From Burkholderia sp. BCC0322 (lineage in GTDB: Bacteria; Pseudomonadota; Gammaproteobacteria; Burkholderiales; Burkholderiaceae): a DNA stretch of 64,000 nucleotides. How positions within the stretch are numbered: the stretch's first letter is position 1; every line of letters starts with the position of its first letter. The position numbers and the translations under genes were made by a program. The notes beneath the pieces were generated by a model. The model was given only the letters and a program-made list of their open reading frames with translations. It searched no databases and had not been told where the DNA came from. This document shows positions 1 through 64,000 of the stretch, in pieces. The stretch lies in NCBI RefSeq assembly GCF_902833045.1, contig NZ_CADFDU010000002.1, forward strand, positions 310,001 through 374,000. Direction: 5' to 3'.

Positions 1-1775
1 CGCGAGCCGCCGAATGCATGCAGGTCGGCGAGCACCGCGCGCGCGAGCGACTGCAGGTCGGCATCCTTCAGCAGCGCCGGCACCGCGCGGATCGCGAGCG
101 TCGTCGGCGACAGTACCGCCAGGTCGAAGCCGAGCGATTCGAGCGTGTCGCGTTCCTCCTCGACCGTGCCGATCTCGACCGGCGTGGCCGTCATCGAGAT
201 CGGCAGCAGCAGCGCCTGCACGGCGACCGAGCGGTCGGCAAGCGCGTTCTTGAACTGCTCGTACAGGATCCGCTCGTGCGCCGCGTGCATGTCGACGATC
301 ACGAGCCCGTGCGCGTTCTGCGCGAGCACGTAGATGCCGTGGATCTGCCCGAGCGCGAAGCCGAGCGGCTGCTCGTCGTGCGCGGTGGCGGCGATCGGCG
401 AAACCGGAAAGCCCGGCAGAGGCGCGACCGGCGCGTCGACCGAATCGCGGGCGATGGTCGTCGTGCCGTCCGGCGTGCCCGCGCCCGTGTCCTTGCGGCC
501 GAACAGCGCGTCATAGAGCGCGAGCGGCTGCGCGACGGGCAGCGTGCCCTGGGTCATCCGCGCCTGGCGCATCCAGGTGTTGCCTGACGATGAGGACGAC
601 GGCGCCGAGAAGCCGCTGCCGCCGATCGCGTTGCCCGGCTGGCTCTGGCCGAGCGGTGTATCCAGGAACGATGCGGGCCCGCGCGACGCCGGTGAGAGTT
701 GCGCGGCATGGCCGCCCGCGGTGGTTTCCGGAGACGCGCCCGCGTGGCGCGCCAGCGCGCGCTGGACCGCATGGAACACGTACTGGTGGATCGAGCGCGA
801 ATCGCGGAAGCGCACCTCGATCTTCGACGGGTGCACGTTCACGTCGACGGCTTCGGGCGGCAGGTCGAGGAACAGCACGTACGACGGGTAGCGGTCACCG
901 TGCAGCACGTCCTCGTAGGCCGCGCGCACCGCATGCGTCAGCAGCTTGTCGCGCACGAAGCGGCCGTTGACGAAGAAGTATTGCTGGTCGGCGCGCCCGC
1001 GGCTCGCGGTCGGCAGCCCTGCGCAACCGTAGACCGCAAGCGGGCCGGCCTGCTCGTCGAGCGGCAGGTGCGCGGTCGCGAAGCTGTCGCCGAGGATCTT
1101 CGCGACGCGCTGCGCGGGTTCGGTCGCATTCCAGTGCTCGACCGCCTTGCCGTTGTGCAGCACCGAGATCGCGACGTCCGGCCGCGCGAGCGCCGCGCGG
1201 CGGATCATTTCCAGGCAATGGCCGAACTCGGTCTGCTCGCTCTTCAGGAACTTGCGGCGCGCGGGCGTGTTGAAGTACAGCTCGCGGACCTCGATCGTCG
1301 TGCCGGTCGCGCCGGCGGCGGGCGACAGCACGCCTGTCTGCGCGTCGATCTTCATCGCATGCGCGGCATCGGCCGTCCGGCTCGTGATCGACATCTCGGC
1401 GACCGACGCGATCGACGCGAGCGCTTCGCCGCGGAACCCGAGCGTGGCGACCGCCTCGAGCTCCTCGAGCGAGCGGATCTTGCTGGTGGCATGGCGCATC
1501 AGCGCGAGCGCCAGCTCGTCCGGCGGAATCCCGCAACCGTCGTCGGTGATCGAGATGCGCTTCACGCCGCCTTCTTCCAGCACGATGCGCAGCGTGCTGG
1601 CGCCGGCGTCCATCGCGTTCTCGAGCAGTTCCTTGACGACCGACGCCGGGCGTTCGACGACCTCGCCGGCGGCGATCTGGCTGATCAGCTGGTCGGGCAG
1701 GGGCTGGATCGCGCGCAGCGGGCGCGGAGCGGGGGCGGGCGCGGCGCCCGCGGCCGTTTCGGTGATATCGGACAT
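1..1775 (-). CDS. mutL: DNA mismatch repair protein MutL (N-terminal part, cut by window edge)
   Basis: The frame opens at the ATG on 1773-1775 and runs open to base 1, so the C-terminal dimerisation end lies outside the window. The protein begins MSDITETAAGAAP and then shows the GHKL ATPase motifs of MutL: ELLENAMDAGA (ATP-Mg site), DDGCGI and GFRGEALAS, followed by the MutL-specific segment TTIEVRELYFNTPARRKF and VDVNVHPSKIEVRF. MutL couples MutS mismatch recognition to downstream repair enzymes in the cytoplasm. About 591 codons are visible, close to the whole protein in this family. The start is preceded by non-coding sequence shared with the dedA promoter region, so the two genes diverge. 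Confidence 0.96.
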   Translation of the reverse strand, partial: MSDITETAAGAAPAPAPRPLRAIQPLPDQLISQIAAGEVVERPASVVKELLENAMDAGASTLRIVLEEGGVKRISITDDGCGIPPDELALALMRHATSKIRSLEELEAVATLGFRGEALASIASVAEMSITSRTADAAHAMKIDAQTGVLSPAAGATGTTIEVRELYFNTPARRKFLKSEQTEFGHCLEMIRRAALARPDVAISVLHNGKAVEHWNATEPAQRVAKILGDSFATAHLPLDEQAGPLAVYGCAGLPTASRGRADQQYFFVNGRFVRDKLLTHAVRAAYEDVLHGDRYPSYVLFLDLPPEAVDVNVHPSKIEVRFRDSRSIHQYVFHAVQRALARHAGASPETTAGGHAAQLSPASRGPASFLDTPLGQSQPGNAIGGSGFSAPSSSSSGNTWMRQARMTQGTLPVAQPLALYDALFGRKDTGAGTPDGTTTIARDSVDAPVAPLPGFPVSPIAATAHDEQPLGFALGQIHGIYVLAQNAHGLVIVDMHAAHERILYEQFKNALADRSVAVQALLLPISMTATPVEIGTVEEERDTLESLGFDLAVLSPTTLAIRAVPALLKDADLQSLARAVLADLHAFGGS

Positions 1776-1884
1776 GGCCGAATTATAGCGAGGCGGCGAA
1801 TGCATGCCGGGGCGACCGGCGGTTACGTTTTTTCACGGAGCCTTAAGGTAGTTTCGGTATCATGGGTTCGTAACACGCCCGGCC

Positions 1885-1913
1885 TTGACCGGCGGGCGCT
1901 TCCGCTATATTTG
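1885..1913 (+). promoter_or_regulatory. candidate sigma-70 promoter of dedA
   Basis: TTGACC at 1885-1890 and TATTTG at 1908-1913 are 17 bp apart. A start site near 1920 would leave a short leader carrying the GAGG ribosome binding site at 1937-1940. Seen by eye only. Confidence 0.4.
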
Positions 1914-1948
1914 GCCGTTCCGGCCCTTTCGCCTTCGAGGAATCGCAT

Positions 1949-2632
1949 TTGGATACGCTGCTTCATTTCGTCAATCTTGTCCTGCATATCGACGCATTCC
2001 TCGGCGATTTCATCCGGCAGTACGGCGCATGGGTCTATCTCGTGCTGTTCCTGATCGTGTTCTGCGAGACGGGGCTCGTCGTGTTCCCGTTCCTGCCCGG
2101 CGATTCGCTGCTGTTCATCGGCGGCGCGTTCGCGGCGACGGGCGAGATGAATGTCGGCGTGCTGATCGTGCTGCTGCTCGTCGCGGCGATCGCCGGCAAC
2201 ACGGTCAATTACATGATCGGCCGCTGGATCGGCCCGAAGGTGTTCAACACCCATATCCCGGTGCTCGAGCGCTTCCTCGACCGCGCCGCGCTGCAGAAGA
2301 CCCACTCGTTCTACGACAAGCACGGCGGCAAGACGATCGTGCTCGCGCGCTTCATCCCGGTCGTGCGGACGTTCGCGCCGTTCGTCGCGGGGGCTTCGTC
2401 GATGAGCGTCGCGCGCTTCCAGCTCTTCAACGTGATTGGTGCGCTGGTATGGGTGCTGCTGCTCGTGCTGCTCGGCTATTTCTTCGGCAATATCCCGTTC
2501 ATCCGCCAGTACCTGAACGTGATCGTGCTGGCCGGGATCGGTGCGGCGGTCGTGCCGGTCGCGCTCGGCGCGGTGTGGAAGCTCGTGCGCGGGCGGCAGT
2601 CGGATAACGCGCAGAAGACGGGCGGGCGTTGA
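1949..2632 (+). CDS. DedA family inner-membrane protein (SNARE-associated/VTT domain)
   Basis: The 227-residue protein starts at a TTG (1949) with GAGG eight bases upstream; no better start was seen. It has several hydrophobic segments, the DedA pattern FCETGLVVFPFLPGDSLL near residues 46-63, and the conserved region KHGGKTIVLARFIPVVRTF near 127-145, which is typical of DedA/YqjA proteins. Members are multi-pass inner-membrane proteins required for envelope integrity and proton-motive-force homeostasis, and several act as undecaprenyl-phosphate or phospholipid flippases. In Burkholderia, DedA proteins have been linked to polymyxin resistance. The substrate cannot be read from the sequence. 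It is monocistronic and ends before a bidirectional terminator. Confidence 0.9.
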   Translation: MDTLLHFVNLVLHIDAFLGDFIRQYGAWVYLVLFLIVFCETGLVVFPFLPGDSLLFIGGAFAATGEMNVGVLIVLLLVAAIAGNTVNYMIGRWIGPKVFNTHIPVLERFLDRAALQKTHSFYDKHGGKTIVLARFIPVVRTFAPFVAGASSMSVARFQLFNVIGALVWVLLLVLLGYFFGNIPFIRQYLNVIVLAGIGAAVVPVALGAVWKLVRGRQSDNAQKTGGR

Positions 2633-2664
2633 GCGGGAGCGCTTTCGTTACTTCCCGGTGCAAT

Positions 2665-2701
2665 AAAAAAGCGTGGCAATTTGAATTGCCACGCTTTTTT
2701 T
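2665..2701. terminator. bidirectional intrinsic terminator between dedA and mscS
   Basis: A perfect 10-bp stem, GCGTGGCAAT (2671-2680) and ATTGCCACGC (2685-2694) with a TTGA loop, is flanked by A6 on the left and a T run on the right. It can stop dedA (plus) and the converging mscS (minus). Confidence 0.92.
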
Positions 2702-2716
2702 CGTTCGGTGCTGCCG

Positions 2717-3529
2717 TTACGCGTTGCGATGCGAAATCGGGGTTTCTGGCGTGGGGTACTGGGCGTCGCGGAACGTCTCGAGGATCACGCGGTTGGTGTC
2801 GCAGTACACCTGCCAGTAGTTCTCGGGTGCCGTGGACGGGCGCACGAACAGCAACGGGCCTTCCGGCGTGAACTGGAACACGCCGACGTCCGGAGCCGGG
2901 TTGGTCAGCACGTTCGGGATCTGCTGGATCGACGCCTTCAGGCGGTTGATTGCGTCGGCCGCATCGACGCCGTTCGCGATCTTCGCGGTCAGGTCGACGC
3001 GACGGTGCGACGTTGCGCTGTAGTTCGCGATGTTGTCCGAGAAGATCTTGTTGTTGCCGACGATCGTCACGATGTTGTCGGGCGTGATGATCGTCGTGCC
3101 GAACAGGCCGAGCTCCTTGACCGTGCCCGTGACGCCGCCTGCGTTGATTACGTCGCCGATCTTGAACGGACGCAGCACCTGCATGAACACGCCTGCGGCG
3201 AAATGCGCGAGCAGGCCGCCCCAGGCGGTACCGATCGCGAGGCCGAGGCCGGCGAGCAGGGCAGCGAACGAGGTCGTCTGCACGCCGAAGATCTGCAGGA
3301 TCGCGAGGATCAGCAGGACGGTCAGCAGCACGCTGACGACGGAGGTCAGGTAGTCGGTCAGTGTCGGGTCGACCTTGCCGCTGCGGCGCACGACCTTGCC
3401 GAGCAGGCGCGTGGCGATGCGGATCGCCCAGCGGCCGACGAACCACAATACGATCGCGGCGAGGAGGTTGAGGCCGAAGTCCAGGCCGCGGGTCATCAGG
3501 AATTGCTGGGCTGTGGCGAGATCGATCAT
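2717..3529 (-). CDS. MscS-family small-conductance mechanosensitive channel
   Basis: A 270-residue protein with three predicted membrane helices. The third carries the Gly/Ala-rich pore-lining sequence AALLAGLGLAIGTAWGG (about residues 88-104) of MscS, and is followed by the cytoplasmic beta domain (RPFKIGDVINAGGVTGTV, then FGTTIITPDNIVTIVGNN). These channels open under membrane tension and release solutes on osmotic downshock. Length and layout match the short MscS type (E. coli MscS is 286 residues). It stands alone and converges on dedA across a shared terminator. Confidence 0.93.
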   Translation of the reverse strand: MIDLATAQQFLMTRGLDFGLNLLAAIVLWFVGRWAIRIATRLLGKVVRRSGKVDPTLTDYLTSVVSVLLTVLLILAILQIFGVQTTSFAALLAGLGLAIGTAWGGLLAHFAAGVFMQVLRPFKIGDVINAGGVTGTVKELGLFGTTIITPDNIVTIVGNNKIFSDNIANYSATSHRRVDLTAKIANGVDAADAINRLKASIQQIPNVLTNPAPDVGVFQFTPEGPLLFVRPSTAPENYWQVYCDTNRVILETFRDAQYPTPETPISHRNA

Positions 3530-3640
3530 GCGTTCTCCGAAGTCAAGAGTAGAAAGGGCGGCGCATGCACCGGGTGGGTGGCGCTTTTATAACCTGACCT
3601 GTGACGGGCGGGCAACCCGGCTGACATTGCTTGACGTAAT

Positions 3641-3675
3641 GAGAAACGGGCAGGACGCGTGTGCGTGCTGCCCGT
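3641..3675 (-). terminator. intrinsic terminator of manC
   Basis: A 13-bp inverted repeat with one mismatch (3646-3658 with 3663-3675, GTGT loop) lies 54 bases past the manC stop. On the minus strand the stem is followed by TTTCTC. Confidence 0.65.
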
Positions 3676-3728
3676 GGCGGAGCTTCGGTGCGAGGTGGCT
3701 CAGACGCACGCCCCGAATGTCGTTGACT

Positions 3729-5156
3729 TTACGAGGCTGTGCGGCCGTAGGTATCCTCGAGACGGACGATGTCATCCTCGCCGAGGTACGAGCCCGACTG
3801 AACCTCGATAAGTTCGAGCGGGATTTTGCCGGGGTTCTTCAGTCGGTGCGTCGCGCCGAGCGGAATGTACGTCGATTGGTTTTCAGTCAGCATGATTTCC
3901 TTGTCGCCGTTCGTGACCATCGCTGTGCCTTTTACGACGACCCAGTGCTCAGCGCGATGGTGGTGCATTTGCAGGCTCAACTGTGCGCCCGGATTCACGA
4001 TGATGCGTTTGACTTGGAAGCGATCGCCCTGATCGATGCCTTCGTAGGAGCCCCACGGACGCACGACTCGACGGTGCGTGACCGATTCGTGGCGGCCAGA
4101 GGCATTCAGCCATTCGACAATTTTCTTGACGTCCTGAGCTTTGTCTCGATGCGCGACCAGGACGGCGTCGGCTGTTTCGACGACCACGATGTTGTCGAGG
4201 CCGAGGGCGGCAACCATTCGATGTTCTGCTCGGATGTACGAGTTTTTCACCGCGTCCGTGAAGACGTCGCCAACAAATGCGTTGCCGTGCTTGTCGGTAT
4301 CCGCGATTTCCGCCAGCGCGCTCCATGACCCGATGTCGCTCCAGCCCAGATCGGCGGTTGCGATGACTGCAGCGCGTTCAGTCCTCTCCATTACCGCGTA
4401 ATCGATCGAGACATTGGGGCAGGCGGAGAATGCATCTGCGTCGAGGCGAAGAAAATCGTGGTCGTGCTTGGCTGCAGCAAAGGAGAGTTCGACCTGACGG
4501 GCAATCTCTGGTGCATGGCGATGCAGTTCTTCCAAGTACGTGGACGCTTTCAGCATAAACATGCCGCTATTCCAGTAGTACCCACCGTCCTTGATGAATC
4601 GCTCGGCGGTCTCCGCGTCGGGTTTTTCGACAAAGGCATCGACCTTGAAGGTTTTTCCATCGTCGGCAAGGGCCGGGCCGCGCCGGATGTAACCGAAGCC
4701 GGTATGCGCTTCAGTTGGCATGATGCCGAAGGTGACGAGATGCTTGTCTGTGGCGATTGCGGCAGCGTCACTCGCTGCTGCGATGAACGCCGGTTCGTTG
4801 AGGATAACGTGGTCCGATGGCAGCACCAGCAACAGTGAATCGGGTGAGTCACGCATGGCGAGCAACGCGGCGATTGCGATCGCGGGTGCGGTGTTACGAC
4901 CAACCGGCTCGAGTACTATCGACGACGGCGTGATATTGACCTGACGGAGTTGTTCCGCAACCAGAAAGCGCTGATCGTTGTTGGTGACAACGATGGGCGC
5001 AGATGCGCCTGGAATGCTGTGCAGACGTAGCGCAGTTTGCTGGACCAGAGATCTATCGCCAGTCAGCTTTAGATACTGCTTGGGATAGCCGCCGCGCGAC
5101 ATGGGCCAAAGACGTGAGCCGCTGCCGCCGCACAGGATGACCGGATGAATGTTCAT
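3729..5156 (-). CDS. manC: mannose-1-phosphate guanylyltransferase / mannose-6-phosphate isomerase
   Basis: A bifunctional enzyme that makes GDP-mannose from mannose 1-phosphate and GTP and interconverts fructose 6- and mannose 6-phosphate. The N-terminal nucleotidyltransferase begins LCGGSGSRLWPMSRG, the GDP-sugar signature, with PKQ next. The C-terminal third is a cupin isomerase domain (LQMHHHRAEHWVVVKG). The frame is open further upstream to 5366, but the start at 5156 (MNIHPVILCGG) is chosen because the family starts there and AGGA lies upstream. It gives 475 residues, the usual size. It is the downstream end of the minus-strand capsule arm, 347 bases from wcbA, and matches manC at the edge of B. 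pseudomallei CPS I. Confidence 0.95.
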   Translation of the reverse strand: MNIHPVILCGGSGSRLWPMSRGGYPKQYLKLTGDRSLVQQTALRLHSIPGASAPIVVTNNDQRFLVAEQLRQVNITPSSIVLEPVGRNTAPAIAIAALLAMRDSPDSLLLVLPSDHVILNEPAFIAAASDAAAIATDKHLVTFGIMPTEAHTGFGYIRRGPALADDGKTFKVDAFVEKPDAETAERFIKDGGYYWNSGMFMLKASTYLEELHRHAPEIARQVELSFAAAKHDHDFLRLDADAFSACPNVSIDYAVMERTERAAVIATADLGWSDIGSWSALAEIADTDKHGNAFVGDVFTDAVKNSYIRAEHRMVAALGLDNIVVVETADAVLVAHRDKAQDVKKIVEWLNASGRHESVTHRRVVRPWGSYEGIDQGDRFQVKRIIVNPGAQLSLQMHHHRAEHWVVVKGTAMVTNGDKEIMLTENQSTYIPLGATHRLKNPGKIPLELIEVQSGSYLGEDDIVRLEDTYGRTAS

Positions 5157-5503
5157 GGTGTGTGGTCCTGGATTTCCCGACTGAGGCACTGCTGTGCGTC
5201 GCAATCTCGACGACTTCTCGTTGATAGTGTGATTGCGCCGCCTGCCACAGGAGCGGATGGGCAGCAGTGTCTGTACTTGATAGGCCGGGCGATTGAACGG
5301 TGATGCAACGATTGTCGCATAGCCCTGTGGATTGCCTCCCACCTGTGCGGATCCGCACAACTTCACGCTTGCTGTATCGAGAGCCGCTCATGGCGTCGGT
5401 TCTACTCTGACCGATGCCACGTCTTGTTCTTGAGTCATGTCGAAGAATGGTCGTATCGGCGGCCGGTGCTTACGCCAGCATCGACGCGGTTGAATTGGCG
5501 TGC
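5157..5503. other. 347-base gap between wcbA and manC
   Basis: No convincing gene is visible here; short open frames on both strands lack family features. It contains a perfect 16-base palindrome, TGTGCGGATCCGCACA (5344-5359), with no T tract on either side. The gap is long enough to hold a separate manC promoter, but no good promoter pair was found by eye. Confidence 0.5.
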
Positions 5504-7516
5504 CTATCTTCCGCATCGCCAGAGGAGATGTCGCAGGCAGCTCGCAATCCAGCGAGATGCCTTCCTGAACGGCCGCAGGCGATCGCTCCGGATACTGATT
5601 AGCGGTCGCGCAGCAGGAGTTGCCAGCCGCCGGACAATGGACTCGGGCGAGGTAAACATTCGGAGAGTCCAATCCCAGTAGATCGGATAGTGCAGCAATA
5701 CACCGGCTATCAGCATATCAAGAGAAAGTGCACGTTTGCGCCAGGGTTGTGCGAGAGCGTCATGTGTCAGACCCCATCCCGCATAGAAGGGCAAGCCATA
5801 GGTATGCACGGCCTTTCCGCGGAGAAGTGCGTCGAATCCGGACAGTGACGACAATGTATGGACCTCGTCGGCGACTTCTATCAGGGAGATCAGGTCCGAA
5901 TCCTGTTCGATCACGTCGGCCCACGCATTCACATCGATCACTCCCTGACGATTGCCCGACAGGACATCCGGGTGAGGCTTGTAGATGATGAAGGCATCCG
6001 GACGTCTGGCGCGAACTTCACGAAGGAGATCTTCCGTAGTCGAAATGCCGCGTGTGCCGAGTCGGATGGAGGCATCGTCTGCTACCTGACCGGGTACGAG
6101 TACCACGAACTTGCCGGGCGGGACAGACCATGTTGGTTTGCAGCGACCGAGGTTGTATTTGGTTAGCCCCAGGCGAGCGATTTCGCAGCGCAGCATGTTC
6201 GCCCGGACAAGTTCGGCTGCGGCGAAGTCGGTTTCGTTCAGAATGGTTGTTAGATCACTCGGCCGACTCGGATCGAAATAGAGGCCGCTTCTGTCGATGA
6301 CCTGACTGTACGGCGCCACATGATCCGAGCCAAGGCCAGTCGAGTGCAGGAATCCATCTTCGATGCGTATGATCGGCGCGCCGGGTGGCAAGTCGTTCGC
6401 GCTGCGTGCTCCCCAGAATGCGGCGTGCTCACCTTCGCGCAGTTGACTTGCCTCGCGAATCCACCTCAGTGTTCCATCACCGGCCGTTAGGTATGGCGTT
6501 GCGAATGGACGTTTCCACCATTGGAAGCGTATACCGGCCACCTGCTGCAGATCGGCGAATCGATTGCGAACGGCATTGTGCAATTCGATCGCGTCGAGTA
6601 GATCGTCGATGCGACCGGGAGCATGCGTGGCAGGATTCAGATAGCGTGCAAAGCGCAGAAAGACGACATCGAATAATGCCGCGAGTGTTGGTCGCGCGTT
6701 ACGGCCAGGCAACTGGACTGCATCGTCGGTTAGGCCCCAGCCCGCATAGTACGGCGCACCGAACACATGAACTCGTTTGCCGGCCAGCAGTGCTTGCATT
6801 CCTTCAGAAGCGCCTACCGTGTAGACGTGGTCGACTTGCTCTAGCGCTGCGCATAGCGATTCGTGTTCACCGAGATGCTGCGTGTCCGGAGGGAGGATGC
6901 TGACCACGGCCTTCGATAGCCAAATGCCGGAGCCAGTATCTCTGGTGCGGGCGAGCCAGAACTTGGCGCCTGGATGGGCAGTGCACGCAGTTCGGACCAT
7001 CCGCTCGAACGCTCTACGGTTATTGCTCGTCGCAATGTCGCCAATCCCTTGCGAATACTTGCGCTCATCGATAAGCAACACTCGGATTTCGTGGGGTAGT
7101 CGAGGTGCCGTACGGATTTCCGACACACCGTCGCGGCCTCGTATTGCGTGATTGACAAGGACACGACTCATCAATTGGGCGACGGCCGTTGCGGTGCCCG
7201 CAGCAGGATTTTCGAGTGCCGTATCGAGCGCTTTCACGAATGCTTCCGGTTCGGCTTTGGCGACCGGTATTGCGAGCCATGAGAGGAGCGGAGTCCCGGT
7301 CGGCCCCACGGCCCAGATCGGACCGGGCCATGCTGCGTGAGTCTGGGCACCGTAGAAACGCGCTACGCTCAATGCTATCCGACCGATTTTTCGGTCGATC
7401 CAAACGTATTCACGACTGGTATCTGACGAGCGTTTCGGCCGTTGTCTGTTCGGGATGCTGATCAGACGCAGTACTGCATCGAACCAGCTCCGACGTGATG
7501 CCGTCGAGCGGGGCAT
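5504..7516 (-). CDS. wcbA: KpsC-like capsule beta-Kdo transferase / capsule export protein WcbA
   Basis: A 670-residue protein, the size of full-length KpsC. It shows the internal duplication of this family: the motif GxPxYAGWGLTxD occurs twice, as FGAPYYAGWGLTDD in the first half and YGLPFYAGWGLTHD in the second. KpsC enzymes carry two Kdo-transferase modules that build the poly-beta-Kdo linker on lysophosphatidylglycerol at the inner face of the membrane. The second half also has PDAFIIYKPHPDV and ADEVHTLSSLSGFDALLRG, typical of the family. The ATG (7514-7516) directly abuts the wcbB stop, so the two are translationally linked. Name assigned by gene order in the wcb locus. Confidence 0.92.
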   Translation of the reverse strand: MPRSTASRRSWFDAVLRLISIPNRQRPKRSSDTSREYVWIDRKIGRIALSVARFYGAQTHAAWPGPIWAVGPTGTPLLSWLAIPVAKAEPEAFVKALDTALENPAAGTATAVAQLMSRVLVNHAIRGRDGVSEIRTAPRLPHEIRVLLIDERKYSQGIGDIATSNNRRAFERMVRTACTAHPGAKFWLARTRDTGSGIWLSKAVVSILPPDTQHLGEHESLCAALEQVDHVYTVGASEGMQALLAGKRVHVFGAPYYAGWGLTDDAVQLPGRNARPTLAALFDVVFLRFARYLNPATHAPGRIDDLLDAIELHNAVRNRFADLQQVAGIRFQWWKRPFATPYLTAGDGTLRWIREASQLREGEHAAFWGARSANDLPPGAPIIRIEDGFLHSTGLGSDHVAPYSQVIDRSGLYFDPSRPSDLTTILNETDFAAAELVRANMLRCEIARLGLTKYNLGRCKPTWSVPPGKFVVLVPGQVADDASIRLGTRGISTTEDLLREVRARRPDAFIIYKPHPDVLSGNRQGVIDVNAWADVIEQDSDLISLIEVADEVHTLSSLSGFDALLRGKAVHTYGLPFYAGWGLTHDALAQPWRKRALSLDMLIAGVLLHYPIYWDWTLRMFTSPESIVRRLATPAARPLISIRSDRLRPFRKASRWIASCLRHLLWRCGR

Positions 7517-8668
7517 TTAGCTTAGCGTATCGAGAAAGGAATCGACGCGTTCGAAGTGGTCGCCCCACGTCGGCTCACGGAAGTGTCCGATTCGGGCGAG
7601 CTGCGCAGTGCGTTCGGGGCTGTCGTGTCGAGCGTAATTGAGAATGCCGGCAGCCCAGCCGGGGCCGTCGAGTGGATCGAGATAATCGGGTATTTCTGCG
7701 GCGATTTCACGGAACACGTCTAGGTTACTTGCAAGCACGGGTACGCCTAGCCCGAGTGCTTCGACAAGAGGCATTCCGTAACCTTCGACAAACGAGGGAA
7801 AGAGGAGAGCTCGGGCATGTTGCAACCAAGCGTGAAGGCGCTCGTCGGAGCAGTCGGCCTCTTCAATTACGGTGCCTCGCAGGTTTGCGCAACGCTCCAG
7901 CATGTCGATGACATTCTCGCATTCCCAGCCACGGCGCCCGATCACGACCAGTTTCGGTGCCGCGCTCCCCAGTTGCTCAATCAGACGCCGCCAGACGTGC
8001 AGGATGAACCAGTGATTCTTGCGGGGCTCGATTGTGCCGAGCATCACGAAGTAGGGGGCCTCAATTGGGCGCTGATGAGGCGGCTGCGGTTCGACGCCTG
8101 AAGCGAGGTGTGCGACTGCGCAGGGTGGCAATGGCAGCGATGTGCGGGTTGCTTCTGCAGCGAGCGACTCCAACGTCGATCGGGAATTGGTGATGAGGCC
8201 GCTGGCATACCTCATTGCCGTATGAATTCGTTGCCGGTGCGTGTGCTCCACTCCTGGGCGCGTGTATTCGGCATGCGTCAGTGGGATCAGGTCATGGACG
8301 AGGAATACAGGTTTAATACTGAGGCTTGCTAATTTTGTGTAATAGCGCGGGAACTCCATTCCGCTGTGGCTTGTATGCAACAATACGCCTTTATTAAATC
8401 TTGCGTTGAAAATTGATTTCAGGCAGGCGAGCGCGACGAGTCGCCGTATCGCATTTTTGTTACGTACGGATGACGTAAGCCACTCGAAAATAAGAGCCGA
8501 ATCTCTTTCCGACAAAATGACGAAAAAACCACGCTCGCTGAGTACGGCGCGTGCTCGGTTGCCATAGTGTCGGATGTACTCCAACCCGACACGATCCACT
8601 CCCGTTGGTAGCAGACCCTGGTAAAGGCGGGTAACGAGACGAGTGACGTCAAGGTAGATGGTTGACAA
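7517..8668 (-). CDS. wcbB: glycosyltransferase family 4 protein WcbB
   Basis: A 383-residue GT-B fold glycosyltransferase. The C-terminal donor half has VMLGTIEPRKNHWF and the family-4 signature PSFVEGYGMPLVEALGLGVP, whose Glu contacts the nucleotide sugar. It is the first gene of the minus-strand capsule arm, about 175 bases from the divergent wcbC. The sugar it transfers is not readable; in this locus it probably adds the heptose unit or a linker residue in the cytoplasm. Confidence 0.9.
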   Translation of the reverse strand: MSTIYLDVTRLVTRLYQGLLPTGVDRVGLEYIRHYGNRARAVLSERGFFVILSERDSALIFEWLTSSVRNKNAIRRLVALACLKSIFNARFNKGVLLHTSHSGMEFPRYYTKLASLSIKPVFLVHDLIPLTHAEYTRPGVEHTHRQRIHTAMRYASGLITNSRSTLESLAAEATRTSLPLPPCAVAHLASGVEPQPPHQRPIEAPYFVMLGTIEPRKNHWFILHVWRRLIEQLGSAAPKLVVIGRRGWECENVIDMLERCANLRGTVIEEADCSDERLHAWLQHARALLFPSFVEGYGMPLVEALGLGVPVLASNLDVFREIAAEIPDYLDPLDGPGWAAGILNYARHDSPERTAQLARIGHFREPTWGDHFERVDSFLDTLS

Positions 8669-8768
8669 GCGCGAACTTCGGAGCGTGCGACGGTTAATTA
8701 AGGATGCACTGACTCGAGGGAACGTTGGCCAAAAAGCGTGTTCTTGTAGCGTCAGCTTGATTGAGTAA

Positions 8769-8798
8769 ATTTTATCGCGGCCGCTCAGTCTACCGCAA
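8769..8798 (-). promoter_or_regulatory. candidate promoter of wcbB-wcbA (manC)
   Basis: Read on the minus strand, TTGCGG (8793-8798) and TAAAAT (8769-8774) are separated by 18 bp in the AT-rich wcbB/wcbC divergent region (8669-8843). No equally good pair was seen for the plus strand. Confidence 0.4.
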
Positions 8799-8843
8799 CT
8801 TATGCGACAATGCGCGAGCCCATAGGTTCAGTAACTGTAAATA

Positions 8844-10007
8844 ATGTCGCGTCCATTCTGCAAAATTCTTTTGATCGCGTGTGTCATGGGCGCGGTCACG
8901 CTTGCCGGTTGTTCAGGTATTCCTACATCGGGCGCCAGCGGCTCCCAAATTGCTCGGGCGCCGGAGAGTCCATCGGGGATTCAGGTTGTCGATGTGACGG
9001 AGGATGTTGCGCGTCAGTTGTTTACTGATCGAAATACGTCGGACTTCGTCACGGCGCTGGGCGGAGGTGCGTCGTTCCGTCAGCAGTTGGGCGTCGGCGA
9101 CACGATTCAAGTATCCATTTGGGAGGCGCCGCCTGCGACGCTTTTTGGTGCGGCTCAATCGGACGGGAGTTCGGGGCCAGCAAACGCACGCGTGACGGTG
9201 CTTCCCGATCAGGCGATCGATGGCGACGGCAACGTCAATATCCCGTTTGCGGGGCAGGTCAAGGCGGCCGGTCGTCCGCCTACACAGTTGGCGCGTGAAA
9301 TTGCTGCGCGATTGAAGGGTATGGCGCATGATCCGCAGGTGCTTGTGAAGCTTTCTCGCAACGAGACGTCATATGTGACGGTTGTGGGTGATGTGACGGA
9401 GAACGCTCGCATGCCTTTGACTGCTCGGGGGGAGCGTCTCCTCGATGCATTGGCGAGTGCGGGTGGGGCGAAGCACCCGGTTGACAAAGTTACGATCCAG
9501 ATTACGCGCGGTAAGACGGTGGCCTCGTTGCCGCTCGACGTGGTTATTCGTGATCCGAGGCAGAATGTTCCCCTGCATGCGGGTGATGTGGTCACCGTGC
9601 TGTTCCAGCCTTATAGCTTCACGGTGCTCGGCGCGACTGGCAAGAATGACGAAATCAATTTTGAAGCGAAGGGCATCACGCTTGCGCAGGCACTTGCGCG
9701 CGCTGGAGGCTTGCAGGACTCGCGTGCCGATGCGCAGGGCGTATTCATTTTCCGACTTGAAGACGCCAAAGCGCTGAAATGGCCGACGGCTCCTGTGCGT
9801 ACGACGGCGGACGGAAAGGTGCCTGTTGTGTATCGCGTGAATCTTCGCGATCCGAATTCATTTTTCGTCGCTCAAAGCTTCATGGTTGACAACAATGATC
9901 TGTTGTACGTCTCGAATGCGCCGATCGCCGAGCTTCAAAAATTCTTGAACGTTGTCTTCTCCGTGGCGTATCCGGTGATTACTGGCGTTCAGACTGCTAG
10001 GTACTGA
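8844..10007 (+). CDS. wcbC: outer-membrane capsule export lipoprotein WcbC (Wza/KpsD type)
   Basis: The 387-residue protein has a lipoprotein signal (MSRPFCKILLIACVMGAVTLAGC) with lipidated Cys at residue 23. It continues with a polysaccharide export (PES) domain, QQLGVGDTIQVSIWEAPP near 76-93, and soluble ligand-binding beta repeats (VTVVGDVTENARMPL and FTVLGATGKNDEINF). This family forms the outer-membrane exit channel for capsule. It opens the plus-strand arm, with wcbD 81 bases downstream, and works with WcbD and the Wzm/Wzt transporter. Confidence 0.93.
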   Translation: MSRPFCKILLIACVMGAVTLAGCSGIPTSGASGSQIARAPESPSGIQVVDVTEDVARQLFTDRNTSDFVTALGGGASFRQQLGVGDTIQVSIWEAPPATLFGAAQSDGSSGPANARVTVLPDQAIDGDGNVNIPFAGQVKAAGRPPTQLAREIAARLKGMAHDPQVLVKLSRNETSYVTVVGDVTENARMPLTARGERLLDALASAGGAKHPVDKVTIQITRGKTVASLPLDVVIRDPRQNVPLHAGDVVTVLFQPYSFTVLGATGKNDEINFEAKGITLAQALARAGGLQDSRADAQGVFIFRLEDAKALKWPTAPVRTTADGKVPVVYRVNLRDPNSFFVAQSFMVDNNDLLYVSNAPIAELQKFLNVVFSVAYPVITGVQTARY

Positions 10008-10088
10008 TGGCGGCACTGCAGGTGATGGTTGCCGTTGCCGACGGTAAGGGCATGTGTTCGTTGTTTCAGGTGGTGATCGAGTAACACT

Positions 10089-11636
10089 ATGAATGGCGTT
10101 GCATTCGCTGACTTCTTTTCGGGTAATGACTTGCCGATGTTGGAATCGGTCATTGCTATTTCGAACCCGCAAGCCGCACTCGTGCGTGCCAGGGAGCGCT
10201 ATTCGGATTGTTCGCCTGTGGTGGATACGCCGACAGCACTGGGATATGTATTCAAGACGTGGCGTTTCCTGTTGGAGGCCGGTGACGGCCAAGTGCGCCT
10301 GCGTATTCAATCGGAATTTGAAGGTGCGGACCTCGAGCACCGCCAACTCGTCTTGCGATATTTGTTGACCGATGCGCGCGCATCGTCGATTTCCGTAGAC
10401 GAATTGCTGCCCGCTTCATCGATTCCCTTGGCGGAGGTGGCGGATCTGGTCGACAGTCCCAAATCTACAGTGCCGAAACGTACCACGATGGAAGGCTTTG
10501 AAGCTTCGGAGCGGGAATCCTCGTGGTTTGGACGTGTATGGACGATCGGACGACTGAAGTTAACTCCGTTGTTTCTGCTGACGGTTGTACTGCCGACCGT
10601 CATCGCTACCATCTATTATGGACTGATTGCTTCGGATGTCTACATCTCTGAATCGCAGTTTATCTTGCGTACACCCAAGCGATCGAGTGATCCGGGTTTA
10701 GGAGCGCTGCTTCAAGGAGTCTCCCTATCAAAGACCAGTGACGACTCCAGCGTCGTTCAGGATTATATAAAGTCGAGAGACGCACTCGTCGTTCTCGAAA
10801 ATAAGATGCCTCTGCGAGACGCGTTTAGTGGTCGCTATGCTGATATTTTCAGCCGGTTTCCGGGCGTGATCGGGCGAGACGGTTTTGAGTACTTCTACCG
10901 ATATTTTAAGAATCACGTTGCTGTCGATGCGGGAACTGCAACTGCTGTAACTACATTACGTGTTCAAGCCTATACGCCGAAGGATGCGTATTTGATAAAC
11001 AGGTACCTGCTTGAAATGGCGGAGAAGCGAGTCAATGAGCTAAACGATCGCTCACGTCAAGACTCGCTCCGCTACGCACTTGCAGAGGTTGCTGGAGCCG
11101 AAATCAAAGTTAAGGCCGCGTCGACGGCGCTGTCGAAATTCCGGAGCAAAGCAAGTCTGTTCGACCCGGATCGGCAATCCAATATCCAACTGGAACTCGT
11201 TGCGAAATTGCGGGGCGAGCTCATTGCCAAGCAGGCGCAGCTGTCGCAATTGCGAATGCTCAGCCCGCAAAACCCTCAGATCCCGAGCCTGACTGCGTCT
11301 ATTGGTGCGTTGGAGGCGTCGATTGCGAGTGAGAAGGGAGGCGTGGCCGGTGAGAAGAATTCGTTGTCGGACCGTTCTGTTGAGTACCAGCGACTGGCTT
11401 TGGAGCAATCGTTCGGGGAGAAACTTCTTGCTTCGGCGCTGACTTCACTGGAGCAAGCCAGGGCAGACGCGGAAAGAAAGCAGATTTATCTGGAGCGTGT
11501 TGCTGAACCGAACGAGCCTGACGTGGCGATGGAGCCCAAGCGTGCTCGGAACATATTTGCCTGCTTCATATTGGGGCTGGCGGCCTGGGGCGTGCTGAGC
11601 ATGCTGGTGGCGGGTATCCGGGAACATCAGGAATAA
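10089..11636 (+). CDS. wcbD: capsule export inner-membrane/periplasmic protein WcbD (KpsE-like PCP-3)
   Basis: A 515-residue polysaccharide co-polymerase/export adaptor. Two membrane helices flank a long periplasmic region: about residues 158-182 (LFLLTVVLPTVIATIYYGL) and the C-terminal IFACFILGLAAWGVLSML. Between them is SDVYISESQFILRTPKR, typical of KpsE/CtrB, and a helical coiled-coil stretch around residues 340-470. A roughly 155-residue N-terminal extension before the first helix is unusual for KpsE (about 380 residues). It connects the inner-membrane ABC transporter to WcbC. Confidence 0.9.
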   Translation: MNGVAFADFFSGNDLPMLESVIAISNPQAALVRARERYSDCSPVVDTPTALGYVFKTWRFLLEAGDGQVRLRIQSEFEGADLEHRQLVLRYLLTDARASSISVDELLPASSIPLAEVADLVDSPKSTVPKRTTMEGFEASERESSWFGRVWTIGRLKLTPLFLLTVVLPTVIATIYYGLIASDVYISESQFILRTPKRSSDPGLGALLQGVSLSKTSDDSSVVQDYIKSRDALVVLENKMPLRDAFSGRYADIFSRFPGVIGRDGFEYFYRYFKNHVAVDAGTATAVTTLRVQAYTPKDAYLINRYLLEMAEKRVNELNDRSRQDSLRYALAEVAGAEIKVKAASTALSKFRSKASLFDPDRQSNIQLELVAKLRGELIAKQAQLSQLRMLSPQNPQIPSLTASIGALEASIASEKGGVAGEKNSLSDRSVEYQRLALEQSFGEKLLASALTSLEQARADAERKQIYLERVAEPNEPDVAMEPKRARNIFACFILGLAAWGVLSMLVAGIREHQE

Positions 11637-11642
11637 CTCACC

Positions 11643-12425
11643 ATGACAAAATTCGGCCGATCGTTGGCGGTTCAGCGAAGAGTTATATTCGCGTTGCTGA
11701 TGCGGGAAGTATTGACTAGGTACGGACGCCACAATATCGGATTCCTTTGGCTGTTTGTCGAGCCGATGATCTTCACAGTCGGGATTACGATACTTTGGAA
11801 TGCGACAGGAGCAACACATGGATCAAATCTCCCTATTTCTGCCTTTGCTTTGACCGGCTATTCAACTGTATTGCTTTGGAGAAATATGCCTGGTCGATGC
11901 AGCATGGCGATTACGCCGAATTTGGCATTGATGTACCATCGAAATGTCAAGGTTATTGATATATTCATCGCCCGTATTTTGTTGGAGGTGGTTGGTAATA
12001 CCGCATCGTTTTTCCTGCTGATGATTACATTTCATGCATTGGGGATCGTTGAATACCCGGAAAATATACTTGAGGTTCTGTTTGCCTGGGGCATGATTAT
12101 CTGGTTCGGTGCATCGCTCGCATTTATCATTGGGGCGTTGAGCGAGAAGACGGAGCTTGTCGAGAAGCTTTGGCATCCAGTTACCTATCTCATGTTCCCG
12201 CTATCGGGTGCTATTTTCATGGTGGAATGGCTTTCGCCGGCATTTCAAAATATTGTCCGGTGGTTGCCCATGGTTCACGGCGTCGAGATGCTTCGCGAGG
12301 GTTACTTCGGTAGCCTCGTCACGGCACATTACGATGTTGGATATATGGCTTGCTCTTGCACAGCCATGTCGCTGATTGGTCTCGCATTGGTTCGCGACGT
12401 GGGGCGTGAGGTCACACCGGAATGA
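11643..12425 (+). CDS. wzm: capsule ABC transporter permease (ABC-2, KpsM/Wzm type)
   Basis: A 260-residue, about six-helix membrane protein. The N-terminus VQRRVIFALLMREVLTRYGRHNIGFLW is the conserved start of KpsM/BexB permeases, and FVEPMIF follows. It moves completed lipid-linked capsule chains across the inner membrane with Wzt. It sits 6 bases after wcbD and overlaps wzt by 4 bases (ATGA). Confidence 0.94.
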   Translation: MTKFGRSLAVQRRVIFALLMREVLTRYGRHNIGFLWLFVEPMIFTVGITILWNATGATHGSNLPISAFALTGYSTVLLWRNMPGRCSMAITPNLALMYHRNVKVIDIFIARILLEVVGNTASFFLLMITFHALGIVEYPENILEVLFAWGMIIWFGASLAFIIGALSEKTELVEKLWHPVTYLMFPLSGAIFMVEWLSPAFQNIVRWLPMVHGVEMLREGYFGSLVTAHYDVGYMACSCTAMSLIGLALVRDVGREVTPE

Positions 12426-13078
12426 TTCGACTTACCCAAGTCAGGAAGACGTATCAGACGAAATCTGGACCGCGGACGGTTCTTGATGGTGTCGACGTAG
12501 ATATAGCTAGCGGCGAAAAGATTGGCATTCTCGGTGGAAATGGGGCGGGGAAGTCAACGCTGATTCGTATAATAAGCGGCGCTGAAAGACCAACTGCGGG
12601 GCGCGTGTACCGGGGAATGAGTGTTTCGTGGCCTCTGGCTTTTGGTGGTGCATTCCAGAATTCACTCACGGGTATCGACAATCTTCGCTTTATATGTCGA
12701 ATCTACGATGTACTCGTCGAGGATAAACTGCCCTTTGTGCGTGAATTCACCGAGCTCGGCAAGTATCTTAATGAGCCGGTCAAAACATATTCGGCGGGGA
12801 TGCGAGCAAAACTCGCCTTTGCTATTTCTATGGCCGTGGATTTTGATTGTTTCCTCATCGACGAGGTCACGGCAGTCGGCGATGAACGTTTTCGCCAAAA
12901 ATGTCATATTGAGTTGTTTGAGAAGCGTAATGCGCGAGCAATGATTTTTGTTTCTCATGATCCGGGATTTATCAGGGCTAACTGTCAGAGGGCGACGGTT
13001 TTGCACGGAGGGAAGCTGTACGAATTTCCGGAAATGGATGAGGCATACCATTTTTATCGAGAAACGCAGGGCGCTTAA
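12422..13078 (+). CDS. wzt: capsule ABC transporter ATP-binding protein (KpsT/Wzt type)
   Basis: A 218-residue ATPase with Walker A GGNGAGKST, a signature loop YSAGMRAKLAF (KpsT-type variant of LSGGQ), Walker B CFLIDEV with catalytic Glu replaced in position as in KpsT, and the switch His in FVSHD. It has no C-terminal carbohydrate-binding domain, as expected for capsule exporters that recognise a conserved lipid terminus rather than the repeat unit. The ATG overlaps the wzm stop. Confidence 0.94.
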   Translation: MIRLTQVRKTYQTKSGPRTVLDGVDVDIASGEKIGILGGNGAGKSTLIRIISGAERPTAGRVYRGMSVSWPLAFGGAFQNSLTGIDNLRFICRIYDVLVEDKLPFVREFTELGKYLNEPVKTYSAGMRAKLAFAISMAVDFDCFLIDEVTAVGDERFRQKCHIELFEKRNARAMIFVSHDPGFIRANCQRATVLHGGKLYEFPEMDEAYHFYRETQGA

Positions 13079-13110
13079 AGTGGCGAATCTGCCGGCAAAG
13101 AAGAATCGCA

Positions 13111-14634
13111 ATGAAGAACAAAGTGCGTGTATTGGTTGAGCTTCGGCCTGCGCTGGATGGATACTCGGGCATTCCGCAGGAAACACGTTTGTTGTTTCGT
13201 ACGCTGCTGGGGCTCAAAGAGATGGCAGTTACCGGTTTGCTTCAACAGGGCGGTCGGGATATTACCGCAAAGATGGTGCGCGCGTCAGAGCCGGATCGGT
13301 CTTCCGACCAGATTCGTGCGATGTCGAAAATTGTCGTGTCATTTACCGATGATGGACGTCGGGGAGTTGCAGGGGCAGTTTCGCGTGCAATTGGAATCTT
13401 GATGCGAGGGATTTTGCTGCGAGTATCTGTTATCACTGGTTCTTCCGAGAAACTTGGATTTTTTGCCCCGGCCGAATTTGAAGATTTCGTCTGGCGCCGG
13501 TTTTTTGCAAAAACCCTTCCAGTTGACGATCGACCGCATGTCCTGGCGGCGCAGTATCGTATATTGCCACTTGCGATGGCGACGTTGCATCGACTCAAAT
13601 TTTCGATGTCCGGATTGTTGCCGGTCAAACGATTCAAAAAAATCGAAACCCGAGATTTTGATGTCTTTATTTCGCAGACTCCGTTCCCCGGCGTCTTGTC
13701 TTGCAATACTAAACTCATCGTGAGATATCATGATGCGATACCGATCTTTCTTCCGCACACGATCAAAGATCGAGCTTTTCACCACGGGGCTCACTATGAC
13801 GCACTTGCACGCAATGTGCGGTCGGGTGCTTACTTTGCTTGCGTGTCAGCCGCTACCAGAAGTGATCTTCTGAAAATATTTCCCGAAATCGAAGATCGTG
13901 CGGTTGTTATTCATAATACGGTATCACCGATTTATAACGAAATTGATTCCCCTAGGGAGTTAATTGGAAATATTATTTCTTCTAGATTGTTTAGGCCGCA
14001 TGCGAAGAAGTATAAGGCTCTTAGTAGCGGCCAAGTCGACGTTTTTACACGAAATCGATTGAGCGCAGATCGGCAGGATTTTGAATACTTACTCATGGTG
14101 TCAACAGTCGAGCCGCGAAAGAATCACGCGTCGCTCGTTGAAGCCTGGGAATTACTTCGATCCCGTCACAATGAATCGTTGAAGCTTGTACTCGTTGGAG
14201 ACCTCGGGTGGGACTACGCCGAATTCGTTGATTCAATCGTGCCGTGGGTTGAGAGGGGAGAATTGTTCCTGTTGAGCAATGTGGCAGCCACGGATTTGCG
14301 GGATCTCTACAAGCACGCTGCGGTAACTGTCTGTCCGAGTTACGCGGAAGGTTTTGATTATTCCGGCGTGGAATCGATGATGAGCGGTGGCGTTGTTGCT
14401 GCATCTGATATTCCGGTGCACCGGGAGGTCTATGAGGACGCCTGTATCTACTTCGACCCCTATTCCGTTGAATCGATTGTTGGCGGAATACGTGAGGCGA
14501 TCTCGTTGCGCAACGTTGCCGACACATTTGCTAAGTACCGTCAGTGCGCGAAGCGAATTTCGGCCCGGTACACGACTGAGGCCATTTCGCCTCGGTGGGA
14601 CGAGTTTATACAAAGCGTTGGTTCGGCCCCTTGA
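13111..14634 (+). CDS. wcbE: glycosyltransferase family 4 protein WcbE
   Basis: A 507-residue protein whose C-terminal half carries the GT4 donor-site pattern: MVSTVEPRKNHASLVEAW, then CPSYAEGFDYSGVESMMSGG. The N-terminal half has VRYHDAIPIFLPHTI, seen in capsular mannosyl/heptosyltransferases. It lies 32 bases after wzt. Acceptor and sugar are unknown; assembly of the heptose chain is the likely job. G+C is lower than in flanking chromosomal genes. Confidence 0.87.
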   Translation: MKNKVRVLVELRPALDGYSGIPQETRLLFRTLLGLKEMAVTGLLQQGGRDITAKMVRASEPDRSSDQIRAMSKIVVSFTDDGRRGVAGAVSRAIGILMRGILLRVSVITGSSEKLGFFAPAEFEDFVWRRFFAKTLPVDDRPHVLAAQYRILPLAMATLHRLKFSMSGLLPVKRFKKIETRDFDVFISQTPFPGVLSCNTKLIVRYHDAIPIFLPHTIKDRAFHHGAHYDALARNVRSGAYFACVSAATRSDLLKIFPEIEDRAVVIHNTVSPIYNEIDSPRELIGNIISSRLFRPHAKKYKALSSGQVDVFTRNRLSADRQDFEYLLMVSTVEPRKNHASLVEAWELLRSRHNESLKLVLVGDLGWDYAEFVDSIVPWVERGELFLLSNVAATDLRDLYKHAAVTVCPSYAEGFDYSGVESMMSGGVVAASDIPVHREVYEDACIYFDPYSVESIVGGIREAISLRNVADTFAKYRQCAKRISARYTTEAISPRWDEFIQSVGSAP

Positions 14635-14655
14635 GGTTCGAGAAGGCAATGATAT

Positions 14656-15978
14656 ATGCGTGAGCGTACAGTTGATTATTCGTTTCGCGGGATGGCCGGC
14701 AGTCGTGAACGCCTGTCGGGTCAGATTGTGTTTCATCACATCCCCAAAACGGCAGGATCGTCGTTCAATCAGATACTTCGTACGCTATATCGCGACGACG
14801 AGGTATGCAACGCTGCGTTGGACTACGAACTCGACGATGCGATGGCCGATGAGACGCGTCACTATGGACTGTTTGTCGGACATTTCAGTTTCGATGCTCT
14901 ACATCGGCACTTCGACGGCGCGACGCGCTTGACTTTTCTTCGTGATCCGGTTCAGCGGTGTATTTCGCAGTACTACAACTGGCATGATTCTTCACGTTAC
15001 TCGGATGCCTGGGTTGGTCGTAATGAAACCAACCCGGATGTGATCAAGGCGTTGAGGATGGCGTCTGAAATGTCGCTTTGCGAGTTTGTCAGTTCGGACA
15101 ACCTCGTGATTTCCGATAGCGCTCAGAATATGATGACCCGCTACCTCGCGCCTAGCGTCGAATGGAAGAAGGAGCGTGGATACTACGACGCCGCCCTTGT
15201 CGAGGAAGCAAAGCGGAATCTTGTCGAGTATTTTCATTTTTTCGGCTTGACCGAGCAATTTGATCGTTCTCTACTGATCCTTGCGCATACTCTCGGCATT
15301 CGCCCATGGGAGCGAAGCGAGGCGCTGCTGACTAATCGGAATCCGAAGAAGGCTTCGTTCAATAGCGGCTATAATATTACGCCTGATGAAGCCGATGTTT
15401 TGCGCGACTTCAACTTGATGGATATCGAGTTGTATGAGTTCGCGGTCAAGGAGTTCAATCGCCGTTTCGATGCGAGCTACCAGAAGCTTGCCGAGTGTGC
15501 CTTTGAATATCTTGCGGACAAGGACACGCGCGACAATGGCAATGCTGGCGATTTCCACGTGTTTGACATGGCGAATGCAGTGGGTGCGAGGGGTTTGCAC
15601 TTTCTCGAGTCGATCCGGCTGCCATGCGGCGCGGACGTTGTCGGGCGTTGGACAGGACTTGAGCCTCGGGCTGTATGGGAGATTCCGCTTCGCACGGAGC
15701 GCGACAGTCACGTCGTAGTTGAAGTTGACTATATCGATAGTGCATCGTTTGAGGCTCTGATTCCCGAGCACTTCACGTTAAATGACATGTCGGCCGTGAA
15801 GTACACCTTCAGCACGGAGGGCTCGATCCAGCGTCTGCGCATGGTATTCACTGTCGGCGCCATGCGTGTCAGCAGAATGCTGCACACTCTGAAATTGACT
15901 ACTCCGCTTGTGCGTGCGGAAGATGGAACACGCGACGTTGGAGTGCTTCTATTGGGCTTGCAATCGTACAGCATTTAG
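14656..15978 (+). CDS. wcbF: sulfotransferase-like protein WcbF
   Basis: A 440-residue protein with the two PAPS-binding motifs of carbohydrate sulfotransferases: the 5'-phosphosulfate loop VFHHIPKTAGSSF (residues 25-37) and the 3'-phosphate motif LTFLRDPVQRCISQY (92-106). After about residue 280 the C-terminal half has no match I can name. The ATG has AGAAGG upstream and lies 21 bases after wcbE. Enzymes of this fold move sulfate from PAPS to a sugar hydroxyl; whether this capsule is sulfated is not known from sequence. Name by position in the wcb locus. Confidence 0.8.
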   Translation: MRERTVDYSFRGMAGSRERLSGQIVFHHIPKTAGSSFNQILRTLYRDDEVCNAALDYELDDAMADETRHYGLFVGHFSFDALHRHFDGATRLTFLRDPVQRCISQYYNWHDSSRYSDAWVGRNETNPDVIKALRMASEMSLCEFVSSDNLVISDSAQNMMTRYLAPSVEWKKERGYYDAALVEEAKRNLVEYFHFFGLTEQFDRSLLILAHTLGIRPWERSEALLTNRNPKKASFNSGYNITPDEADVLRDFNLMDIELYEFAVKEFNRRFDASYQKLAECAFEYLADKDTRDNGNAGDFHVFDMANAVGARGLHFLESIRLPCGADVVGRWTGLEPRAVWEIPLRTERDSHVVVEVDYIDSASFEALIPEHFTLNDMSAVKYTFSTEGSIQRLRMVFTVGAMRVSRMLHTLKLTTPLVRAEDGTRDVGVLLLGLQSYSI

Positions 15979-15986
15979 GTAAAAAA

Positions 15987-16928
15987 ATGATAAAAATCGT
16001 GATAGACCAGGACGTTGAGGGCTCCGGGGCGGTGGCCTCGTATTTGGCGGGTCGCATCATGGCCAGCGGGCACCGAGTGCGAATCATTTCGCTCAGTGAA
16101 GCGAGAAATGCCCGTGCTGCTGAGCGATCGATTCTATCGAATGAATCGGTTATTTCCTTGACGGCGAGTTATCGATCATCGACTTCGGAGAAGATTGTCT
16201 ACTGGCTTGATGAATCGAGTATGGGTACGGCAAAAGAAGTGCCAAACGTGTTTGTTCGATTCAAACATCTGTTTGCCGGTGCAATGAACGTCGGATCGCT
16301 TCGCGGCGAGCGGGTATTTGTGAACGACATCGTTGCGAAGAGGGATCTTTCCACCCGTGTGGAACGATTAGATGTATTGCCGTTCCCATTGACCCAAAAA
16401 ATTGGTGAATTGCCTGGCGAATATGGCCGCACGATCGTAGCGGAAGTCGGCGATGTCGACATGACGGATGACGACTTGATTGTTTGTCTCGACGCGCTGG
16501 ATCAACCCGGTATCGAAAATCTGCTGGTATTTTCCGCCAACCATCGTGTACGCGAGCACCTGATTGGAATTAGCGCGCGTGTCGCCTCGAAGCCGAAGAT
16601 CATCCAGGAGTTTGACATTTTTGAGGCGGAGTTGTCTCGTGGCCTATTATACGCCGGAATTGGTCTAGATGCGCGACTCAGCTTTCGACGCCTGTCTTTG
16701 GCTGCGGCGTTGTTGCGACCTGTCGTACTCTACCGGTCGTCGATTGACGAGCGCTACTTCGTCAACGAAGTGACCGGGTTTGAAACCGATGATCTTGATC
16801 ATTTTGGTCAGATTGCCGAGATGTTCGCGAGTGGTGTGTTGCCGCCAGAGGCGTTCGGTGAAAGCCTGCACCTTTATCAGATGAGACGATACAGCCCGGA
16901 TCAAATTTTGATGGACGCACTGCAATGA
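15987..16928 (+). CDS. wcbG: capsular polysaccharide biosynthesis protein WcbG, possible glycosyltransferase
   Basis: A 313-residue soluble protein. The last 130 residues resemble the nucleotide-sugar half of a GT-B enzyme (a segment like LLYAGIGLDARLSFRR, then RPVVLYRSS and VTGFETDD), but no classical EX7E motif is evident. I do not recognise a firm family; the name follows gene order. It starts 8 bases after wcbF and overlaps wcbH by 4 bases (ATGA), so it is clearly part of the operon. Confidence 0.7.
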   Translation: MIKIVIDQDVEGSGAVASYLAGRIMASGHRVRIISLSEARNARAAERSILSNESVISLTASYRSSTSEKIVYWLDESSMGTAKEVPNVFVRFKHLFAGAMNVGSLRGERVFVNDIVAKRDLSTRVERLDVLPFPLTQKIGELPGEYGRTIVAEVGDVDMTDDDLIVCLDALDQPGIENLLVFSANHRVREHLIGISARVASKPKIIQEFDIFEAELSRGLLYAGIGLDARLSFRRLSLAAALLRPVVLYRSSIDERYFVNEVTGFETDDLDHFGQIAEMFASGVLPPEAFGESLHLYQMRRYSPDQILMDALQ

Positions 16929-18721
16929 AGCTTGCATTCTTTACCCCGTTTCACTCGGCATGCGGCCCGGGCTTCATGTCGAAGGCCGTCGTTGAATATC
17001 TGAAAAACTATTTCGATGTCACGATTTTCTATCAATGGCATGCCGTGCATCAGCCTTATGAGGTTGAAGACATCAGCGTCCGTATCATCGAAAGTGATAT
17101 GGATATGGATGCGGTCGCGCGCGAGTTCGATGCGGTAATTTATAATCTCGGAAATAACGAAGAGAATCACTATTCTATATTTCAGTGTTTGAAGAGATTG
17201 CCGGGTATCGTCGTGCTGCACGATTTTGTCATGCAGCACGGCATCGTCAACGACCTCTTCAATCGCAAGCAAAGCCCCGACCTGTACTATTGGTTGCTTG
17301 CAGCGCTGTACGGAAAGGATGGTGTTCGAGCGTGTCACTCCAGCGCGCTGAGCTATGCGGGAGGTGTACGTGGCGGGTGGGATGCGCCGGCTGTGGCCTC
17401 GTTCCCGATGTTCGAAGTCTTTTCCGGACTTGCGTCGGCGTGTGTGGTGCATTCGAAATTCTTCGAAAGTCAGTTGAAGCCGCATTTCGCAGGCCCGATT
17501 CTAAGGACACGGAATCCATACGATCTCAAACGCGTACCTTCCGAAGAAGTGGTTGACACCTTCTACAAGGTTCGCGAAAAAGCGGGTGGCAAGGTCGTCT
17601 TTGCGGCGTTCGGTCATATGTCGCCCAGCAAGTGCATCGACCGCGTCCTCCGCGTCTTTGGTCATTCGGAGCGCCTCAAGAAGGAAGCGCGGCTCGTTCT
17701 CTGTGGTAGTGCTTCTCCCGAATATGATCAGTATTTGCGACGCTTGTGTGCTGATGGTGATCTCGGTCATTGCGTCGAGTTTCGCGGTTCAGTCAGCGAT
17801 ACCGAACTGTATGCACTTCAAGTCGAAGCTGATGTGTTTATCAACCTGCGACTGCCCAACACCGAAGGACAGTCGGGGTCATTAATCGAACAGCTCGCAG
17901 CTGGAAAGCCGGTGATCTGCTACGACACGGGCTGTTATGCCGATCTGAGTGAAGATGTTGCATATAAAGTACACAGTACGGCTGATTTCAACGAACTTCA
18001 ACGTGTATTCGAGCAGCTCCTGAACGGAGTTGCCGAGCGTCGAGATGTGGGATTGCGAGGCCGTAAGGCGGCATTGGAGTATGATTGTGCGCGTTATGCA
18101 CGTGAATTGTTCGAGTTCATCTTTGAGAATCGCGAGTATTTGAAGGCGTTCCAGCAAAGGAATTTCGACTCATTGCGACCATTGGGGGTTTCCGGGGCTA
18201 CCGTCGATATGCGGCACCCCGAAAACTATTCGAAGACGCAATCCATCTGGGGTGTGTTGGACGGCTTCGTTTCCCACGCGTCGTCGCAGGCACTTTCTCT
18301 GATCCCTGCGGATGCGCGACATCATTACCTGTCCTTTTTGACTCAACCATATCGGCCGTTGGTCGACAGTCTGCTGGAATTGTCTGCAAGCGATGTTCAG
18401 GAAACTGAACTGGAGGCGGACGGGATGTCATTGTATTCGACCGCATCTGCTCCGGTACTGGATACCTCGTTCTGGACAAAATTGGAATGCCCGGTCAGCG
18501 AGCACTTCGCTTATATCGGCTACAAGAAGCTACTGTGTCGCGATCCGGATCTGGCAGGTCTTCGCGACTACGCAGAGAAGTTGGCGTCGGAAGCGATATC
18601 GAGGAAGGAAATGATTTTAGCCATGCTCCGCTCCACAGAGTTTGCGGAACGCTTTGGGGACATTCGGAAAAGTAGCGACTACGTCAACCTTACGCGCTGG
18701 GCAGATGCCCAAGTCGCCTAA
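16925..18721 (+). CDS. wcbH: glycosyltransferase WcbH with C-terminal DUF4214-like domain
   Basis: A 598-residue protein. Residues 1-400 form a GT-B glycosyltransferase (FFTPFHSACGPGFMSKAV at the N-terminus, LRLPNTEGQSGSLIEQLAAGKPVI in the donor site, 24 residues broken here as LRLPNTEGQSGSL then IEQLAAGKPVI). Residues about 535-590 match the DUF4214 pattern (YKKLLCRDPDLAGLRDYA, then MLRSTEFAERF), found at the ends of many polysaccharide enzymes and surface proteins. It probably extends the capsule chain; what the extra domain binds is unknown. It overlaps wcbG by 4 bases and is 17 bases from wcbI. Confidence 0.85.
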   Translation: MKLAFFTPFHSACGPGFMSKAVVEYLKNYFDVTIFYQWHAVHQPYEVEDISVRIIESDMDMDAVAREFDAVIYNLGNNEENHYSIFQCLKRLPGIVVLHDFVMQHGIVNDLFNRKQSPDLYYWLLAALYGKDGVRACHSSALSYAGGVRGGWDAPAVASFPMFEVFSGLASACVVHSKFFESQLKPHFAGPILRTRNPYDLKRVPSEEVVDTFYKVREKAGGKVVFAAFGHMSPSKCIDRVLRVFGHSERLKKEARLVLCGSASPEYDQYLRRLCADGDLGHCVEFRGSVSDTELYALQVEADVFINLRLPNTEGQSGSLIEQLAAGKPVICYDTGCYADLSEDVAYKVHSTADFNELQRVFEQLLNGVAERRDVGLRGRKAALEYDCARYARELFEFIFENREYLKAFQQRNFDSLRPLGVSGATVDMRHPENYSKTQSIWGVLDGFVSHASSQALSLIPADARHHYLSFLTQPYRPLVDSLLELSASDVQETELEADGMSLYSTASAPVLDTSFWTKLECPVSEHFAYIGYKKLLCRDPDLAGLRDYAEKLASEAISRKEMILAMLRSTEFAERFGDIRKSSDYVNLTRWADAQVA

Positions 18722-18738
18722 CTTGCGGAGATCGGTGG

Positions 18739-19674
18739 ATGGCACATCGGAAGAAATATTCGGCTTACGGCTCGTGTCAGGCGTTAGCGTTGGCTAAGAT
18801 GCTGAACAGTTGTCCGGCATTCGCCCGCGACTGGGAGTTGCTGGAAATGGAGGAGTGTTTTGCTGCCAGCGAAGAGCAAATGGATCGTCATCTTGTAGAA
18901 ACGATACCGAAGCTCGACCTATTTCTTTATCAACCAGTCTCGAAGGGATATCGTGGAGAGAAGTTCTCGTCGGAATTTCTCCGGAATAGCTTGTCGCCAA
19001 GCGGTGTCGCCTTGTCTGTGCAATACATGCATTGGGAAGGCTATCACCCTACCGTTAATATGCCATATGGTCTGCCGCCACACCCGGAGAGTTACGTTGA
19101 CGTCTTGATCGCGGGGGCCGTCGTTATGGGTGTAGACAAGGGGACGTACGTTCGTCGCCTAGAGGAGATTGGTGCGTCGCTTCACATCGACATCGACAAG
19201 ATCGAAGATTGGTGTGCCGATGAGCTGAGGTCCAGAGAGGCTGGTGAAAATGATGGCGGAAGGCAGATCGATGTTTTGGTGACGGACTTCATTCTGGCTA
19301 ACTACCGACAGAAGCGTCTATTCTACACAATGAATCATCCGACTGCGGTATTGATGCGCGAAATTGCGGCGCGATGCATGTTGGCGCTTGGTTATACCTA
19401 TTCGGATATTAGCTTTGATCAGAATCTCGATCCGTTGGATGTGACCCAGATATCCTTGTATCCGATATATCGAGATTGCTTCGATTTTTATGAATTAGAT
19501 AGAATGAACGAGTTTCAGGTGCTTTACAAGAAGAAGGCATACGAACCATATCTTCTGGAGCAATTCGAGTGGTTTGGGCGCTCGTCGAAGGACGAAGTTT
19601 CAGCGTTCTTTGAGCGTGTTGCTGCAAATCGCGGATGGGTCCGGACGGCGTTGCGCAGGGCCTTTGAGTCATGA
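18739..19674 (+). CDS. wcbI: capsule biosynthesis protein WcbI, putative O-acetyltransferase
   Basis: A 311-residue protein of the WcbI family (founder from B. pseudomallei, shown to bind coenzyme A). The N-terminal AYGSCQALALAKML carries the G-S-C-Q nucleophile loop with Cys13. The family role is not fully proven, but the 2-O-acetyl group on the B. pseudomallei heptose capsule makes acetyl transfer the favoured function. The stop overlaps the wcbJ start by 4 bases. Confidence 0.86.
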   Translation: MAHRKKYSAYGSCQALALAKMLNSCPAFARDWELLEMEECFAASEEQMDRHLVETIPKLDLFLYQPVSKGYRGEKFSSEFLRNSLSPSGVALSVQYMHWEGYHPTVNMPYGLPPHPESYVDVLIAGAVVMGVDKGTYVRRLEEIGASLHIDIDKIEDWCADELRSREAGENDGGRQIDVLVTDFILANYRQKRLFYTMNHPTAVLMREIAARCMLALGYTYSDISFDQNLDPLDVTQISLYPIYRDCFDFYELDRMNEFQVLYKKKAYEPYLLEQFEWFGRSSKDEVSAFFERVAANRGWVRTALRRAFES

Positions 19675-20513
19675 ACGTATTCCTGGTGGGCAGCACGGGG
19701 TACATCGGCAAGGTATTGCATGACGCATTTGGCCGACGCTGGAGAACCCTGGGGACGTCGACGCGAGATGGCGCTGACATTGTTTTCTCGTTGGCCCGCG
19801 CGGAGGCGTTTCCGTACGAGCAAGTGTGCGCGGGAGATGTTGTCGTCGTCGCTGCGGCTATATCGTCTCCGGATGCGTGTGCAAAGGACTACGAGGCGGC
19901 ATTCCAAGTTAATGTGACTGGGACCTTGGCGCTGATCCGTGGCGTCGCGGCTCGAGGCGCGCGTGTCATCTTTTTCTCCAGCGATACGGTTTACGGTGCT
20001 AGCGAGCAGGTACGTGACGAAGATGCGGAACTGACGCCGGCAGGTGCTTATGGGGCGATGAAGCGTCAGGTGGAGGCAGAGCTTGGTGAGAACACTGCTG
20101 TTAAGGTGATTCGGCTTTCTTACGTATTCTCGCTTCGTGACCGATTTACGCAGTACCTTCTCGGTTGCGCGAAGGACGGAAGGCGGGCTGACATATTCAA
20201 ACCATTTTCACGCTGTGTCGTATATATGAGCGACGTCGTCGAAGGAGTCGTCGCCCTGATCGAACGCTGGGACGCGGTCGACGAGCGAATTATCAATTTC
20301 GTCGGGCCGGAGCTGGTTGCCCGCGAGAATTTCGTCGAACAGATCCGGAATCTTGTGGTGCCGGAGCTGGATTATGAGTTCAGCGAACCGGAGGCTGATT
20401 TCTTCGTAAATCGACCTCGTGTAATTAATGTAAGTTCTGCGCGTTTCGAGAGGCTGCTTGGACGACGTCCTTGCAGTCTTGGTGAAGCAATTAATCTTGA
20501 ATTGTCTAATTAA
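19671..20513 (+). CDS. wcbJ: NAD-dependent sugar reductase/epimerase WcbJ
   Basis: A 280-residue extended short-chain dehydrogenase (RmlD/epimerase type) with the Rossmann loop LVGSTGYIGKVL at residues 5-16 and the catalytic YxxxK in GAYGAMKRQVE near 124-134. It is expected to reduce the 4-keto group of the GDP-6-deoxy-4-keto-heptose made by WcbK, giving GDP-6-deoxy-manno-heptose. It overlaps wcbI by 4 bases and is 9 bases from wcbK, its pathway partner. Confidence 0.87.
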   Translation: MNVFLVGSTGYIGKVLHDAFGRRWRTLGTSTRDGADIVFSLARAEAFPYEQVCAGDVVVVAAAISSPDACAKDYEAAFQVNVTGTLALIRGVAARGARVIFFSSDTVYGASEQVRDEDAELTPAGAYGAMKRQVEAELGENTAVKVIRLSYVFSLRDRFTQYLLGCAKDGRRADIFKPFSRCVVYMSDVVEGVVALIERWDAVDERIINFVGPELVARENFVEQIRNLVVPELDYEFSEPEADFFVNRPRVINVSSARFERLLGRRPCSLGEAINLELSN

Positions 20514-20522
20514 CGGTGTGAT

Positions 20523-21536
20523 ATGGCAAAGCGTGTTTTGATTACGGGTATTACTGGTATGGTCGGGTCGCATTTGGCCGATTTCCTCCTGGAGAACACG
20601 GACTGGGAAATCTATGGTCTGTGCCGTTGGCGTAGCCCTCTTGATAATATTTCCCATCTGCTTCCGCGTATCAACGAGAAGAACAGGATTCGTCTTGTCT
20701 ACGGTGATTTGCGCGATTACCTTTCCATTCACGAGGCCGTCAAGCAGTCGACGCCGGATTTCGTATTCCATCTGGCCGCGCAAAGCTACCCGAAGACCAG
20801 CTTCGACTCGCCGCTCGACACGCTGGAGACCAACGTCCAAGGTACGGCCAACGTGCTGGAAGCGCTGCGCAAGAACAATATCGATGCCGTAACGCATGTC
20901 TGCGCGTCGTCGGAAGTGTTTGGACGGGTGCCGCGCGAAAAGCTGCCGATCGATGAGGAATGCACGTTCCATCCGGCATCGCCGTATGCAATCTCGAAGG
21001 TGGGTACAGATCTGATCGGCCGGTACTACGCTGAAGCGTACAACATGACCGTTATGACCACGCGGATGTTTACGCATACCGGCCCGCGTCGCGGCGACGT
21101 GTTTGCTGAATCGACGTTTGCCAAGCAGATCGCGATGATCGAACGCGGAATGATTCCGCCGGTCGTGAAGACGGGCAATCTCGACTCGCTGCGCACGTTT
21201 GCGGACGTGCGAGATGCGGTACGGGCTTATTACATGCTCGTGACGATCAACCCGATTCCTGGCGCCTATTACAATATTGGCGGCACGTATTCCTGCACGG
21301 TTGGCCAGATGCTGGATACGCTGGTCTCGATGTCGACCTCCAAGGATGTCATCCGAGTCGAAACGGATCCGGAGCGACTGCGCCCGATCGATGCAGATTT
21401 GCAGGTCCCCAACACGCAGAAATTCGAGGCCATCACGGGTTGGAAACCCGAGATTTCGTTCGAGAAGACGATGGAGGATCTGTTGAATTACTGGCGCGCC
21501 AGGATTTCCGCTGGCGAGAAATTCTTGACCCGATAG
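20523..21536 (+). CDS. wcbK: GDP-manno-heptose 4,6-dehydratase WcbK
   Basis: A 337-residue extended SDR of the GDP-mannose 4,6-dehydratase family. It shows GITGMVGSHLADFLL (NADP binding), FHLAAQSYPKTSF and the catalytic YxxxK in SPYAISKVGTDL. WcbK homologues act on GDP-D-glycero-alpha-D-manno-heptose and begin 6-deoxy-heptose formation. Genes for GDP-heptose synthesis follow immediately, which supports heptose over mannose as substrate. Confidence 0.9.
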   Translation: MAKRVLITGITGMVGSHLADFLLENTDWEIYGLCRWRSPLDNISHLLPRINEKNRIRLVYGDLRDYLSIHEAVKQSTPDFVFHLAAQSYPKTSFDSPLDTLETNVQGTANVLEALRKNNIDAVTHVCASSEVFGRVPREKLPIDEECTFHPASPYAISKVGTDLIGRYYAEAYNMTVMTTRMFTHTGPRRGDVFAESTFAKQIAMIERGMIPPVVKTGNLDSLRTFADVRDAVRAYYMLVTINPIPGAYYNIGGTYSCTVGQMLDTLVSMSTSKDVIRVETDPERLRPIDADLQVPNTQKFEAITGWKPEISFEKTMEDLLNYWRARISAGEKFLTR

Positions 21537-21551
21537 AAATATAAACAACCA

Positions 21552-22592
21552 ATGAATCCAACAATCATTCGCGCACGGGCCCCGCTGCGGTTGGGCCTGG
21601 CGGGAGGGGGGACCGACGTAGCTCCCTACGCCGATACGTTCGGGGGCTACGTCCTGAATGCGACCATTGATCGCTACGCATACGCGGTGATCAAGACGCT
21701 AACGATACCCGCCGTACGTTTCGTCTCGACGGATCAGCAGGTAGAAAAACACAAGCTCATTTCGGAGCCGCTGGAACTGAACGGTACGCTGGACCTGCAT
21801 AAGGCGGTGTACAACTACATGATCCGGAACTACAACCATGGCAAGCCAATTCCGCTTGAATTGAGTACGTTCTGTGATGCTCCTGCAGGTTCTGGATTGG
21901 GTTCGTCGTCAACGCTGGTGGTCGTGATGATCAAGGCGTTTGTCGAATTGCTGAATCTACCGCTGGACGATTACGCCATTGCGCAACTGGCTTATCGGAT
22001 TGAGCGCGTCGATTGCGGGTTGGCCGGGGGGCGTCAGGACCAATACTCGGCGACGTTCGGGGGCTTCAATTTCATGGAGTTCTACGAGGAAGAGCGCACG
22101 GTCGTGAATCCGTTGCGAATCAAGAATTGGATTCTTTGTGAGTTGGAGGCCTCGCTGGTTCTTTTTTACACCGGCGTGTCGCGGGAATCCGCAAAAATCA
22201 TTCAGGACCAGAGCGACAACGTGGTGTCGCAGAAGACCGCCGCAATCGAGGCAATGCACGGTATCAAGCGCGAAGCGCTAGTTATGAAAGAGGCGTTGCT
22301 GAAAGGCGATTTCAGGGCCTTTGTTGCGTCGATGCGACTGGGATGGGATAACAAGAAGAATTCGGCGCGAACTGTCTCCAACGCCCATATCGACGAAATT
22401 TACGACGCGGCCATGCGTTCTGGTGCGCAGGCCGGAAAGGTTTCGGGTGCGGGCGGCGGCGGCTTTATGCTGTTTTTTGTACCCACCGAACGGCGTATGG
22501 ATTTGATCAGAACGCTTGGCGAGTACGACGGACAAGTTAGTAACTGTCACTTTACGGAGAATGGGACGCAGGCATGGAGAATCGCGAATTGA
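21552..22592 (+). CDS. wcbL: D-glycero-alpha-D-manno-heptose 7-phosphate kinase WcbL (HddA)
   Basis: A 346-residue GHMP kinase. The N-terminus RAPLRLGLAGGGTDVAPY is typical of HddA, motif 2 is PAGSGLGSSSTLVV, and the C-terminal motif 3 is KVSGAGGGGFMLFF. It phosphorylates heptose 7-phosphate at C1 with ATP, giving the 1,7-bisphosphate, the second step of the GDP-heptose route. It overlaps gmhA by 19 bases, indicating coupled translation. Confidence 0.93.
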   Translation: MNPTIIRARAPLRLGLAGGGTDVAPYADTFGGYVLNATIDRYAYAVIKTLTIPAVRFVSTDQQVEKHKLISEPLELNGTLDLHKAVYNYMIRNYNHGKPIPLELSTFCDAPAGSGLGSSSTLVVVMIKAFVELLNLPLDDYAIAQLAYRIERVDCGLAGGRQDQYSATFGGFNFMEFYEEERTVVNPLRIKNWILCELEASLVLFYTGVSRESAKIIQDQSDNVVSQKTAAIEAMHGIKREALVMKEALLKGDFRAFVASMRLGWDNKKNSARTVSNAHIDEIYDAAMRSGAQAGKVSGAGGGGFMLFFVPTERRMDLIRTLGEYDGQVSNCHFTENGTQAWRIAN

Positions 22593-23167
22593 CGTACATC
22601 ACGGACAGCATTGCAGAGGCGCAGCGGGTAATGGCTGCGATGCTTGCGGATGAGAGGTTGCTTGCGACGGTTCAGAAAGTCGCTGATACCTGCGTAGCAT
22701 CCATCACGCAAGGCGGCAAGGTGTTGCTCGCTGGTAACGGTGGAAGTGCTGCGGATGCGCAGCATATTGCTGGGGAGTTTGTCAGCCGGTTTGCTTTCGA
22801 CCGTCCCGGGCTGGCCGCGGTGGCGTTGACGACGGACACGTCCATTCTCACGGCGATCGGTAACGATTATGGCTATGAGAAGCTGTTTTCCCGTCAGGTC
22901 CAGGCGCTTGGCAACAAGGGCGATGTCCTGATTGGTTATTCGACGTCCGGAAAGTCACCGAACATACTGGCGGCTTTTCGAGAAGCAAAAGCAAAAGGGA
23001 TGACGTGCGTCGGCTTCACCGGCAATCGTGGTGGAGAAATGCGCGAGCTGTGCGACTTGCTGCTTGAAGTCCCGTCGCCGGACACCCCGAAGATCCAGGA
23101 GGGGCATCTGGTTCTCGGTCATATCGTTTGTGGGCTGGTCGAGAACGCCATTTTCGGGAAGCAGTGA
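22574..23167 (+). CDS. gmhA: sedoheptulose 7-phosphate isomerase GmhA
   Basis: A 197-residue SIS-domain isomerase with LLAGNGGSAADAQHIAGEFV near residues 52-71, the substrate-phosphate loop of GmhA, and IGYSTSGKSPN near 117-127. It converts sedoheptulose 7-phosphate to D-glycero-D-manno-heptose 7-phosphate, committing the pentose-phosphate intermediate to heptose synthesis. It starts inside the 3' end of wcbL and ends one base before wcbM. Confidence 0.94.
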   Translation: MENRELTYITDSIAEAQRVMAAMLADERLLATVQKVADTCVASITQGGKVLLAGNGGSAADAQHIAGEFVSRFAFDRPGLAAVALTTDTSILTAIGNDYGYEKLFSRQVQALGNKGDVLIGYSTSGKSPNILAAFREAKAKGMTCVGFTGNRGGEMRELCDLLLEVPSPDTPKIQEGHLVLGHIVCGLVENAIFGKQ

Positions 23168-23168
23168 A

Positions 23169-23861
23169 ATGAGGGAAGCGATCATTTTGGCTGGGGGATT
23201 CGGTACGCGTTTGCGCGCGGTTGTTTCCGATGTTCCCAAGCCGATGGCGCCTGTTGCTGGCAGGCCATTTCTTGAAATTCTCTTGACGCGTTTGAGCGCA
23301 AAGAAGTTTTCTCGGGTGGTTCTGTCTGTTGGCTTCATGGCGGAGAAAATCGTGGACTATTTCGGTGATCACTTTGCCGGAATCGACCTCGCGTATTCAA
23401 TCGAACTCAATCCGCTGGGTACCGGGGGGGCGCTGAAGGCAACGTTGCCTTACTGCGAGGGGGATCATGCCTTCGTGTTCAACGGTGATACGTATCTGGA
23501 TCTTGAAGTTGACGAGTTGGATGCAGATTGGCAGCGAGGAGGCTTCCCGACAATCGTTGCTCGGCACGTGCCGGATACAGGACGATACGGCAGCCTTGTT
23601 GTCGACGACGGTCGAGTGACCGGGTTCGCCGAGAAGGGAATATCGGGACCAGGCCTGATTAATGCTGGTTGCTATGTTTTGCCGAAGAATATTCTTGCCG
23701 GCGAGACGGCAGAGAGGTTCTCGTTCGAAGCCGACTTCATGTCGTCCGCTGTCCAGTCTCGCAGGTTTGACGTTTTCGTAACGCGCGGGCAGTTTATCGA
23801 CATCGGAATCCCCGAGGACTTTTACCGCGCTCAAAGCGAGCTCTCTGGAATCTGCAAGTGA
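23169..23861 (+). CDS. wcbM: D-glycero-alpha-D-manno-heptose 1-phosphate guanylyltransferase WcbM (HddC)
   Basis: A 230-residue nucleotidyltransferase starting MREAIILAGGFGTRLRAVV. The G-G-x-G-T-R-L loop and PKPMAPVAGRPF are the nucleotide and metal sites of the family. It makes GDP-heptose from heptose 1-phosphate and GTP. The frame is open further upstream to 23028, but that region is the end of gmhA; the ATG one base after the gmhA stop matches the family start. It overlaps gmhB (GTGA). Confidence 0.92.
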   Translation: MREAIILAGGFGTRLRAVVSDVPKPMAPVAGRPFLEILLTRLSAKKFSRVVLSVGFMAEKIVDYFGDHFAGIDLAYSIELNPLGTGGALKATLPYCEGDHAFVFNGDTYLDLEVDELDADWQRGGFPTIVARHVPDTGRYGSLVVDDGRVTGFAEKGISGPGLINAGCYVLPKNILAGETAERFSFEADFMSSAVQSRRFDVFVTRGQFIDIGIPEDFYRAQSELSGICK

Positions 23862-24430
23862 AGAATCGTGCGTTGTTCCTGGATCGCGATGGTGTCATCA
23901 ATCGCGACGATGGCTATGTTTTCGAGATCGAGAAATTTGTCTTTCTGGAGGGCGTCTTCGAACTGGCCCGTGCCGCCAAGGCGTTGGGGTACTTGGGTGT
24001 CGTGGTGACGAATCAAGCGGGGATTGGGCGGGGCTACTACTCGGAAGCGGATTTTTGTCGCTTGTCCGACTGGATGAAGGGCGTGTTCGCGACCGAAGGT
24101 GCTCCGATCGATCGCGTGTACTTTTGTCCGACGCATCCTGAACACGGCGTTGGCCGATACAAGGTCGAGTCCGAGTTTAGGAAGCCGAATCCGGGGATGA
24201 TCCTTGCAGCACAGCGTGATTTCGATCTCGACCTGGGGGCGTCATTACTCGTGGGGGATAAGGAGTCCGATATTCAGGCGGGATTGACTGCAGGTGTCGG
24301 GACGACTCTCCTTGTGTGCGAGAAGAGCGTATCGCCAGCGGCGACAACAATGGCAAACGCTGTCGTCCGCAATCCGCGAGAAGTCATTCAATTCTTGACG
24401 GGGCGCGAATCGGAAGTCAAGCCGTCCTGA
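23858..24430 (+). CDS. gmhB: D-glycero-alpha-D-manno-heptose 1,7-bisphosphate 7-phosphatase GmhB
   Basis: A 190-residue HAD phosphatase starting at a GTG that overlaps the wcbM stop. It has the nucleophile motif FLDRDGVINRDDGYVF (DxD at residues 8-10), VVTNQAGIGRGYYSE and the zinc-loop region VYFCPTHPEHG with GRYKVESEFRKPNPGM. It removes the 7-phosphate between the WcbL and WcbM steps. It closes the heptose module (wcbN position in B. pseudomallei). Confidence 0.93.
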   Translation: MKNRALFLDRDGVINRDDGYVFEIEKFVFLEGVFELARAAKALGYLGVVVTNQAGIGRGYYSEADFCRLSDWMKGVFATEGAPIDRVYFCPTHPEHGVGRYKVESEFRKPNPGMILAAQRDFDLDLGASLLVGDKESDIQAGLTAGVGTTLLVCEKSVSPAATTMANAVVRNPREVIQFLTGRESEVKPS

Positions 24431-24695
24431 GGTGCGTGGCCTGATCGATGCCGGGTAGACCTCGCATGCGCCGCCGAAATTCGCGTTGAGGATTGCTGTA
24501 CACAGTTGTCGAAGGTGTATTTGCATGCGTATCGTTGCAGCCGAGAATGGCGTGTATTCTCGCCAAAGTCGCAGTGCCGTAGGTCGGGGTGTCGGAAATT
24601 TGGGTGTGGGTGTCGAGCAGCAAGGTGGCGTTGTCATCTTGTTGTGACTTGTTAGGGCGCGTTGGGCCTTCGTAACTCAATTAGATAAGAACTGT
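24431..24695. other. 265-base gap between gmhB and wcbO
   Basis: No gene is visible. The 3' part is relatively AT-rich and could carry an internal promoter; TTGGGC-N16-GATAAG lies just before wcbO, a weak candidate. It is the longest gap in the plus-strand capsule arm and may divide it into two transcription units. Confidence 0.4.
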
Positions 24696-25898
24696 ATGTC
24701 CCGCTTCTTCCTTGCCCTGCAAGGCACGGCCTCCCCGTTTTTTGGTCGACTTGCTGCCGGTCTCAGCCAGCGAGGTCACCAGGTTCGGCGTGTAAACTTT
24801 TGCGGCGGAGATCTAGCGTATCAAGGTTCGGAAAGCGCTTGGAACTATCGCGACGAAACCGAAGGTCTTGTCGCGTGGTATCGCGATGTGATTGCGGCCA
24901 ATGGCGTGACGGATGTACTCCTGTTTGGGGATTGCCGTGCGATCCATCGGCCGATGCACGAGATCGCTCGCGCATCGGGGGTCGGTGTCCACGTATTCGA
25001 AGAGGGTTATGTTCGACCGCACTGGATAACGATGGAGGAGCACGGTGTCAATGGGCGATCGTTGTTGCCGCGAGACCCTGCCTATTATCTCGACGCACGC
25101 CAGCATATCCCGCCGGTAGTTCCCGGGAAGCCCACCGGCTACAACCTTTACGAGCGTGCTTGTCACGATATCCGGTACCGCATGGCCAACGCGTTGTATG
25201 CGCACCGCTTCCCACATTACAAGTCTCACCGTCCCAGAAACGGCTTCGAGGAATACGCGGGCCTGGCGTATCGTGCCATTCGGCAACGAGCGCGCGATAG
25301 GGAGGCCGATAGCGTTACCCGTGACTTGCTGGAGAGAAATCGCAAGTACTATCTGTTCCCGCTGCAGCTAAATTCCGACTCCCAGATTGTCGATCATTCC
25401 CCTTTTGGCGGCATTTGCGACGCGATTGCGTTTGTTTTACACTCATTCGCCGAAAATGCGCCCGACGATAGTTGGCTCGTGATCAAAAATCACCCGTTGG
25501 ACACCGGTCTGATCGGGTACCGTCAATTTGCGACGGCACTTGCCGCCGAGCTCGGTATCCAGAAGAGGGTGGTCTTTATTGATGCGGGCCATTTGCCGAC
25601 GTTGCTTGATCGGTGTTGTGGCGTGGTCGTGATAAACAGTACGGTCGGTCTGTCCGCTGTTCACCACCGACGTCCCCTCGTTGCATTGGGCACAGCGATC
25701 TATTCGATGCCGGGGCTGACCTGGCAGGGAGGCCTGGCGGACTTTTGGGCAGGGGCTAGTGGTCCGGACATGAATCTCTATCAGGCTTTTCTCGACTACG
25801 TGATGCACCATACTCAGATTAACGGCGACTTTTATACGCGTGCTGGTATAGAGATGAGCGTCACCGGTGCTGTGAGTCGGCTCGAGGCGGTGTCGTGA
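24696..25898 (+). CDS. wcbO: KpsS-like capsule Kdo transferase / export protein WcbO
   Basis: A 400-residue protein of the KpsS family: LQGTASPFFGRLAAGLSQRG at the start, VFEEGYVRPHWITMEEHGVN near residues 100-119, and WLVIKNHPLDTG plus GVVVINSTVGLSAVHHRRP in the C-terminal half. KpsS adds the first beta-Kdo to lysophosphatidylglycerol; KpsC (WcbA here) extends it. Its presence predicts that this capsule has the Kdo linker of other ABC-exported capsules. It overlaps wcbP by 4 bases (GTGA). Confidence 0.92.
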   Translation: MSRFFLALQGTASPFFGRLAAGLSQRGHQVRRVNFCGGDLAYQGSESAWNYRDETEGLVAWYRDVIAANGVTDVLLFGDCRAIHRPMHEIARASGVGVHVFEEGYVRPHWITMEEHGVNGRSLLPRDPAYYLDARQHIPPVVPGKPTGYNLYERACHDIRYRMANALYAHRFPHYKSHRPRNGFEEYAGLAYRAIRQRARDREADSVTRDLLERNRKYYLFPLQLNSDSQIVDHSPFGGICDAIAFVLHSFAENAPDDSWLVIKNHPLDTGLIGYRQFATALAAELGIQKRVVFIDAGHLPTLLDRCCGVVVINSTVGLSAVHHRRPLVALGTAIYSMPGLTWQGGLADFWAGASGPDMNLYQAFLDYVMHHTQINGDFYTRAGIEMSVTGAVSRLEAVS

Positions 25899-26683
25899 GC
25901 GCCAGCGCTGGGCCGCGGCATATCGCTATTACGGGGGCGAGCGCCGGTCTTGGGCGAGCGCTGGCCCGAGCCTACGCACGACCCGGGGTGGTATTGAGCC
26001 TCGGCGGGCGTGACGCGGCGCGCCTTGATGAAAGCGCAGCCGATTGCCGTGCCCGTGGCGCGACCGTTTTCCTTGCAACCATTGATGTCCGGGACGCCGG
26101 TGCGATGCAGCGGTGGCTTGAACAGTTCGATGACACGTACCCGATCGACCTGTTGATCGCGAACGCCGGCGCGGCCAGTACACTCGCGCATGTGGGCGAC
26201 TGGGAGACGCGCGAACGCACCGCAGCAATCGTCGATACGAATTTCTACGGCGCGATGAACGCTGTGCTGCCGACAATAGATCGGATGCGTACGCGTGGTA
26301 ACGGCCAAGTGGCGCTGATTAGTTCGCTCGCGGCGCTACGAGGCATGGCGATTTCACCTGCCTATTGCGCGAGCAAAGCCGCGTTGAAGGCATGGGGCGA
26401 CTCGGTGCGTCCGGTGCTGAAACGCGACGGTATTCGTCTGTCCGTTGTTTTGCCGGGTTTTGTCAAGACAGCGATGAGCGACGTTTTTCCGGGAGACAAG
26501 CCTTTCCTGTGGTCATCCGACAAGGCAGCGCAGTATATACAGCGCGGCATTGCCGCCCGACGGGCTGAAATTGCGTTCCCCGGTCTGCTCGCGCTGGGCA
26601 TGCGGCTGCTTCCGTTGTTGCCTGCGGTGATCGCCGACGCGATTCTCGGTCGATTGTCCTATTTGCCGCGAGAGGAGCGATAG
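25895..26683 (+). CDS. wcbP: short-chain dehydrogenase WcbP
   Basis: A 262-residue classical SDR starting at a GTG that overlaps the wcbO stop. It has the cofactor loop ITGASAGLGRALA (residues 10-22), NAG at about 89-91, and the Ser-Tyr-Lys triad in ISSLAALRGMAISPAYCASK. It probably reduces or oxidises a hydroxyl/keto group on a precursor of the capsule or its lipid. Substrate unknown. It sits between the linker gene wcbO and wcbQ, at the junction of the sugar and lipid modules. Confidence 0.85.
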   Translation: MSASAGPRHIAITGASAGLGRALARAYARPGVVLSLGGRDAARLDESAADCRARGATVFLATIDVRDAGAMQRWLEQFDDTYPIDLLIANAGAASTLAHVGDWETRERTAAIVDTNFYGAMNAVLPTIDRMRTRGNGQVALISSLAALRGMAISPAYCASKAALKAWGDSVRPVLKRDGIRLSVVLPGFVKTAMSDVFPGDKPFLWSSDKAAQYIQRGIAARRAEIAFPGLLALGMRLLPLLPAVIADAILGRLSYLPREER

Positions 26684-26684
26684 C

Positions 26685-28217
26685 GTGGCGTCGTCGATGC
26701 CGATCACGTTCGTCTTTGCCATTGCCCTGTCATTTGCCGCAGATACGATTGCCATTCCCCGCGCAGCTGTTCGCCGTCCCGCATTGGCGCTGGCGCTGCA
26801 CGTCGCGAGCGTGTTGTTCGTCGCGTGTGTCATCCTTGCGCTAACCCGTCGCCTGCATTTTGCTGCGTTCCTAGCGCTAGCGTTGGTGGCTCTTGCCAGC
26901 GCAGTCAGCAATGCGAAATTTACATCCCTTCGCGAGCCTTTTGTCTTTACCGATTTGAGTCTGTTCGGTCAGTTGTTTTCGCACCCGCGTCTTTACTTGC
27001 CGTTTTTGAGTACGATAACAGTCGTGGCAATGGTGCTCGGCGCGGTTGCCCTCGTGGTCGGTTTCATTCTCGATCCTGCAGTATCGGTGCAAACAGCGTC
27101 GCGAGGTGCTCTGGTGGCGTTGATTTTTCTTGCGATGGGCTACTTGTGCGCCGCGCGTTTACCGCTCACGCTCGATCCGCTCGAAGACCAGCGCCGTCAC
27201 GGATTCTTTGCCGTCTTTGTCGCATATTTACTGAACGGCATGCGACCGGCTACGTTTCGCTTGATAGCAGGACTGACATCCTCTGGTCCGTTTGCTCGTG
27301 AAGATGCCTTGCTTGGTTATCCTGACGTGATAGTGATCCAAAGCGAGTCATTCTTCGACCCGCGCCCGTTGTCAGTTGCGATCGATCCGTCGATTCTTGA
27401 TCATTTCGATCGGGTATGTTGTGAGTCCGTCGAACATGGACAACTGACAGTGCCTGCCTGGGGGGCGAACACGATGCGATCGGAATTTGCATTCCTGACC
27501 GGTCTGTCCTCATCGCGCCTTGGTTACGCGCGATTCTATCCCTACGCATTCGTGCGGCGCACTTGTGCCTCACTGGCGGGCTGGTTTCGCCGAGCGGGTT
27601 ACCGAACGACGGCTGTTCACCCTTATTACGCGGATTTTTTCGGCCGCAATCGAGTTTTTCCACTGCTCCAGTTTGACCGCTTCCTCGATATTCGCGCTTT
27701 CGGCGACGCACCGCGTGCCGGACCGTATATTTCAGATGCGGCCACTCTTGACCAGATCATCTCGGTGCTCGACGAGAAGCGCACGCAACCGGCTTTTGTA
27801 TTTGCGATGACGATGGAAAACCATGGCCCGTTGCATTTGGAGTCGGTGGAGGCCGGGGAGGCTGCCCGCTACCATACACTTGGTGACGATTCCAGGTGGC
27901 GTGACCTTACGGCGTACCTCCGCCACGTGGCCAACGCAAATGCAATGATCGGACGGCTTGTCGCCTATCTGCGCCAGTGCCGCCGAGATACGATTCTGTG
28001 TCTCTACGGTGATCATGTTCCCGCGTTGTCGCATATATTCGAGAAGTTCGGGAACATACCCGACCAAAGCAATTACGTCATCTGGCGGAATTTCGGAGAA
28101 CACTCTCCACGAAGGCAGGACCGTGCGGTCGAGGATCTTGGCACCGCGTTGCTTCGTGCGATGACGACGACGGGTGGGCAGGCGGTTTCGACTGGCGCGT
28201 CGGAGATAACATCGTAG
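26685..28217 (+). CDS. wcbQ: membrane sulfatase-superfamily protein WcbQ (LTA-synthase-like)
   Basis: A 510-residue protein: about five N-terminal membrane helices (to roughly residue 195), then a periplasmic alkaline-phosphatase/sulfatase domain. Metal and nucleophile motifs are IVIQSESFFDP, WGANTMRSEFAFLTG (Thr as likely nucleophile), TMENHGP and LYGDHVP. This architecture is that of lipoteichoic-acid synthase and OpgB/EptA-type phosphotransferases, which move phosphoglycerol or phosphoethanolamine onto glycans in the periplasm. It may therefore decorate the capsule after export. Starts at a GTG one base after wcbP and ends two bases before wcbR. Confidence 0.82.
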   Translation: MASSMPITFVFAIALSFAADTIAIPRAAVRRPALALALHVASVLFVACVILALTRRLHFAAFLALALVALASAVSNAKFTSLREPFVFTDLSLFGQLFSHPRLYLPFLSTITVVAMVLGAVALVVGFILDPAVSVQTASRGALVALIFLAMGYLCAARLPLTLDPLEDQRRHGFFAVFVAYLLNGMRPATFRLIAGLTSSGPFAREDALLGYPDVIVIQSESFFDPRPLSVAIDPSILDHFDRVCCESVEHGQLTVPAWGANTMRSEFAFLTGLSSSRLGYARFYPYAFVRRTCASLAGWFRRAGYRTTAVHPYYADFFGRNRVFPLLQFDRFLDIRAFGDAPRAGPYISDAATLDQIISVLDEKRTQPAFVFAMTMENHGPLHLESVEAGEAARYHTLGDDSRWRDLTAYLRHVANANAMIGRLVAYLRQCRRDTILCLYGDHVPALSHIFEKFGNIPDQSNYVIWRNFGEHSPRRQDRAVEDLGTALLRAMTTTGGQAVSTGASEITS

Positions 28218-28219
28218 CT

Positions 28220-31200
28220 ATGATTAACACCAAGATCGCAATTATCGGTGCCTCGTGCCGATTTCCGGGCGGAGTTTCCGGACTGGAAGAATACTGGCAA
28301 CTGCTTGAGAGCGAACGCGACGCAGTCACCGAAATCCCCGCCGACCGCTTCGGCACCGATTTCTACCAGCACCCGTCCAAGCGCGAACAGGGAAAGAGCT
28401 ACACGTTCTCGGCCGGCGTGCTCGACAACGTCGCCGGCTTCGACGCCGCGTTCTTCGGCATTTCCCCGCGCGAAGCGGCCCAGATGGACCCCCAGCAGCG
28501 CCTGCTGCTCGAACTCGCATGGGAAGCCTTCGAGGACGCCGGCGTGCGTCCGGCCGACATGCGCGGCAGCAACTGCGGCGTCTTCGTCGGCGCCGCCAGC
28601 ATGGATTACGGCAACCGCAACATGGACGATCTGAACGTGATCGATCCGTATTCGGCGACCGGCAACACCCTGAGCATCGCGTCGAACCGCGTGTCCTACC
28701 TGTTCGACCTGCGCGGCCCGAGCATGTCCGTCGACACGGCCTGCTCGTCGTCGCTCGTCGCGCTCCACCAGGCCGTCAAGGCGCTGCAGTCCGGCGAAGC
28801 CGACGTGGCGCTTGCCGGCGGCGTCAACCTGCTGCTGCACCCGTTCGGCTTCGTCAGCTTCTCCAAGGCGTCGATGCTGTCGCCGCGTGGCCGTTGCCGC
28901 GCGTTCGACGCGACCGGCGACGGCTATGTCCGCTCCGAAGGCGGCGCGTTCGTGCTGCTCAAGCCGCTCGATCGCGCGCTCGCCGATGGCGACACGATCC
29001 ATGCGGTGATCGCCGGCTCCGGCGTGAACTCGGTCGGCCATTCGCCGGGCGGCATCAGCGTGCCGGGCGCGGCCGCGCAAGCATCGCTGCTGCGCAGCGT
29101 ATACGAGCGCGCGGGCATCGACCCGCGGTCGCTCGCTTATCTCGAAGCGCACGGCACGGGCACCGCGGTCGGCGATCCGATCGAGGCGCGCGCGCTGATC
29201 GACGTCGTGTCGGGCGAGCGCCCGGCGGATCGTCCGCTGCTCATCGGTTCGGTCAAGACCAACATCGGCCATCTCGAGACGGCATCCGGCATGGCCGGGC
29301 TGCTGAAGGCCGTGCTGTGCCTGAAGCATCGCGCGGTACCGCGCTCGCTGCACTTCGTTACGCCCAATCCCGGGATCGATTTCGACGGCGGGCGTCTGCG
29401 CGTCGTCGATCGCTACATGCCGCTCGACGCAGGCGACGCGCCGCTGACAGTTGGCGTCAAATCGTTCGGCTTCGGTGGAACGAACGCACACGTCGTGCTG
29501 ACGGAGGCGCCGGGTGCAAACGAGGCGCCGACGGCCGCGCCCGAACCGACGCACGCGCCACTGTCTCCGCTCGTCCTGACCGCGCGCAGCGCGAACGCGC
29601 TCGGCGCGCTCGCGGGCCGCTATCTGGCGATGCTCGACAACGGCGGCGACTGGCAGGCGCTTGCCGCCGCGGCCGCACGTCGCCGCCAATGGCTCGAGCA
29701 TCGCGCGATCGTCGCGCCGGCCGACGTGGCCGAAGGGCGCGCCGCGCTTGCGGCGCTGGCCCAGCCGGCGTCGGAAGGGCTGCCGGCGTGCGTGGCGACC
29801 GGCCAGGCTCCGGGCGACGCGGTGCGCACCGCGCTCGTCTTCTCGGGCAACGGTTGCCAGTGGGTCGGGATGGGCAACGAGCTTTATGCCGAGAACGCCG
29901 TCTTCCGCGCGGCGCTCGATGAAGTCGACGCGCTGTGGTGCGCCGACGGCAGCCCGTCGCTCGTCGACGTGATGCGCGGCGGCCCGAGCGCGGAATGGCT
30001 GGCCGGTGCGGGCGCCGAATGGCTGGCCGCGACGGAGAACGCGCAGCCGCTGCTGTTCGCGATCCAGGTCGGCATGATCCGCGCGATCGACGCGCGCGGG
30101 ATGCGTTACGACGCGGCGATCGGCCATAGCGTCGGCGAGATCGCTGCGGCGTGGGTGACCGGCGCGCTGTCGCTCGCCGACGCGGTTCGCGTGATCAAGA
30201 TCCGCAGCCGCGCGCAGGCGATGACGCGCGGCAGCGGCCGGATGGCGGCCGTCGGCATCGGCGACGCGGCGGCGCGCGAACTGATCGCACGCCACGGGCT
30301 GGCGCGACGCGTCGAGATCGCCGGCATCAACAGCCCCGATGCGGTGACGCTCGCGGGCGAACTGCAGGGCCTGCAGGCACTGGAGGCCGCGTTGCGCGGC
30401 AGCGGCAAGTTCTTCCAGATGCTGGATCTCGACTACGCGTTCCACAGCAGCCACATGGACCGCATCGAACCGGTCGTGCTGGCCGAACTGGCGAGCCTGC
30501 GGCCGCAGCCGGGCAACGGCACGTTCGTGTCGACCGTGACCGGCGGCGCGCTGGCCGGCACCGAACTCGATGCCCGCTACTGGTGGCGCAACATTCGCGA
30601 GCCGGTGCGCTTCGGCGACGGCATCGCGCATCTGATCGAGCAGGGTGTCCGGCTGTTCGTCGAGGTCTCGCCGCATTCGATCCTGCGCACCTACGTGAAG
30701 CAGGCATTCGCGGCGGCCGGCGCGACCGGCGTGGCGCTGCCGACGCTCAAGCGCGATCACGGCAGCGCGGCAATGCTGCGGCAAGCGATTCTCACGGCGA
30801 TCGCGCACGGCGCGAGTGTCGATCCCGACCGCTTCGCGCCGGGCGAATCGCGCACTGCATTGCCGTCCTATCCGTGGCAGCGCGAGCGCTTCTGGCTGAC
30901 GCCGACCGTCGAAGGCTACGGTCTCGTCAATCGCCGTCGCGAGCATCCGCTGCTCGGCTATCGCCTGCACGAGCACGCATTCGCGTGGGAAAACCAGCTC
31001 GATCCGGCGAAGCTGCCGATGCTGGCCGATCACGTCGTCGACGGCGGCGTGGCGTTCCCGGGGGCCGGGTACGTGGAAATGGCGCTCGCCGCGGCACGCA
31101 CCTTCTTCGATACGCCGGATGCGGCGCTCGAAAACGTCGAGATCCGCACGCCGGTGGTATTCCAGCCGCAGCAGGCGAAGCTGTTCCGGCTCGTGATCGA

Positions 31201-34200
31201 GCCGCGCACGGCAACCTTCACGATCGAGACGCGCGACCGGATGTCCGGCGGCGCATGGACGCTGAACGTGACGGGGCGGATGCTGGAAAGCGGCAACGCG
31301 CTCGGCGATGCGAGCGTCGTGCCGTCCGGCGCGCTCGATCGCCTGCTCGCGCTGCCTGCAGCCGACGGCGACACGCTGTACGCAAACACGGCAGCAATCG
31401 GCCTCAGCTACGGGCCGGCGTTCCGCTGGGTCCGCACCGTGCGGATCGCCGCGGATGACGGCGTGGCGCTGGCCGACATCGCCGCGCCGGCCGCATGCGG
31501 CGACGCGCGGGCGTTGTCCGCGTACCTGCTGCATCCGGCGCTGATGGACAGCGGGTTTCATCCGCTGTTCGCACTGCTTGCGGCGCACGCGCGCGAAGGC
31601 GAGCATCCGGCTTACGTGCCGGTGCAGATCGGTCGGGTCGACTATCTGCGCGGCGACACGGTCGAGCGGGTGCTCGTGCGGATCGACCGGCGCAGCCCGC
31701 ATTCGATCGTCGCGCATTTCGAATTCCTCGATGCGTGCGGTGCGATCGTCGCGCGGCTCGGCGCATGCCGGTTCCGCCGCGTCGATCTCGTCGGCCGTCG
31801 GCAGAACCTGCCCGCGCGCTTCGTCTACCGCCTTGAAGAAGTGCCACTGCCGGGTGACGTCGACGCGGCCGGTTTGCCGGCCCCCGATGCGCTGCTCGCG
31901 CAGGCCGTCGCGCGGCTCGAAACGACCGGGCACGAAGGCCGCCGGACGCAGCATCTGACCGAAATCCTGCCGCTGATCGATGTGCTGGCGAGCCTCTACG
32001 CGCTCCGCGCGTTCGATGCGCTCGGCGCATTCGCCGGCACGTGGCAGCCGGCGGCCGGGCGTGCGGCGTTGGCCACGCGTCTCGCCGACATGCTGGTCGA
32101 GGATGGGCTCGCGCATCGCGATGGCGCGTTGCTCGTGCGCGACGACGCGGCGTGCGCGGCGTTGCCGCCGCTCGACGAGCTGTGGCGCGGGCTGCTGGCC
32201 GAATCGCCGGGGCACGTGGCCGAGCTGACGCTGCTCGCGCATTGCGGCGCGGCATTGCCGGACGTACTGAACGGCGCGAAAGACGGCGCCCGTCTGCTGT
32301 CGCCGACCGGGCACAGCCTGGTTGAACAACTCCTGGCCGCATCGCCGACGTGGCAGCACGTGCACGCGCTGCTGACCGCAAGCGTCGAGCAGGCGGTCGA
32401 CGGATGGCAGCCGGCACGCCGGTTGCGCGTGCTCGAACTGGGCGCGACGGACGGCGACGTGCTGCAGACGCTCGGCATGCATCTCGCGGCCGCGCGCTGC
32501 GATCACACGATCGCAGCGACTGCCGGCCAACTGGCCGGGTTCGACGCGGATGCGGAAGCGGCGGTGCGCACGGTTGCGCTGCAGTCGGGCGAGCGGCTGT
32601 CTCTGGCGGTCGACGAGGCCGGCCCTTACGACCTGATCGTCGCGAACCGTGCGTTGAGCGGCCGTCACGATGTGGTCGATGCGTTGAACGCGATGCGGTC
32701 ATGGCTGGCGCCGGGTGGTTTGCTGCTGCTGGCCGAGTCGCGTCGCGGCCGTTTCTCCGACATCGTATTCGGCGCGCAGGCTGCGTCGACGGAAGCCGAC
32801 GCGCCGGTGCCGCTGGCGCCGGCGGATCTCGATGCGGCGCTCGCACGCGCGGGCTACGTCGATGTCGTGCGGCACGTCGAGCAATCGCTCGATCTGGACG
32901 GCACGCCGACGTTCGTCATCGCGCGCAATCCCGCAAGCGCCGCGGTTGCGCAACGCGGCGACGAATCGAGCGATCTCGATACGCTGGCACGCAGCGAGCA
33001 ATGGCTCGTGGTGCACGCACCGGATGCCGCCGGCAGTTTCGGCGGGCGGCTGGCCGATGCGCTCGCGCGCGCGGGCTATCCGGCCGATATCGTCGACATC
33101 ACGCACGCGGCCGATGCGATTGCGTCACTACCGGCCGGGCAGCCGGTGCATGTCGTGTTCTGCGCGTCGGAGACGCCGCTCGCCGAATCGGCGACGGGGG
33201 ATGGCTTGATGGCCGCGCAGCGTAACGGCGTGATCGCCCTTGCGGCACTGGTTCGCACGCTCGGTGCGCAGCCGAACGCGGCCACGCGGCTGACCGTCGT
33301 CACGCGTGGCGGCGCGCCATTCGCCGGGGCCGCGAACGCGCATCCGGAGCAGGCCACGCTGTGGGGCCTCGGTCGCGTGCTGGCGAACGAGCATCCCGAA
33401 CTCGCGTGCCGTCTGATCGACGTCGATCGAGCGGCGGACCGGATCCCCGACGCGCTGATTCGCGAGCTGACCGGCGCAGCGCTCGAGGAAGAAGTCGTCC
33501 TGGGTGCGCACGGGCGGCAGGTGCCGCGCATGCTGACCGCCGCGCAGGCCGCGGCCCGCAACGATGGCGCGATCGCGCGTGCGGCCGTGCTCGCGTTCGA
33601 TGCGCCGGGCTCGTTGCGCAATCTCGAATGGTTTGCGTTGCCGGAAAGCCCGCTGGGTGACGACGAGGTGGAGATCGAGCCCGTTGCCACCGGCCTCAAT
33701 TTCCGCGACGTGATGTATGCGATGGGGCTGTTGTCCGATGAGGCGGTCGAGACCGGCTTCGCGGGCGCGACGATCGGCATGGAACTGTCCGGCCGCGTCG
33801 TGCGGGTCGGCAAGGCCGTGACGGAATTCGCGCCGGGCGATGCGATGCTCGGCTTCGCGCCGGCTTCGTTCGCGACGCGCGTCAGGACGCGGGCGCAAGC
33901 GATCGCACGGAAACCCGAGCGGCTGTCGTTCGAGGAAGCGGCGACCGTGCCGACCACGTTCTTCACCGCGTACTACGCACTCGTCGAACTCGCGCGCCTG
34001 CGTCGCGGCGAGCGTGTGCTCGTGCACGGCGGCGCGGGTGGCGTCGGGATCGCCGCGATCCAGCTCGCGCGCCACTTCGGCGCGGAAGTGTTCGCGACGG
34101 CCGGCAGCGACGAGAAGCGCGAGTTCGTGCGCCTGCTCGGCGCGGACCACGTGCTCGATTCGCGCAGTCTCGCGTTCGCGGACGAGATTCGCGCGCTGAC

Positions 34201-35854
34201 GGGCGGCCAGGGCGTCGACATCGTGCTGAATTCGCTTGCCGGCGAAGCGATGGTGCGCAGCATCGATACGCTGCGGCCGTTCGGTCGTTTCCTCGAGCTC
34301 GGCAAGCGCGACTTCTACGAAAACAGCCATATCGGGCTGCGGCCGTTCCGCAACAACATCAGCTATTTCGGTATCGACGCCGATCAGTTGATGGGGGCGC
34401 TGCCCGAGCTGACCGCGCGCCTGTTCGGCGAAGTGATGGCGCTGTTCGCGGCCGGCGTGCTGCATCCGCTCCCGTACCGCGCGTTTCCGGCCGAACGGGC
34501 GGAAGATGCGTTCCGCTACATGCAGCAGGCGCGCCAGATCGGCAAGGTGCTCGTGACCTATCCGTCCGGTACGCCGGCCCCGACGCGCGGCGTCACGCGC
34601 GCGGGCTCGCTCGCGCTCGATCCGCATGGCACGTACCTGGTGGTCGGCGGCACGGGCGGGCTCGGCTTTGCGAGCGCGCGCTGGATGGTCGAGCGCGGCG
34701 CACGCCGGCTGACGCTGGCGAGCCGTTCCGGCGAGCTCGCTGCAGCCGCACGCGACGAAGTCGAACGCTGGCGCAACACGCTCGGCGTCACGGTCGATGT
34801 CGTGTCGTGCGATGTGACCGACGCAGCGGCGGTCGATGCGATGATCGACGCGATCGGCCGGCGCGGCAGCCCGCTCAAGGGCGTGCTGCATTCGGCGATG
34901 TCGATCGACGACGGCCTCGTGCGCAATCTCGACGATGCGCGCATGGCCGCGGTGCTCGCACCGAAGGTGGCCGGCGCGTGGAACCTGCATCGCGCGACGC
35001 GCGCGTTGCCGCTCGACCTGTTCGTGGTCTATTCGTCGGCGACGACCTATCTCGGCAATCCGGGGCAGTCGAACTACGTCGCGGCCAACAGCTTCCTCGA
35101 GGCGCTCGTCGAACATCGCCGCGCGGCGGGCTTGCCGGGCACGTTCATGGCCTGGGGGCCGCTCGAGGACGTCGGCTTCCTCGCGCGCCACGCGGATACG
35201 CGCGAGGCGTTGCAGTCGCGGATTGGCGGTGCATCGATCACGTCCGACGAGGCGATGGTCGCGCTCGAGCGCGCGCTGGTGGCGGGCGCGGCGGGCGAAG
35301 CGGTGGTCCGGCTCGACTGGCATGCCGTGGCGCGCGGGATGCCCGCCGCGAAGGCACGCCGGTATTCGCTGCTGCAATCGCATGCGAAGGGCGGCGATGC
35401 GCGCGACGGCGGCACGCAGCTGTGGGACGACGTGCTGGCGTTGCCGCGCGACGAAGCGATCGCGCTGGTTGCCCGGACGCTGCAGGCGCAGATCGCGCGA
35501 ATCCTGCACATGACGCCGGATCGCATCGCGCTCGACAAGTCGGTGCTCGACATGGGCATGGATTCGCTGATGGGGATGGAACTCGGCCTCGCGGTCGAGG
35601 AAGCATTCGAGGTCAAGCTGTCGGTGATGGCGATTGCCGAGGGCGCGTCGGTGACGACGCTGGCCGGCCGTATCGTCGATTCGATCGGCGCGTCGACCGA
35701 TGCGGACGCCGGTTCCGCGACGGATGCGGCGCAGGACGCCGTCGCGGCGCTCGCTGCGAAGCATGCGATCGACGGCGAAGCGCGCGCGATGCTCGATACG
35801 CGGCAGGCGCCCGTGGCGGGCCAGGCGCCGTCGACGCTGGAAGTCGCGCGATGA
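28220..35854 (+). CDS. wcbR: reducing type I polyketide synthase WcbR
   Basis: A 2544-residue multidomain synthase. Domains in order: KS (1-425; Cys175 in DTACSSSL, EAHGTGT, KTNIGHLE), AT (about 530-840; Ser637 in GHSVGE; YAFH segment, malonyl-like), DH (about 905-1190; His938 in HVVDGGVAFP, Asp1110 in LMDSGFHP), a methyltransferase-like region (about 1360-1560; VLELGATDGD), ER (about 1790-2110; GGAGGVG at 1937), KR (about 2130-2320; GGTGGLG) and one ACP (Ser2449 in DMGMDSLMG). No thioesterase or other release domain follows. One full module with all reductive steps suggests an iterative synthase making a saturated fatty chain. G+C is visibly higher than in the sugar genes before it. It overlaps wcbS by 4 bases (ATGA). 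Confidence 0.95.
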   Translation: MINTKIAIIGASCRFPGGVSGLEEYWQLLESERDAVTEIPADRFGTDFYQHPSKREQGKSYTFSAGVLDNVAGFDAAFFGISPREAAQMDPQQRLLLELAWEAFEDAGVRPADMRGSNCGVFVGAASMDYGNRNMDDLNVIDPYSATGNTLSIASNRVSYLFDLRGPSMSVDTACSSSLVALHQAVKALQSGEADVALAGGVNLLLHPFGFVSFSKASMLSPRGRCRAFDATGDGYVRSEGGAFVLLKPLDRALADGDTIHAVIAGSGVNSVGHSPGGISVPGAAAQASLLRSVYERAGIDPRSLAYLEAHGTGTAVGDPIEARALIDVVSGERPADRPLLIGSVKTNIGHLETASGMAGLLKAVLCLKHRAVPRSLHFVTPNPGIDFDGGRLRVVDRYMPLDAGDAPLTVGVKSFGFGGTNAHVVLTEAPGANEAPTAAPEPTHAPLSPLVLTARSANALGALAGRYLAMLDNGGDWQALAAAAARRRQWLEHRAIVAPADVAEGRAALAALAQPASEGLPACVATGQAPGDAVRTALVFSGNGCQWVGMGNELYAENAVFRAALDEVDALWCADGSPSLVDVMRGGPSAEWLAGAGAEWLAATENAQPLLFAIQVGMIRAIDARGMRYDAAIGHSVGEIAAAWVTGALSLADAVRVIKIRSRAQAMTRGSGRMAAVGIGDAAARELIARHGLARRVEIAGINSPDAVTLAGELQGLQALEAALRGSGKFFQMLDLDYAFHSSHMDRIEPVVLAELASLRPQPGNGTFVSTVTGGALAGTELDARYWWRNIREPVRFGDGIAHLIEQGVRLFVEVSPHSILRTYVKQAFAAAGATGVALPTLKRDHGSAAMLRQAILTAIAHGASVDPDRFAPGESRTALPSYPWQRERFWLTPTVEGYGLVNRRREHPLLGYRLHEHAFAWENQLDPAKLPMLADHVVDGGVAFPGAGYVEMALAAARTFFDTPDAALENVEIRTPVVFQPQQAKLFRLVIEPRTATFTIETRDRMSGGAWTLNVTGRMLESGNALGDASVVPSGALDRLLALPAADGDTLYANTAAIGLSYGPAFRWVRTVRIAADDGVALADIAAPAACGDARALSAYLLHPALMDSGFHPLFALLAAHAREGEHPAYVPVQIGRVDYLRGDTVERVLVRIDRRSPHSIVAHFEFLDACGAIVARLGACRFRRVDLVGRRQNLPARFVYRLEEVPLPGDVDAAGLPAPDALLAQAVARLETTGHEGRRTQHLTEILPLIDVLASLYALRAFDALGAFAGTWQPAAGRAALATRLADMLVEDGLAHRDGALLVRDDAACAALPPLDELWRGLLAESPGHVAELTLLAHCGAALPDVLNGAKDGARLLSPTGHSLVEQLLAASPTWQHVHALLTASVEQAVDGWQPARRLRVLELGATDGDVLQTLGMHLAAARCDHTIAATAGQLAGFDADAEAAVRTVALQSGERLSLAVDEAGPYDLIVANRALSGRHDVVDALNAMRSWLAPGGLLLLAESRRGRFSDIVFGAQAASTEADAPVPLAPADLDAALARAGYVDVVRHVEQSLDLDGTPTFVIARNPASAAVAQRGDESSDLDTLARSEQWLVVHAPDAAGSFGGRLADALARAGYPADIVDITHAADAIASLPAGQPVHVVFCASETPLAESATGDGLMAAQRNGVIALAALVRTLGAQPNAATRLTVVTRGGAPFAGAANAHPEQATLWGLGRVLANEHPELACRLIDVDRAADRIPDALIRELTGAALEEEVVLGAHGRQVPRMLTAAQAAARNDGAIARAAVLAFDAPGSLRNLEWFALPESPLGDDEVEIEPVATGLNFRDVMYAMGLLSDEAVETGFAGATIGMELSGRVVRVGKAVTEFAPGDAMLGFAPASFATRVRTRAQAIARKPERLSFEEAATVPTTFFTAYYALVELARLRRGERVLVHGGAGGVGIAAIQLARHFGAEVFATAGSDEKREFVRLLGADHVLDSRSLAFADEIRALTGGQGVDIVLNSLAGEAMVRSIDTLRPFGRFLELGKRDFYENSHIGLRPFRNNISYFGIDADQLMGALPELTARLFGEVMALFAAGVLHPLPYRAFPAERAEDAFRYMQQARQIGKVLVTYPSGTPAPTRGVTRAGSLALDPHGTYLVVGGTGGLGFASARWMVERGARRLTLASRSGELAAAARDEVERWRNTLGVTVDVVSCDVTDAAAVDAMIDAIGRRGSPLKGVLHSAMSIDDGLVRNLDDARMAAVLAPKVAGAWNLHRATRALPLDLFVVYSSATTYLGNPGQSNYVAANSFLEALVEHRRAAGLPGTFMAWGPLEDVGFLARHADTREALQSRIGGASITSDEAMVALERALVAGAAGEAVVRLDWHAVARGMPAAKARRYSLLQSHAKGGDARDGGTQLWDDVLALPRDEAIALVARTLQAQIARILHMTPDRIALDKSVLDMGMDSLMGMELGLAVEEAFEVKLSVMAIAEGASVTTLAGRIVDSIGASTDADAGSATDAAQDAVAALAAKHAIDGEARAMLDTRQAPVAGQAPSTLEVAR

Positions 35855-36768
35855 GCGCGCCGTCCGGCTGGGCATCGCGTCAGGGCACGCTGGCACGTCC
35901 GTTGGCGATCGACGGTCACGGGCTGCACACGGGGCGCCGGGTGGGCGTGCGGATCCTGCCCGCGCGTCCTGAAGAGGGCGTGACGGGCATTGCGTTCCGT
36001 CGCGTCGCGCAGGGGCGCACCCTCGCGACGCTGCCGGTCGATCCCGCGCTGCGCCGCGCGCAGCCCCTGTGCACGATGCTGCGCAATGCCGACGGCGTCG
36101 GCGTTCGCACGATCGAGCATCTGCTCGCGTCGCTGCTCGCGTGCGAGATCGATTACGCGGTCGTCGAGCTCGACGCCGAGGAAGTGCCGATTCTCGATGG
36201 CAGCGCCGCGCCTTGGGTGGATGCCATCCGCGCGTGCGGCCGTGTCGCGCTCGATGCGCCGAAACGCTTCATCCGCGTGCTGCGGCCCGTCGTCGTCACG
36301 GACGGCGAGGGTGGCCAGCGGCGCGAAATGCGGATCGAACCGGCGTCGCGTTACGAGCTGAGCGTGCGCAACGACCTGCGCGGTTTCGGCGACATGCACT
36401 GGGACGGCGCGCTGACGCCGGCCGCATTTGCGGCCGAGATCGCGCCGTCGCGCTCGTACGGGCGCGTGAAGTGGGCGGTGCCGGCGATCATCGCCGGCTA
36501 TCTGCGCGGGGTGCCCATCCTGCGCGGCGCGCGGCCGTCGTGCACCGCGTCGATCGTCGGCAATCGCGTGCTGGGCGGGATGCGGCTGCCGGAGGAGTTC
36601 GTCCGGCACCGCGTACTCGACCTGATCGGCGATCTCGCGCTGGCCGGCGCGCCGCTGCTGGCGCGCGTGAGCGCGTTGCGGCCGAGCCACGAGATGAATT
36701 TCAGGCTGGTCGATGCGTTGCTGACCACGCCCGATGCGTGGCAGTGGGCCGAGTTTTCCGAGGCCTGA
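35851..36768 (+). CDS. wcbS: LpxC-like zinc deacetylase WcbS
   Basis: A 305-residue homologue of UDP-3-O-acyl-GlcNAc deacetylase. It keeps the LpxC hallmarks: GHGLHTGRRV, VRTIEHLLASL (catalytic Glu and first zinc His), EEVPILDGSAAPWV, HRVLDLIGDLALAG (zinc His and Asp four residues on) and SHEMNF (the general-acid His). The Lys of the usual HKxLD motif is Arg here. All zinc ligands and the catalytic Glu appear present, so activity is plausible. Being embedded between a PKS and an alpha-oxoamine synthase, it is unlikely to be the lipid A enzyme, which is usually in the cell-division cluster. It probably deacetylates an amino-lipid or sugar intermediate. Start overlaps the wcbR stop. Confidence 0.88.
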   Translation: MSAPSGWASRQGTLARPLAIDGHGLHTGRRVGVRILPARPEEGVTGIAFRRVAQGRTLATLPVDPALRRAQPLCTMLRNADGVGVRTIEHLLASLLACEIDYAVVELDAEEVPILDGSAAPWVDAIRACGRVALDAPKRFIRVLRPVVVTDGEGGQRREMRIEPASRYELSVRNDLRGFGDMHWDGALTPAAFAAEIAPSRSYGRVKWAVPAIIAGYLRGVPILRGARPSCTASIVGNRVLGGMRLPEEFVRHRVLDLIGDLALAGAPLLARVSALRPSHEMNFRLVDALLTTPDAWQWAEFSEA

Positions 36769-36832
36769 AACCACGCTTTTTCATGACGCGCGGCGTAACA
36801 TAGCGCCTTTTCGAGATACAGCGAAGGAAGCA

Positions 36833-38161
36833 ATGGCACTGGGAGAACACCTTCGCCAGCAACTGGCGGCGAAAGCGCTGAAACGGCAACTGGAGCGCGC
36901 GACCGATGCTGCCGCGGCACCGGGCGTGCCCGGCACGCCGGCCGCGCAGGCCGCCTCGGCGAGGAGCCGCTTCGAATCGATGCCGCAGTATCAGCAGGTG
37001 CGGATCATGCGCGAAATGGGCGAGAAGCTGCGCGTCGACTCGCCATTCTTTCGCGTGCATGACGGCATCGCCGGTGCGACGACGCAGATCGGCGGCCGCG
37101 AATACCTGAACTTCGCGAACTACAACTACCTTGGCCTTGCCGGCGATCCGGCCGTGTCTGCGCGCGCGAAAGCCGCGATCGACCGCTATGGCACGTCGGC
37201 CTCCGCGAGCCGGATGGTCGCGGGCGAGCGCCCGGTGCAGCGCGACCTCGAGCGCGCGCTGGCCGCGTTCTACGAGACCGACGACTGTGTCGCGTTCGTG
37301 AGCGGCCATGCGACCAACGTGACCGTGATCGGCGCGCTGTTCGGCCCCGGCGATCTGGTCGTCCACGATTCGCTCGCGCACAACAGCATCGTGCAGGGCG
37401 CGCAGCTGAGCGGCGCGAAGCGGCTGAGCTTCGCGCACAACGACTGGCAGGCGCTCGACGAACTGCTCGCGCGCGTGCGCCGCGAATACCGGCACGTGCT
37501 GATCGCGATCGAAGGGCTGTACAGCATGGACGGCGATTTCCCCGACCTGCAGCGCTTCGTCGACGTGAAGACGCGCCACGGCGCATTCCTGCTGGTCGAC
37601 GAGGCGCATTCGCTGGGCGTGCTCGGCGCGACCGGCAAGGGCATCCGCGAGCACTGCGGCGTCGCGCCCGACCAGGTCGACATGTGGATGGGCACGATGA
37701 GCAAGACGCTGGCGGGCTGCGGCGGCTTCATCGCCGGCTGCCAGCCGCTGGTCGACATGCTGCGCCATCTGGCGCCGGGCTTCCTGTACAGCGTCGGGCT
37801 CGCGCCGACGCTCGCCGAAGCGTCGCTGGCCGCGCTCGAGCGCCTGCAGGCCGAGCCGGAGCGCGTCGCCCGGCTGCAGGCGCGCGGGCGGCAGTTCCTG
37901 ACCGAGGCGCGCGCGGCCGGGCTGAACACGGGCACGAGCGCCGGGTTCGCGGTCGTGCCGGTGATCACGGGCAGCTCGCTGAAGGCCGCGCAATGGGCCA
38001 ATGCGATGTTCGACGAAGGGATCAACGTGCAGCCGATCTTCTATCCGGCCGTCGAGGAAAAGGCCGCGCGCCTGCGCTTCTTCATCTGCTCGACGCACGA
38101 ACCGGAGCAGATCAGCCGGACGGTCGCCGTGTTGTCGCGTCTCGCGGGGCGCAGCGCATGA
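36833..38161 (+). CDS. wcbT: alpha-oxoamine synthase WcbT (PLP, serine palmitoyltransferase-like)
   Basis: A 442-residue PLP enzyme of the KBL/AONS/SPT family. It has NFANYNYLGLAGDPAV, the substrate region YGTSASASRMVAGERPVQ, LLVDEAHSLGVLGATGKG and the PLP lysine Lys291 in TMSKTLAGCGG. The family joins an acyl thioester to an amino acid with loss of CO2. Residues 1-65 are an extension before the usual family start. The frame is open from 36734, but GAAGGAAG at 36822-36829 supports the ATG at 36833. The gap to wcbS is 64 bases and the stop overlaps the next gene (ATGA). In a PKS operon without a thioesterase it is the obvious chain-releasing enzyme. Confidence 0.9.
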   Translation: MALGEHLRQQLAAKALKRQLERATDAAAAPGVPGTPAAQAASARSRFESMPQYQQVRIMREMGEKLRVDSPFFRVHDGIAGATTQIGGREYLNFANYNYLGLAGDPAVSARAKAAIDRYGTSASASRMVAGERPVQRDLERALAAFYETDDCVAFVSGHATNVTVIGALFGPGDLVVHDSLAHNSIVQGAQLSGAKRLSFAHNDWQALDELLARVRREYRHVLIAIEGLYSMDGDFPDLQRFVDVKTRHGAFLLVDEAHSLGVLGATGKGIREHCGVAPDQVDMWMGTMSKTLAGCGGFIAGCQPLVDMLRHLAPGFLYSVGLAPTLAEASLAALERLQAEPERVARLQARGRQFLTEARAAGLNTGTSAGFAVVPVITGSSLKAAQWANAMFDEGINVQPIFYPAVEEKAARLRFFICSTHEPEQISRTVAVLSRLAGRSA

Positions 38162-38832
38162 CGCTGGCCGGCGCGTTCGCGCAAGCGGTGCCGCGCGCCG
38201 GTGAGCGCGTGCGGTTTCGTGCGGCCGATGCGGGCGACGCGGCGGCGTGCGCGCCGCTCATGTTTGCGTCCGGCGTGGCCGAATTCGGGTTCTTTCTCGG
38301 CGAAAGCGACACGCGCTGCATCGCCTTCCTGCAGCAGGCGTTCCGGTCGCGTCACGGGCGCTTCTCGTGGCGCCGGCATCGTGTCGCGGTCGCCGACGAC
38401 GGCACTGTGCTCGCCGTGATGGCGATTCACGACGGACAGCAGACGATGTTCGACGACGTGCATGTCGTGTGGGCGCTGGCGCGCTTCTTCGGCGTGCGGC
38501 GCACGATCGGCCAGTTGTTGCGCGGGCTGATCCTCGAAACGGAAATTCCGGCGCCGAAACGTTCGCAGATCCTCGTCGCGCATTGCGCAACCGACGAGCG
38601 GCAGCGCGGCACGGGCATCTTCAGCGCACTGTTTCGCGACGCGCTGGACACCGGTGCGTTGCCCGCCGACGGCAGTCGCGACGTCGTGCTCGACGTGCTG
38701 ACCCGCAACGTGCGGGCTCGCGCGCTGTACGAACGGCTCGGGTTCACCGCGCTGCCGCGGCCACGCGCCCGTTCGCGCCGGCTGCCCGCCGAACTCGATT
38801 CGATCCGGATGCGGTTGTCTCGCCGCGCCTGA
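38158..38832 (+). CDS. GNAT-family N-acyltransferase
   Basis: A 224-residue protein of the GNAT type: VRFRAADAGDAAACAPLM at the N-terminus, an acyl-CoA-binding segment HCATDERQRGTGIFSALF, and the C-terminal LTRNVRARALYERLGF that is characteristic of the fold. Its ATG overlaps the wcbT stop, making it the last gene of the wcbR-wcbS-wcbT unit, although it is not part of the named wcb set I know. It probably acylates the amine produced by WcbT or exposed by WcbS; this is inference from position. It converges on the amidotransferase gene 24 bases away. Confidence 0.82.
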   Translation: MTLAGAFAQAVPRAGERVRFRAADAGDAAACAPLMFASGVAEFGFFLGESDTRCIAFLQQAFRSRHGRFSWRRHRVAVADDGTVLAVMAIHDGQQTMFDDVHVVWALARFFGVRRTIGQLLRGLILETEIPAPKRSQILVAHCATDERQRGTGIFSALFRDALDTGALPADGSRDVVLDVLTRNVRARALYERLGFTALPRPRARSRRLPAELDSIRMRLSRRA

Positions 38833-38856
38833 CGGCGCGAATGACGGCCCGTTGCG

Positions 38857-39690
38857 CTACTTGTGCCGCGGCCCGAACGGCCGCTGCTGCACATCGTCGC
38901 CCTGCGCGATGATCGCCGTGCTCTCGGGCACTTCCTCCCACGCACCCCGCAGGTCGACGAGCGGCTCGGACACGATCATGAACGCGTCGTCGCCGACTTC
39001 GGCGATGCGCGGGTTGTGCGGATACAGTTCGTGCAGGTGCTTGAACGACGTGCTGTGGAACAGCGAACGCGATTGCCGTTCGCTCGAATATCGCACCGCG
39101 ATGATCCGTTCGCCGTCGGTCGCGCAGATCGTCATGTTGAGCGGGTCGGCCACGCGATGCCGCGCGGCGGTTTCCTCGACCACGCCGACCATCCGCTCGA
39201 GCGCGGGCAGCGGCGTCTGCTCGAGGCCGTAGGTCAGCGCGAGGCGGAACATCAGTTCGGAGTCGGTCGAGCCTTCGAGCGTCGGGAACAGCGCGGGATC
39301 GACCGTCATCGTCAGGTCGCGGCGCAGCTTGTGGAAGTCGCGGATCAGTCCATTGTGCGCAAACAGCCAGCGGCCGTGGCGGAACGGGTGGCAGTTGGTT
39401 TCCTGCACGGGGGTGTCGGTGGCCGAGCGGATGTGCGCGATGAACATCGGCGAGCGGATCGCGCGCGCGGCTTCGCGCAGGTTGCGGTCGTTCCACGCGG
39501 GATGCACGGAGCGGTAGCGGAACGGGAGTTCGTCGGGGCGACCGTACCAGCCGATGCCGAAGCCGTCGCCGTTGGTGGTCGTCGCCCCCAGCTCCGAATG
39601 CAGGCTCTGGTCGATCAGCGAATGCTTCGCGCGGAACAGTACGGTTTCGAGATGAATCGGATTACCCGTATAGGCGAGCCAGCGGCACAT
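38857..39690 (-). CDS. class II glutamine amidotransferase (YafJ/EgtC type)
   Basis: A 277-residue Ntn-hydrolase. The chosen start (39690, AAGGAG upstream) gives MCRWLAYTG, so Cys2 becomes the N-terminal nucleophile after Met removal, as the family needs. Further motifs are NGDGFGIGWYG, AHIRSATDTPVQETNCHPF and FAHNGLI. These enzymes hydrolyse a gamma-glutamyl bond; the physiological substrate of the YafJ group is not settled, and no ergothioneine gene is nearby. The frame extends 35 codons upstream without family support. Confidence 0.9.
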   Translation of the reverse strand: MCRWLAYTGNPIHLETVLFRAKHSLIDQSLHSELGATTTNGDGFGIGWYGRPDELPFRYRSVHPAWNDRNLREAARAIRSPMFIAHIRSATDTPVQETNCHPFRHGRWLFAHNGLIRDFHKLRRDLTMTVDPALFPTLEGSTDSELMFRLALTYGLEQTPLPALERMVGVVEETAARHRVADPLNMTICATDGERIIAVRYSSERQSRSLFHSTSFKHLHELYPHNPRIAEVGDDAFMIVSEPLVDLRGAWEEVPESTAIIAQGDDVQQRPFGPRHK

Positions 39691-39900
39691 GGAGCGCTCC
39701 TTCACGATGGATCGTTCGCGCATGGTAGCCGACTTCGCGGCGCGTCCGCGCTTGTGGGCGGCCCCGCTGGTCATTCGGGCAGGCACGCTGGCCAATCGTC
39801 ATACGTCGCTTGTCTGCCCGGCTGCGCGATGCGCAACCGGGCGGCCATGCAGCCGGGCGCCGCCATACGCCATACGATGGCAGCGCCGCGGCCGCTGGGC

Positions 39901-40230
39901 TCAGTCGCCGAGCGCGTCCATCACACGCGCCGAATAGACGAGCGCCGCACCCGCGTTCAGCGCAATCGCGACGCCGAGCGCTTCCGCCACTTCCTCCTTG
40001 GTCGCACCATGCTTGGCCGCTTCCGCGGTGTGCACGGCGATACAGCCGTCGCAGCGGGTCGTGACGGCGACCGCGAGCGCGATCAGTTCGCGCGTCTTCG
40101 CGTCGAGATGGCCCGTTTTGGCACCGGCGCCTGACAGCGCCTTGTAGCCGGCCAGCGTATCGGGCGACAGCTTCGCGATCTCGCCGATACGCGTCGAGAG
40201 TTCCTTCCGGTATTCGTTCCAGTTCAGCAT
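39901..40230 (-). CDS. AhpD-like carboxymuconolactone decarboxylase family protein
   Basis: A 109-residue protein with the redox motif TRCDGCIAVHTAEAAKHGA: CxxC followed by His, as in AhpD/YciW-type proteins. This group acts as peroxidase partner or thiol reductase rather than as true decarboxylase. It diverges from the AraC regulator 129 bases away, which may control it. Confidence 0.9.
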   Translation of the reverse strand: MLNWNEYRKELSTRIGEIAKLSPDTLAGYKALSGAGAKTGHLDAKTRELIALAVAVTTRCDGCIAVHTAEAAKHGATKEEVAEALGVAIALNAGAALVYSARVMDALGD

Positions 40231-40359
40231 GATGCGTCCTTTCGAGAAGAGGTGGGGAGGGCGGCGGGCGCCGCGATCTCGGGCGATGCAGGACTATTCT
40301 GATCGTTCGCGCTGAGGGTTTCGATACGCTAGAGTGTCAATTTTTAGCGCGATCGTCTC

Positions 40360-41307
40360 ATGGATGCGTTGAGTCAACTGCTGTCGCTGGGCCGCAGCCA
40401 TGTCGAGCTCGACGTGCGCTGCCTGCTCGACGGGCCGTTCGCGATGCCGCACGACCCGCTGCCGTCCGGCGAGGCGGCGTTTCACCTGGTGCTGGCCGGG
40501 ACCTGCCGGCTGCGTACCGCGGACGGGCGCACGCTGCAACTCGCCGACGGCGATTTCGTGCTGCTGCCCGCAGGCGGCGCGCACGACCTGCTCGACGCAG
40601 GGGCCGGCCGGTCGCGGCCGGGTGCGGCGCTGCGCGAACAGGGCGCCGCCGTCGGCGCGGTGCTGCCGGTCAAGTCGAATCTCGATCCGGCCGAGCCGGA
40701 CGGCGCGAGCGTGGACCTGCTGTGCGGCCGGTTCGTCTATGCGCGCGGCGCGGGCGAACTGCTGATGCGCACGCTGCCGCAGGTGCTGCATGTCGGGTTG
40801 CGCGAGGCATCGGGGTTCGCGTCGCTGCAACTGCTGACGAGCGTGCTGCGCACCGAGGCGTCGAACGGGCAGCCGGGTGCCGGCGCGATCGTGAACGCGC
40901 TCGGCCAGGCGCTGCTCGCTTACGCACTGCGCGCATACGGCCGGGGCGCGCGCGTGCCGTCCGGCTGGCTCGCGCTTGCGGCCGACGCGCGGCTCGGCCC
41001 GTCGGTCCAGGCCGTGCTGCAGGCGCCGGAGAAACCGTGGACGGTCGAGTCGCTCGGCGACGCATCCGCGATGTCGCGAGCGACCTACGCGCGGCATTTC
41101 CGCGAGCGGGCCGGGATGAGCGTCGGCGCGTTCGTCGCGCAGATCCGGATGATGCATGCATGCGCACTGCTGCAGGACACGCAGCGCGGGCAGGCGGAGA
41201 TCGGGCAGGCTGTCGGTTACCAGTCCGAGGCCGCCTTCGGCAAGGCGTTTCGCGCGGTGCTCGGCACGACGCCGGGGCGCTGGCGGCGGGCCCAGCGCGA
41301 ATTGTAA
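40360..41307 (+). CDS. AraC-family transcriptional regulator with cupin sensor domain
   Basis: A 315-residue protein. The N-terminal half is a cupin_6-type sensor (LVLAGTCRLRTADGRTLQLA, then GDFVLLPAGGAHDLLD). The C-terminal 100 residues hold two helix-turn-helix motifs, WTVESLGDASAMSRATYARHF (21 residues, given here as WTVESLGDASA and MSRATYARHF) and IGQAVGYQSEAAFGKAF. The effector is unknown. Divergent placement next to the AhpD-like gene suggests that gene as target. Confidence 0.9.
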   Translation: MDALSQLLSLGRSHVELDVRCLLDGPFAMPHDPLPSGEAAFHLVLAGTCRLRTADGRTLQLADGDFVLLPAGGAHDLLDAGAGRSRPGAALREQGAAVGAVLPVKSNLDPAEPDGASVDLLCGRFVYARGAGELLMRTLPQVLHVGLREASGFASLQLLTSVLRTEASNGQPGAGAIVNALGQALLAYALRAYGRGARVPSGWLALAADARLGPSVQAVLQAPEKPWTVESLGDASAMSRATYARHFRERAGMSVGAFVAQIRMMHACALLQDTQRGQAEIGQAVGYQSEAAFGKAFRAVLGTTPGRWRRAQREL

Positions 41308-41410
41308 GACTGCAAGCTCGGCCGTCTTGCCGCGTGCCAAAGCTGGTACCATGCGCGAAACGCAGTTCAACGAAAACGATTTCGAACAAGAAGAAAGAGA
41401 GGGCAAAGCA

Positions 41411-41854
41411 ATGAACCAGACCACCATCCAGCAGCCGTCGTTCGCGTTCGTGGCCGCGTCGTGGGCCGCGCTGCTCGCCGGTTTCGCGGCATTCCTGATC
41501 GGTCTCTGGAACGCGGGCATGCAGCTCAACGAGAAGGGCTACTACTTCACCGTGCTGGTGTTCGGTCTCTATGCGGCAATTTCGCTGCAGAAAAGCGTCC
41601 GCGACCGTGCGGAAGGCATTCTCGTCACCGGCATCTACTACGGCCTCAGCTGGATCGCGCTGCTGCTGTCGATCGCGCTGCTGGTCGTCGGCCTCTTCAA
41701 CGCGACGCTGCAGTTGAGCGAGAAGGGCTTCTACGCGATGTCGTTCGTGCTCGCGCTGTTCGGTTCGGTGGCCGTGCAGAAGAACACGCGTGACCTGCAG
41801 AACGCGAAGCCGCGCTATACCGACGCCGAATCGGCGCCGTCCGTCCAGGAGTGA
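41411..41854 (+). CDS. YiaA/YiaB-family inner-membrane protein
   Basis: A 147-residue protein of four membrane helices built from two repeats, each with the pattern N-A-x-x-QL-x-EKG-[YF] (NAGMQLNEKGYYF and NATLQLSEKGFYA) and ending in QKSVRD / QKNTRD. This is the yiaA/B domain, of unknown function. The start at 41411 follows a purine-rich stretch and matches the family; the upstream open frame to 41156 is the AraC gene's other frame. Confidence 0.88.
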   Translation: MNQTTIQQPSFAFVAASWAALLAGFAAFLIGLWNAGMQLNEKGYYFTVLVFGLYAAISLQKSVRDRAEGILVTGIYYGLSWIALLLSIALLVVGLFNATLQLSEKGFYAMSFVLALFGSVAVQKNTRDLQNAKPRYTDAESAPSVQE

Positions 41855-41999
41855 CGGCCCGCGAAGCGGGCGCCTTCCACTTCCAGGCTGCCCGTTTTGC
41901 GACGACGGCCGCGGGCGACCCGCATGCGCCGATGGGCCGCGGGCTCCCCGCCCATTCGTTTCATCCATGCCGGTGCGCATGAGGATGGAGATATTCAGG

Positions 42000-43064
42000 A
42001 TGCCAGACTTCACAGAAACCACGCGGCACACCCGTGCGGCTGCCCGCGCCGTGGCGGCGCAGACTGCGCTCGTGCTGGAGACGAACAACCTGCGCGGCGG
42101 CGCGGGGCTCGCGCAGGCCGTCGACAGCCTGAAGCGCCTCGTATCGGCGCTGTCGAAGCAGACCGTACCGCCCGCGGCACTCGCCCAATGGATCATCACG
42201 CACGACGGCCTGCCGGCCGATGCGTGCGCGGAAATCACCGCGCTGGCCGGCCGCCCGATCGACTTCGTCGAGATCGGCGCAAGCACCGGCTACTACGATG
42301 CGAAGAACGACGGGTTCGACCGCGTCGACGCGGCCCGCTGCGACATCGTCGTGTTCGGCGATGCCGATTGCCGGCCGGCCGACGACTGGCTCGAGCACCT
42401 GCTCGCCCCGTTCGCGCGTGAAGCCGGCGACGCGCCCGTCGCGGTGGCGGGGCGTACCAGCTATGCGCCGAACGTGCTCGGCATCGCGCTGACGTCGATC
42501 GATTTCATGTATTTCCCGAGCCCGCTGCGCGACGGCGCGACGCGCAACTTCTACGCGAACAACGTCGCGTTCCGGCGCGAGGTGTTCGCGCGATTTCGCT
42601 ACGAGCCGCTCGACGGCGTCTATCGCGCGCATTGCCAGGTGATGGGGCTGCGGATGCAGGCGGCCGGCGTGGCCGTCGAGTTTGCGCCGGCCGCCCACAC
42701 CGAGCATCGGTTACCGGACACGTACCGCGAATCGCTGAAGCTGCGCTGGATGCGCGGCGAGGATAGCGTCGGTCTGACACCGTATCTCGTGAACGCGTAC
42801 CTGCCGCGCGGCTGGCAGTGGCTCGGCCGCAGCGGCCCGCTCGGCCCGTTCTGCGTGATGGCCATGCGGCTCGGCTACAGCCTGCGCGCGCTGAATCGCC
42901 AGCAGCTGCCGCAGCTCGGCGCCGCCCGCTATCTCGCGGCTGTCGGCGTCACGATCGCGGCGTCCGCCGTCGATACGCTCGGTGCGCTCGCGCGCGGTTT
43001 CGGTCTTGCGGGACGCGCATCGGCCCGGCGCGATCTCGAAGCGTTGTCCTATCATCGTCATTGA
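42000..43064 (+). CDS. glycosyltransferase family 2 protein
   Basis: A 354-residue GT-A enzyme: CDIVVFGDADCRPADDW holds the metal-binding DxD, RNFYANNVAFRREVF matches the acceptor side, and the last 90 residues contain hydrophobic segments that may attach it to the membrane. GGAG lies about 10 bases before the ATG at 42000; earlier in-frame ATGs (41967, 41979) are possible. The sugar is unknown. It lies 66 bases before a run of five coupled genes and is probably their first partner. Confidence 0.83.
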   Translation: MPDFTETTRHTRAAARAVAAQTALVLETNNLRGGAGLAQAVDSLKRLVSALSKQTVPPAALAQWIITHDGLPADACAEITALAGRPIDFVEIGASTGYYDAKNDGFDRVDAARCDIVVFGDADCRPADDWLEHLLAPFAREAGDAPVAVAGRTSYAPNVLGIALTSIDFMYFPSPLRDGATRNFYANNVAFRREVFARFRYEPLDGVYRAHCQVMGLRMQAAGVAVEFAPAAHTEHRLPDTYRESLKLRWMRGEDSVGLTPYLVNAYLPRGWQWLGRSGPLGPFCVMAMRLGYSLRALNRQQLPQLGAARYLAAVGVTIAASAVDTLGALARGFGLAGRASARRDLEALSYHRH

Positions 43065-43130
43065 AACGGCGCCGCACATCGCGGCGCAGTCACGACACTC
43101 CGACACCCTGCATCCATCCCGACAACGACC

Positions 43131-44147
43131 ATGTCTTCTCTCGCCGCCCGTGTTGCCTGCCTCGCCCTGTTTGCCGCCAGCGCCGGCGCCCATGCCGCGC
43201 CGGTCGATCATGCGGGGCGCGGAATCTACCACTTTGCGTCGCAAAGCGGCTGCCCGTTCGCGAACGCAGCCGCGACGGACTGCAATCGCGTCGCGCTCGA
43301 TGCGCCGGGCGTTCACGCGAGCATCGATACCGATACGCACGCGATCGTCTTCTCGAGCGATGCGGCACGCCGCACGAAGGACGTGCTCGGCGACGTGCTG
43401 CTGCAGGGCACGGGCGTCGACGGCGACGGCCGGCGCGTGCCGTTGAGCGTGCACGTGCTGCTGCGTCGCGACGGCGCGAAATGGGACCGCGACGTGTACG
43501 TCCATGCGCCCGTGCACGGCACGTTCACCGATATCCGGATCGATCCGTATCGCGTGCGCGTGAAGGAGGGCGACGGCGAGCGCGACGTGCTCACGCCGGA
43601 CGAAACGCTGGCGCTGTTCGCGCATCCGTCGCTTGCATCGCGGCTCGCGCGGCATCTCGTGAAGGTGAGTGCGACCGATCCGAAGCAGCCGTCCGCGGAC
43701 GACATCACGATCGCGCTTGGCGTGGGCGGCCTGACGAAGTCGGTCGCGCGTGCGAGCTTTACGTCGAGCGCGCCGCACGATGCCGACGTCGATCGCGCGC
43801 TCGCATCCGGCACGTGGGCGATTCGTTTCGATGCGCTGAGCAACCACATTCCGGTGTGGGTCGCGCAGCGTGAGTTGTTCCTGTTCGGCCTCGACGGCAG
43901 CGCGCTCGCGAAGGACATGCGTGCGCGCGGCTTTAGGAAGAACGACCGGATCGAATTCGGCGCGCGTGACGGCCACGGCTATCTGCGCGTCAACGGCCGC
44001 GAGGAAGCCTTTGCGGATGCGACCGCATCCGCGCACGCGTTCATGCAGGAAAGCTTCATCGGCCTGATCCTCGGATGGCGTCGCGATCCGGCCGCCGCTG
44101 CGGCGCCCGCGACGAAATCCGCGTCCATTCGGGGCGTGCCGGCATGA
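43131..44147 (+). CDS. exported protein of unknown function
   Basis: A 338-residue protein with a clear signal peptide (MSSLAARVACLALFAASAG, cleavage likely after AHA at residue 22). The mature part has Cys pairs (GCPFANAAATDC) and no motif that I recognise. It is probably periplasmic. Its stop overlaps the ferritin-like gene by 4 bases, so it should belong to the same pathway. It could be a periplasmic carrier or enzyme for the product of the downstream lipid genes; that is a guess from position. Confidence 0.75.
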   Translation: MSSLAARVACLALFAASAGAHAAPVDHAGRGIYHFASQSGCPFANAAATDCNRVALDAPGVHASIDTDTHAIVFSSDAARRTKDVLGDVLLQGTGVDGDGRRVPLSVHVLLRRDGAKWDRDVYVHAPVHGTFTDIRIDPYRVRVKEGDGERDVLTPDETLALFAHPSLASRLARHLVKVSATDPKQPSADDITIALGVGGLTKSVARASFTSSAPHDADVDRALASGTWAIRFDALSNHIPVWVAQRELFLFGLDGSALAKDMRARGFRKNDRIEFGARDGHGYLRVNGREEAFADATASAHAFMQESFIGLILGWRRDPAAAAAPATKSASIRGVPA

Positions 44148-44893
44148 CCGCGGCTGGCGAGCTGCCGGCGTCGCCGCAGGCGGCGCACGATGCACGCTTC
44201 GACTGTCTCGATGCCCCCGTGCCGCGCGGTGCGGCGCGGGTGCGCGCGTACCTCGTCGATCGCATCAAGCGGGCGGCGATCCGGCAGCTTCATCGCAGCA
44301 CGCATGGCGAACGTTGGGTGCTGCGCATGTACCTGATCGGCGAGGAAGCGACCGAGTGCGCGTTGCACGAGGACTGGACCGGACAGCCGCCTGGCTGGCT
44401 TGCGCCGCGGATCGAGCAGCATCTCGCGGACGAGCGTCGCCACGCGGCCGCGTTCGCCGATGCGCTGCGCGAGCGTGGCGTCGCGCCGTCGGCTGCACCG
44501 CATGAGCCCGACTGGCTGAGCCGGCGCAAGATCATGCGATGGCGCCGGCTCGCGCAGCGCCATGCGCCCCGTTTCTCGCAAGGCGTGCTCGTGCCGGCCT
44601 ATGCGACGGGTCTGTGCGCGGAACAGATGGCGATGCGCGTGCTCGCTCGCCATTGCGAGACGATCGGTGCCGCGCATCCGCTGTATCCGTTGCTCTCGCG
44701 TGTGCTCGCCGACGAGACGCGGCATGTCAGGCTTTGTTCGGATACGCTGCGCCGTCTCGTTGCGCCGTCCGAGGCCGCGCATCTCGCCGCGTTGTTGAAC
44801 GAGATCCGCGCGATCGAAGCCGGTTTCGGCGTGACGGGTGCGCTGGCGATGGTGGCGGCCGGCTGGCTCCAGTCGCTTCGTCCGCGCGCATGA
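44144..44893 (+). CDS. ferritin-like diiron protein (putative oxygenase/oxidase)
   Basis: A 249-residue, all-helical protein. Residues placed as in diiron ferritin-like enzymes: Glu68 (in GEEATE), Glu97-x-x-His100 (ADERRHAAAF), Glu160 (LCAEQMAM) and Glu191-x-x-His194 (ADETRHVRL). That is the two ExxH plus two Glu set. It overlaps both neighbours by 4 bases. Members of this superfamily include AurF-type N-oxygenases, MiaE-type hydroxylases and fatty-acid/aldehyde oxygenases. In this operon oxidation of a lipid is likely, but the reaction is not defined. Confidence 0.78.
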   Translation: MTAAGELPASPQAAHDARFDCLDAPVPRGAARVRAYLVDRIKRAAIRQLHRSTHGERWVLRMYLIGEEATECALHEDWTGQPPGWLAPRIEQHLADERRHAAAFADALRERGVAPSAAPHEPDWLSRRKIMRWRRLAQRHAPRFSQGVLVPAYATGLCAEQMAMRVLARHCETIGAAHPLYPLLSRVLADETRHVRLCSDTLRRLVAPSEAAHLAALLNEIRAIEAGFGVTGALAMVAAGWLQSLRPRA

Positions 44894-46047
44894 TGCCGCG
44901 GATCGTCTATCTCGCGACGGCCGACGCACGCGGCCACCTGATGCGCGCGCAGCTGCTCGTGCACGCGCTGCGTGCGGCCGGCGCGCACGTCGACGTGCTG
45001 ACGACGTCCGACGCGGGGCAGGCGTTCCTGGCTGCGTTCGACATCGACGCGGCCGTGCTGTCCCGTCACTACGCGGTGCAGTTCGACGAACGGCAGAACA
45101 TGCTGCGCGACGCGACCGATCGCAATGTCGCGCACTACGTGTTCAGGCCGACGCGCATGCTGCGCGACATCGTGCGGCTGCGAGCGATCGTCCGCGATGC
45201 CGATCTCGTGATCAACGACTCGTTTCATCCGGCGCTGCTGTTCATGGGCGCGATGCCGGGCTGGCGGCGCCGCATCGTCCATGTCTATGGCGCAAGCCTG
45301 CGCCGTGCGTTGACCGCGAATTTCGATGCGCGGCTGCCGCGCGCACTGGCGTGTGCTTTTGCACGAATCGTCGACTGGCAGATCGATTCGGCGCGGTGCT
45401 GCATCGAGCACGATTTCGCATACGATGCCGCCGATGAAGTCCGGCGATCGTGCACGCATTACCGGCTGCCGACGCCGGTGCCGATCGTCGCCGGGCGGCC
45501 GGCGTCGGACCCGGCTGCAGCGGCGATTTATCTGAACCCGCACTTTCGCGATGTCGCGCTCGCCGATGCGTTGTCGGCCGGCATGCGCGACGCAGGAATC
45601 GCCACCCACCGTGTGGGCGAGGGCTATGCCGGGCACGACGGCTGGACCGGCGTCGACGCCGACTGGGTGACGCATGCCGCTCATGCACCGCTGATCGTGT
45701 CGGCGCCCGGCATGGCTGCGCTGTCGATCGCACGCGTGTATCAGCGCCCGATCCTGCTCGTGCAGTCCGATCAGCCCGAGCAGGCGAGCAACGCCGAGCG
45801 CGCCGCGCGGCTGCAACTCGTGCATCGGGTCGTCACGTGGCGCGGCGACGCGGCTGCGTTCCGGCGGGAAGTCGGGCAGGCTGCAGCCGAACTGATGCGC
45901 CATCCCGGCACGCAGGCAGGGACGGTCGCCGGCCGCGAGCATGCGCGTGCTCGCGTGGACGCATGGACATCGCGCCTCCTGGCGCTGCATCCGCGTGCAC
46001 AAGTGACCGATGAGGAGACGCGATGCGAGGCGCCGGCGCCACGATGA
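44890..46047 (+). CDS. GT-B glycosyltransferase (MGT/UGT-like)
   Basis: A 385-residue protein with the GT28/GT1 layout. The N-terminus has DARGHLMRAQLLVHALRAAG (acceptor side) and the C-terminus LIVSAPGMAALSIARVYQRP then LLVQSDQPEQASNAERAARL, equivalent to the sugar-nucleotide loop and DQxxNA of macrolide and glycolipid glycosyltransferases. Two tandem ATG codons (44890, 44893) are possible starts. It overlaps the ferritin-like gene and the PAP2 gene. Probably glycosylates a lipid or other small acceptor. Confidence 0.78.
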   Translation: MMPRIVYLATADARGHLMRAQLLVHALRAAGAHVDVLTTSDAGQAFLAAFDIDAAVLSRHYAVQFDERQNMLRDATDRNVAHYVFRPTRMLRDIVRLRAIVRDADLVINDSFHPALLFMGAMPGWRRRIVHVYGASLRRALTANFDARLPRALACAFARIVDWQIDSARCCIEHDFAYDAADEVRRSCTHYRLPTPVPIVAGRPASDPAAAAIYLNPHFRDVALADALSAGMRDAGIATHRVGEGYAGHDGWTGVDADWVTHAAHAPLIVSAPGMAALSIARVYQRPILLVQSDQPEQASNAERAARLQLVHRVVTWRGDAAAFRREVGQAAAELMRHPGTQAGTVAGREHARARVDAWTSRLLALHPRAQVTDEETRCEAPAPR

Positions 46048-46661
46048 ATTCGCTGTCGTTTCGTGACGATCGCCGGCCCGATATCCGGCAGATGCTGGCC
46101 GCGACGTTCGGCATGGCAGCCGGCCTCGCGATCTTCTTTTTGCTGGAGCGCAGCGTCACGCCGCGCTATGTGTTCGCCACGGCGATCGATGCGCGGATTC
46201 CGTTCATCGCGTGGTCGTGGTTCGTCTATGTCGGCTTCTTTCCGTTCGTGATTGCGCTTGCCGCCTATGCGCGGCCGCCCGCGTTCGCCGCGTTCAAGGA
46301 GGCCGTGCTGATCGCGTTCGTGCTCGGTGTCGCGTGCTTCCTGATGTTTCCGGAAGCCGTGCCGCGGCCCGACGTCGCGGAGATCGGCAACGCGTTCGTG
46401 CGCCACCGTCTCGCGCGCATGTGGCAGCTCGATCTCGCGGCCAACGGCTTTCCGAGCCTGCATGTCGCGGTGACGTGCCTTGCCTGCCGGATGCTGGCGG
46501 ACCGCCGGCGGCTCGTGACAGTGGCGGTCGGCCTGCTGATCTGCACGTCGACGCTGACGCTCAAGCAGCATACGCTGGCCGATGTGCTGGGCGGCGTGGC
46601 GCTCGCGATGGCCAGTGCGCTGTGGGTCGAGCGGCGTGCGCTGCGCAGGAGATTCGCATGA
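46023..46661 (+). CDS. PAP2-family membrane phosphatase
   Basis: A 212-residue protein with about six membrane helices and the lipid-phosphatase motifs NGFPSLHVAVTCL (variant of PSGH) and LKQHTLADVLGG (variant of SRxxxxxHxxxD). GAGGAG precedes the ATG at 46023; an ATG at 46044 overlapping the previous stop is the alternative. Such enzymes remove phosphate from lipid phosphates or transfer headgroups at the outer face of the inner membrane. It overlaps the desaturase gene by 4 bases. Confidence 0.85.
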   Translation: MRGAGATMNSLSFRDDRRPDIRQMLAATFGMAAGLAIFFLLERSVTPRYVFATAIDARIPFIAWSWFVYVGFFPFVIALAAYARPPAFAAFKEAVLIAFVLGVACFLMFPEAVPRPDVAEIGNAFVRHRLARMWQLDLAANGFPSLHVAVTCLACRMLADRRRLVTVAVGLLICTSTLTLKQHTLADVLGGVALAMASALWVERRALRRRFA

Positions 46662-47605
46662 CGGATGACCACGTTCACCACGCCGGGCCGAATGTCGAGC
46701 TTGCGCGATTCGTGCCCGATCCCGCGTTGTTTCGCGTGAGCGCGTTGCGAGTCGGCGCGGCGCTGGCGGGCGACTGGCTGATGATTGCCGCTGTGTTCGC
46801 GGCTGCGATCGCGTTTGCGCATCCGCTCGCGTACGCGTTGACCGTGGTCGTGATCGCGCGCAGCCAGCTTGCGCTCGCGGTCATGATGCACGAAGGCGCG
46901 CACGGGTTGCTGGCGCGGAGCCGGCGTATCAACGACGCGCTGGGCCAACTGGTCGCGGCCGGCCCGCTGTGGCTGTCGCTGCGTACGTATCGTGCAGGCC
47001 ATCTGAAGCACCACCGCGCACCGATGGAGCAGGACGATCCCGTCGCGCTGCTGTTCGGCGTGCATGACTATCCGGTAACGCGCGGGCGGCTGATCGGCCG
47101 CCTGCTCGCGTACGCGTGCGGGATCGGCTACGTGACGAGTGTCGTGAAGCTCGCCCGCGGCGCGTTTGCACATGCGTTGCCGAAGGTCGGGAAATCGCGC
47201 GCGTATGCCGCGTGGGAAGTCGTATCGATGCTGGGCGGCAACGGTGTGCTGCTCGGCGCCCTCGCATGGGCCGGGCATCCGTTGCTGTACGTGACGTTGT
47301 GGATCCTGCCGTCCGTCACGCTGTTGCCGCTCGCCGGGCAGGTGCGCGCGATCTTCGAGCATGCAGGGCTGCCGGCCGGTGCCGACCAGAGCCGCAACGC
47401 GCGCACGATCGCCCGGCGTTCATGGCAGACGTTCCTGTTCGGCCCGCACGCGATTCATTTTCATATCGAACATCACCTGTTCATGCGGATGCCGTTCCAT
47501 AACCTGCGGGTCGTGCATCGGCAGCTCGCCGAACAACAGTTGCTGCCGGACGGCAATCTGTACGCGGGATATGGTGCGGTGCTGCGCGACGTCAGTGTGC
47601 GCTGA
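46658..47605 (+). CDS. membrane fatty-acid desaturase/hydroxylase
   Basis: A 315-residue integral-membrane diiron enzyme with the three histidine boxes: HEGAH (78-82), HLKHH (115-119) and HIEHH (269-273). An extra FEHAGL (233-238) supplies another His before the third box, as in many acyl-lipid desaturases. AGGAGA precedes the ATG at 46658. The final gene of the coupled operon. Substrate unknown; acyl chain or sphingoid-type base are both possible. Confidence 0.88.
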   Translation: MTDDHVHHAGPNVELARFVPDPALFRVSALRVGAALAGDWLMIAAVFAAAIAFAHPLAYALTVVVIARSQLALAVMMHEGAHGLLARSRRINDALGQLVAAGPLWLSLRTYRAGHLKHHRAPMEQDDPVALLFGVHDYPVTRGRLIGRLLAYACGIGYVTSVVKLARGAFAHALPKVGKSRAYAAWEVVSMLGGNGVLLGALAWAGHPLLYVTLWILPSVTLLPLAGQVRAIFEHAGLPAGADQSRNARTIARRSWQTFLFGPHAIHFHIEHHLFMRMPFHNLRVVHRQLAEQQLLPDGNLYAGYGAVLRDVSVR

Positions 47606-47647
47606 CGCGTGGACGGTGCATTGCCGGCTCCGTCCGATGTGGGAGCC

Positions 47648-48178
47648 ATGACCGGATCGTTATCGGGAAACAGGGCGGCCGACGAGACCGGGAGGTTCAA
47701 TTGCGTGGCGCTGGCCATCGGCGTGATCCTGGCGGTGTGGAGCGCGGCATCGATCGACGAACGGTTCGCTTTCATCGAGGCGTCCGTTGCCGTGCAGGGA
47801 ACGGTCGTCCGGTTGACTCACGGCGAGCATCACCCACTGATCGAGTGCGTGACGAAAGCTGGCGAGCGCGTATCGTTTACGGGGCGCTTCGTGACGATGG
47901 AGGTCGGTGACACGGTGCCGGTTCGCGATGAACCGGCCAGGCCGCTAGCCAGCGCAAGCGTCGACACGTTCACGAACCGATGGCTCGAATCGATCATCTC
48001 GATCGCGTTTCTTTACGTCGGCTTGAAGGGAGTGACGCTTCTGCCGAAGCCAGGGGGAGGGCGCGACTGGGTGCGTGGCGGGCATCGTCGCGATGCCGCG
48101 CATCGACGCACAAGCGCCAGATGCAAAAAAGCCTCCGCGTGGGAGGCTTTAATTTGCACTATCAAAGATAGTTGGTAG
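47648..48178 (+). CDS. small membrane protein, DUF3592-like
   Basis: A 176-residue protein with a membrane helix near its N-terminus (CVALAIGVILAVWSA), a beta-rich middle (VQGTVVRLTHGEHHPLIEC, then GDTVPVRDEP) and a second helix (IISIAFLYVGLKGVTLL), the DUF3592 layout. GGGAG lies before the ATG at 47648; a GTG at 47609 is an alternative. The last 40 codons run through the tRNA-Lys terminator hairpin and 6 bases into the tRNA gene, so the C-terminal tail may be an accidental read-through extension. Confidence 0.62.
   Translation: MTGSLSGNRAADETGRFNCVALAIGVILAVWSAASIDERFAFIEASVAVQGTVVRLTHGEHHPLIECVTKAGERVSFTGRFVTMEVGDTVPVRDEPARPLASASVDTFTNRWLESIISIAFLYVGLKGVTLLPKPGGGRDWVRGGHRRDAAHRRTSARCKKASAWEALICTIKDSW
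48125..48150 (-). terminator. intrinsic terminator of tRNA-Lys
   Basis: On the minus strand, GCCTCCC and GGAGGC pair around a short loop and are followed by TTTTTT (the A6 at 48125-48130). It lies 23 bases past the tRNA 3' end and inside the 3' coding part of the convergent gene. Confidence 0.85.
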
Positions 48179-48249
48179 GGTGGGAGGGACTCGAACCCTC
48201 GACTCTCTGATTAAAAGTCAGATACTCTAACCAACTGAGTTACCACCCC
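48173..48249 (-). tRNA. tRNA-Lys (anticodon TTT)
   Basis: A 77-nt cloverleaf on the minus strand: acceptor GGGGTGG / CCACCCT, D stem ACTC/GAGT, anticodon stem TCTGA/TCAGA with loop CTTTTAA (anticodon TTT at 48213-48215), T arm GAGGG-TTCGAGT-CCCTC, discriminator A and an encoded CCA. The first acceptor pair is a G-T wobble. Confidence 0.96.
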
Positions 48250-48312
48250 ACGTTCTTGAAACCTGTTGGTTCGTTGCTTCAAAAACTTTGCAAGCGACCC
48301 AAAGAGCAAAAG

Positions 48313-48341
48313 ATTATAGCGACGGGTTATCGGGCTGTCAA
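48313..48341 (-). promoter_or_regulatory. consensus sigma-70 promoter of tRNA-Lys
   Basis: TTGACA (48336-48341) and TATAAT (48313-48318) match the consensus at all 12 positions with a 17-bp spacer. The predicted start near 48306 is about 57 bases before the mature tRNA 5' end. Confidence 0.92.
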
Positions 48342-48357
48342 CAACCCGCCGCGATAA

Positions 48358-49107
48358 TTATTTGATCGTCTCGAGCTTGCCCTGCGCGGTCTGCGCAGCG
48401 TTCGACCCGGCATACTGCGAAACGACCTGCTCGAACGTTTTCTTCGCGGCCGCCTTCTGGCCTTGCTCGAGCTGGTTCGTGCCGATCGCCACGAGGGCGT
48501 CGGCCGCGCGCGGGTGCTGCGGGAACTTGCTGACGATCCCTTGCCACGTTGCGGTCGAGCCGCGGTAGTCGCGCAGCGCGTATTGCGCATTGCCGTACCA
48601 GTACTGCGCGGTCGGCTGGTACGGGCTCTGCGGATACTTCGCGATGAACGCGCGGAACGAAGCGGCCGCCGCCTTGAAGTTGCCGTTGCGGAACTGCTGC
48701 TGCGCCGCATTGAGCGCATCCGTTTCACCCGGCTGCACGGTGCCTTCGACACCATCGATCGTCGCCTGCTGCGGCTCGAACTTCTTGAGCCGCGTGTCGA
48801 GATCCTGGTAGTACTCCTTCTGCTGCCGCTCGAGCGTCGTCAGCCGGTTCGTCAGATCCTCGTTCTCGCCGCGCAGCGTCGCGACCTGCTGGTTCAGCTG
48901 GTCGAGACGGCCGGACTGATCGAGGATCGTCCGCTGCGCGGCCGACAACTGGTTCGCCAGGTTGTCGGTTTTGCTGCGCAGATCGAGCACGGCGCGGCGC
49001 GCTTCGTTGTCGTCGAACACGCCGGCGTGCGCCGGCGCGGCCGACCACGCCGCGCCGGCGACGCAGAATGCTGCGGCAACGCGCAGCAGGGATACACGGT
49101 GCGTCAT
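48358..49107 (-). CDS. cpoB: Tol-Pal system protein CpoB/YbgF
   Basis: A 249-residue periplasmic protein. A signal peptide ends AHA (about residue 28), a coiled-coil region follows (about 35-110, which trimerises in YbgF), then a Gln/Ala linker and C-terminal tetratricopeptide repeats (NAAQQQFRNGNFKAAAASF, YWYGNAQYALRDYRGSTATW). CpoB links Tol-Pal to peptidoglycan synthesis at the division site. It is the last gene of the tol operon, 19 bases after pal. Confidence 0.95.
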   Translation of the reverse strand: MTHRVSLLRVAAAFCVAGAAWSAAPAHAGVFDDNEARRAVLDLRSKTDNLANQLSAAQRTILDQSGRLDQLNQQVATLRGENEDLTNRLTTLERQQKEYYQDLDTRLKKFEPQQATIDGVEGTVQPGETDALNAAQQQFRNGNFKAAAASFRAFIAKYPQSPYQPTAQYWYGNAQYALRDYRGSTATWQGIVSKFPQHPRAADALVAIGTNQLEQGQKAAAKKTFEQVVSQYAGSNAAQTAQGKLETIK

Positions 49108-49126
49108 ACGGCGATTCTTCCGTTAC

Positions 49127-49639
49127 TTACTGTTGGTAGACGAGGTCGGCGCGACGGTTCTGCGCCCACGATGCTTCGTCGTGACCCGTTGCCTGCGGCT
49201 TTTCCTTGCCGAGGCTCACGGCTTCCATTTGCGAATCGTTCACGCCGAGCAGTGCCATCGCACGACGGACGGCTTCCGCGCGCTTCTGGCCCAGCGCGAG
49301 GTTGTACTCGCTCGTGCCGCGTTCGTCGGTGTTGCCCTGGATCAGCACGTGGCGTTGCGGGTGGCTCTTCAGGTACTGAGCGTGCTGCTGCATCAGCGGC
49401 TGGTACTCGTCCTTCACCGAATAGCTGTCGAAGTCGAAGTAGATGCTGCGCTTCGCGAGCGGGCTGTTCGGGTCGTTCAGCGGATCGACGTTCACTTGCG
49501 CGACGTTGTCGGCGCTCGGTTGCGTGCTGACTGCACCCGCGTTGTTTGCCTTGTCGTCGAGCTTCACGCCCGACTTGCACGCTGCGAGCGCGCTGATCAT
49601 CATCACGGCCAGGGCCAGACGAGCTTTATTCGACATCAT
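49127..49639 (-). CDS. pal: peptidoglycan-associated lipoprotein Pal
   Basis: A 170-residue outer-membrane lipoprotein. The start at 49639 (MMSNKARLALAVMMISALAAC) has AAGGAG seven bases upstream; lipobox LAAC. The OmpA-like peptidoglycan-binding domain holds IYFDFDSYSVKDEY and GNTDERGTSEYNLALGQKRA, with the Asp and Arg that bind diaminopimelate. It tethers the outer membrane to peptidoglycan and binds TolB. Confidence 0.97.
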   Translation of the reverse strand: MMSNKARLALAVMMISALAACKSGVKLDDKANNAGAVSTQPSADNVAQVNVDPLNDPNSPLAKRSIYFDFDSYSVKDEYQPLMQQHAQYLKSHPQRHVLIQGNTDERGTSEYNLALGQKRAEAVRRAMALLGVNDSQMEAVSLGKEKPQATGHDEASWAQNRRADLVYQQ

Positions 49640-49656
49640 GATTACTCTCCTTGTGG

Positions 49657-50952
49657 TCATTGCATGAAGGGCCCCCACGACGGCTCACGAACGGAGCCGC
49701 CCTGGACGGACAGGATTTGCGGCGGCGCGCTGCCGTCGGAGGGCACTGCTGCCAGAACATTGCGACCACCCGACTGGGTAGCGTACAGAAGGTACTGGCC
49801 GTTTGCCGCGAAGCTCGGCGATTCGTCGCGATTCGTATTCGTGATGGCGTTCGCCGCGCCGGTCTGCAGATCCTGAACGTACAGCTTGAAGCCCCCGCCC
49901 GTGCGGGAGATGTAAGCGAGCAGCTTGCCGTCCGGGCTGATGCGCGGACTCGTGTTGTAGCTGCCCGTGAAGGTCACGCGCTGCGCCGCACCGGCGCTTT
50001 CGCCCTGTGCGGACATCCGGTAGATCTGCGGCGCGCCGCCGCGATCGCTCGTGAAGTAGATCCAGCGGCCATCCGGCGAGTAGAACGGCTCGGTGTCGAT
50101 CGAGCTGCTCTGCGTGAGGCGGCGCAGGCCGCCGCCCGTCGAGTTGACCGTATAGATTTGCGTATTGCCCGTCAGCGACAGCGCGACGGCCAGCGTGTTG
50201 CCGTCCGGCGACCAGGCCGGTGCGCTGTTGTTGCCCTTCTGGTCGGAGACGATGTAGCGGCGGCCGGTCGGCAGGTCGTGGATGTAGACGATCGGCTTCT
50301 TGCGCTCGAACGACACGTACGCGACCTTCGTGCCGCTCGGCGACCACGACGGCGAGATGATCGGCTCGGTGCTCGACAGCGCGATGCGCGGGTTCTGGCC
50401 GTCCGAATCCGAGATCTGCAACTGGTAGCGGTTGCCCGTCTTGATCACGTACGACAGGCGCGTGGCGAACACGCCGCGCACGCCGAGCAGCTTCTGGTAG
50501 ATGTAGTCGGCGATCTTGTGGCCGGCCGTGCGCAGCATGGTGTCGGTGGCCGTCAGCGACAGGCCGCCGAGGCTTTGCTGCTTCACGGTGTCGTACAGGA
50601 TAAAGTTGACCTTGTACTGGCCGTTCGCCTCGCGGTTCACGCTGCCGGCGACGAACGCATTGGCGCCCTTTGCCTTCCATGCGCCGAGATCGACCGAGGC
50701 GGTCTCGGGCACGGGCGTGCTGCCCGCGTCGATGTTGGTGAATTTGCCGCTGCGGGCGAGATCGGCACGGACGATCGACGTGACCTGCTGCGGCAGGTTC
50801 GCCTCGTTCGCGAAATTCGCGGTGGCGATGGGGAACTGGGTCGACCCGACACCGGTGATCAGCACGTTGACCTGGGCGTTAGCGGCGCTGCCCGCCGTAA
50901 TCAGACACGAGGCCACGAGTGCCCTGAAACCTAGCTTTGTCATCAAACTCAT
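49657..50952 (-). CDS. tolB: Tol-Pal system beta-propeller protein TolB
   Basis: A 431-residue periplasmic protein (E. coli TolB 430). The start at 50952 gives a signal peptide ending ANA (about residue 27), an N-terminal alpha/beta domain and then WD40-like repeats marked by [48 protein letters not shown] and [14 protein letters not shown]. It binds Pal and TolA. The longer open frame to 51150 adds a stretch without family support. Confidence 0.96.
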
Positions 50953-51061
50953 GCTTCTTGCTTCCCGTATGGCTTGGATCGCTGCGCAACGGCAGAGACC
51001 GTAAAAATACCCGATTCGTTCCCGTCCGACAGCGACGCCCGGAGTGTAAGCGCATTTCCTT

Positions 51062-52114
51062 TCACTCCGCCGCCTTGAAGGTAATCGTAATGTCCGACGG
51101 GGTACGACCGTTAGAATCGGGCGGCAACGGGACCGATGCGTGGATCGCATTGACCACGGCTTGATCCCACCCCGAATTCCCGCTGGAGCGGGAAACCGAT
51201 GCGCTCAATACGTCACCGGACGGCGTGCACCGAATCTTGACGACGGTGGTCAGGCCTGCTCGCTCGCCGCCCCAAACGATGTTCGGTTTGACGCGGCGGC
51301 GCACCTTGTCGGCATAGCCGGGCGTTGCGGCATTGCCGCCTGAGCCCGTGCCCGTGCCGCTTTTCGCGAGGCCTTCGCCGCCGCCTTCACCGGCGCCGGA
51401 CAGGCCCTGCATCTGCGCCAGGCGGGCGCTGCGCTCGCGGTCGAGCTTCGCGTTCGCCGCCGCATTGGCCTTCGCGCGCGCCGTGGCTTCGGCCTTCGCC
51501 TTGGCCTGGGCTTCCGCCTTTGCCTTCGCGGCCGCGTCGGCCTTCGCCTTCGCCGCCTGCTGCGCTTCGAGCTGCGCCTGCTTCTGCTGCTGGAGCTTCT
51601 GCTGTTCGAGTTTCTGCTGTTCGGCGAGCTGCTGTTGCTTGAGCTTGTCGGCCTGCTTCTGCTTGTCGCGTTCCGCGGCCTTCTGCGCGGCGAGCGCGGC
51701 TGCCTGCGCTGCGAGCTGCGCGCGTCGGGCTTCCTGTTCCTGCTGGGCCTTCAGTTGCTCCGCGCGGCGCTGCTGTTCGAGCAGCGCTTCACGCGCGGCG
51801 GCTTCCTGCTGCCGCTTCTTCTGCTGCAGCGCGATGTCGGCCTGCTCGTCGCGCACCGGGGGTGCGGGCGGCGCGACCTTCACGGGCGGTGCGGGTGTGA
51901 CAACGGGCCGCGGCGCGGGGACATCGGGCACCTCGGTCCACAGCTCGGCTTCGGCGCCCGCCGGGGTGCTGTTCTGCCACTGCACGCCGTGATAGAGGAA
52001 CAGCGCGAGCAGCACGTGCATCAGCGCGGCGAGCGCGAATGCGCGCCAGGTGCCCCGCTCGCGGGGAGGCTGAGGCGGGTAGGCGGAGCTGCGCGTGGAT
52101 TGCTGCCGGTTCAT
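51062..52114 (-). CDS. tolA: Tol-Pal energy-transducing protein TolA
   Basis: A 350-residue protein with a short cytoplasmic start, one membrane helix (about 26-44, [19 protein letters not shown]), a long Ala/Lys/Gln/Glu-rich coiled-coil rod (about 90-255) and the C-terminal domain III ([20 protein letters not shown]), a TonB_C-like fold that contacts TolB and Pal. TolQ-TolR drive it with the proton gradient. Start overlaps the tolR stop by 4 bases. Confidence 0.95.
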
Positions 52115-52560
52115 TGCGATTTGACGAGGAGGCCGACGCGCTTGACGCCGCGCGCCTTCAGATCGGACATCACGGTCATGACTGCATCGTACTGCACGGT
52201 CTTGTCGGCCGCGATCACGACTGGCTGGTCGGGATGGTCGGCCTGCCGGGCCGCAATGAAGCTGTCGAGCTCGGCCTTCGTCATCGTGTCTTCCTGGGTC
52301 GCGCCGGAGTCGCCCTTGTACTTGACGCTCATCGTGCGATCGGCCTTGATGTTGACGACGACGGGCGGCGTCTGCTCCTGCGGCGCGGCGTTGCCGACGG
52401 TCGGCAGGTTGATGATCGACGGGGCGACGAGCGGTGCGGTGACCATGAAGATCACGAGCAGCACCAGCATCACGTCGATGTACGGCACGACGTTGATGTC
52501 GGCCATTGCGCGGCGCGAGCGGCCGCCGCGCATGCTGGATCGGATGGGACTTCCTGCCAT
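52111..52560 (-). CDS. tolR: Tol-Pal system protein TolR
   Basis: A 149-residue ExbD/TolR protein with one helix beginning ADINVVPYIDVMLVLLVIFM, whose Asp is the proton-conducting residue. The periplasmic domain ends KARGVKRVGLLVK. Lies 10 bases after tolQ, overlaps tolA. Confidence 0.96.
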   Translation of the reverse strand: MAGSPIRSSMRGGRSRRAMADINVVPYIDVMLVLLVIFMVTAPLVAPSIINLPTVGNAAPQEQTPPVVVNIKADRTMSVKYKGDSGATQEDTMTKAELDSFIAARQADHPDQPVVIAADKTVQYDAVMTVMSDLKARGVKRVGLLVKSQ

Positions 52561-52570
52561 GGCGCGCTCC

Positions 52571-53248
52571 TTACTGGGCCTGACGCTGCAGGATGTTCGA
52601 GAACTCTTCGATGAAGGTCTCGAAACGGATCGCGAGGCGGTCGATGTCGTGCGCGTAGCGGTTGTACGCGACCACCGCCGGAATCGCGGCGAACAGGCCG
52701 ATCGCGGTGGCGACGAGCGCCTCGGCGATGCCCGGTGCGACGTTCGCGAGCGTGGCCTGCTGCACGTTCGCGAGGCCGCGGAACGAGTTCATGATCCCCC
52801 AGACCGTGCCGAACAGACCGATGTACGGGCTGACCGAGCCGACCGATGCGAGGAACGCGAGGTTCGCCTCGAGCACATCCATTTCACGCTGGAACGACGC
52901 GCGCATCGCACGGCGTGCACCGTCGAGCACGAGGCCCGGATCGCTGATGCGCTTTTCCTTCCCCTTCAGGAACTCGCGCATGCCCGATTCGAAGATGCGC
53001 TCGAGCGCGCCGATCGTGTGGCGGTTGTTGGCGGCGCTCTGGTACAGCGCCTGCAGGTCGCCGCCCGACCAGAAATCCTTCTCGAAGCGTTCGGTCTGCG
53101 CGCGTGCGCGGCGGATCGCAAACCACTTGCGGAAGATGAAGGTCCACGACATCAGCGACAGCAGCAACAGCAGCCCCATCACGGCCTGGGCCAGCACGCT
53201 CGCGTTGAGGACGAGGGAAATGATCGACAGGTCTTGAGAAGTGTTCAT
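52571..53248 (-). CDS. tolQ: Tol-Pal system protein TolQ
   Basis: A 225-residue MotA/TolQ/ExbB protein with three helices. The second and third carry LAFLASVGSVSPYIGLFGTV and APGIAEALVATAIGLFAAIP, which line the ion path with TolR. It is the first membrane component of the operon, 130 bases downstream of ybgC. Confidence 0.96.
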   Translation of the reverse strand: MNTSQDLSIISLVLNASVLAQAVMGLLLLLSLMSWTFIFRKWFAIRRARAQTERFEKDFWSGGDLQALYQSAANNRHTIGALERIFESGMREFLKGKEKRISDPGLVLDGARRAMRASFQREMDVLEANLAFLASVGSVSPYIGLFGTVWGIMNSFRGLANVQQATLANVAPGIAEALVATAIGLFAAIPAVVAYNRYAHDIDRLAIRFETFIEEFSNILQRQAQ

Positions 53249-53378
53249 AGAGGTTTGAGTAACGTCCCTTCGGGGCGCCCGGTATGCGTGCGGCGCGGCG
53301 CGCCGGCCATGCCTGACGCCGAACCTTGCTTAGTATCGAATCAGAAAGGCAAGTTCATGGGCTTTGTCTAAACGGGGC

Positions 53379-53855
53379 TCAGGCGAGCTTCGTTGACAAT
53401 ACAGTCTGCCCGGTGTCGATGACGGGCCCGTGCTGCAGCGCGTCGAGCACGGCCGGCGGGATGGCCGCGGGCCGGATGCCGGTACGGTCGACGCAGCCGA
53501 GACGGATGTGTCCGACCACGAGCAGCGTGTTCCCGCACCAGGCTTCCTGTGTGAATTCCACCGATGCGCGGCCGATGCGTCCGGGCTGGCTCGTAATCGC
53601 CAGTGTGTCGTCGAGTCGCGCCGGTGCGCGGTAGTCGAGCGACGTGCTGCGAACGACGAAGATCGCGTCGGTATCGTCGGCGAGCTGACGCTGGTCGATG
53701 CCGCATGCGCGCAGCCACTCGGTGCGGGCGCGTTCGAAGAACTTCAGGTAGTTGGCATAGAAGACGATGCCGCCTGCGTCGGTATCCTCGTAGTACACGC
53801 GCACCGGCCAGATGAAGCCGGAGGGCGCTTCCGGCGAGCGGGTAGGCTGGGTCAT
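53379..53855 (-). CDS. ybgC: Tol-Pal-associated acyl-CoA thioesterase YbgC
   Basis: A 158-residue hot-dog thioesterase with VRVYYEDTDAGGIVFYANYL (catalytic Asp in DTDAGG) and FFERARTEWLRACGI. Acts on short acyl-CoA or acyl-ACP and usually heads the tol-pal operon. The start at 53855 (MTQPTRS) is preferred; an ATG three codons earlier (53864) is equally open. Neither has a strong ribosome binding site. Confidence 0.94.
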   Translation of the reverse strand: MTQPTRSPEAPSGFIWPVRVYYEDTDAGGIVFYANYLKFFERARTEWLRACGIDQRQLADDTDAIFVVRSTSLDYRAPARLDDTLAITSQPGRIGRASVEFTQEAWCGNTLLVVGHIRLGCVDRTGIRPAAIPPAVLDALQHGPVIDTGQTVLSTKLA

Positions 53856-53924
53856 GGCGCGCATTCTACCGGAAGGCGGAAGCCTGATTCGTAACGGTTT
53901 CGTAACGGAATGTAGTACGGTGTA

Positions 53925-53966
53925 GCATGCCGCGGGCCGCCCGGAGGCGGGCCCACGGCTGCATGC
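53925..53966 (-). terminator. hairpin downstream of the short-chain dehydrogenase gene
   Basis: An imperfect, very GC-rich inverted repeat bounded by GCATGC on both sides (53925-53930 and 53961-53966), just past the SDR stop. No T tract, so termination is only probable. Confidence 0.4.
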
Positions 53967-53972
53967 GACGGC

Positions 53973-54719
53973 TCAGCCGCGATGAATCGCGAGGCCGGCC
54001 GGTGCCTGGGCGACCGGCATCATCTCGATCGTGTTGATATTCACGTGCGCCGGGCGCGTCGCGATCCAGTAGATCGTGTCGGCGATGTCCTCGGCCGTGA
54101 GCGGCTGGACGTTCTGGTAGACGTTCGCCGCCTTCGCGTCGTCGCCGCGGAAGCGGACGTTCGAGAATTCTGTGCCGCCGCACAGGCCCGGCTCGATGTC
54201 GGTCACGCGCAACGGCGTACCGATCAGGTCGGCGCGCAGGTTCAGGCTGAATTGTCGGACAAAAGCCTTGGTCGCGCCGTATACGTTTCCGCCCGGATAC
54301 GGATAGGTGCCGGCGACCGAGCCGAGATTGAAGATATGGCCGCGGCCCCGCGCGATCATGCCGGGCAGCAGCGCGTGCGTGACCGTAACGAGGCCCGTGC
54401 AGTTCGTGTCGATCATCGTGTGCCATTCGTCGAGGCTGGCCTTTTGGGCCGGCTCGACACCGAGCGCGAGGCCGGCGTTGTTGACGAGCACGTCGAGTGC
54501 TGCGAATTCGGCGGGAAGGGCGGCCGGCACGGCCTCGACGGCCGCGCGGTCGCGGACGTCGAGCTCGAGCGGCAGAAGGGCATCGCCGAGTTCGGCGGCG
54601 AGCGCATCGAGACGATCCTTGCGGCGCGCGGTCGCGACGACGCGGTGGCCTCCGTTGACGAAGGCACGGGCGATGGCGGCGCCGAAGCCGGCGGACGCGC
54701 CTGTGACGAACACGATCAT
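53973..54719 (-). CDS. short-chain dehydrogenase (YdfG-type)
   Basis: A 248-residue classical SDR. MIVFVTGASAGFGAAIARAF contains the cofactor loop, VLVNNAGLALG the NNAG motif, and the triad lies in FNLGSVAGTYPYPGGNVYGATK. The best relatives are NADP-dependent 3-hydroxy-acid/serine dehydrogenases (YdfG). CAGGAG precedes the ATG at 54719; the frame to 54851 upstream lacks family sequence. Divergent from glyA. Confidence 0.9.
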   Translation of the reverse strand: MIVFVTGASAGFGAAIARAFVNGGHRVVATARRKDRLDALAAELGDALLPLELDVRDRAAVEAVPAALPAEFAALDVLVNNAGLALGVEPAQKASLDEWHTMIDTNCTGLVTVTHALLPGMIARGRGHIFNLGSVAGTYPYPGGNVYGATKAFVRQFSLNLRADLIGTPLRVTDIEPGLCGGTEFSNVRFRGDDAKAANVYQNVQPLTAEDIADTIYWIATRPAHVNINTIEMMPVAQAPAGLAIHRG

Positions 54720-54861
54720 TGCTGCTCCTGGTCGATGACAAAATAGCGGGTAAGTATCCCGCAAGCCTACTGAGATTGCCGCACCGCGGCAAGGCGGCAA
54801 AGCGTTCCCGCACGGGCGCGCAGAGTCTGGCCCCAATGGCTTGCGGCGCACCGCCGGGCGG

Positions 54862-54890
54862 TTGCCTATTCATGACGCATCCAATACACT
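54862..54890 (+). promoter_or_regulatory. candidate sigma-70 promoter of glyA
   Basis: TTGCCT (54862-54867) and TACACT (54885-54890) with 17 bp between. The predicted start near 54897 lies just before the first strand of the riboswitch. Confidence 0.6.
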
Positions 54891-54902
54891 AACGCGCTCA
54901 TC

Positions 54903-54998
54903 ACCCCTGCGTGACTGGCGATAGAACCCTTCGGGTTCAAGGTGGAGCATCCCACCGTGAAGCGCGGGGCGCCGTTCTTGCCGTTCGCCTGGGCAGCC
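54903..54998 (+). ncRNA. ZTP (pfl-motif) riboswitch in the glyA leader
   Basis: The leader matches the ZTP/ZMP aptamer consensus: CGTGACTGGCG (54911-54921), a variable hairpin GAACCC-TTC-GGGTTC (54925-54939), GGTGG...CCACC (54942-54957) followed by GTGAAGCGC, and the terminal CGCCTGGGC (54987-54995). CCC-T-GCG near 54906-54912 can pair with CGCGGG near 54964-54969 (P1), and GGCG with CGCC closes P3. The aptamer senses the purine intermediate ZMP/ZTP, which builds up when 10-formyl-tetrahydrofolate is short, and raises expression of one-carbon genes such as glyA. The 140 bases after it hold the expression platform, which I could not resolve. Confidence 0.9.
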
Positions 54999-55138
54999 GT
55001 TGTGCGCCGTCGCGTGCATTGCCGGTGGCTGTCCTGCCTCGCGTCATACGGATTCTTCCGCCACGTCGAGCTGGTCCCGCCAGCAGCGCACCGTACTCGG
55101 CCGCTCCGGTCAACCTGTACACACTTAACGGAAACCGT

Positions 55139-56386
55139 ATGTTTGACAGAGCCCAAAGCACCATTGCGAACGTCGATCCCGAAATCTTTGCCGCGATCGA
55201 GCAGGAAAACCGCCGCCAGGAAGATCACATCGAGCTGATCGCGTCGGAAAACTACACGAGCCCGGCGGTGATGGCCGCGCAGGGTTCGCAACTCACGAAC
55301 AAATACGCGGAAGGGTATCCGGGCAAGCGCTACTACGGCGGCTGCGAATACGTCGACGTGGTCGAGCAACTGGCGATCGATCGCGTGAAGCAGCTGTTCG
55401 GCGCGGAAGCCGCGAACGTGCAGCCGAACTCGGGTTCGCAGGCGAACCAGGGCGTGTTCTTCGCGATGCTCAAGCCGGGCGACACGATCATGGGCATGAG
55501 CCTCGCGCACGGCGGCCACCTGACGCACGGCTCGCCGGTGAACATGTCGGGCAAGTGGTTCAACGTGGTGAGCTACGGCCTGAACGAGAACGAAGACATC
55601 GACTACGAAGCAGCCGAGAAGCTGGCGCAGGAACACAAGCCGAAGCTGATCGTCGCGGGCGCGTCGGCGTTCTCGCTGAAGATCGATTTCGAACGCCTGG
55701 CGAAGATCGCGAAGTCGGTCGGCGCGTATCTGATGGTCGACATGGCGCACTACGCCGGCCTGATCGCGGCAGGCGTGTATCCGAACCCGGTGCCGCACGC
55801 CGACTTCGTGACGACGACCACGCACAAGAGCCTGCGTGGCCCGCGCGGCGGCGTGATCCTGATGAAGGCGGAGTACGAGAAGCCGATCAATTCGGCGATC
55901 TTCCCGGGGATCCAGGGCGGCCCGCTGATGCACGTGATCGCGGGGAAGGCGGTGGCGTTCAAGGAAGCGCTGTCGCCGGAGTTCAAGGCGTACCAGGAGA
56001 AGGTGGTCGAGAACGCACGGGTGCTGGCGGAAACGCTGGTGAAGCGGGGCCTGCGGATCGTGTCGGGCCGTACGGAAAGCCACGTGATGCTGGTGGACCT
56101 GCGCGCGAAGCACATCACGGGCAAGGCAGCGGAAGCGGCGCTGGGCGCGGCGCACATCACGGTGAACAAGAACGCGATCCCGAACGATCCGGAAAAGCCG
56201 TTCGTGACGAGCGGTATTCGTCTGGGCTCGCCCGCGATGACGACGCGCGGCTTCGGCCCGGCGGAAGCGGAACAGGTGGGCAACCTGATCGCGGACGTGC
56301 TGGACAACCCGGAAGATGCAGCGACGATCGAGCGCGTGCGTGCACAGGTTGCCGAGCTGACCAAGCGTTTCCCGGTCTATCGCTGA
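55139..56386 (+). CDS. glyA: serine hydroxymethyltransferase GlyA
   Basis: A 415-residue PLP enzyme that converts serine and tetrahydrofolate into glycine and 5,10-methylene-THF. It has [38 protein letters not shown] and the PLP lysine in [14 protein letters not shown]. Starts [15 protein letters not shown] at 55139, the usual family start; the frame open from 54911 would translate the riboswitch. nrdR follows 6 bases after the stop. Confidence 0.98.
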
Positions 56387-56392
56387 TCGACG

Positions 56393-56872
56393 ATGCGCTG
56401 CCCGTTCTGCCGGCATGACGACACGCAGGTCGTGGATTCCCGCGTGTCCGAAGATGGCGCCGCGATCCGGCGGCGCCGTCGCTGCTCGGCTTGCGACAAG
56501 CGCTTCACGACGTACGAGCGGGTCGAGTTGTCCCTGCCGTTCGTCGTGAAGAAGGACGGCAGCCGCACGGAATTCGACCGTCGCAAGATCGTCGCCAGCA
56601 TGCAACTCGCGCTGCGCAAGCGGCCTGTTGCTGCCGACGCGATCGACGCGGCGGTCGCCCGCGTCGAATATCAACTGCTCGCGACAGGCGAGCGCGAAGT
56701 GCGTAGCGAGAAGCTCGGCGAACTCGTGATGAACGAGTTGCGCGGCCTCGATACGATCGCTTATGTCCGTTTCGCATCGGTGTATCGCCGGTTCGAGGAC
56801 GTTTCCGAATTTGCCGACGTGATCGAAGAGTTCCGTCGCGCCTCTCCCGCCAAGACTCCGCGTAAGCGCTGA
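56393..56872 (+). CDS. nrdR: transcriptional repressor NrdR
   Basis: A 159-residue ribonucleotide-reductase regulator. The zinc ribbon has Cys3, Cys6, Cys31 and Cys34 ([23 protein letters not shown]) and is followed by an ATP-cone domain ([20 protein letters not shown]). Binds NrdR boxes when loaded with dATP/ATP. Six bases after glyA and probably co-transcribed, a common betaproteobacterial arrangement. Confidence 0.97.
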
Positions 56873-57025
56873 CGCGCTGCGTCCGTTCATCGTCTTCTCC
56901 GTTGGATCAGTTCGCGCCGATTGTGTCGGTCGCGATCGCATGCCGCCAGTCGGCCATTCGGCAAATGGCGCGCGTCCGCACGTGCCGCTACAGTCGTCGC
57001 ATCACCTTGGCGAAGGACGACTGCG

Positions 57026-57589
57026 ATGGGACTGCACGCTCCCCCCCTGAAAAATCCGTTGCGACGCTCGAGCGGGTTCACGCTCGCCGAGCTGATGGTC
57101 GCCATCTCGCTGGCGGCCGGGCTCGCGCTCCATGCGGCGCCCGCATTCGACCAGTGGCGCATGCGTGAGCGTGTGGACGCACGCTCGCGTGCGTTGCTTG
57201 GTGCGCTGTCGTTTGCACGTACCGAGGCGACGCGTCTTGGCGTGCGCGTTACGCTGTGCCGGGCCGGGAGCGGCAGCACCTGTCTGCGCGCCGGCGAGCG
57301 GTGCGATTCGGCCGAATGGTCGTGCGACTGGATCGTCAGCGGGCAAGTCGACGGGCAGTCGCGCGTGCTGAGGCGCTATCCGCGCGATGCCGAAGTGGCC
57401 GTCGCGGGTGCCGCGCACGATCTCGCGTTCGCGCCGCCGGCCGGTCAGGCAATCGGTGGCATCCGGCGCTTCGAATTGCGTCCGCGACGCGACGTGCCGG
57501 GGGGCGGCGACGCGCATGTATCGCGTTGCGTGCGGATTGCGGCCGGCGGTCGGGCACGGGTTGTCGCCGGCCGCTGCGACGCGGCGTGA
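57026..57589 (+). CDS. fimT: type IV minor pilin FimT/GspH
   Basis: A 187-residue pseudopilin with a canonical prepilin site, SSGFTLAELMVAISLAAG (cleavage after Gly17, Glu at +5), and a C-terminal GspH-type domain. GAAGGA precedes the ATG at 57026. First gene of the minor-pilin operon; minor pilins prime pilus assembly in the inner membrane. Confidence 0.88.
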   Translation: MGLHAPPLKNPLRRSSGFTLAELMVAISLAAGLALHAAPAFDQWRMRERVDARSRALLGALSFARTEATRLGVRVTLCRAGSGSTCLRAGERCDSAEWSCDWIVSGQVDGQSRVLRRYPRDAEVAVAGAAHDLAFAPPAGQAIGGIRRFELRPRRDVPGGGDAHVSRCVRIAAGGRARVVAGRCDAA

Positions 57590-57594
57590 GCGCC

Positions 57595-57996
57595 ATGCGC
57601 AACGCAATGCGCGGCACGTCGCTGATCGAAGCGATGCTGGCCATCGCGCTGCTCGCGACCGTGATGCTGGCCGTGGCGGGCAGCCAGCTTGCGATGGCGC
57701 GTGCGCAGCGCGCGACGATCTGGCGCGAACGCGCGCTGTGGATGGCCGATGCGCGTATCGAGCGCTTGCGCGTGGCCGCGCAGGCCGACGATGGCCTCGC
57801 GGCGCGGGCCGCCGCGTCGCTGCCCGGCGGCGCGATGTTGCGCGGCGACGGGCCGGGTGGCGTCCGCTACGCGGTTGTCGGCTGGCAAGGCGGCAATGCG
57901 GCTACCGGGCCGCGATGCGACACGGCGGGCCGGTCGGCGCAGCCGCCATCGTGCGTCCGGATTCCGTATCGGGAGGCTGATGCCGATGAACGTTGA
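57595..57996 (+). CDS. pilV: type IV minor pilin PilV
   Basis: A 133-residue prepilin-like protein: MRNAMRGTSLIEAMLAIALLATVM, given as G/TSLIEA at the cleavage point with a hydrophobic helix after it. The GTG at 57586, which overlaps the fimT stop, is an alternative start three codons earlier. The end overlaps pilW. Confidence 0.8.
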   Translation: MRNAMRGTSLIEAMLAIALLATVMLAVAGSQLAMARAQRATIWRERALWMADARIERLRVAAQADDGLAARAAASLPGGAMLRGDGPGGVRYAVVGWQGGNAATGPRCDTAGRSAQPPSCVRIPYREADADER

Positions 57997-58819
57997 TCGC
58001 CGCATGCGTGCGCATACGCTGCTTGAAGTGTTGATTGCGATGACCGTCGGTCTGCTCGTGCTTGCGGCGGCCGGTGCGCTGTACCACGCGCAGCGCGTCG
58101 CACAGCGGCGCGCGGACGACGGGTTCCGGATGCGCGATGCAGCCGGCACCGCACTGTTGCTGATTGGCCAGGAGATCCAGATGGCAGGATTCCGGCCGCT
58201 CGATGCGGAAGCGATGGCGTCGTTGCCGCCGGTGTTCGGCTGTTCGATGGCGCGCGTGAGGGGCGATGGCGCACAGGTCCGGTGCGAGCCCGTGCGCGCT
58301 GCGTCGGACGCGCTGCTGATCCGCTACGTCGGCGATGCCGTGTCGACGTGGCCCACCGTCAGCGGCCAGGTGTCGGATTGCCTCGGGCAGGGTGTCGGCG
58401 TGCCCGGCGAACGTGCGCCGGTGGAGAACCGCTTCGATGTGCACACCAGTCCGTCGACCGGCGAGCCTGAGCTGTATTGCGAAGGAAACGGCCGTCCGGG
58501 TACGCCGCAGCCGGCCGTGTCGGGAATCGATCAGTTGCGGTTGCGCTATCTTCGCCGCGGCGGCACGCAGTTTGTCGATGCCGATGCGCTGCGCGGTGAC
58601 GACTGGCGCGATGTCGTGGCCGTGCATGTCTGCGTGCGGGCGCGCGGCGAACTGGCGGGCGAGCCGCTGCGGCATGTCGACTGCGACGGCCGCACTGTCG
58701 TTGCGCAAGACGGCCGCGCGCGTCTGACGCTCGATCGCATCGTTGCATTGAGGAATGCCGTGCGCGCATTCGACGGTACGTCGCGCGATGCGATCGATGA
58801 GCGCGAGGTGCTGCGATGA
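57986..58819 (+). CDS. pilW: type IV minor pilin PilW
   Basis: A 277-residue protein whose start is chosen at 57986 because GGGAGG lies 9 bases before it; an ATG at 57980 is too close. The prepilin region reads AHTLLEVLIAMTVG, with Ala in place of the usual Gly at -1. The rest is Cys-containing and PilW-like (MRDAAGTALLLIGQEIQMAG). Overlaps pilX by 4 bases. Confidence 0.8.
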   Translation: MNVDRRMRAHTLLEVLIAMTVGLLVLAAAGALYHAQRVAQRRADDGFRMRDAAGTALLLIGQEIQMAGFRPLDAEAMASLPPVFGCSMARVRGDGAQVRCEPVRAASDALLIRYVGDAVSTWPTVSGQVSDCLGQGVGVPGERAPVENRFDVHTSPSTGEPELYCEGNGRPGTPQPAVSGIDQLRLRYLRRGGTQFVDADALRGDDWRDVVAVHVCVRARGELAGEPLRHVDCDGRTVVAQDGRARLTLDRIVALRNAVRAFDGTSRDAIDEREVLR

Positions 58820-59484
58820 GCGGAGCGGGGCAGTATGCGCGGGAGAGGTCGCGGTGCGTCGCGACACGCAACAGGCATGAGCGAAGCGAAACAAGCGGTG
58901 ACGATCTGCGGCAGGCAGCAGATGCGAAAGTCCTGATGGCGAGCCGGCAAGCGCCGCACATACGATCGCGGTCGGCCGTCCGCGCTCGGCGTCGCGAAGC
59001 GGGCCTTGCATTGCCCGCGGTGATCGCGGTTGGCGCGGCGGTGGCGGCACTGACAGGCACGTGGTTCGAAGCCGCACTGACGGAATCGCGCCGCACGCGC
59101 GCGTTGTCCGACCGGCTGGTCGCATTCCACGCGGCCGATGCCGCGCTTGCTGCGTGTACCGCGCGATTGCGCCGGGGCTCGGCGGCGTACGTGAGCGAAG
59201 GCGAGTCGCACGCGGAGCCCGACGCGTGGCGGCGAATGCCGGCGCTGGCGGCCGCCGAAGCGTTCGCGCCGTTCGCCGGATGGCCGATGGCTGCGCAACC
59301 GCCTCGATGCCTGATCGAAGCGTGGCGCGGAGCAGGGCCGGTCGGCGGCCGCGCTTACGTCGTCACCGCGCGTGGCGTGGGTGCGCATGCATCGAGCGCC
59401 GTCTGGCTGCAGCATCAGGTCGCAATCCGCGACGGATACATCGTCGCCCTGCACTGGCGTCGCGTCGCGACGGCGCTTCGATGA
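58816..59484 (+). CDS. pilX: PilX-like minor pilus assembly protein
   Basis: A 222-residue protein. The hydrophobic segment REAGLALPAVIAVGAAVAAL (about residues 60-79) matches the PilX N-terminus, and FHAADAALAACTARL after it is typical. About 60 charged residues precede the segment, unusual for PilX; an ATG at 58936 would remove 40 of them. The overlapping ATG at 58816 is kept because operon neighbours couple the same way. Overlaps pilE by 4 bases. Confidence 0.7.
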   Translation: MSGAGQYARERSRCVATRNRHERSETSGDDLRQAADAKVLMASRQAPHIRSRSAVRARRREAGLALPAVIAVGAAVAALTGTWFEAALTESRRTRALSDRLVAFHAADAALAACTARLRRGSAAYVSEGESHAEPDAWRRMPALAAAEAFAPFAGWPMAAQPPRCLIEAWRGAGPVGGRAYVVTARGVGAHASSAVWLQHQVAIRDGYIVALHWRRVATALR

Positions 59485-59927
59485 ACGGTCGCACGTCCGT
59501 GTACCGCTCGGCCGGATTCACGCTGATCGAGCTGATGATCGTGCTCGCGATCGTCGCGGTGCTGGCCGCGTGGGGCATCCCGTCGTATCGCGAGCATGTG
59601 GTGCGCGTTCATCGCGCGTCGGCGGTCGCCGCGTTGTACCGGGCGGCCCAATATCTCGAAACACTGGAGGGTGTGCCGCCTTCGGCATTGCCGATGGCGC
59701 TCACGCAAGCGCCGCCGAACGGGCGCGCGATCTATCGAGTGGCGCTCAGGCGGCCGGACGGCGGCGATTCGCCGGTGAGTTACGAACTGGAGGCAATCCC
59801 GTTCGACACGGGCCCGATGCACGACGATGCGTGCGGTGCATTCACGCTGCGCTCGGACGGGACGAAAGGCAATGTGCGGAGTGATGGCGCCGACGGACAG
59901 GTCGCGGCGTGCTGGGGTGCGCGTTGA
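59481..59927 (+). CDS. pilE: type IV minor pilin PilE
   Basis: A 148-residue prepilin with the canonical site SAGFTLIELMIVLAIVAVLA (cleavage after Gly12, Glu at +5) and two Cys near the C-terminus (DDACGAF, VAACWGA) forming the D-region disulphide. Last gene of the minor-pilin operon. Confidence 0.87.
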   Translation: MNGRTSVYRSAGFTLIELMIVLAIVAVLAAWGIPSYREHVVRVHRASAVAALYRAAQYLETLEGVPPSALPMALTQAPPNGRAIYRVALRRPDGGDSPVSYELEAIPFDTGPMHDDACGAFTLRSDGTKGNVRSDGADGQVAACWGAR

Positions 59928-59940
59928 GTTCGGAGGGAAG

Positions 59941-59971
59941 GCGCGCACACGGCGCTTGGCCGTGTGCGCGC
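59941..59971. terminator. hairpin between converging pilE and DUF3318-like gene
   Basis: A perfect 13-bp stem (59941-59953 with 59959-59971; GCGCGCACACGGC and its complement) with a GCTTG loop. No T tract on either side, but the place between two converging genes suggests termination. Confidence 0.6.
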
Positions 59972-59984
59972 AGGATGCCGACGG

Positions 59985-60428
59985 TCAGTCGTCGTGCGTG
60001 TCGAGCCCGCGCTCGTCGCGGGATTGCTTCCAGATCCGGTAGACCTCCCATGCCGCGAAACCGAGGGTGCCCCACTTCAGCGCGGGCCCCGCGCTCGCGC
60101 GCAGCAGCGAGCGAACGGGTTTTGCGAGCACGAGCGATGCGAGCGAGCTCAGCATCGGATACTGGTTGACGAGCTGGCCGAGGCTCGCGTTCAGGTTCTT
60201 GGCAGACTGGCTGAACTTGTTGCTGGACAGGCCGGGGATGAACACCTTGAGCCAGCTGAAGCGCGTGACGGCCTGGCGCATTTCGCCGGCGGCTTCCGCG
60301 AGTTCGAGCCGCTCGACTTCGGATCGCAGGATCAGCAGTTCCTTGCGGAGCGCGCGATGCTGCGACGCGCTCCAGTTCGATCGCGACGAATGGGAGCGGG
60401 GTGAATTGCCCGTGACGTTCTGGCTCAT
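59985..60428 (-). CDS. DUF3318-like envelope protein (yqjK position)
   Basis: A 147-residue protein with an N-terminal helical region (QHRALRKELLILRSEVERLE) and a C-terminal hydrophobic stretch (LLRASAGPALKWGTLGFAAW). No catalytic motif. It is last in a three-gene set with YqjE- and YqjD-like proteins. Confidence 0.75.
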   Translation of the reverse strand: MSQNVTGNSPRSHSSRSNWSASQHRALRKELLILRSEVERLELAEAAGEMRQAVTRFSWLKVFIPGLSSNKFSQSAKNLNASLGQLVNQYPMLSSLASLVLAKPVRSLLRASAGPALKWGTLGFAAWEVYRIWKQSRDERGLDTHDD

Positions 60429-60471
60429 GGCGCGTCGGCGAAGTAGGTGGAAGGGGTGAGCGCGACTGCGT

Positions 60472-60861
60472 TCACGGCTTGCCGCGGAACAGTTCGCGGT
60501 CTTTCTCGAGTTCGGCGAGCGTCGCCTCGAACACGGTCGGGGCGTCGCGCAGGCCGGCGCGGGCCTTCAGTGCGCACACGATCCCGCCTGCTGCATACAG
60601 CGCGGTGATCGCCGCGAGCGACTGCCAGCGATAGGTATCCCAGAACGCGATCGCAACGAGTACGGTCAGGCTGATGAGTGCCATCGTCGCAAGCATCATT
60701 GCGATGAGCCCGAGGAACAGCACGCCCATCAGGCGCTCCTTTTCCTCGGCAAGCTCGATGCCCACCAGTTCGAGGCGCGTTTGCAGAAGTCCGATCGCGG
60801 AGCCGACGAGGCGGCGCAGCGGTCCTTGGCCGGACGGCTGCGAGGTGGTGTCTGTCGTCAT
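60472..60861 (-). CDS. YqjE/phage-holin-superfamily membrane protein
   Basis: A 129-residue DUF1469 protein: LRRLVGSAIGLLQTRLELVG and GIELAEEKERLMGVLFLGLI lead into two membrane helices, the PF07332 layout. Despite the holin name, no phage gene is near. Between the YqjD-like and DUF3318-like genes. Confidence 0.88.
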   Translation of the reverse strand: MTTDTTSQPSGQGPLRRLVGSAIGLLQTRLELVGIELAEEKERLMGVLFLGLIAMMLATMALISLTVLVAIAFWDTYRWQSLAAITALYAAGGIVCALKARAGLRDAPTVFEATLAELEKDRELFRGKP

Positions 60862-60984
60862 GGGTGTGGTGCGTACGCGTGCAGTGTGCAGCTAGGACAA
60901 AGCCGGCCGGCGGAAACCGCCGGCTGGCTTCGACGCCCGCGGGCCGCGCGACGCGGCCGACGGGACGAAACGGCGCAGAGCGCG

Positions 60985-61287
60985 TTACTTGCGGTTGATC
61001 AGCAGGCCGATCAGCACGCCGACGCCGGCGGCGACGCCGATCGACGTCCACGGATGCTCGTGCACGTAATCGTCGGTCGCGCGTGCGGCCTTCTTGCCTT
61101 TCTCGACCACCACGACCTGGACGTCGGCCGCCTTTTCCTTGGCCTGCTTCAGGCGCGACATGGCTTTCTCGCGCAGCTCGGCCGCACGGTCGCCCGTGCT
61201 GCTCGCAGCTTGCTTGAGCAGGTCTTCAGCGTCCGAGAGAACGGTTTTGATATCCGACATCAGTTTCTCCTTGTTGATTTCCGACAT
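60985..61287 (-). CDS. YqjD/ElaB-like DUF883 protein
   Basis: A 100-residue protein, highly charged and helical (EKLMSDIKTVLSDAEDLLKQ), with the C-terminal helix and end motif HPWTSIGVAAGVGVLIGLL typical of YqjD/ElaB. These bind ribosomes to the inner membrane in stationary phase. GAAGGGAG precedes the ATG at 61287; the frame to 61380 lacks family sequence. Confidence 0.9.
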   Translation of the reverse strand: MSEINKEKLMSDIKTVLSDAEDLLKQAASSTGDRAAELREKAMSRLKQAKEKAADVQVVVVEKGKKAARATDDYVHEHPWTSIGVAAGVGVLIGLLINRK

Positions 61288-61605
61288 TGCAACTCCCTTC
61301 GTGCTGTCATGCTGCAGGTTCACATCGTAACGAAACGCCTGCCTGCTGGCGAGCCGGGAAGATACACGACGGCAGTGCAAGACCGCATGGTAAACGACTT
61401 GTAATCATCAACAGAGCGGCAAACGGGGTGAAAAGTTTCCCGCGTGAACGTCCGTCGGGCACCGGCACCGGGCAAAAATGACAAAAAAGTATGAATATCA
61501 AACGGAATAATCGTTCGCATGCCCCCTTGCTTCCCGTAAGCTGACACACTTTCCCGCGCCGACCCGGGCGCGGTTTCAACCAGCATCGTTCGAGGAGGGA
61601 ACATC
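61288..61605. other. 318-base divergent region between DUF883 gene and peroxiredoxin gene
   Basis: No gene is visible. An AT-rich tract at about 61488-61513 stands out against GC-rich surroundings and is a likely promoter zone for the peroxiredoxin gene. I could not identify a convincing -35/-10 pair. GAGGAGGGA precedes the peroxiredoxin ATG. Confidence 0.5.
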
Positions 61606-62244
61606 ATGAGTCTGCGTCTTGGCGACATCGCACCGGATTTCGAGCAGGAATCGAGCCTGGGCCCGATCAAGTTTCACGAGTGGCTGGGCGACAGCTGGGG
61701 TGTCCTGTTCTCCCATCCGGCCGACTACACGCCGGTGTGCACGACCGAACTCGGGCTGACCTCGAAGCTGAAGGGCGAATTCGAGAAGCGCAACGTCAAA
61801 GTGATCGCGCTGTCGGTCGACGGTGTCGAATCGCACAAGGGCTGGATCAACGACATCAACGAAACGCAGTCGACGGTCGTCGGTTTCCCGATCATCGCCG
61901 ATGCGGACCGCAAGGTTTCCCAACTGTACGACATGATCCACCCGAACGCGAACGAAACGCTGACGGTGCGTTCGCTGTTCGTGATCGACCCGAACAAGAA
62001 GGTGCGGCTCACCATTACGTACCCGGCCAGCACGGGGCGCAACTTCGACGAAGTGCTGCGCGTGATCGACTCGCTGCAGCTGACCGACAACTACAAGGTC
62101 GCGACGCCCGGCAACTGGAAGGATGGCGACGACGTCGTGATCGTCCCGTCGCTGCAGGATCCGGAAGAGCTGAAGAAGCGCTTCCCGAAGGGCTTCAACG
62201 CGGTGCGTCCGTATCTGCGTCTCACGCCGCAGCCGAACAAGTAA
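61606..62244 (+). CDS. 1-Cys peroxiredoxin (Prx6 type)
   Basis: A 212-residue peroxidase. FSHPADYTPVCTTELG places the peroxidatic Cys at residue 45, and the long C-terminal domain (YPASTGRNFDEVLRVIDSLQ, then PYLRLTPQP) is that of Prx6, not of AhpC. It reduces hydrogen peroxide and alkyl hydroperoxides. No resolving Cys is present. Monocistronic, ending at a strong terminator. Confidence 0.95.
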   Translation: MSLRLGDIAPDFEQESSLGPIKFHEWLGDSWGVLFSHPADYTPVCTTELGLTSKLKGEFEKRNVKVIALSVDGVESHKGWINDINETQSTVVGFPIIADADRKVSQLYDMIHPNANETLTVRSLFVIDPNKKVRLTITYPASTGRNFDEVLRVIDSLQLTDNYKVATPGNWKDGDDVVIVPSLQDPEELKKRFPKGFNAVRPYLRLTPQPNK

Positions 62245-62306
62245 GCATCGGCTGCCGATGAACGCGATACCGGGCCGGCGGCCCGGCGCGCGGATCGGAT
62301 GAAAAA

Positions 62307-62345
62307 CGGCCCGCCTGGCAGTCATGCCGGGCGGGCCGTGTCTTT
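62307..62345. terminator. bidirectional terminator between peroxiredoxin and gcdH
   Basis: CGGCCCGCC (62307-62315) pairs with GGCGGGCCG (62330-62338); A5 lies before it and GTCTTT after. It can serve both converging genes. Confidence 0.82.
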
Positions 62346-62394
62346 AGCGCGTGCGGGGCGCGGCGTGGCTGCCGCGCACGCGGTATCCGGACGA

Positions 62395-63582
62395 TCAGAA
62401 GAATGCCTGGATGCCCGTCTGCGCGCGGCCGAGGATCAGCGCGTGGATGTCGTGCGTGCCTTCGTACGTGTTGACCACTTCGAGGTTCACGAGGTGGCGC
62501 GCGACGCCGAATTCGTCGGAGATACCGTTGCCGCCGAGCATGTCGCGCGCGAGTCGTGCGATGTCGAGTGCCTTGCCGCACGAGTTGCGCTTCATGATCG
62601 ACGTGATCTCGACGGCCGCCGTGCCTTCGTCCTTCATCCGGCCGAGGCGCAGCACGCCTTGCAGGCCGAGCGTGATTTCGGTCTGCATGTCCGCGAGCTT
62701 CTTCTGGATCAGCTGGTTCGCGGCCAGCGGCCGGCCGAACTGCTGGCGGTCGAGCACGTACTGGCGCGCGGTGTGCCAGCAGGACTCGGCGGCGCCGAGT
62801 GCGCCCCATGCGATCCCGTAGCGGGCCGAGTTCAGGCACGTGAACGGGCCGCGCAGGCCGCTCACGTTCGGCATCAGGTTCTCTTCCGGTACGAACACCT
62901 CATCGAGGACGATCTCGCCGGTGATCGATGCGCGCAGCCCGACCTTGCCGTGGATCGCGGGCGCCGACAGGCCTTTCCAGCCTTTCTCGAGGATGAAACC
63001 GCGGATCGCGTCCTTGCCGTTCTCTTCCAGCTTCGCCCACACGACGAACACGTCGGCGATCGGCGAGTTCGTGATCCACATCTTCGCGCCGGACAGCGAG
63101 TAGCCGCCGGGCACCTTCTTCGCGCGGGTGACCATGCTGCCCGGATCGGAGCCGTGGTTCGGCTCGGTCAGCCCGAAGCAGCCGATCCATTCGCCGGTGG
63201 CGAGCTTCGGCAGGTATTTCTGCTTCTGCGCGTCGGAGCCGAATTCGTAGATCGGGACCATCACGAGCGACGACTGCACGGACATCATCGACCGGTAGCC
63301 CGAGTCGACGCGCTCGACTTCGCGCGCGATCAGCCCGTAGCTCACGTAATTGAGGCCGGGGCCGCCGTATTCCTCGGGAATGGTCGGGCCGAGCAGGCCG
63401 ACTTCGCCCATCTCGCGGAAGATTTCGGCGTCGGTGCGTTCGTGGCGGAACGCTTCGGTGACGCGCGGTGCGAGCTTGTCCTGCGCGTACGCCTGCGCGG
63501 CATCGCGCACCATCCGCTCTTCTTCGGTCAGTTGCTGGTCGAGCAGCAGCGGATCGTCCCAATGAAAAGTAGCAGCACTCAT
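62395..63582 (-). CDS. gcdH: glutaryl-CoA dehydrogenase
   Basis: A 395-residue acyl-CoA dehydrogenase. [17 protein letters not shown] is the FAD/substrate signature of Gcd[19 protein letters not shown] follows, and the catalytic Glu is Glu374 in [10 protein letters not shown]. It oxidises and decarboxylates glutaryl-CoA to crotonyl-CoA in lysine/tryptophan degradation. Diverges from an IclR regulator across a region with a palindromic operator candidate. Confidence 0.95.
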
Positions 63583-63596
63583 CGTCTCATCTCCTG

Positions 63597-63730
63597 TCGA
63601 CCCGAGTTGGCGCTTTAGCGCTTACTCGGGTCCCATGCTTTGCGGTCGACCCGAGTTGGCGCTTCAGCGCTAGCCCGGATCCCATCCTTTACGGTCGGTC
63701 CCTGATTCAGCCGGGTTCCATGCCTGAGAG
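63597..63730. repeat. tandem 49-nt hairpin repeats upstream of gcdH
   Basis: Unit 1 (63597-63645) and unit 2 (63646-63694) begin TCGACCCGAGTTGGCGCTT and differ at seven or so positions; a third, degenerate unit starts at 63695 (TCGGTCCCTGATTCAGCC). Each full unit contains a self-complementary core, CCCGAGT...ACTCGGG around GGCGCT/AGCGC, so each can fold into a hairpin. They lie in the probable 5' leader of gcdH. Confidence 0.85.
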
Positions 63731-63735
63731 TTTGC

Positions 63736-63764
63736 TTGACTGAAGTTCCGCTGTGCGGAACAAT
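63736..63764 (+). promoter_or_regulatory. promoter of the iclR gene with embedded palindromic operator
   Basis: TTGACT (63736-63741) and AACAAT (63759-63764) are 17 bp apart. The spacer holds GTTCCG-CTGTG-CGGAAC (63745-63761), an inverted repeat of the kind bound by IclR-family regulators. A regulator bound here would block its own promoter and sit upstream of gcdH. Confidence 0.65.
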
Positions 63765-63795
63765 GTTTTGCAAATCCAACCCAGTGTAGCACCAG

Positions 63796-64000
63796 ATGAC
63801 ACTTTCAACCATCGACGAAACCACGATCGACGAACGCAAGTTCGTCGTCGCGCTCGCGCGCGGGCTCGACCTGTTGCGCGCATTCCGGCCCGGGGAGACG
63901 ATGCTCGGCAACCGCGACTTCGCGGAGCGCACCGGACTGCCGAAGGCGACCGTGAACCGGCTCGCCTATACGCTGACCGTGCTCGGCTACCTGCGCTACG
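63796..64000 (+). CDS. IclR-family transcriptional regulator (N-terminal part, cut by window edge)
   Basis: The ATG at 63796 opens a frame that runs to the end of the window: MTLSTIDETTIDERKF, then VVALARGLDLLRAF, FAERTGLPKATVNRLAYTL and LGYLRY. This is the IclR winged helix-turn-helix; the effector-binding domain is outside. Its divergent position suggests that it controls gcdH (GcdR-like). Confidence 0.9.
   Translation, partial: MTLSTIDETTIDERKFVVALARGLDLLRAFRPGETMLGNRDFAERTGLPKATVNRLAYTLTVLGYLRY

What the first reader, a model, noticed from the sequence alone, without database searches (positions are those of the whole stretch)
28220..38832. Four-gene PKS / LpxC-like / alpha-oxoamine synthase / GNAT module inside a capsule locus
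WcbR is a fully reducing type I PKS with one ACP and no release domain. It is coupled (4-base overlaps or short gap) to an LpxC-like deacetylase, an SPT-like alpha-oxoamine synthase and a GNAT. Alpha-oxoamine synthases are known to release PKS-bound chains by condensation with an amino acid (as in fumonisin and prodigiosin-type pathways). The set therefore predicts a sphingoid-like amino-lipid, then N-deacylated or N-acylated. In a capsule locus the obvious use is a lipid anchor or cap, but that is inference. The wcbR, wcbS and wcbT genes have counterparts in B. pseudomallei; their joint chemistry does not seem to be described to my knowledge.
Basis: partly seen in the sequence, partly recalled or inferred. 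Interest (0 to 1): 0.82.

Follow-up and report, generated by a model that had tools for sequence, protein, structure and literature searches.

The report
Sphingolipid anchor genes in capsule locus
A Burkholderia capsule locus carries genes that most likely make a long-chain sphingolipid with a phosphoglycerol head, probably the lipid on which the capsule is built; the lipid chemistry was reported for a relative in 2025, but I did not find the link to capsules in print.

Summary
The four genes are real, intact and coupled as described. The tight run is longer: KpsS, an SDR and an LtaS/GacH-type phosphoglycerol transferase lie just upstream. PKS + alpha-oxoamine synthase (AOS) is the conserved core: of 80 related AOS loci, 22 have the AOS fused to PKS/ACP domains, 46 beside a PKS gene, 6 parted from it only by the LpxC gene, 6 none seen. 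LpxC-like and GNAT genes are lineage add-ons. The closest characterised relative is PfSgaAB of Pseudomonas fluorescens MYb115: the AOS is a serine palmitoyltransferase; products are C24-C28 sphinganines and putative phosphoglycerol-sphinganines (PMC12134224). That text never mentions capsule, yet the pseudomonad genome best matching its sgaA primers has the pair inside a KpsC/KpsS cluster. Rhizobial rkp-1, said to make an unspecified capsule 'lipid carrier', has the same kinds of genes. Best reading: phosphoglycerol-sphinganine is the acceptor/anchor for the KpsS/KpsC linker. Sphinganine synthesis is well supported; the anchor role is inferred and has an unresolved topology problem.

The parts
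28220..35854 (+). WcbR: mono-modular, fully reducing type I PKS (KS-AT-DH-ER-KR-ACP, plus methyltransferase-like stretch), no release domain
35851..36768 (+). WcbS: LpxC paralogue (NF009666), Burkholderiaceae add-on
36833..38161 (+). WcbT: alpha-oxoamine synthase of the PKS-associated clade, SPT-like; PLP lysine K291 by alignment
38158..38832 (+). GNAT acyltransferase, acceptor unknown
26685..28217 (+). LtaS/GacH-type phosphoglycerol transferase (here called WcbQ; name recalled)
25895..26683 (+). SDR, candidate 3-ketosphinganine reductase (here called WcbP; name recalled)
24696..25898 (+). KpsS-type protein (Capsule_synth): candidate transferase of the first beta-Kdo to the lipid
5507..7516 (-). 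KpsC-type protein (Capsule_synth; 288 bits to a Pseudomonas KpsC)
11643..13078 (+). ABC transporter permease and ATPase of the capsule exporter
8844..10007 (+). Polysaccharide export protein (Poly_export/SLBB)

Best explanation
The locus makes its own capsule lipid. WcbR builds a long saturated acyl chain on its ACP. WcbT releases it by decarboxylative condensation with serine, giving a 3-ketosphinganine. The SDR reduces this to a sphinganine. The LtaS/GacH-type protein moves a glycerophosphate group (donor probably phosphatidylglycerol) onto it, giving a phosphoglycerol-sphinganine, which resembles lyso-phosphatidylglycerol, the usual lipid of KpsS/KpsC capsules. KpsS and KpsC put the beta-Kdo linker on it and the ABC transporter exports the capsule on this sphingolipid anchor. 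In Burkholderiaceae an LpxC-like amidase and a GNAT add tailoring at an unknown amine. Shown by others for a relative: SPT activity, sphinganines, and a +154 Da lipid assigned as phosphoglycerol-sphinganine. Inferred here: that these proteins do the same, that the phosphoglycerol transferase makes the head group, and that the product carries the capsule. Variant: because LtaS-type domains face the outside and KpsS/KpsC work in the cytoplasm, the transferase may instead move capsule-Kdo-glycerophosphate en bloc from phosphatidylglycerol onto sphinganine after export.
For: AOS fused to, adjacent to, or one LpxC gene away from PKS/ACP in 74 of 80 loci. WcbT and the Pseudomonas enzymes lie in one 23-row clade (SH-aLRT 96) within a 54-row clade (99) that leaves out alphaproteobacterial SPT and E. 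coli KBL; 57-60% identity over 7 Pseudomonas genomes. PfSgaB shown to be an SPT, with products including +154 Da lipids (PMC12134224). KpsS relative in 14 of 19 genomes with the AOS against 44 of 379 without, p 2.9e-9. Beside KpsS, the SDR in 11 of 14 AOS-positive loci against 0 of 20 controls (p 1.3e-6) and the LTA-type gene in 10 of 14 against 3 of 20 (p 0.0014); no correction for shared descent. The genome best matching the MYb115 sgaA primers (G627, 1 mismatch at each end) has order PKS, AOS, PhyH, KpsC, GNAT, LTA-type, SDR, KpsS, KpsC, and the paper's locus tags fit that spacing. Closest solved relatives of the LTA-type protein are GacH, LTA primase and LTA synthase; E221, T263, H312, R321, H380, D443 and H444 are invariant in 16 relatives and by motif match the LtaS ligands named in PMC9131456. 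Review: rkp-1 is needed for capsule export and makes a specific lipid carrier (PMC4881576).
Against: No lipid was measured here. Topology: an LtaS-type domain faces away from the cytoplasm, where KpsS/KpsC act. One of 7 Pseudomonas genomes with the pair (G433, which also matches the sgaA start primer with 2 and the end primer with 4 mismatches) has no capsule gene within about 18 kb, and G625 shows no KpsS or SDR beside it. The third published primer string (AOS end) matched none of the 15 loci tested (7-8 mismatches). 5 of 19 AOS genomes lack a KpsS match, among them G325, a Burkholderia with the window-type module; 7 of 32 genomes also lack one. Three KpsS loci have an LTA-type gene without a WcbT-clade AOS. 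The rhizobial SDR scores only 140-151 bits with the SDR model (window 368). The AOS also occurs in actinobacteria, cyanobacteria, planctomycetes and firmicutes, where no KpsS/LTA-type gene was seen next to it, so the pair has other uses. Peters et al. found free sphinganines.
Confidence: 0.62

Rival explanations
1. The PKS-AOS pair makes a free sphingolipid (membrane or signalling lipid), as Peters et al. frame it, and sits near capsule genes only because both are surface or host-interaction functions carried on the same islands.
For: Free sphinganines and host effects are reported for MYb115 (PMC12134224). G433 and many loci outside the Proteobacteria have the pair without capsule genes in the stretch read.
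Against: SDR and LTA-type genes sit beside KpsS mainly when the AOS is in the genome. Window genes run KpsS-SDR-LTA-PKS with overlaps or gaps of 1-2 bases. Reviews give rkp-1 as required for capsule export.
Confidence: 0.2
2. The AOS uses glycine or alanine, not serine, so the product is an amino ketone or 1-deoxysphingoid, and the LTA-type enzyme decorates the capsule sugar rather than the lipid.
For: NCBIfam BioF (336 bits) and KBL (306) models outscore the SPT models (287, 279, 227), all below their cut-offs. GacH puts glycerophosphate on a polysaccharide (PMC12282279, passage). The clade holds AOS domains of Streptomyces KS-AT-ACP-AOS proteins, which by recall resemble prodiginine enzymes using glycine.
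Against: PfSgaB, the nearest tested relative, prefers L-serine almost exclusively over alanine and glycine. Around the PLP lysine and the PAV motif WcbT looks more like S. multivorum SPT than KBL, by eye.
Confidence: 0.08
3. The pair makes a cap or modification of the capsule polymer or another envelope lipid (for example a lipid A-like amide, hence the LpxC paralogue), with the polymer anchored on ordinary phosphatidylglycerol.
For: An LpxC-like gene lies between PKS and AOS in Burkholderiaceae.
Against: The LpxC gene is absent from the Pseudomonas, Bordetella and rhizobial versions read, so it cannot explain the shared core.
Confidence: 0.1

Closest known systems
PfSgaAB(C), Pseudomonas fluorescens MYb115 (PMC12134224)
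   Same: PKS + AOS + SDR; same AOS clade, 57-60% identity of WcbT to Pseudomonas relatives; phosphoglycerol-sphinganines reported
   Different: Described as a secondary-metabolite cluster with no word of capsule; no LpxC gene in the Pseudomonas loci read
Sinorhizobium rkp-1 (rkpA, G, H, I, J; gene assignment partly recalled)
   Same: PKS, AOS, SDR, LTA-type protein and KpsS in one cluster; lipid-carrier role for capsule stated in a review
   Different: Gene order differs, the SDR is more distant (151 bits), no LpxC or window-type GNAT seen
KpsS/KpsC (group 2/3) capsule glycolipid
   Same: KpsS- and KpsC-type proteins and ABC exporter
   Different: Known anchor is (lyso)phosphatidylglycerol (PMC7694667, PMC11666461); the hypothesis here is a sphingolipid
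LtaS / LtaP / GacH glycerophosphate transferases
   Same: Best solved relatives; catalytic and glycerophosphate ligands conserved
   Different: Proposed acceptor is a sphingoid; NCBIfam LtaS model only 23.7 of 970 bits
Salmonella Typhi Vi capsule anchor
   Same: Precedent for an ABC-exported capsule on a lipid other than PG (PMC12220298, passages)
   Different: Diacyl-HexNAc anchor, no KpsS/KpsC, no sphingoid

Membership tests
SgaAB-type PKS-AOS sphinganine pathway | Mono-modular fully reducing PKS with ACP and no release domain | tested here: met
SgaAB-type PKS-AOS sphinganine pathway | AOS of the same clade | tested here: met
   (SH-aLRT 96 for the 23-row clade, quick tree); PfSgaB itself not held, relatives used
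SgaAB-type PKS-AOS sphinganine pathway | SDR in the cluster as ketosphinganine reductase | tested here: met
   SDR of the same family in window and Pseudomonas clusters; activity not tested
SgaAB-type PKS-AOS sphinganine pathway | L-serine preference; C24-C28 sphinganine product | not testable with these tools
   needs assay or lipidomics
Canonical bacterial SPT (NCBIfam) | Passes curated cut-off of NF047599, NF047600 or NF047603 | tested here: not met
   287 of 500, 279 of 640, 227 of 670 bits
LpxC (canonical lipid A enzyme) | Passes TIGR00325 cut-off | tested here: not met
   165.9 of 187.25 bits; passes the paralogue model NF009666; a separate LpxC of 33% identity is in G001
LtaS/GacH-type phosphoglycerol transferase | Metal and glycerophosphate ligands conserved | tested here: met
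   invariant in 16 relatives; equivalence to LtaS numbering read from motifs and the LtaP/GacH alignments
KpsS/KpsC capsule glycolipid pathway | KpsS and KpsC homologues and ABC exporter | tested here: met
   KpsS below the NF050054 equivalog cut-off (268 of 600)
KpsS/KpsC capsule glycolipid pathway | Anchor is (lyso)phosphatidylglycerol | not testable with these tools
   the hypothesis here is that it is not

The most novel reading that the evidence does not exclude
A broad class of proteobacterial ABC-exported capsules (Burkholderia, Ralstonia, Cupriavidus, Bordetella, Pseudomonas, rhizobia and others) is anchored not by phosphatidylglycerol but by a PKS-made very-long-chain phosphoglycerol-sphinganine. 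The reported MYb115 sphingolipid cluster is such a capsule locus, and the phosphoglycerol transferase may swap the capsule from PG to sphinganine in the periplasm.
Probability: 0.5. Interest if true: 0.88.

Novelty: new variant of a known kind. Interest (0 to 1): 0.74.

Why it matters
If true, it names the capsule lipid carrier that rkp-1 was said to make without a stated structure in the review read, shows sphingolipids acting as capsule anchors in Gram-negatives not known as sphingolipid producers, and recasts a published host-protective lipid cluster as capsule machinery. The question becomes directly testable by mass spectrometry in two non-listed laboratory organisms.

Tried and rejected
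Tried without success: search of the window's own assembly (not held); structure prediction of the GNAT (switched off), so no fold comparison was made and the GNAT's acceptor stays open. Considered and rejected: WcbT as canonical SPT, BioF or KBL (cut-offs not met; tree); LpxC and GNAT as an obligate pair (L032 and L036 have the LpxC without this GNAT; Pseudomonas clusters have a GNAT without LpxC); the sponge swf PKS as nearest relative (its authors separate it from WcbR/RkpA, passages). The three KpsS loci with an LTA-type gene but no WcbT-clade AOS were looked at: best AOS hits with the A1 profile are 331, 326 and 277 bits, against 654 and 663 for two members in the same search; unexplained. 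The six of 80 AOS loci without a PKS or ACP seen beside the AOS (L055, L074, L077, L079, L100, L108) were not followed. The primary rkp-1 papers and Fraysse 2005 on the S. meliloti capsule anchor are not held. From memory only, that abstract names a phosphoglycerol bearing a C28 hydroxy acid, which by hand arithmetic is about 1 Da from C28 sphinganine; unverified and not counted as evidence.

Loci there have at most 10 kb of flank, many less, so upstream SDR, LTA-type and KpsS genes of Burkholderia-type loci are partly cut off; within what was held, KpsS was seen in 22, the LTA-type gene in 21, the SDR (110 bits or more) in 20 and any of the three in 33 of 80. One search was given 32 of the 80 loci; 25 of 32 genomes have a KpsS match. 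In one search I fetched 20 of the 44 KpsS-bearing genomes without the AOS, chosen by hand for variety; all 14 with it. SDR hits of 67-68 bits in two controls were counted as absent. 'With the AOS' means E at most 1e-100; G068 (1.3e-96) has KpsS and was counted as without. Of 46 Burkholderia genomes with the AOS I read 45 (G664, a partial hit, left out). The tree used 71 hand-chosen AOS sequences, the quick method and a midpoint root, and it warns of long branches. Primer matching covered 15 loci.
Full report
What is there. The window holds a capsule locus, by its relatives from a Burkholderia: loci named Burkholderia carry the AOS at 82% identity, and the genus of the nearest held genome carries it at up to 99%. 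That genome shares 24% of the window's sampled 31-letter words. The left part carries heptose-type sugar genes (GHMP kinase, SIS isomerase, nucleotidyl transferase, HAD phosphatase, GDP-mannose dehydratase-like, WcbI), export genes with an ABC transporter and a KpsC-type protein. Their run begins earlier: KpsS (24696-25898), SDR (25895-26683) and an LtaS-like protein of the sulfatase family (26685-28217) precede the PKS with one 4-base overlap and gaps of 1 and 2 bases.

The conserved core is PKS + AOS. A search of named genomes with a 17-sequence AOS alignment kept the best 80 loci. In 22 the AOS is in one reading frame with ACP, KS, AT or KR domains, in 46 a PKS gene is adjacent, in 6 (L036-L041) only the LpxC gene lies between, and in 6 nothing PKS-like was detected. 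The fusions are from cyanobacteria, planctomycetes (ACP-AOS; one acyl-AMP ligase-ACP-AOS checked), myxobacteria, actinobacteria and Butyrivibrio; a Planktothrix plasmid gene is one more. This is good evidence that the enzyme works on ACP-bound chains. The tree of 71 AOS sequences puts the window's WcbT, the Pseudomonas enzymes, the S. meliloti enzyme and the fusions sampled in one clade of 54 (SH-aLRT 99), without alphaproteobacterial SPT or E. coli KBL; the contexts of six of those 54 (L018-L023) were not examined.

What the core makes. Peters et al. 2025 (PMC12134224; abstract, sections 7, 8 and 15 and passages read) report that P. fluorescens MYb115 SgaA and SgaB are needed for C24, C26 and C28 sphinganines. 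[quoted passage not shown] They found 6,101 homologous clusters, dominantly in Burkholderia. A word search for 'capsul' in that text gives 0. WcbT is 57-60% identical to the AOS of 7 Pseudomonas genomes.

The capsule link. Strings from primers printed in that paper match the start and end of the PKS in G627 (L154, 1 mismatch each) and G625 (L151, 2 each); G433 (L161) has 2 and 4, G410 (L163) 4 and 3, other loci 7 to 10; the string for the AOS end matches none of the 15 loci (7-8 mismatches). In G627 the order is PKS, AOS, PhyH, KpsC, GNAT, LTA-type, SDR, KpsS, KpsC (L153, L154). The paper's locus tags (PKS 19805, AOS 19800, SDR 19775) fit this spacing; that is inference, since the MYb115 record was not read. 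Of 7 genomes with the pair among 199 of the genus, 4 have KpsC, KpsS, SDR and LTA-type genes beside it. G625 has KpsC, GNAT and LTA-type genes but no KpsS or SDR detected, G410 has the set on another contig, and G433 has no capsule gene within about 18 kb. Across 398 genomes of the phylum a KpsS relative is in 14 of 19 genomes with the AOS and 44 of 379 without (p 2.9e-9). Around KpsS itself the SDR is in 11 of 14 AOS-positive loci and 0 of 20 controls (p 1.3e-6), the LTA-type gene in 10 of 14 against 3 of 20 (p 0.0014). These tests ignore shared descent. The S. meliloti cluster has the same five kinds of gene, its SDR being more distant. [quoted passage not shown]

The head group. The solved relatives of the 26685-28217 product are the phosphoglycerol transferase GacH, LTA primase and LTA synthase. 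Seven residues that by motif match the LtaS metal and glycerophosphate ligands (named in PMC9131456, passages) are invariant in 16 relatives; the LtaS alignment itself was not printed, so the numbering match is by eye. A phosphoglycerol-sphinganine would resemble lyso-PG, the reported lipid of E. coli K5 capsule (PMC7694667, abstract and passages; PMC11666461, passages). Difficulty: a hydrophobic N-terminal part (4 hydropathy peaks) before the catalytic domain suggests LtaS-like topology, with the domain outside the cytoplasm, whereas KpsS and KpsC act inside. Either the lipid flips back, or the enzyme moves the capsule en bloc from PG to sphinganine after export. I cannot decide.

LpxC and GNAT. 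Of 45 Burkholderia genomes read, 39 have both beside the AOS, and these 39 have AOS at least 82% identical to the window's. The six without have AOS at 43-73%; the two of them put in the tree group with a Bordetella. Of 14 genomes searched for LpxC, the six with the window-type module have two matches. G632, G656, G678, G667 and three Pseudomonas have one. The Cocleimonas genome (G405, of L042) has a second copy away from its PKS-AOS locus. In the wider set the LpxC is in 6 and this GNAT in 5 of 80 loci. Pseudomonas clusters carry a remotely similar GNAT (24% identity, probability 88%). Both are best seen as tailoring add-ons with unknown targets.

Verdict. Observation confirmed; interpretation partly supported. 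The best-supported mechanism is a dedicated phosphoglycerol-sphinganine for capsule assembly. I hold synthesis of a sphinganine by the PKS, AOS and SDR at about 0.85 and its use as capsule acceptor or anchor at 0.62. The kinds of parts are known; the combination as a capsule anchor was not found in nine searches of a library of open-licence PMC papers, which lacks many journals.

Noticed in passing
window 24696-25898 against 35851-38161: KpsS is only 71% identical to its counterpart in the nearest held genome G001, while the LpxC-like protein is 95% and the AOS 98% identical there: the capsule locus looks mosaic, with a break between its variable left part and its conserved right part.
   Followed up: no
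G405:C3:139584-140405: Second LpxC-like gene (37% to WcbS) in the Cocleimonas genome whose AOS branches next to the LpxC-bearing clade, away from its PKS-AOS locus.
   Followed up: no
window 28220-35854, residues about 1398-1509 of the PKS: Methyltransferase-like stretch; its first motif (LELGATDGD) looks degenerate, so it may be a relic (reading of the motif recalled).
   Followed up: no
L031:5584-13182: Planktothrix plasmid gene with PKS and AOS in one protein, near a fatty acyl-AMP ligase and glycosyltransferases.
   Followed up: partly
L217, L218, L219: KpsS beside an LtaS-type phosphoglycerol transferase in genomes without a WcbT-clade AOS; the acceptor there is unexplained.
   Followed up: partly
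window 14656-15978 and 16925-18721: A sulfotransferase-family protein (PF03567) and a glycosyltransferase with a C-terminal DUF4214 in the variable sugar part.
   Followed up: no
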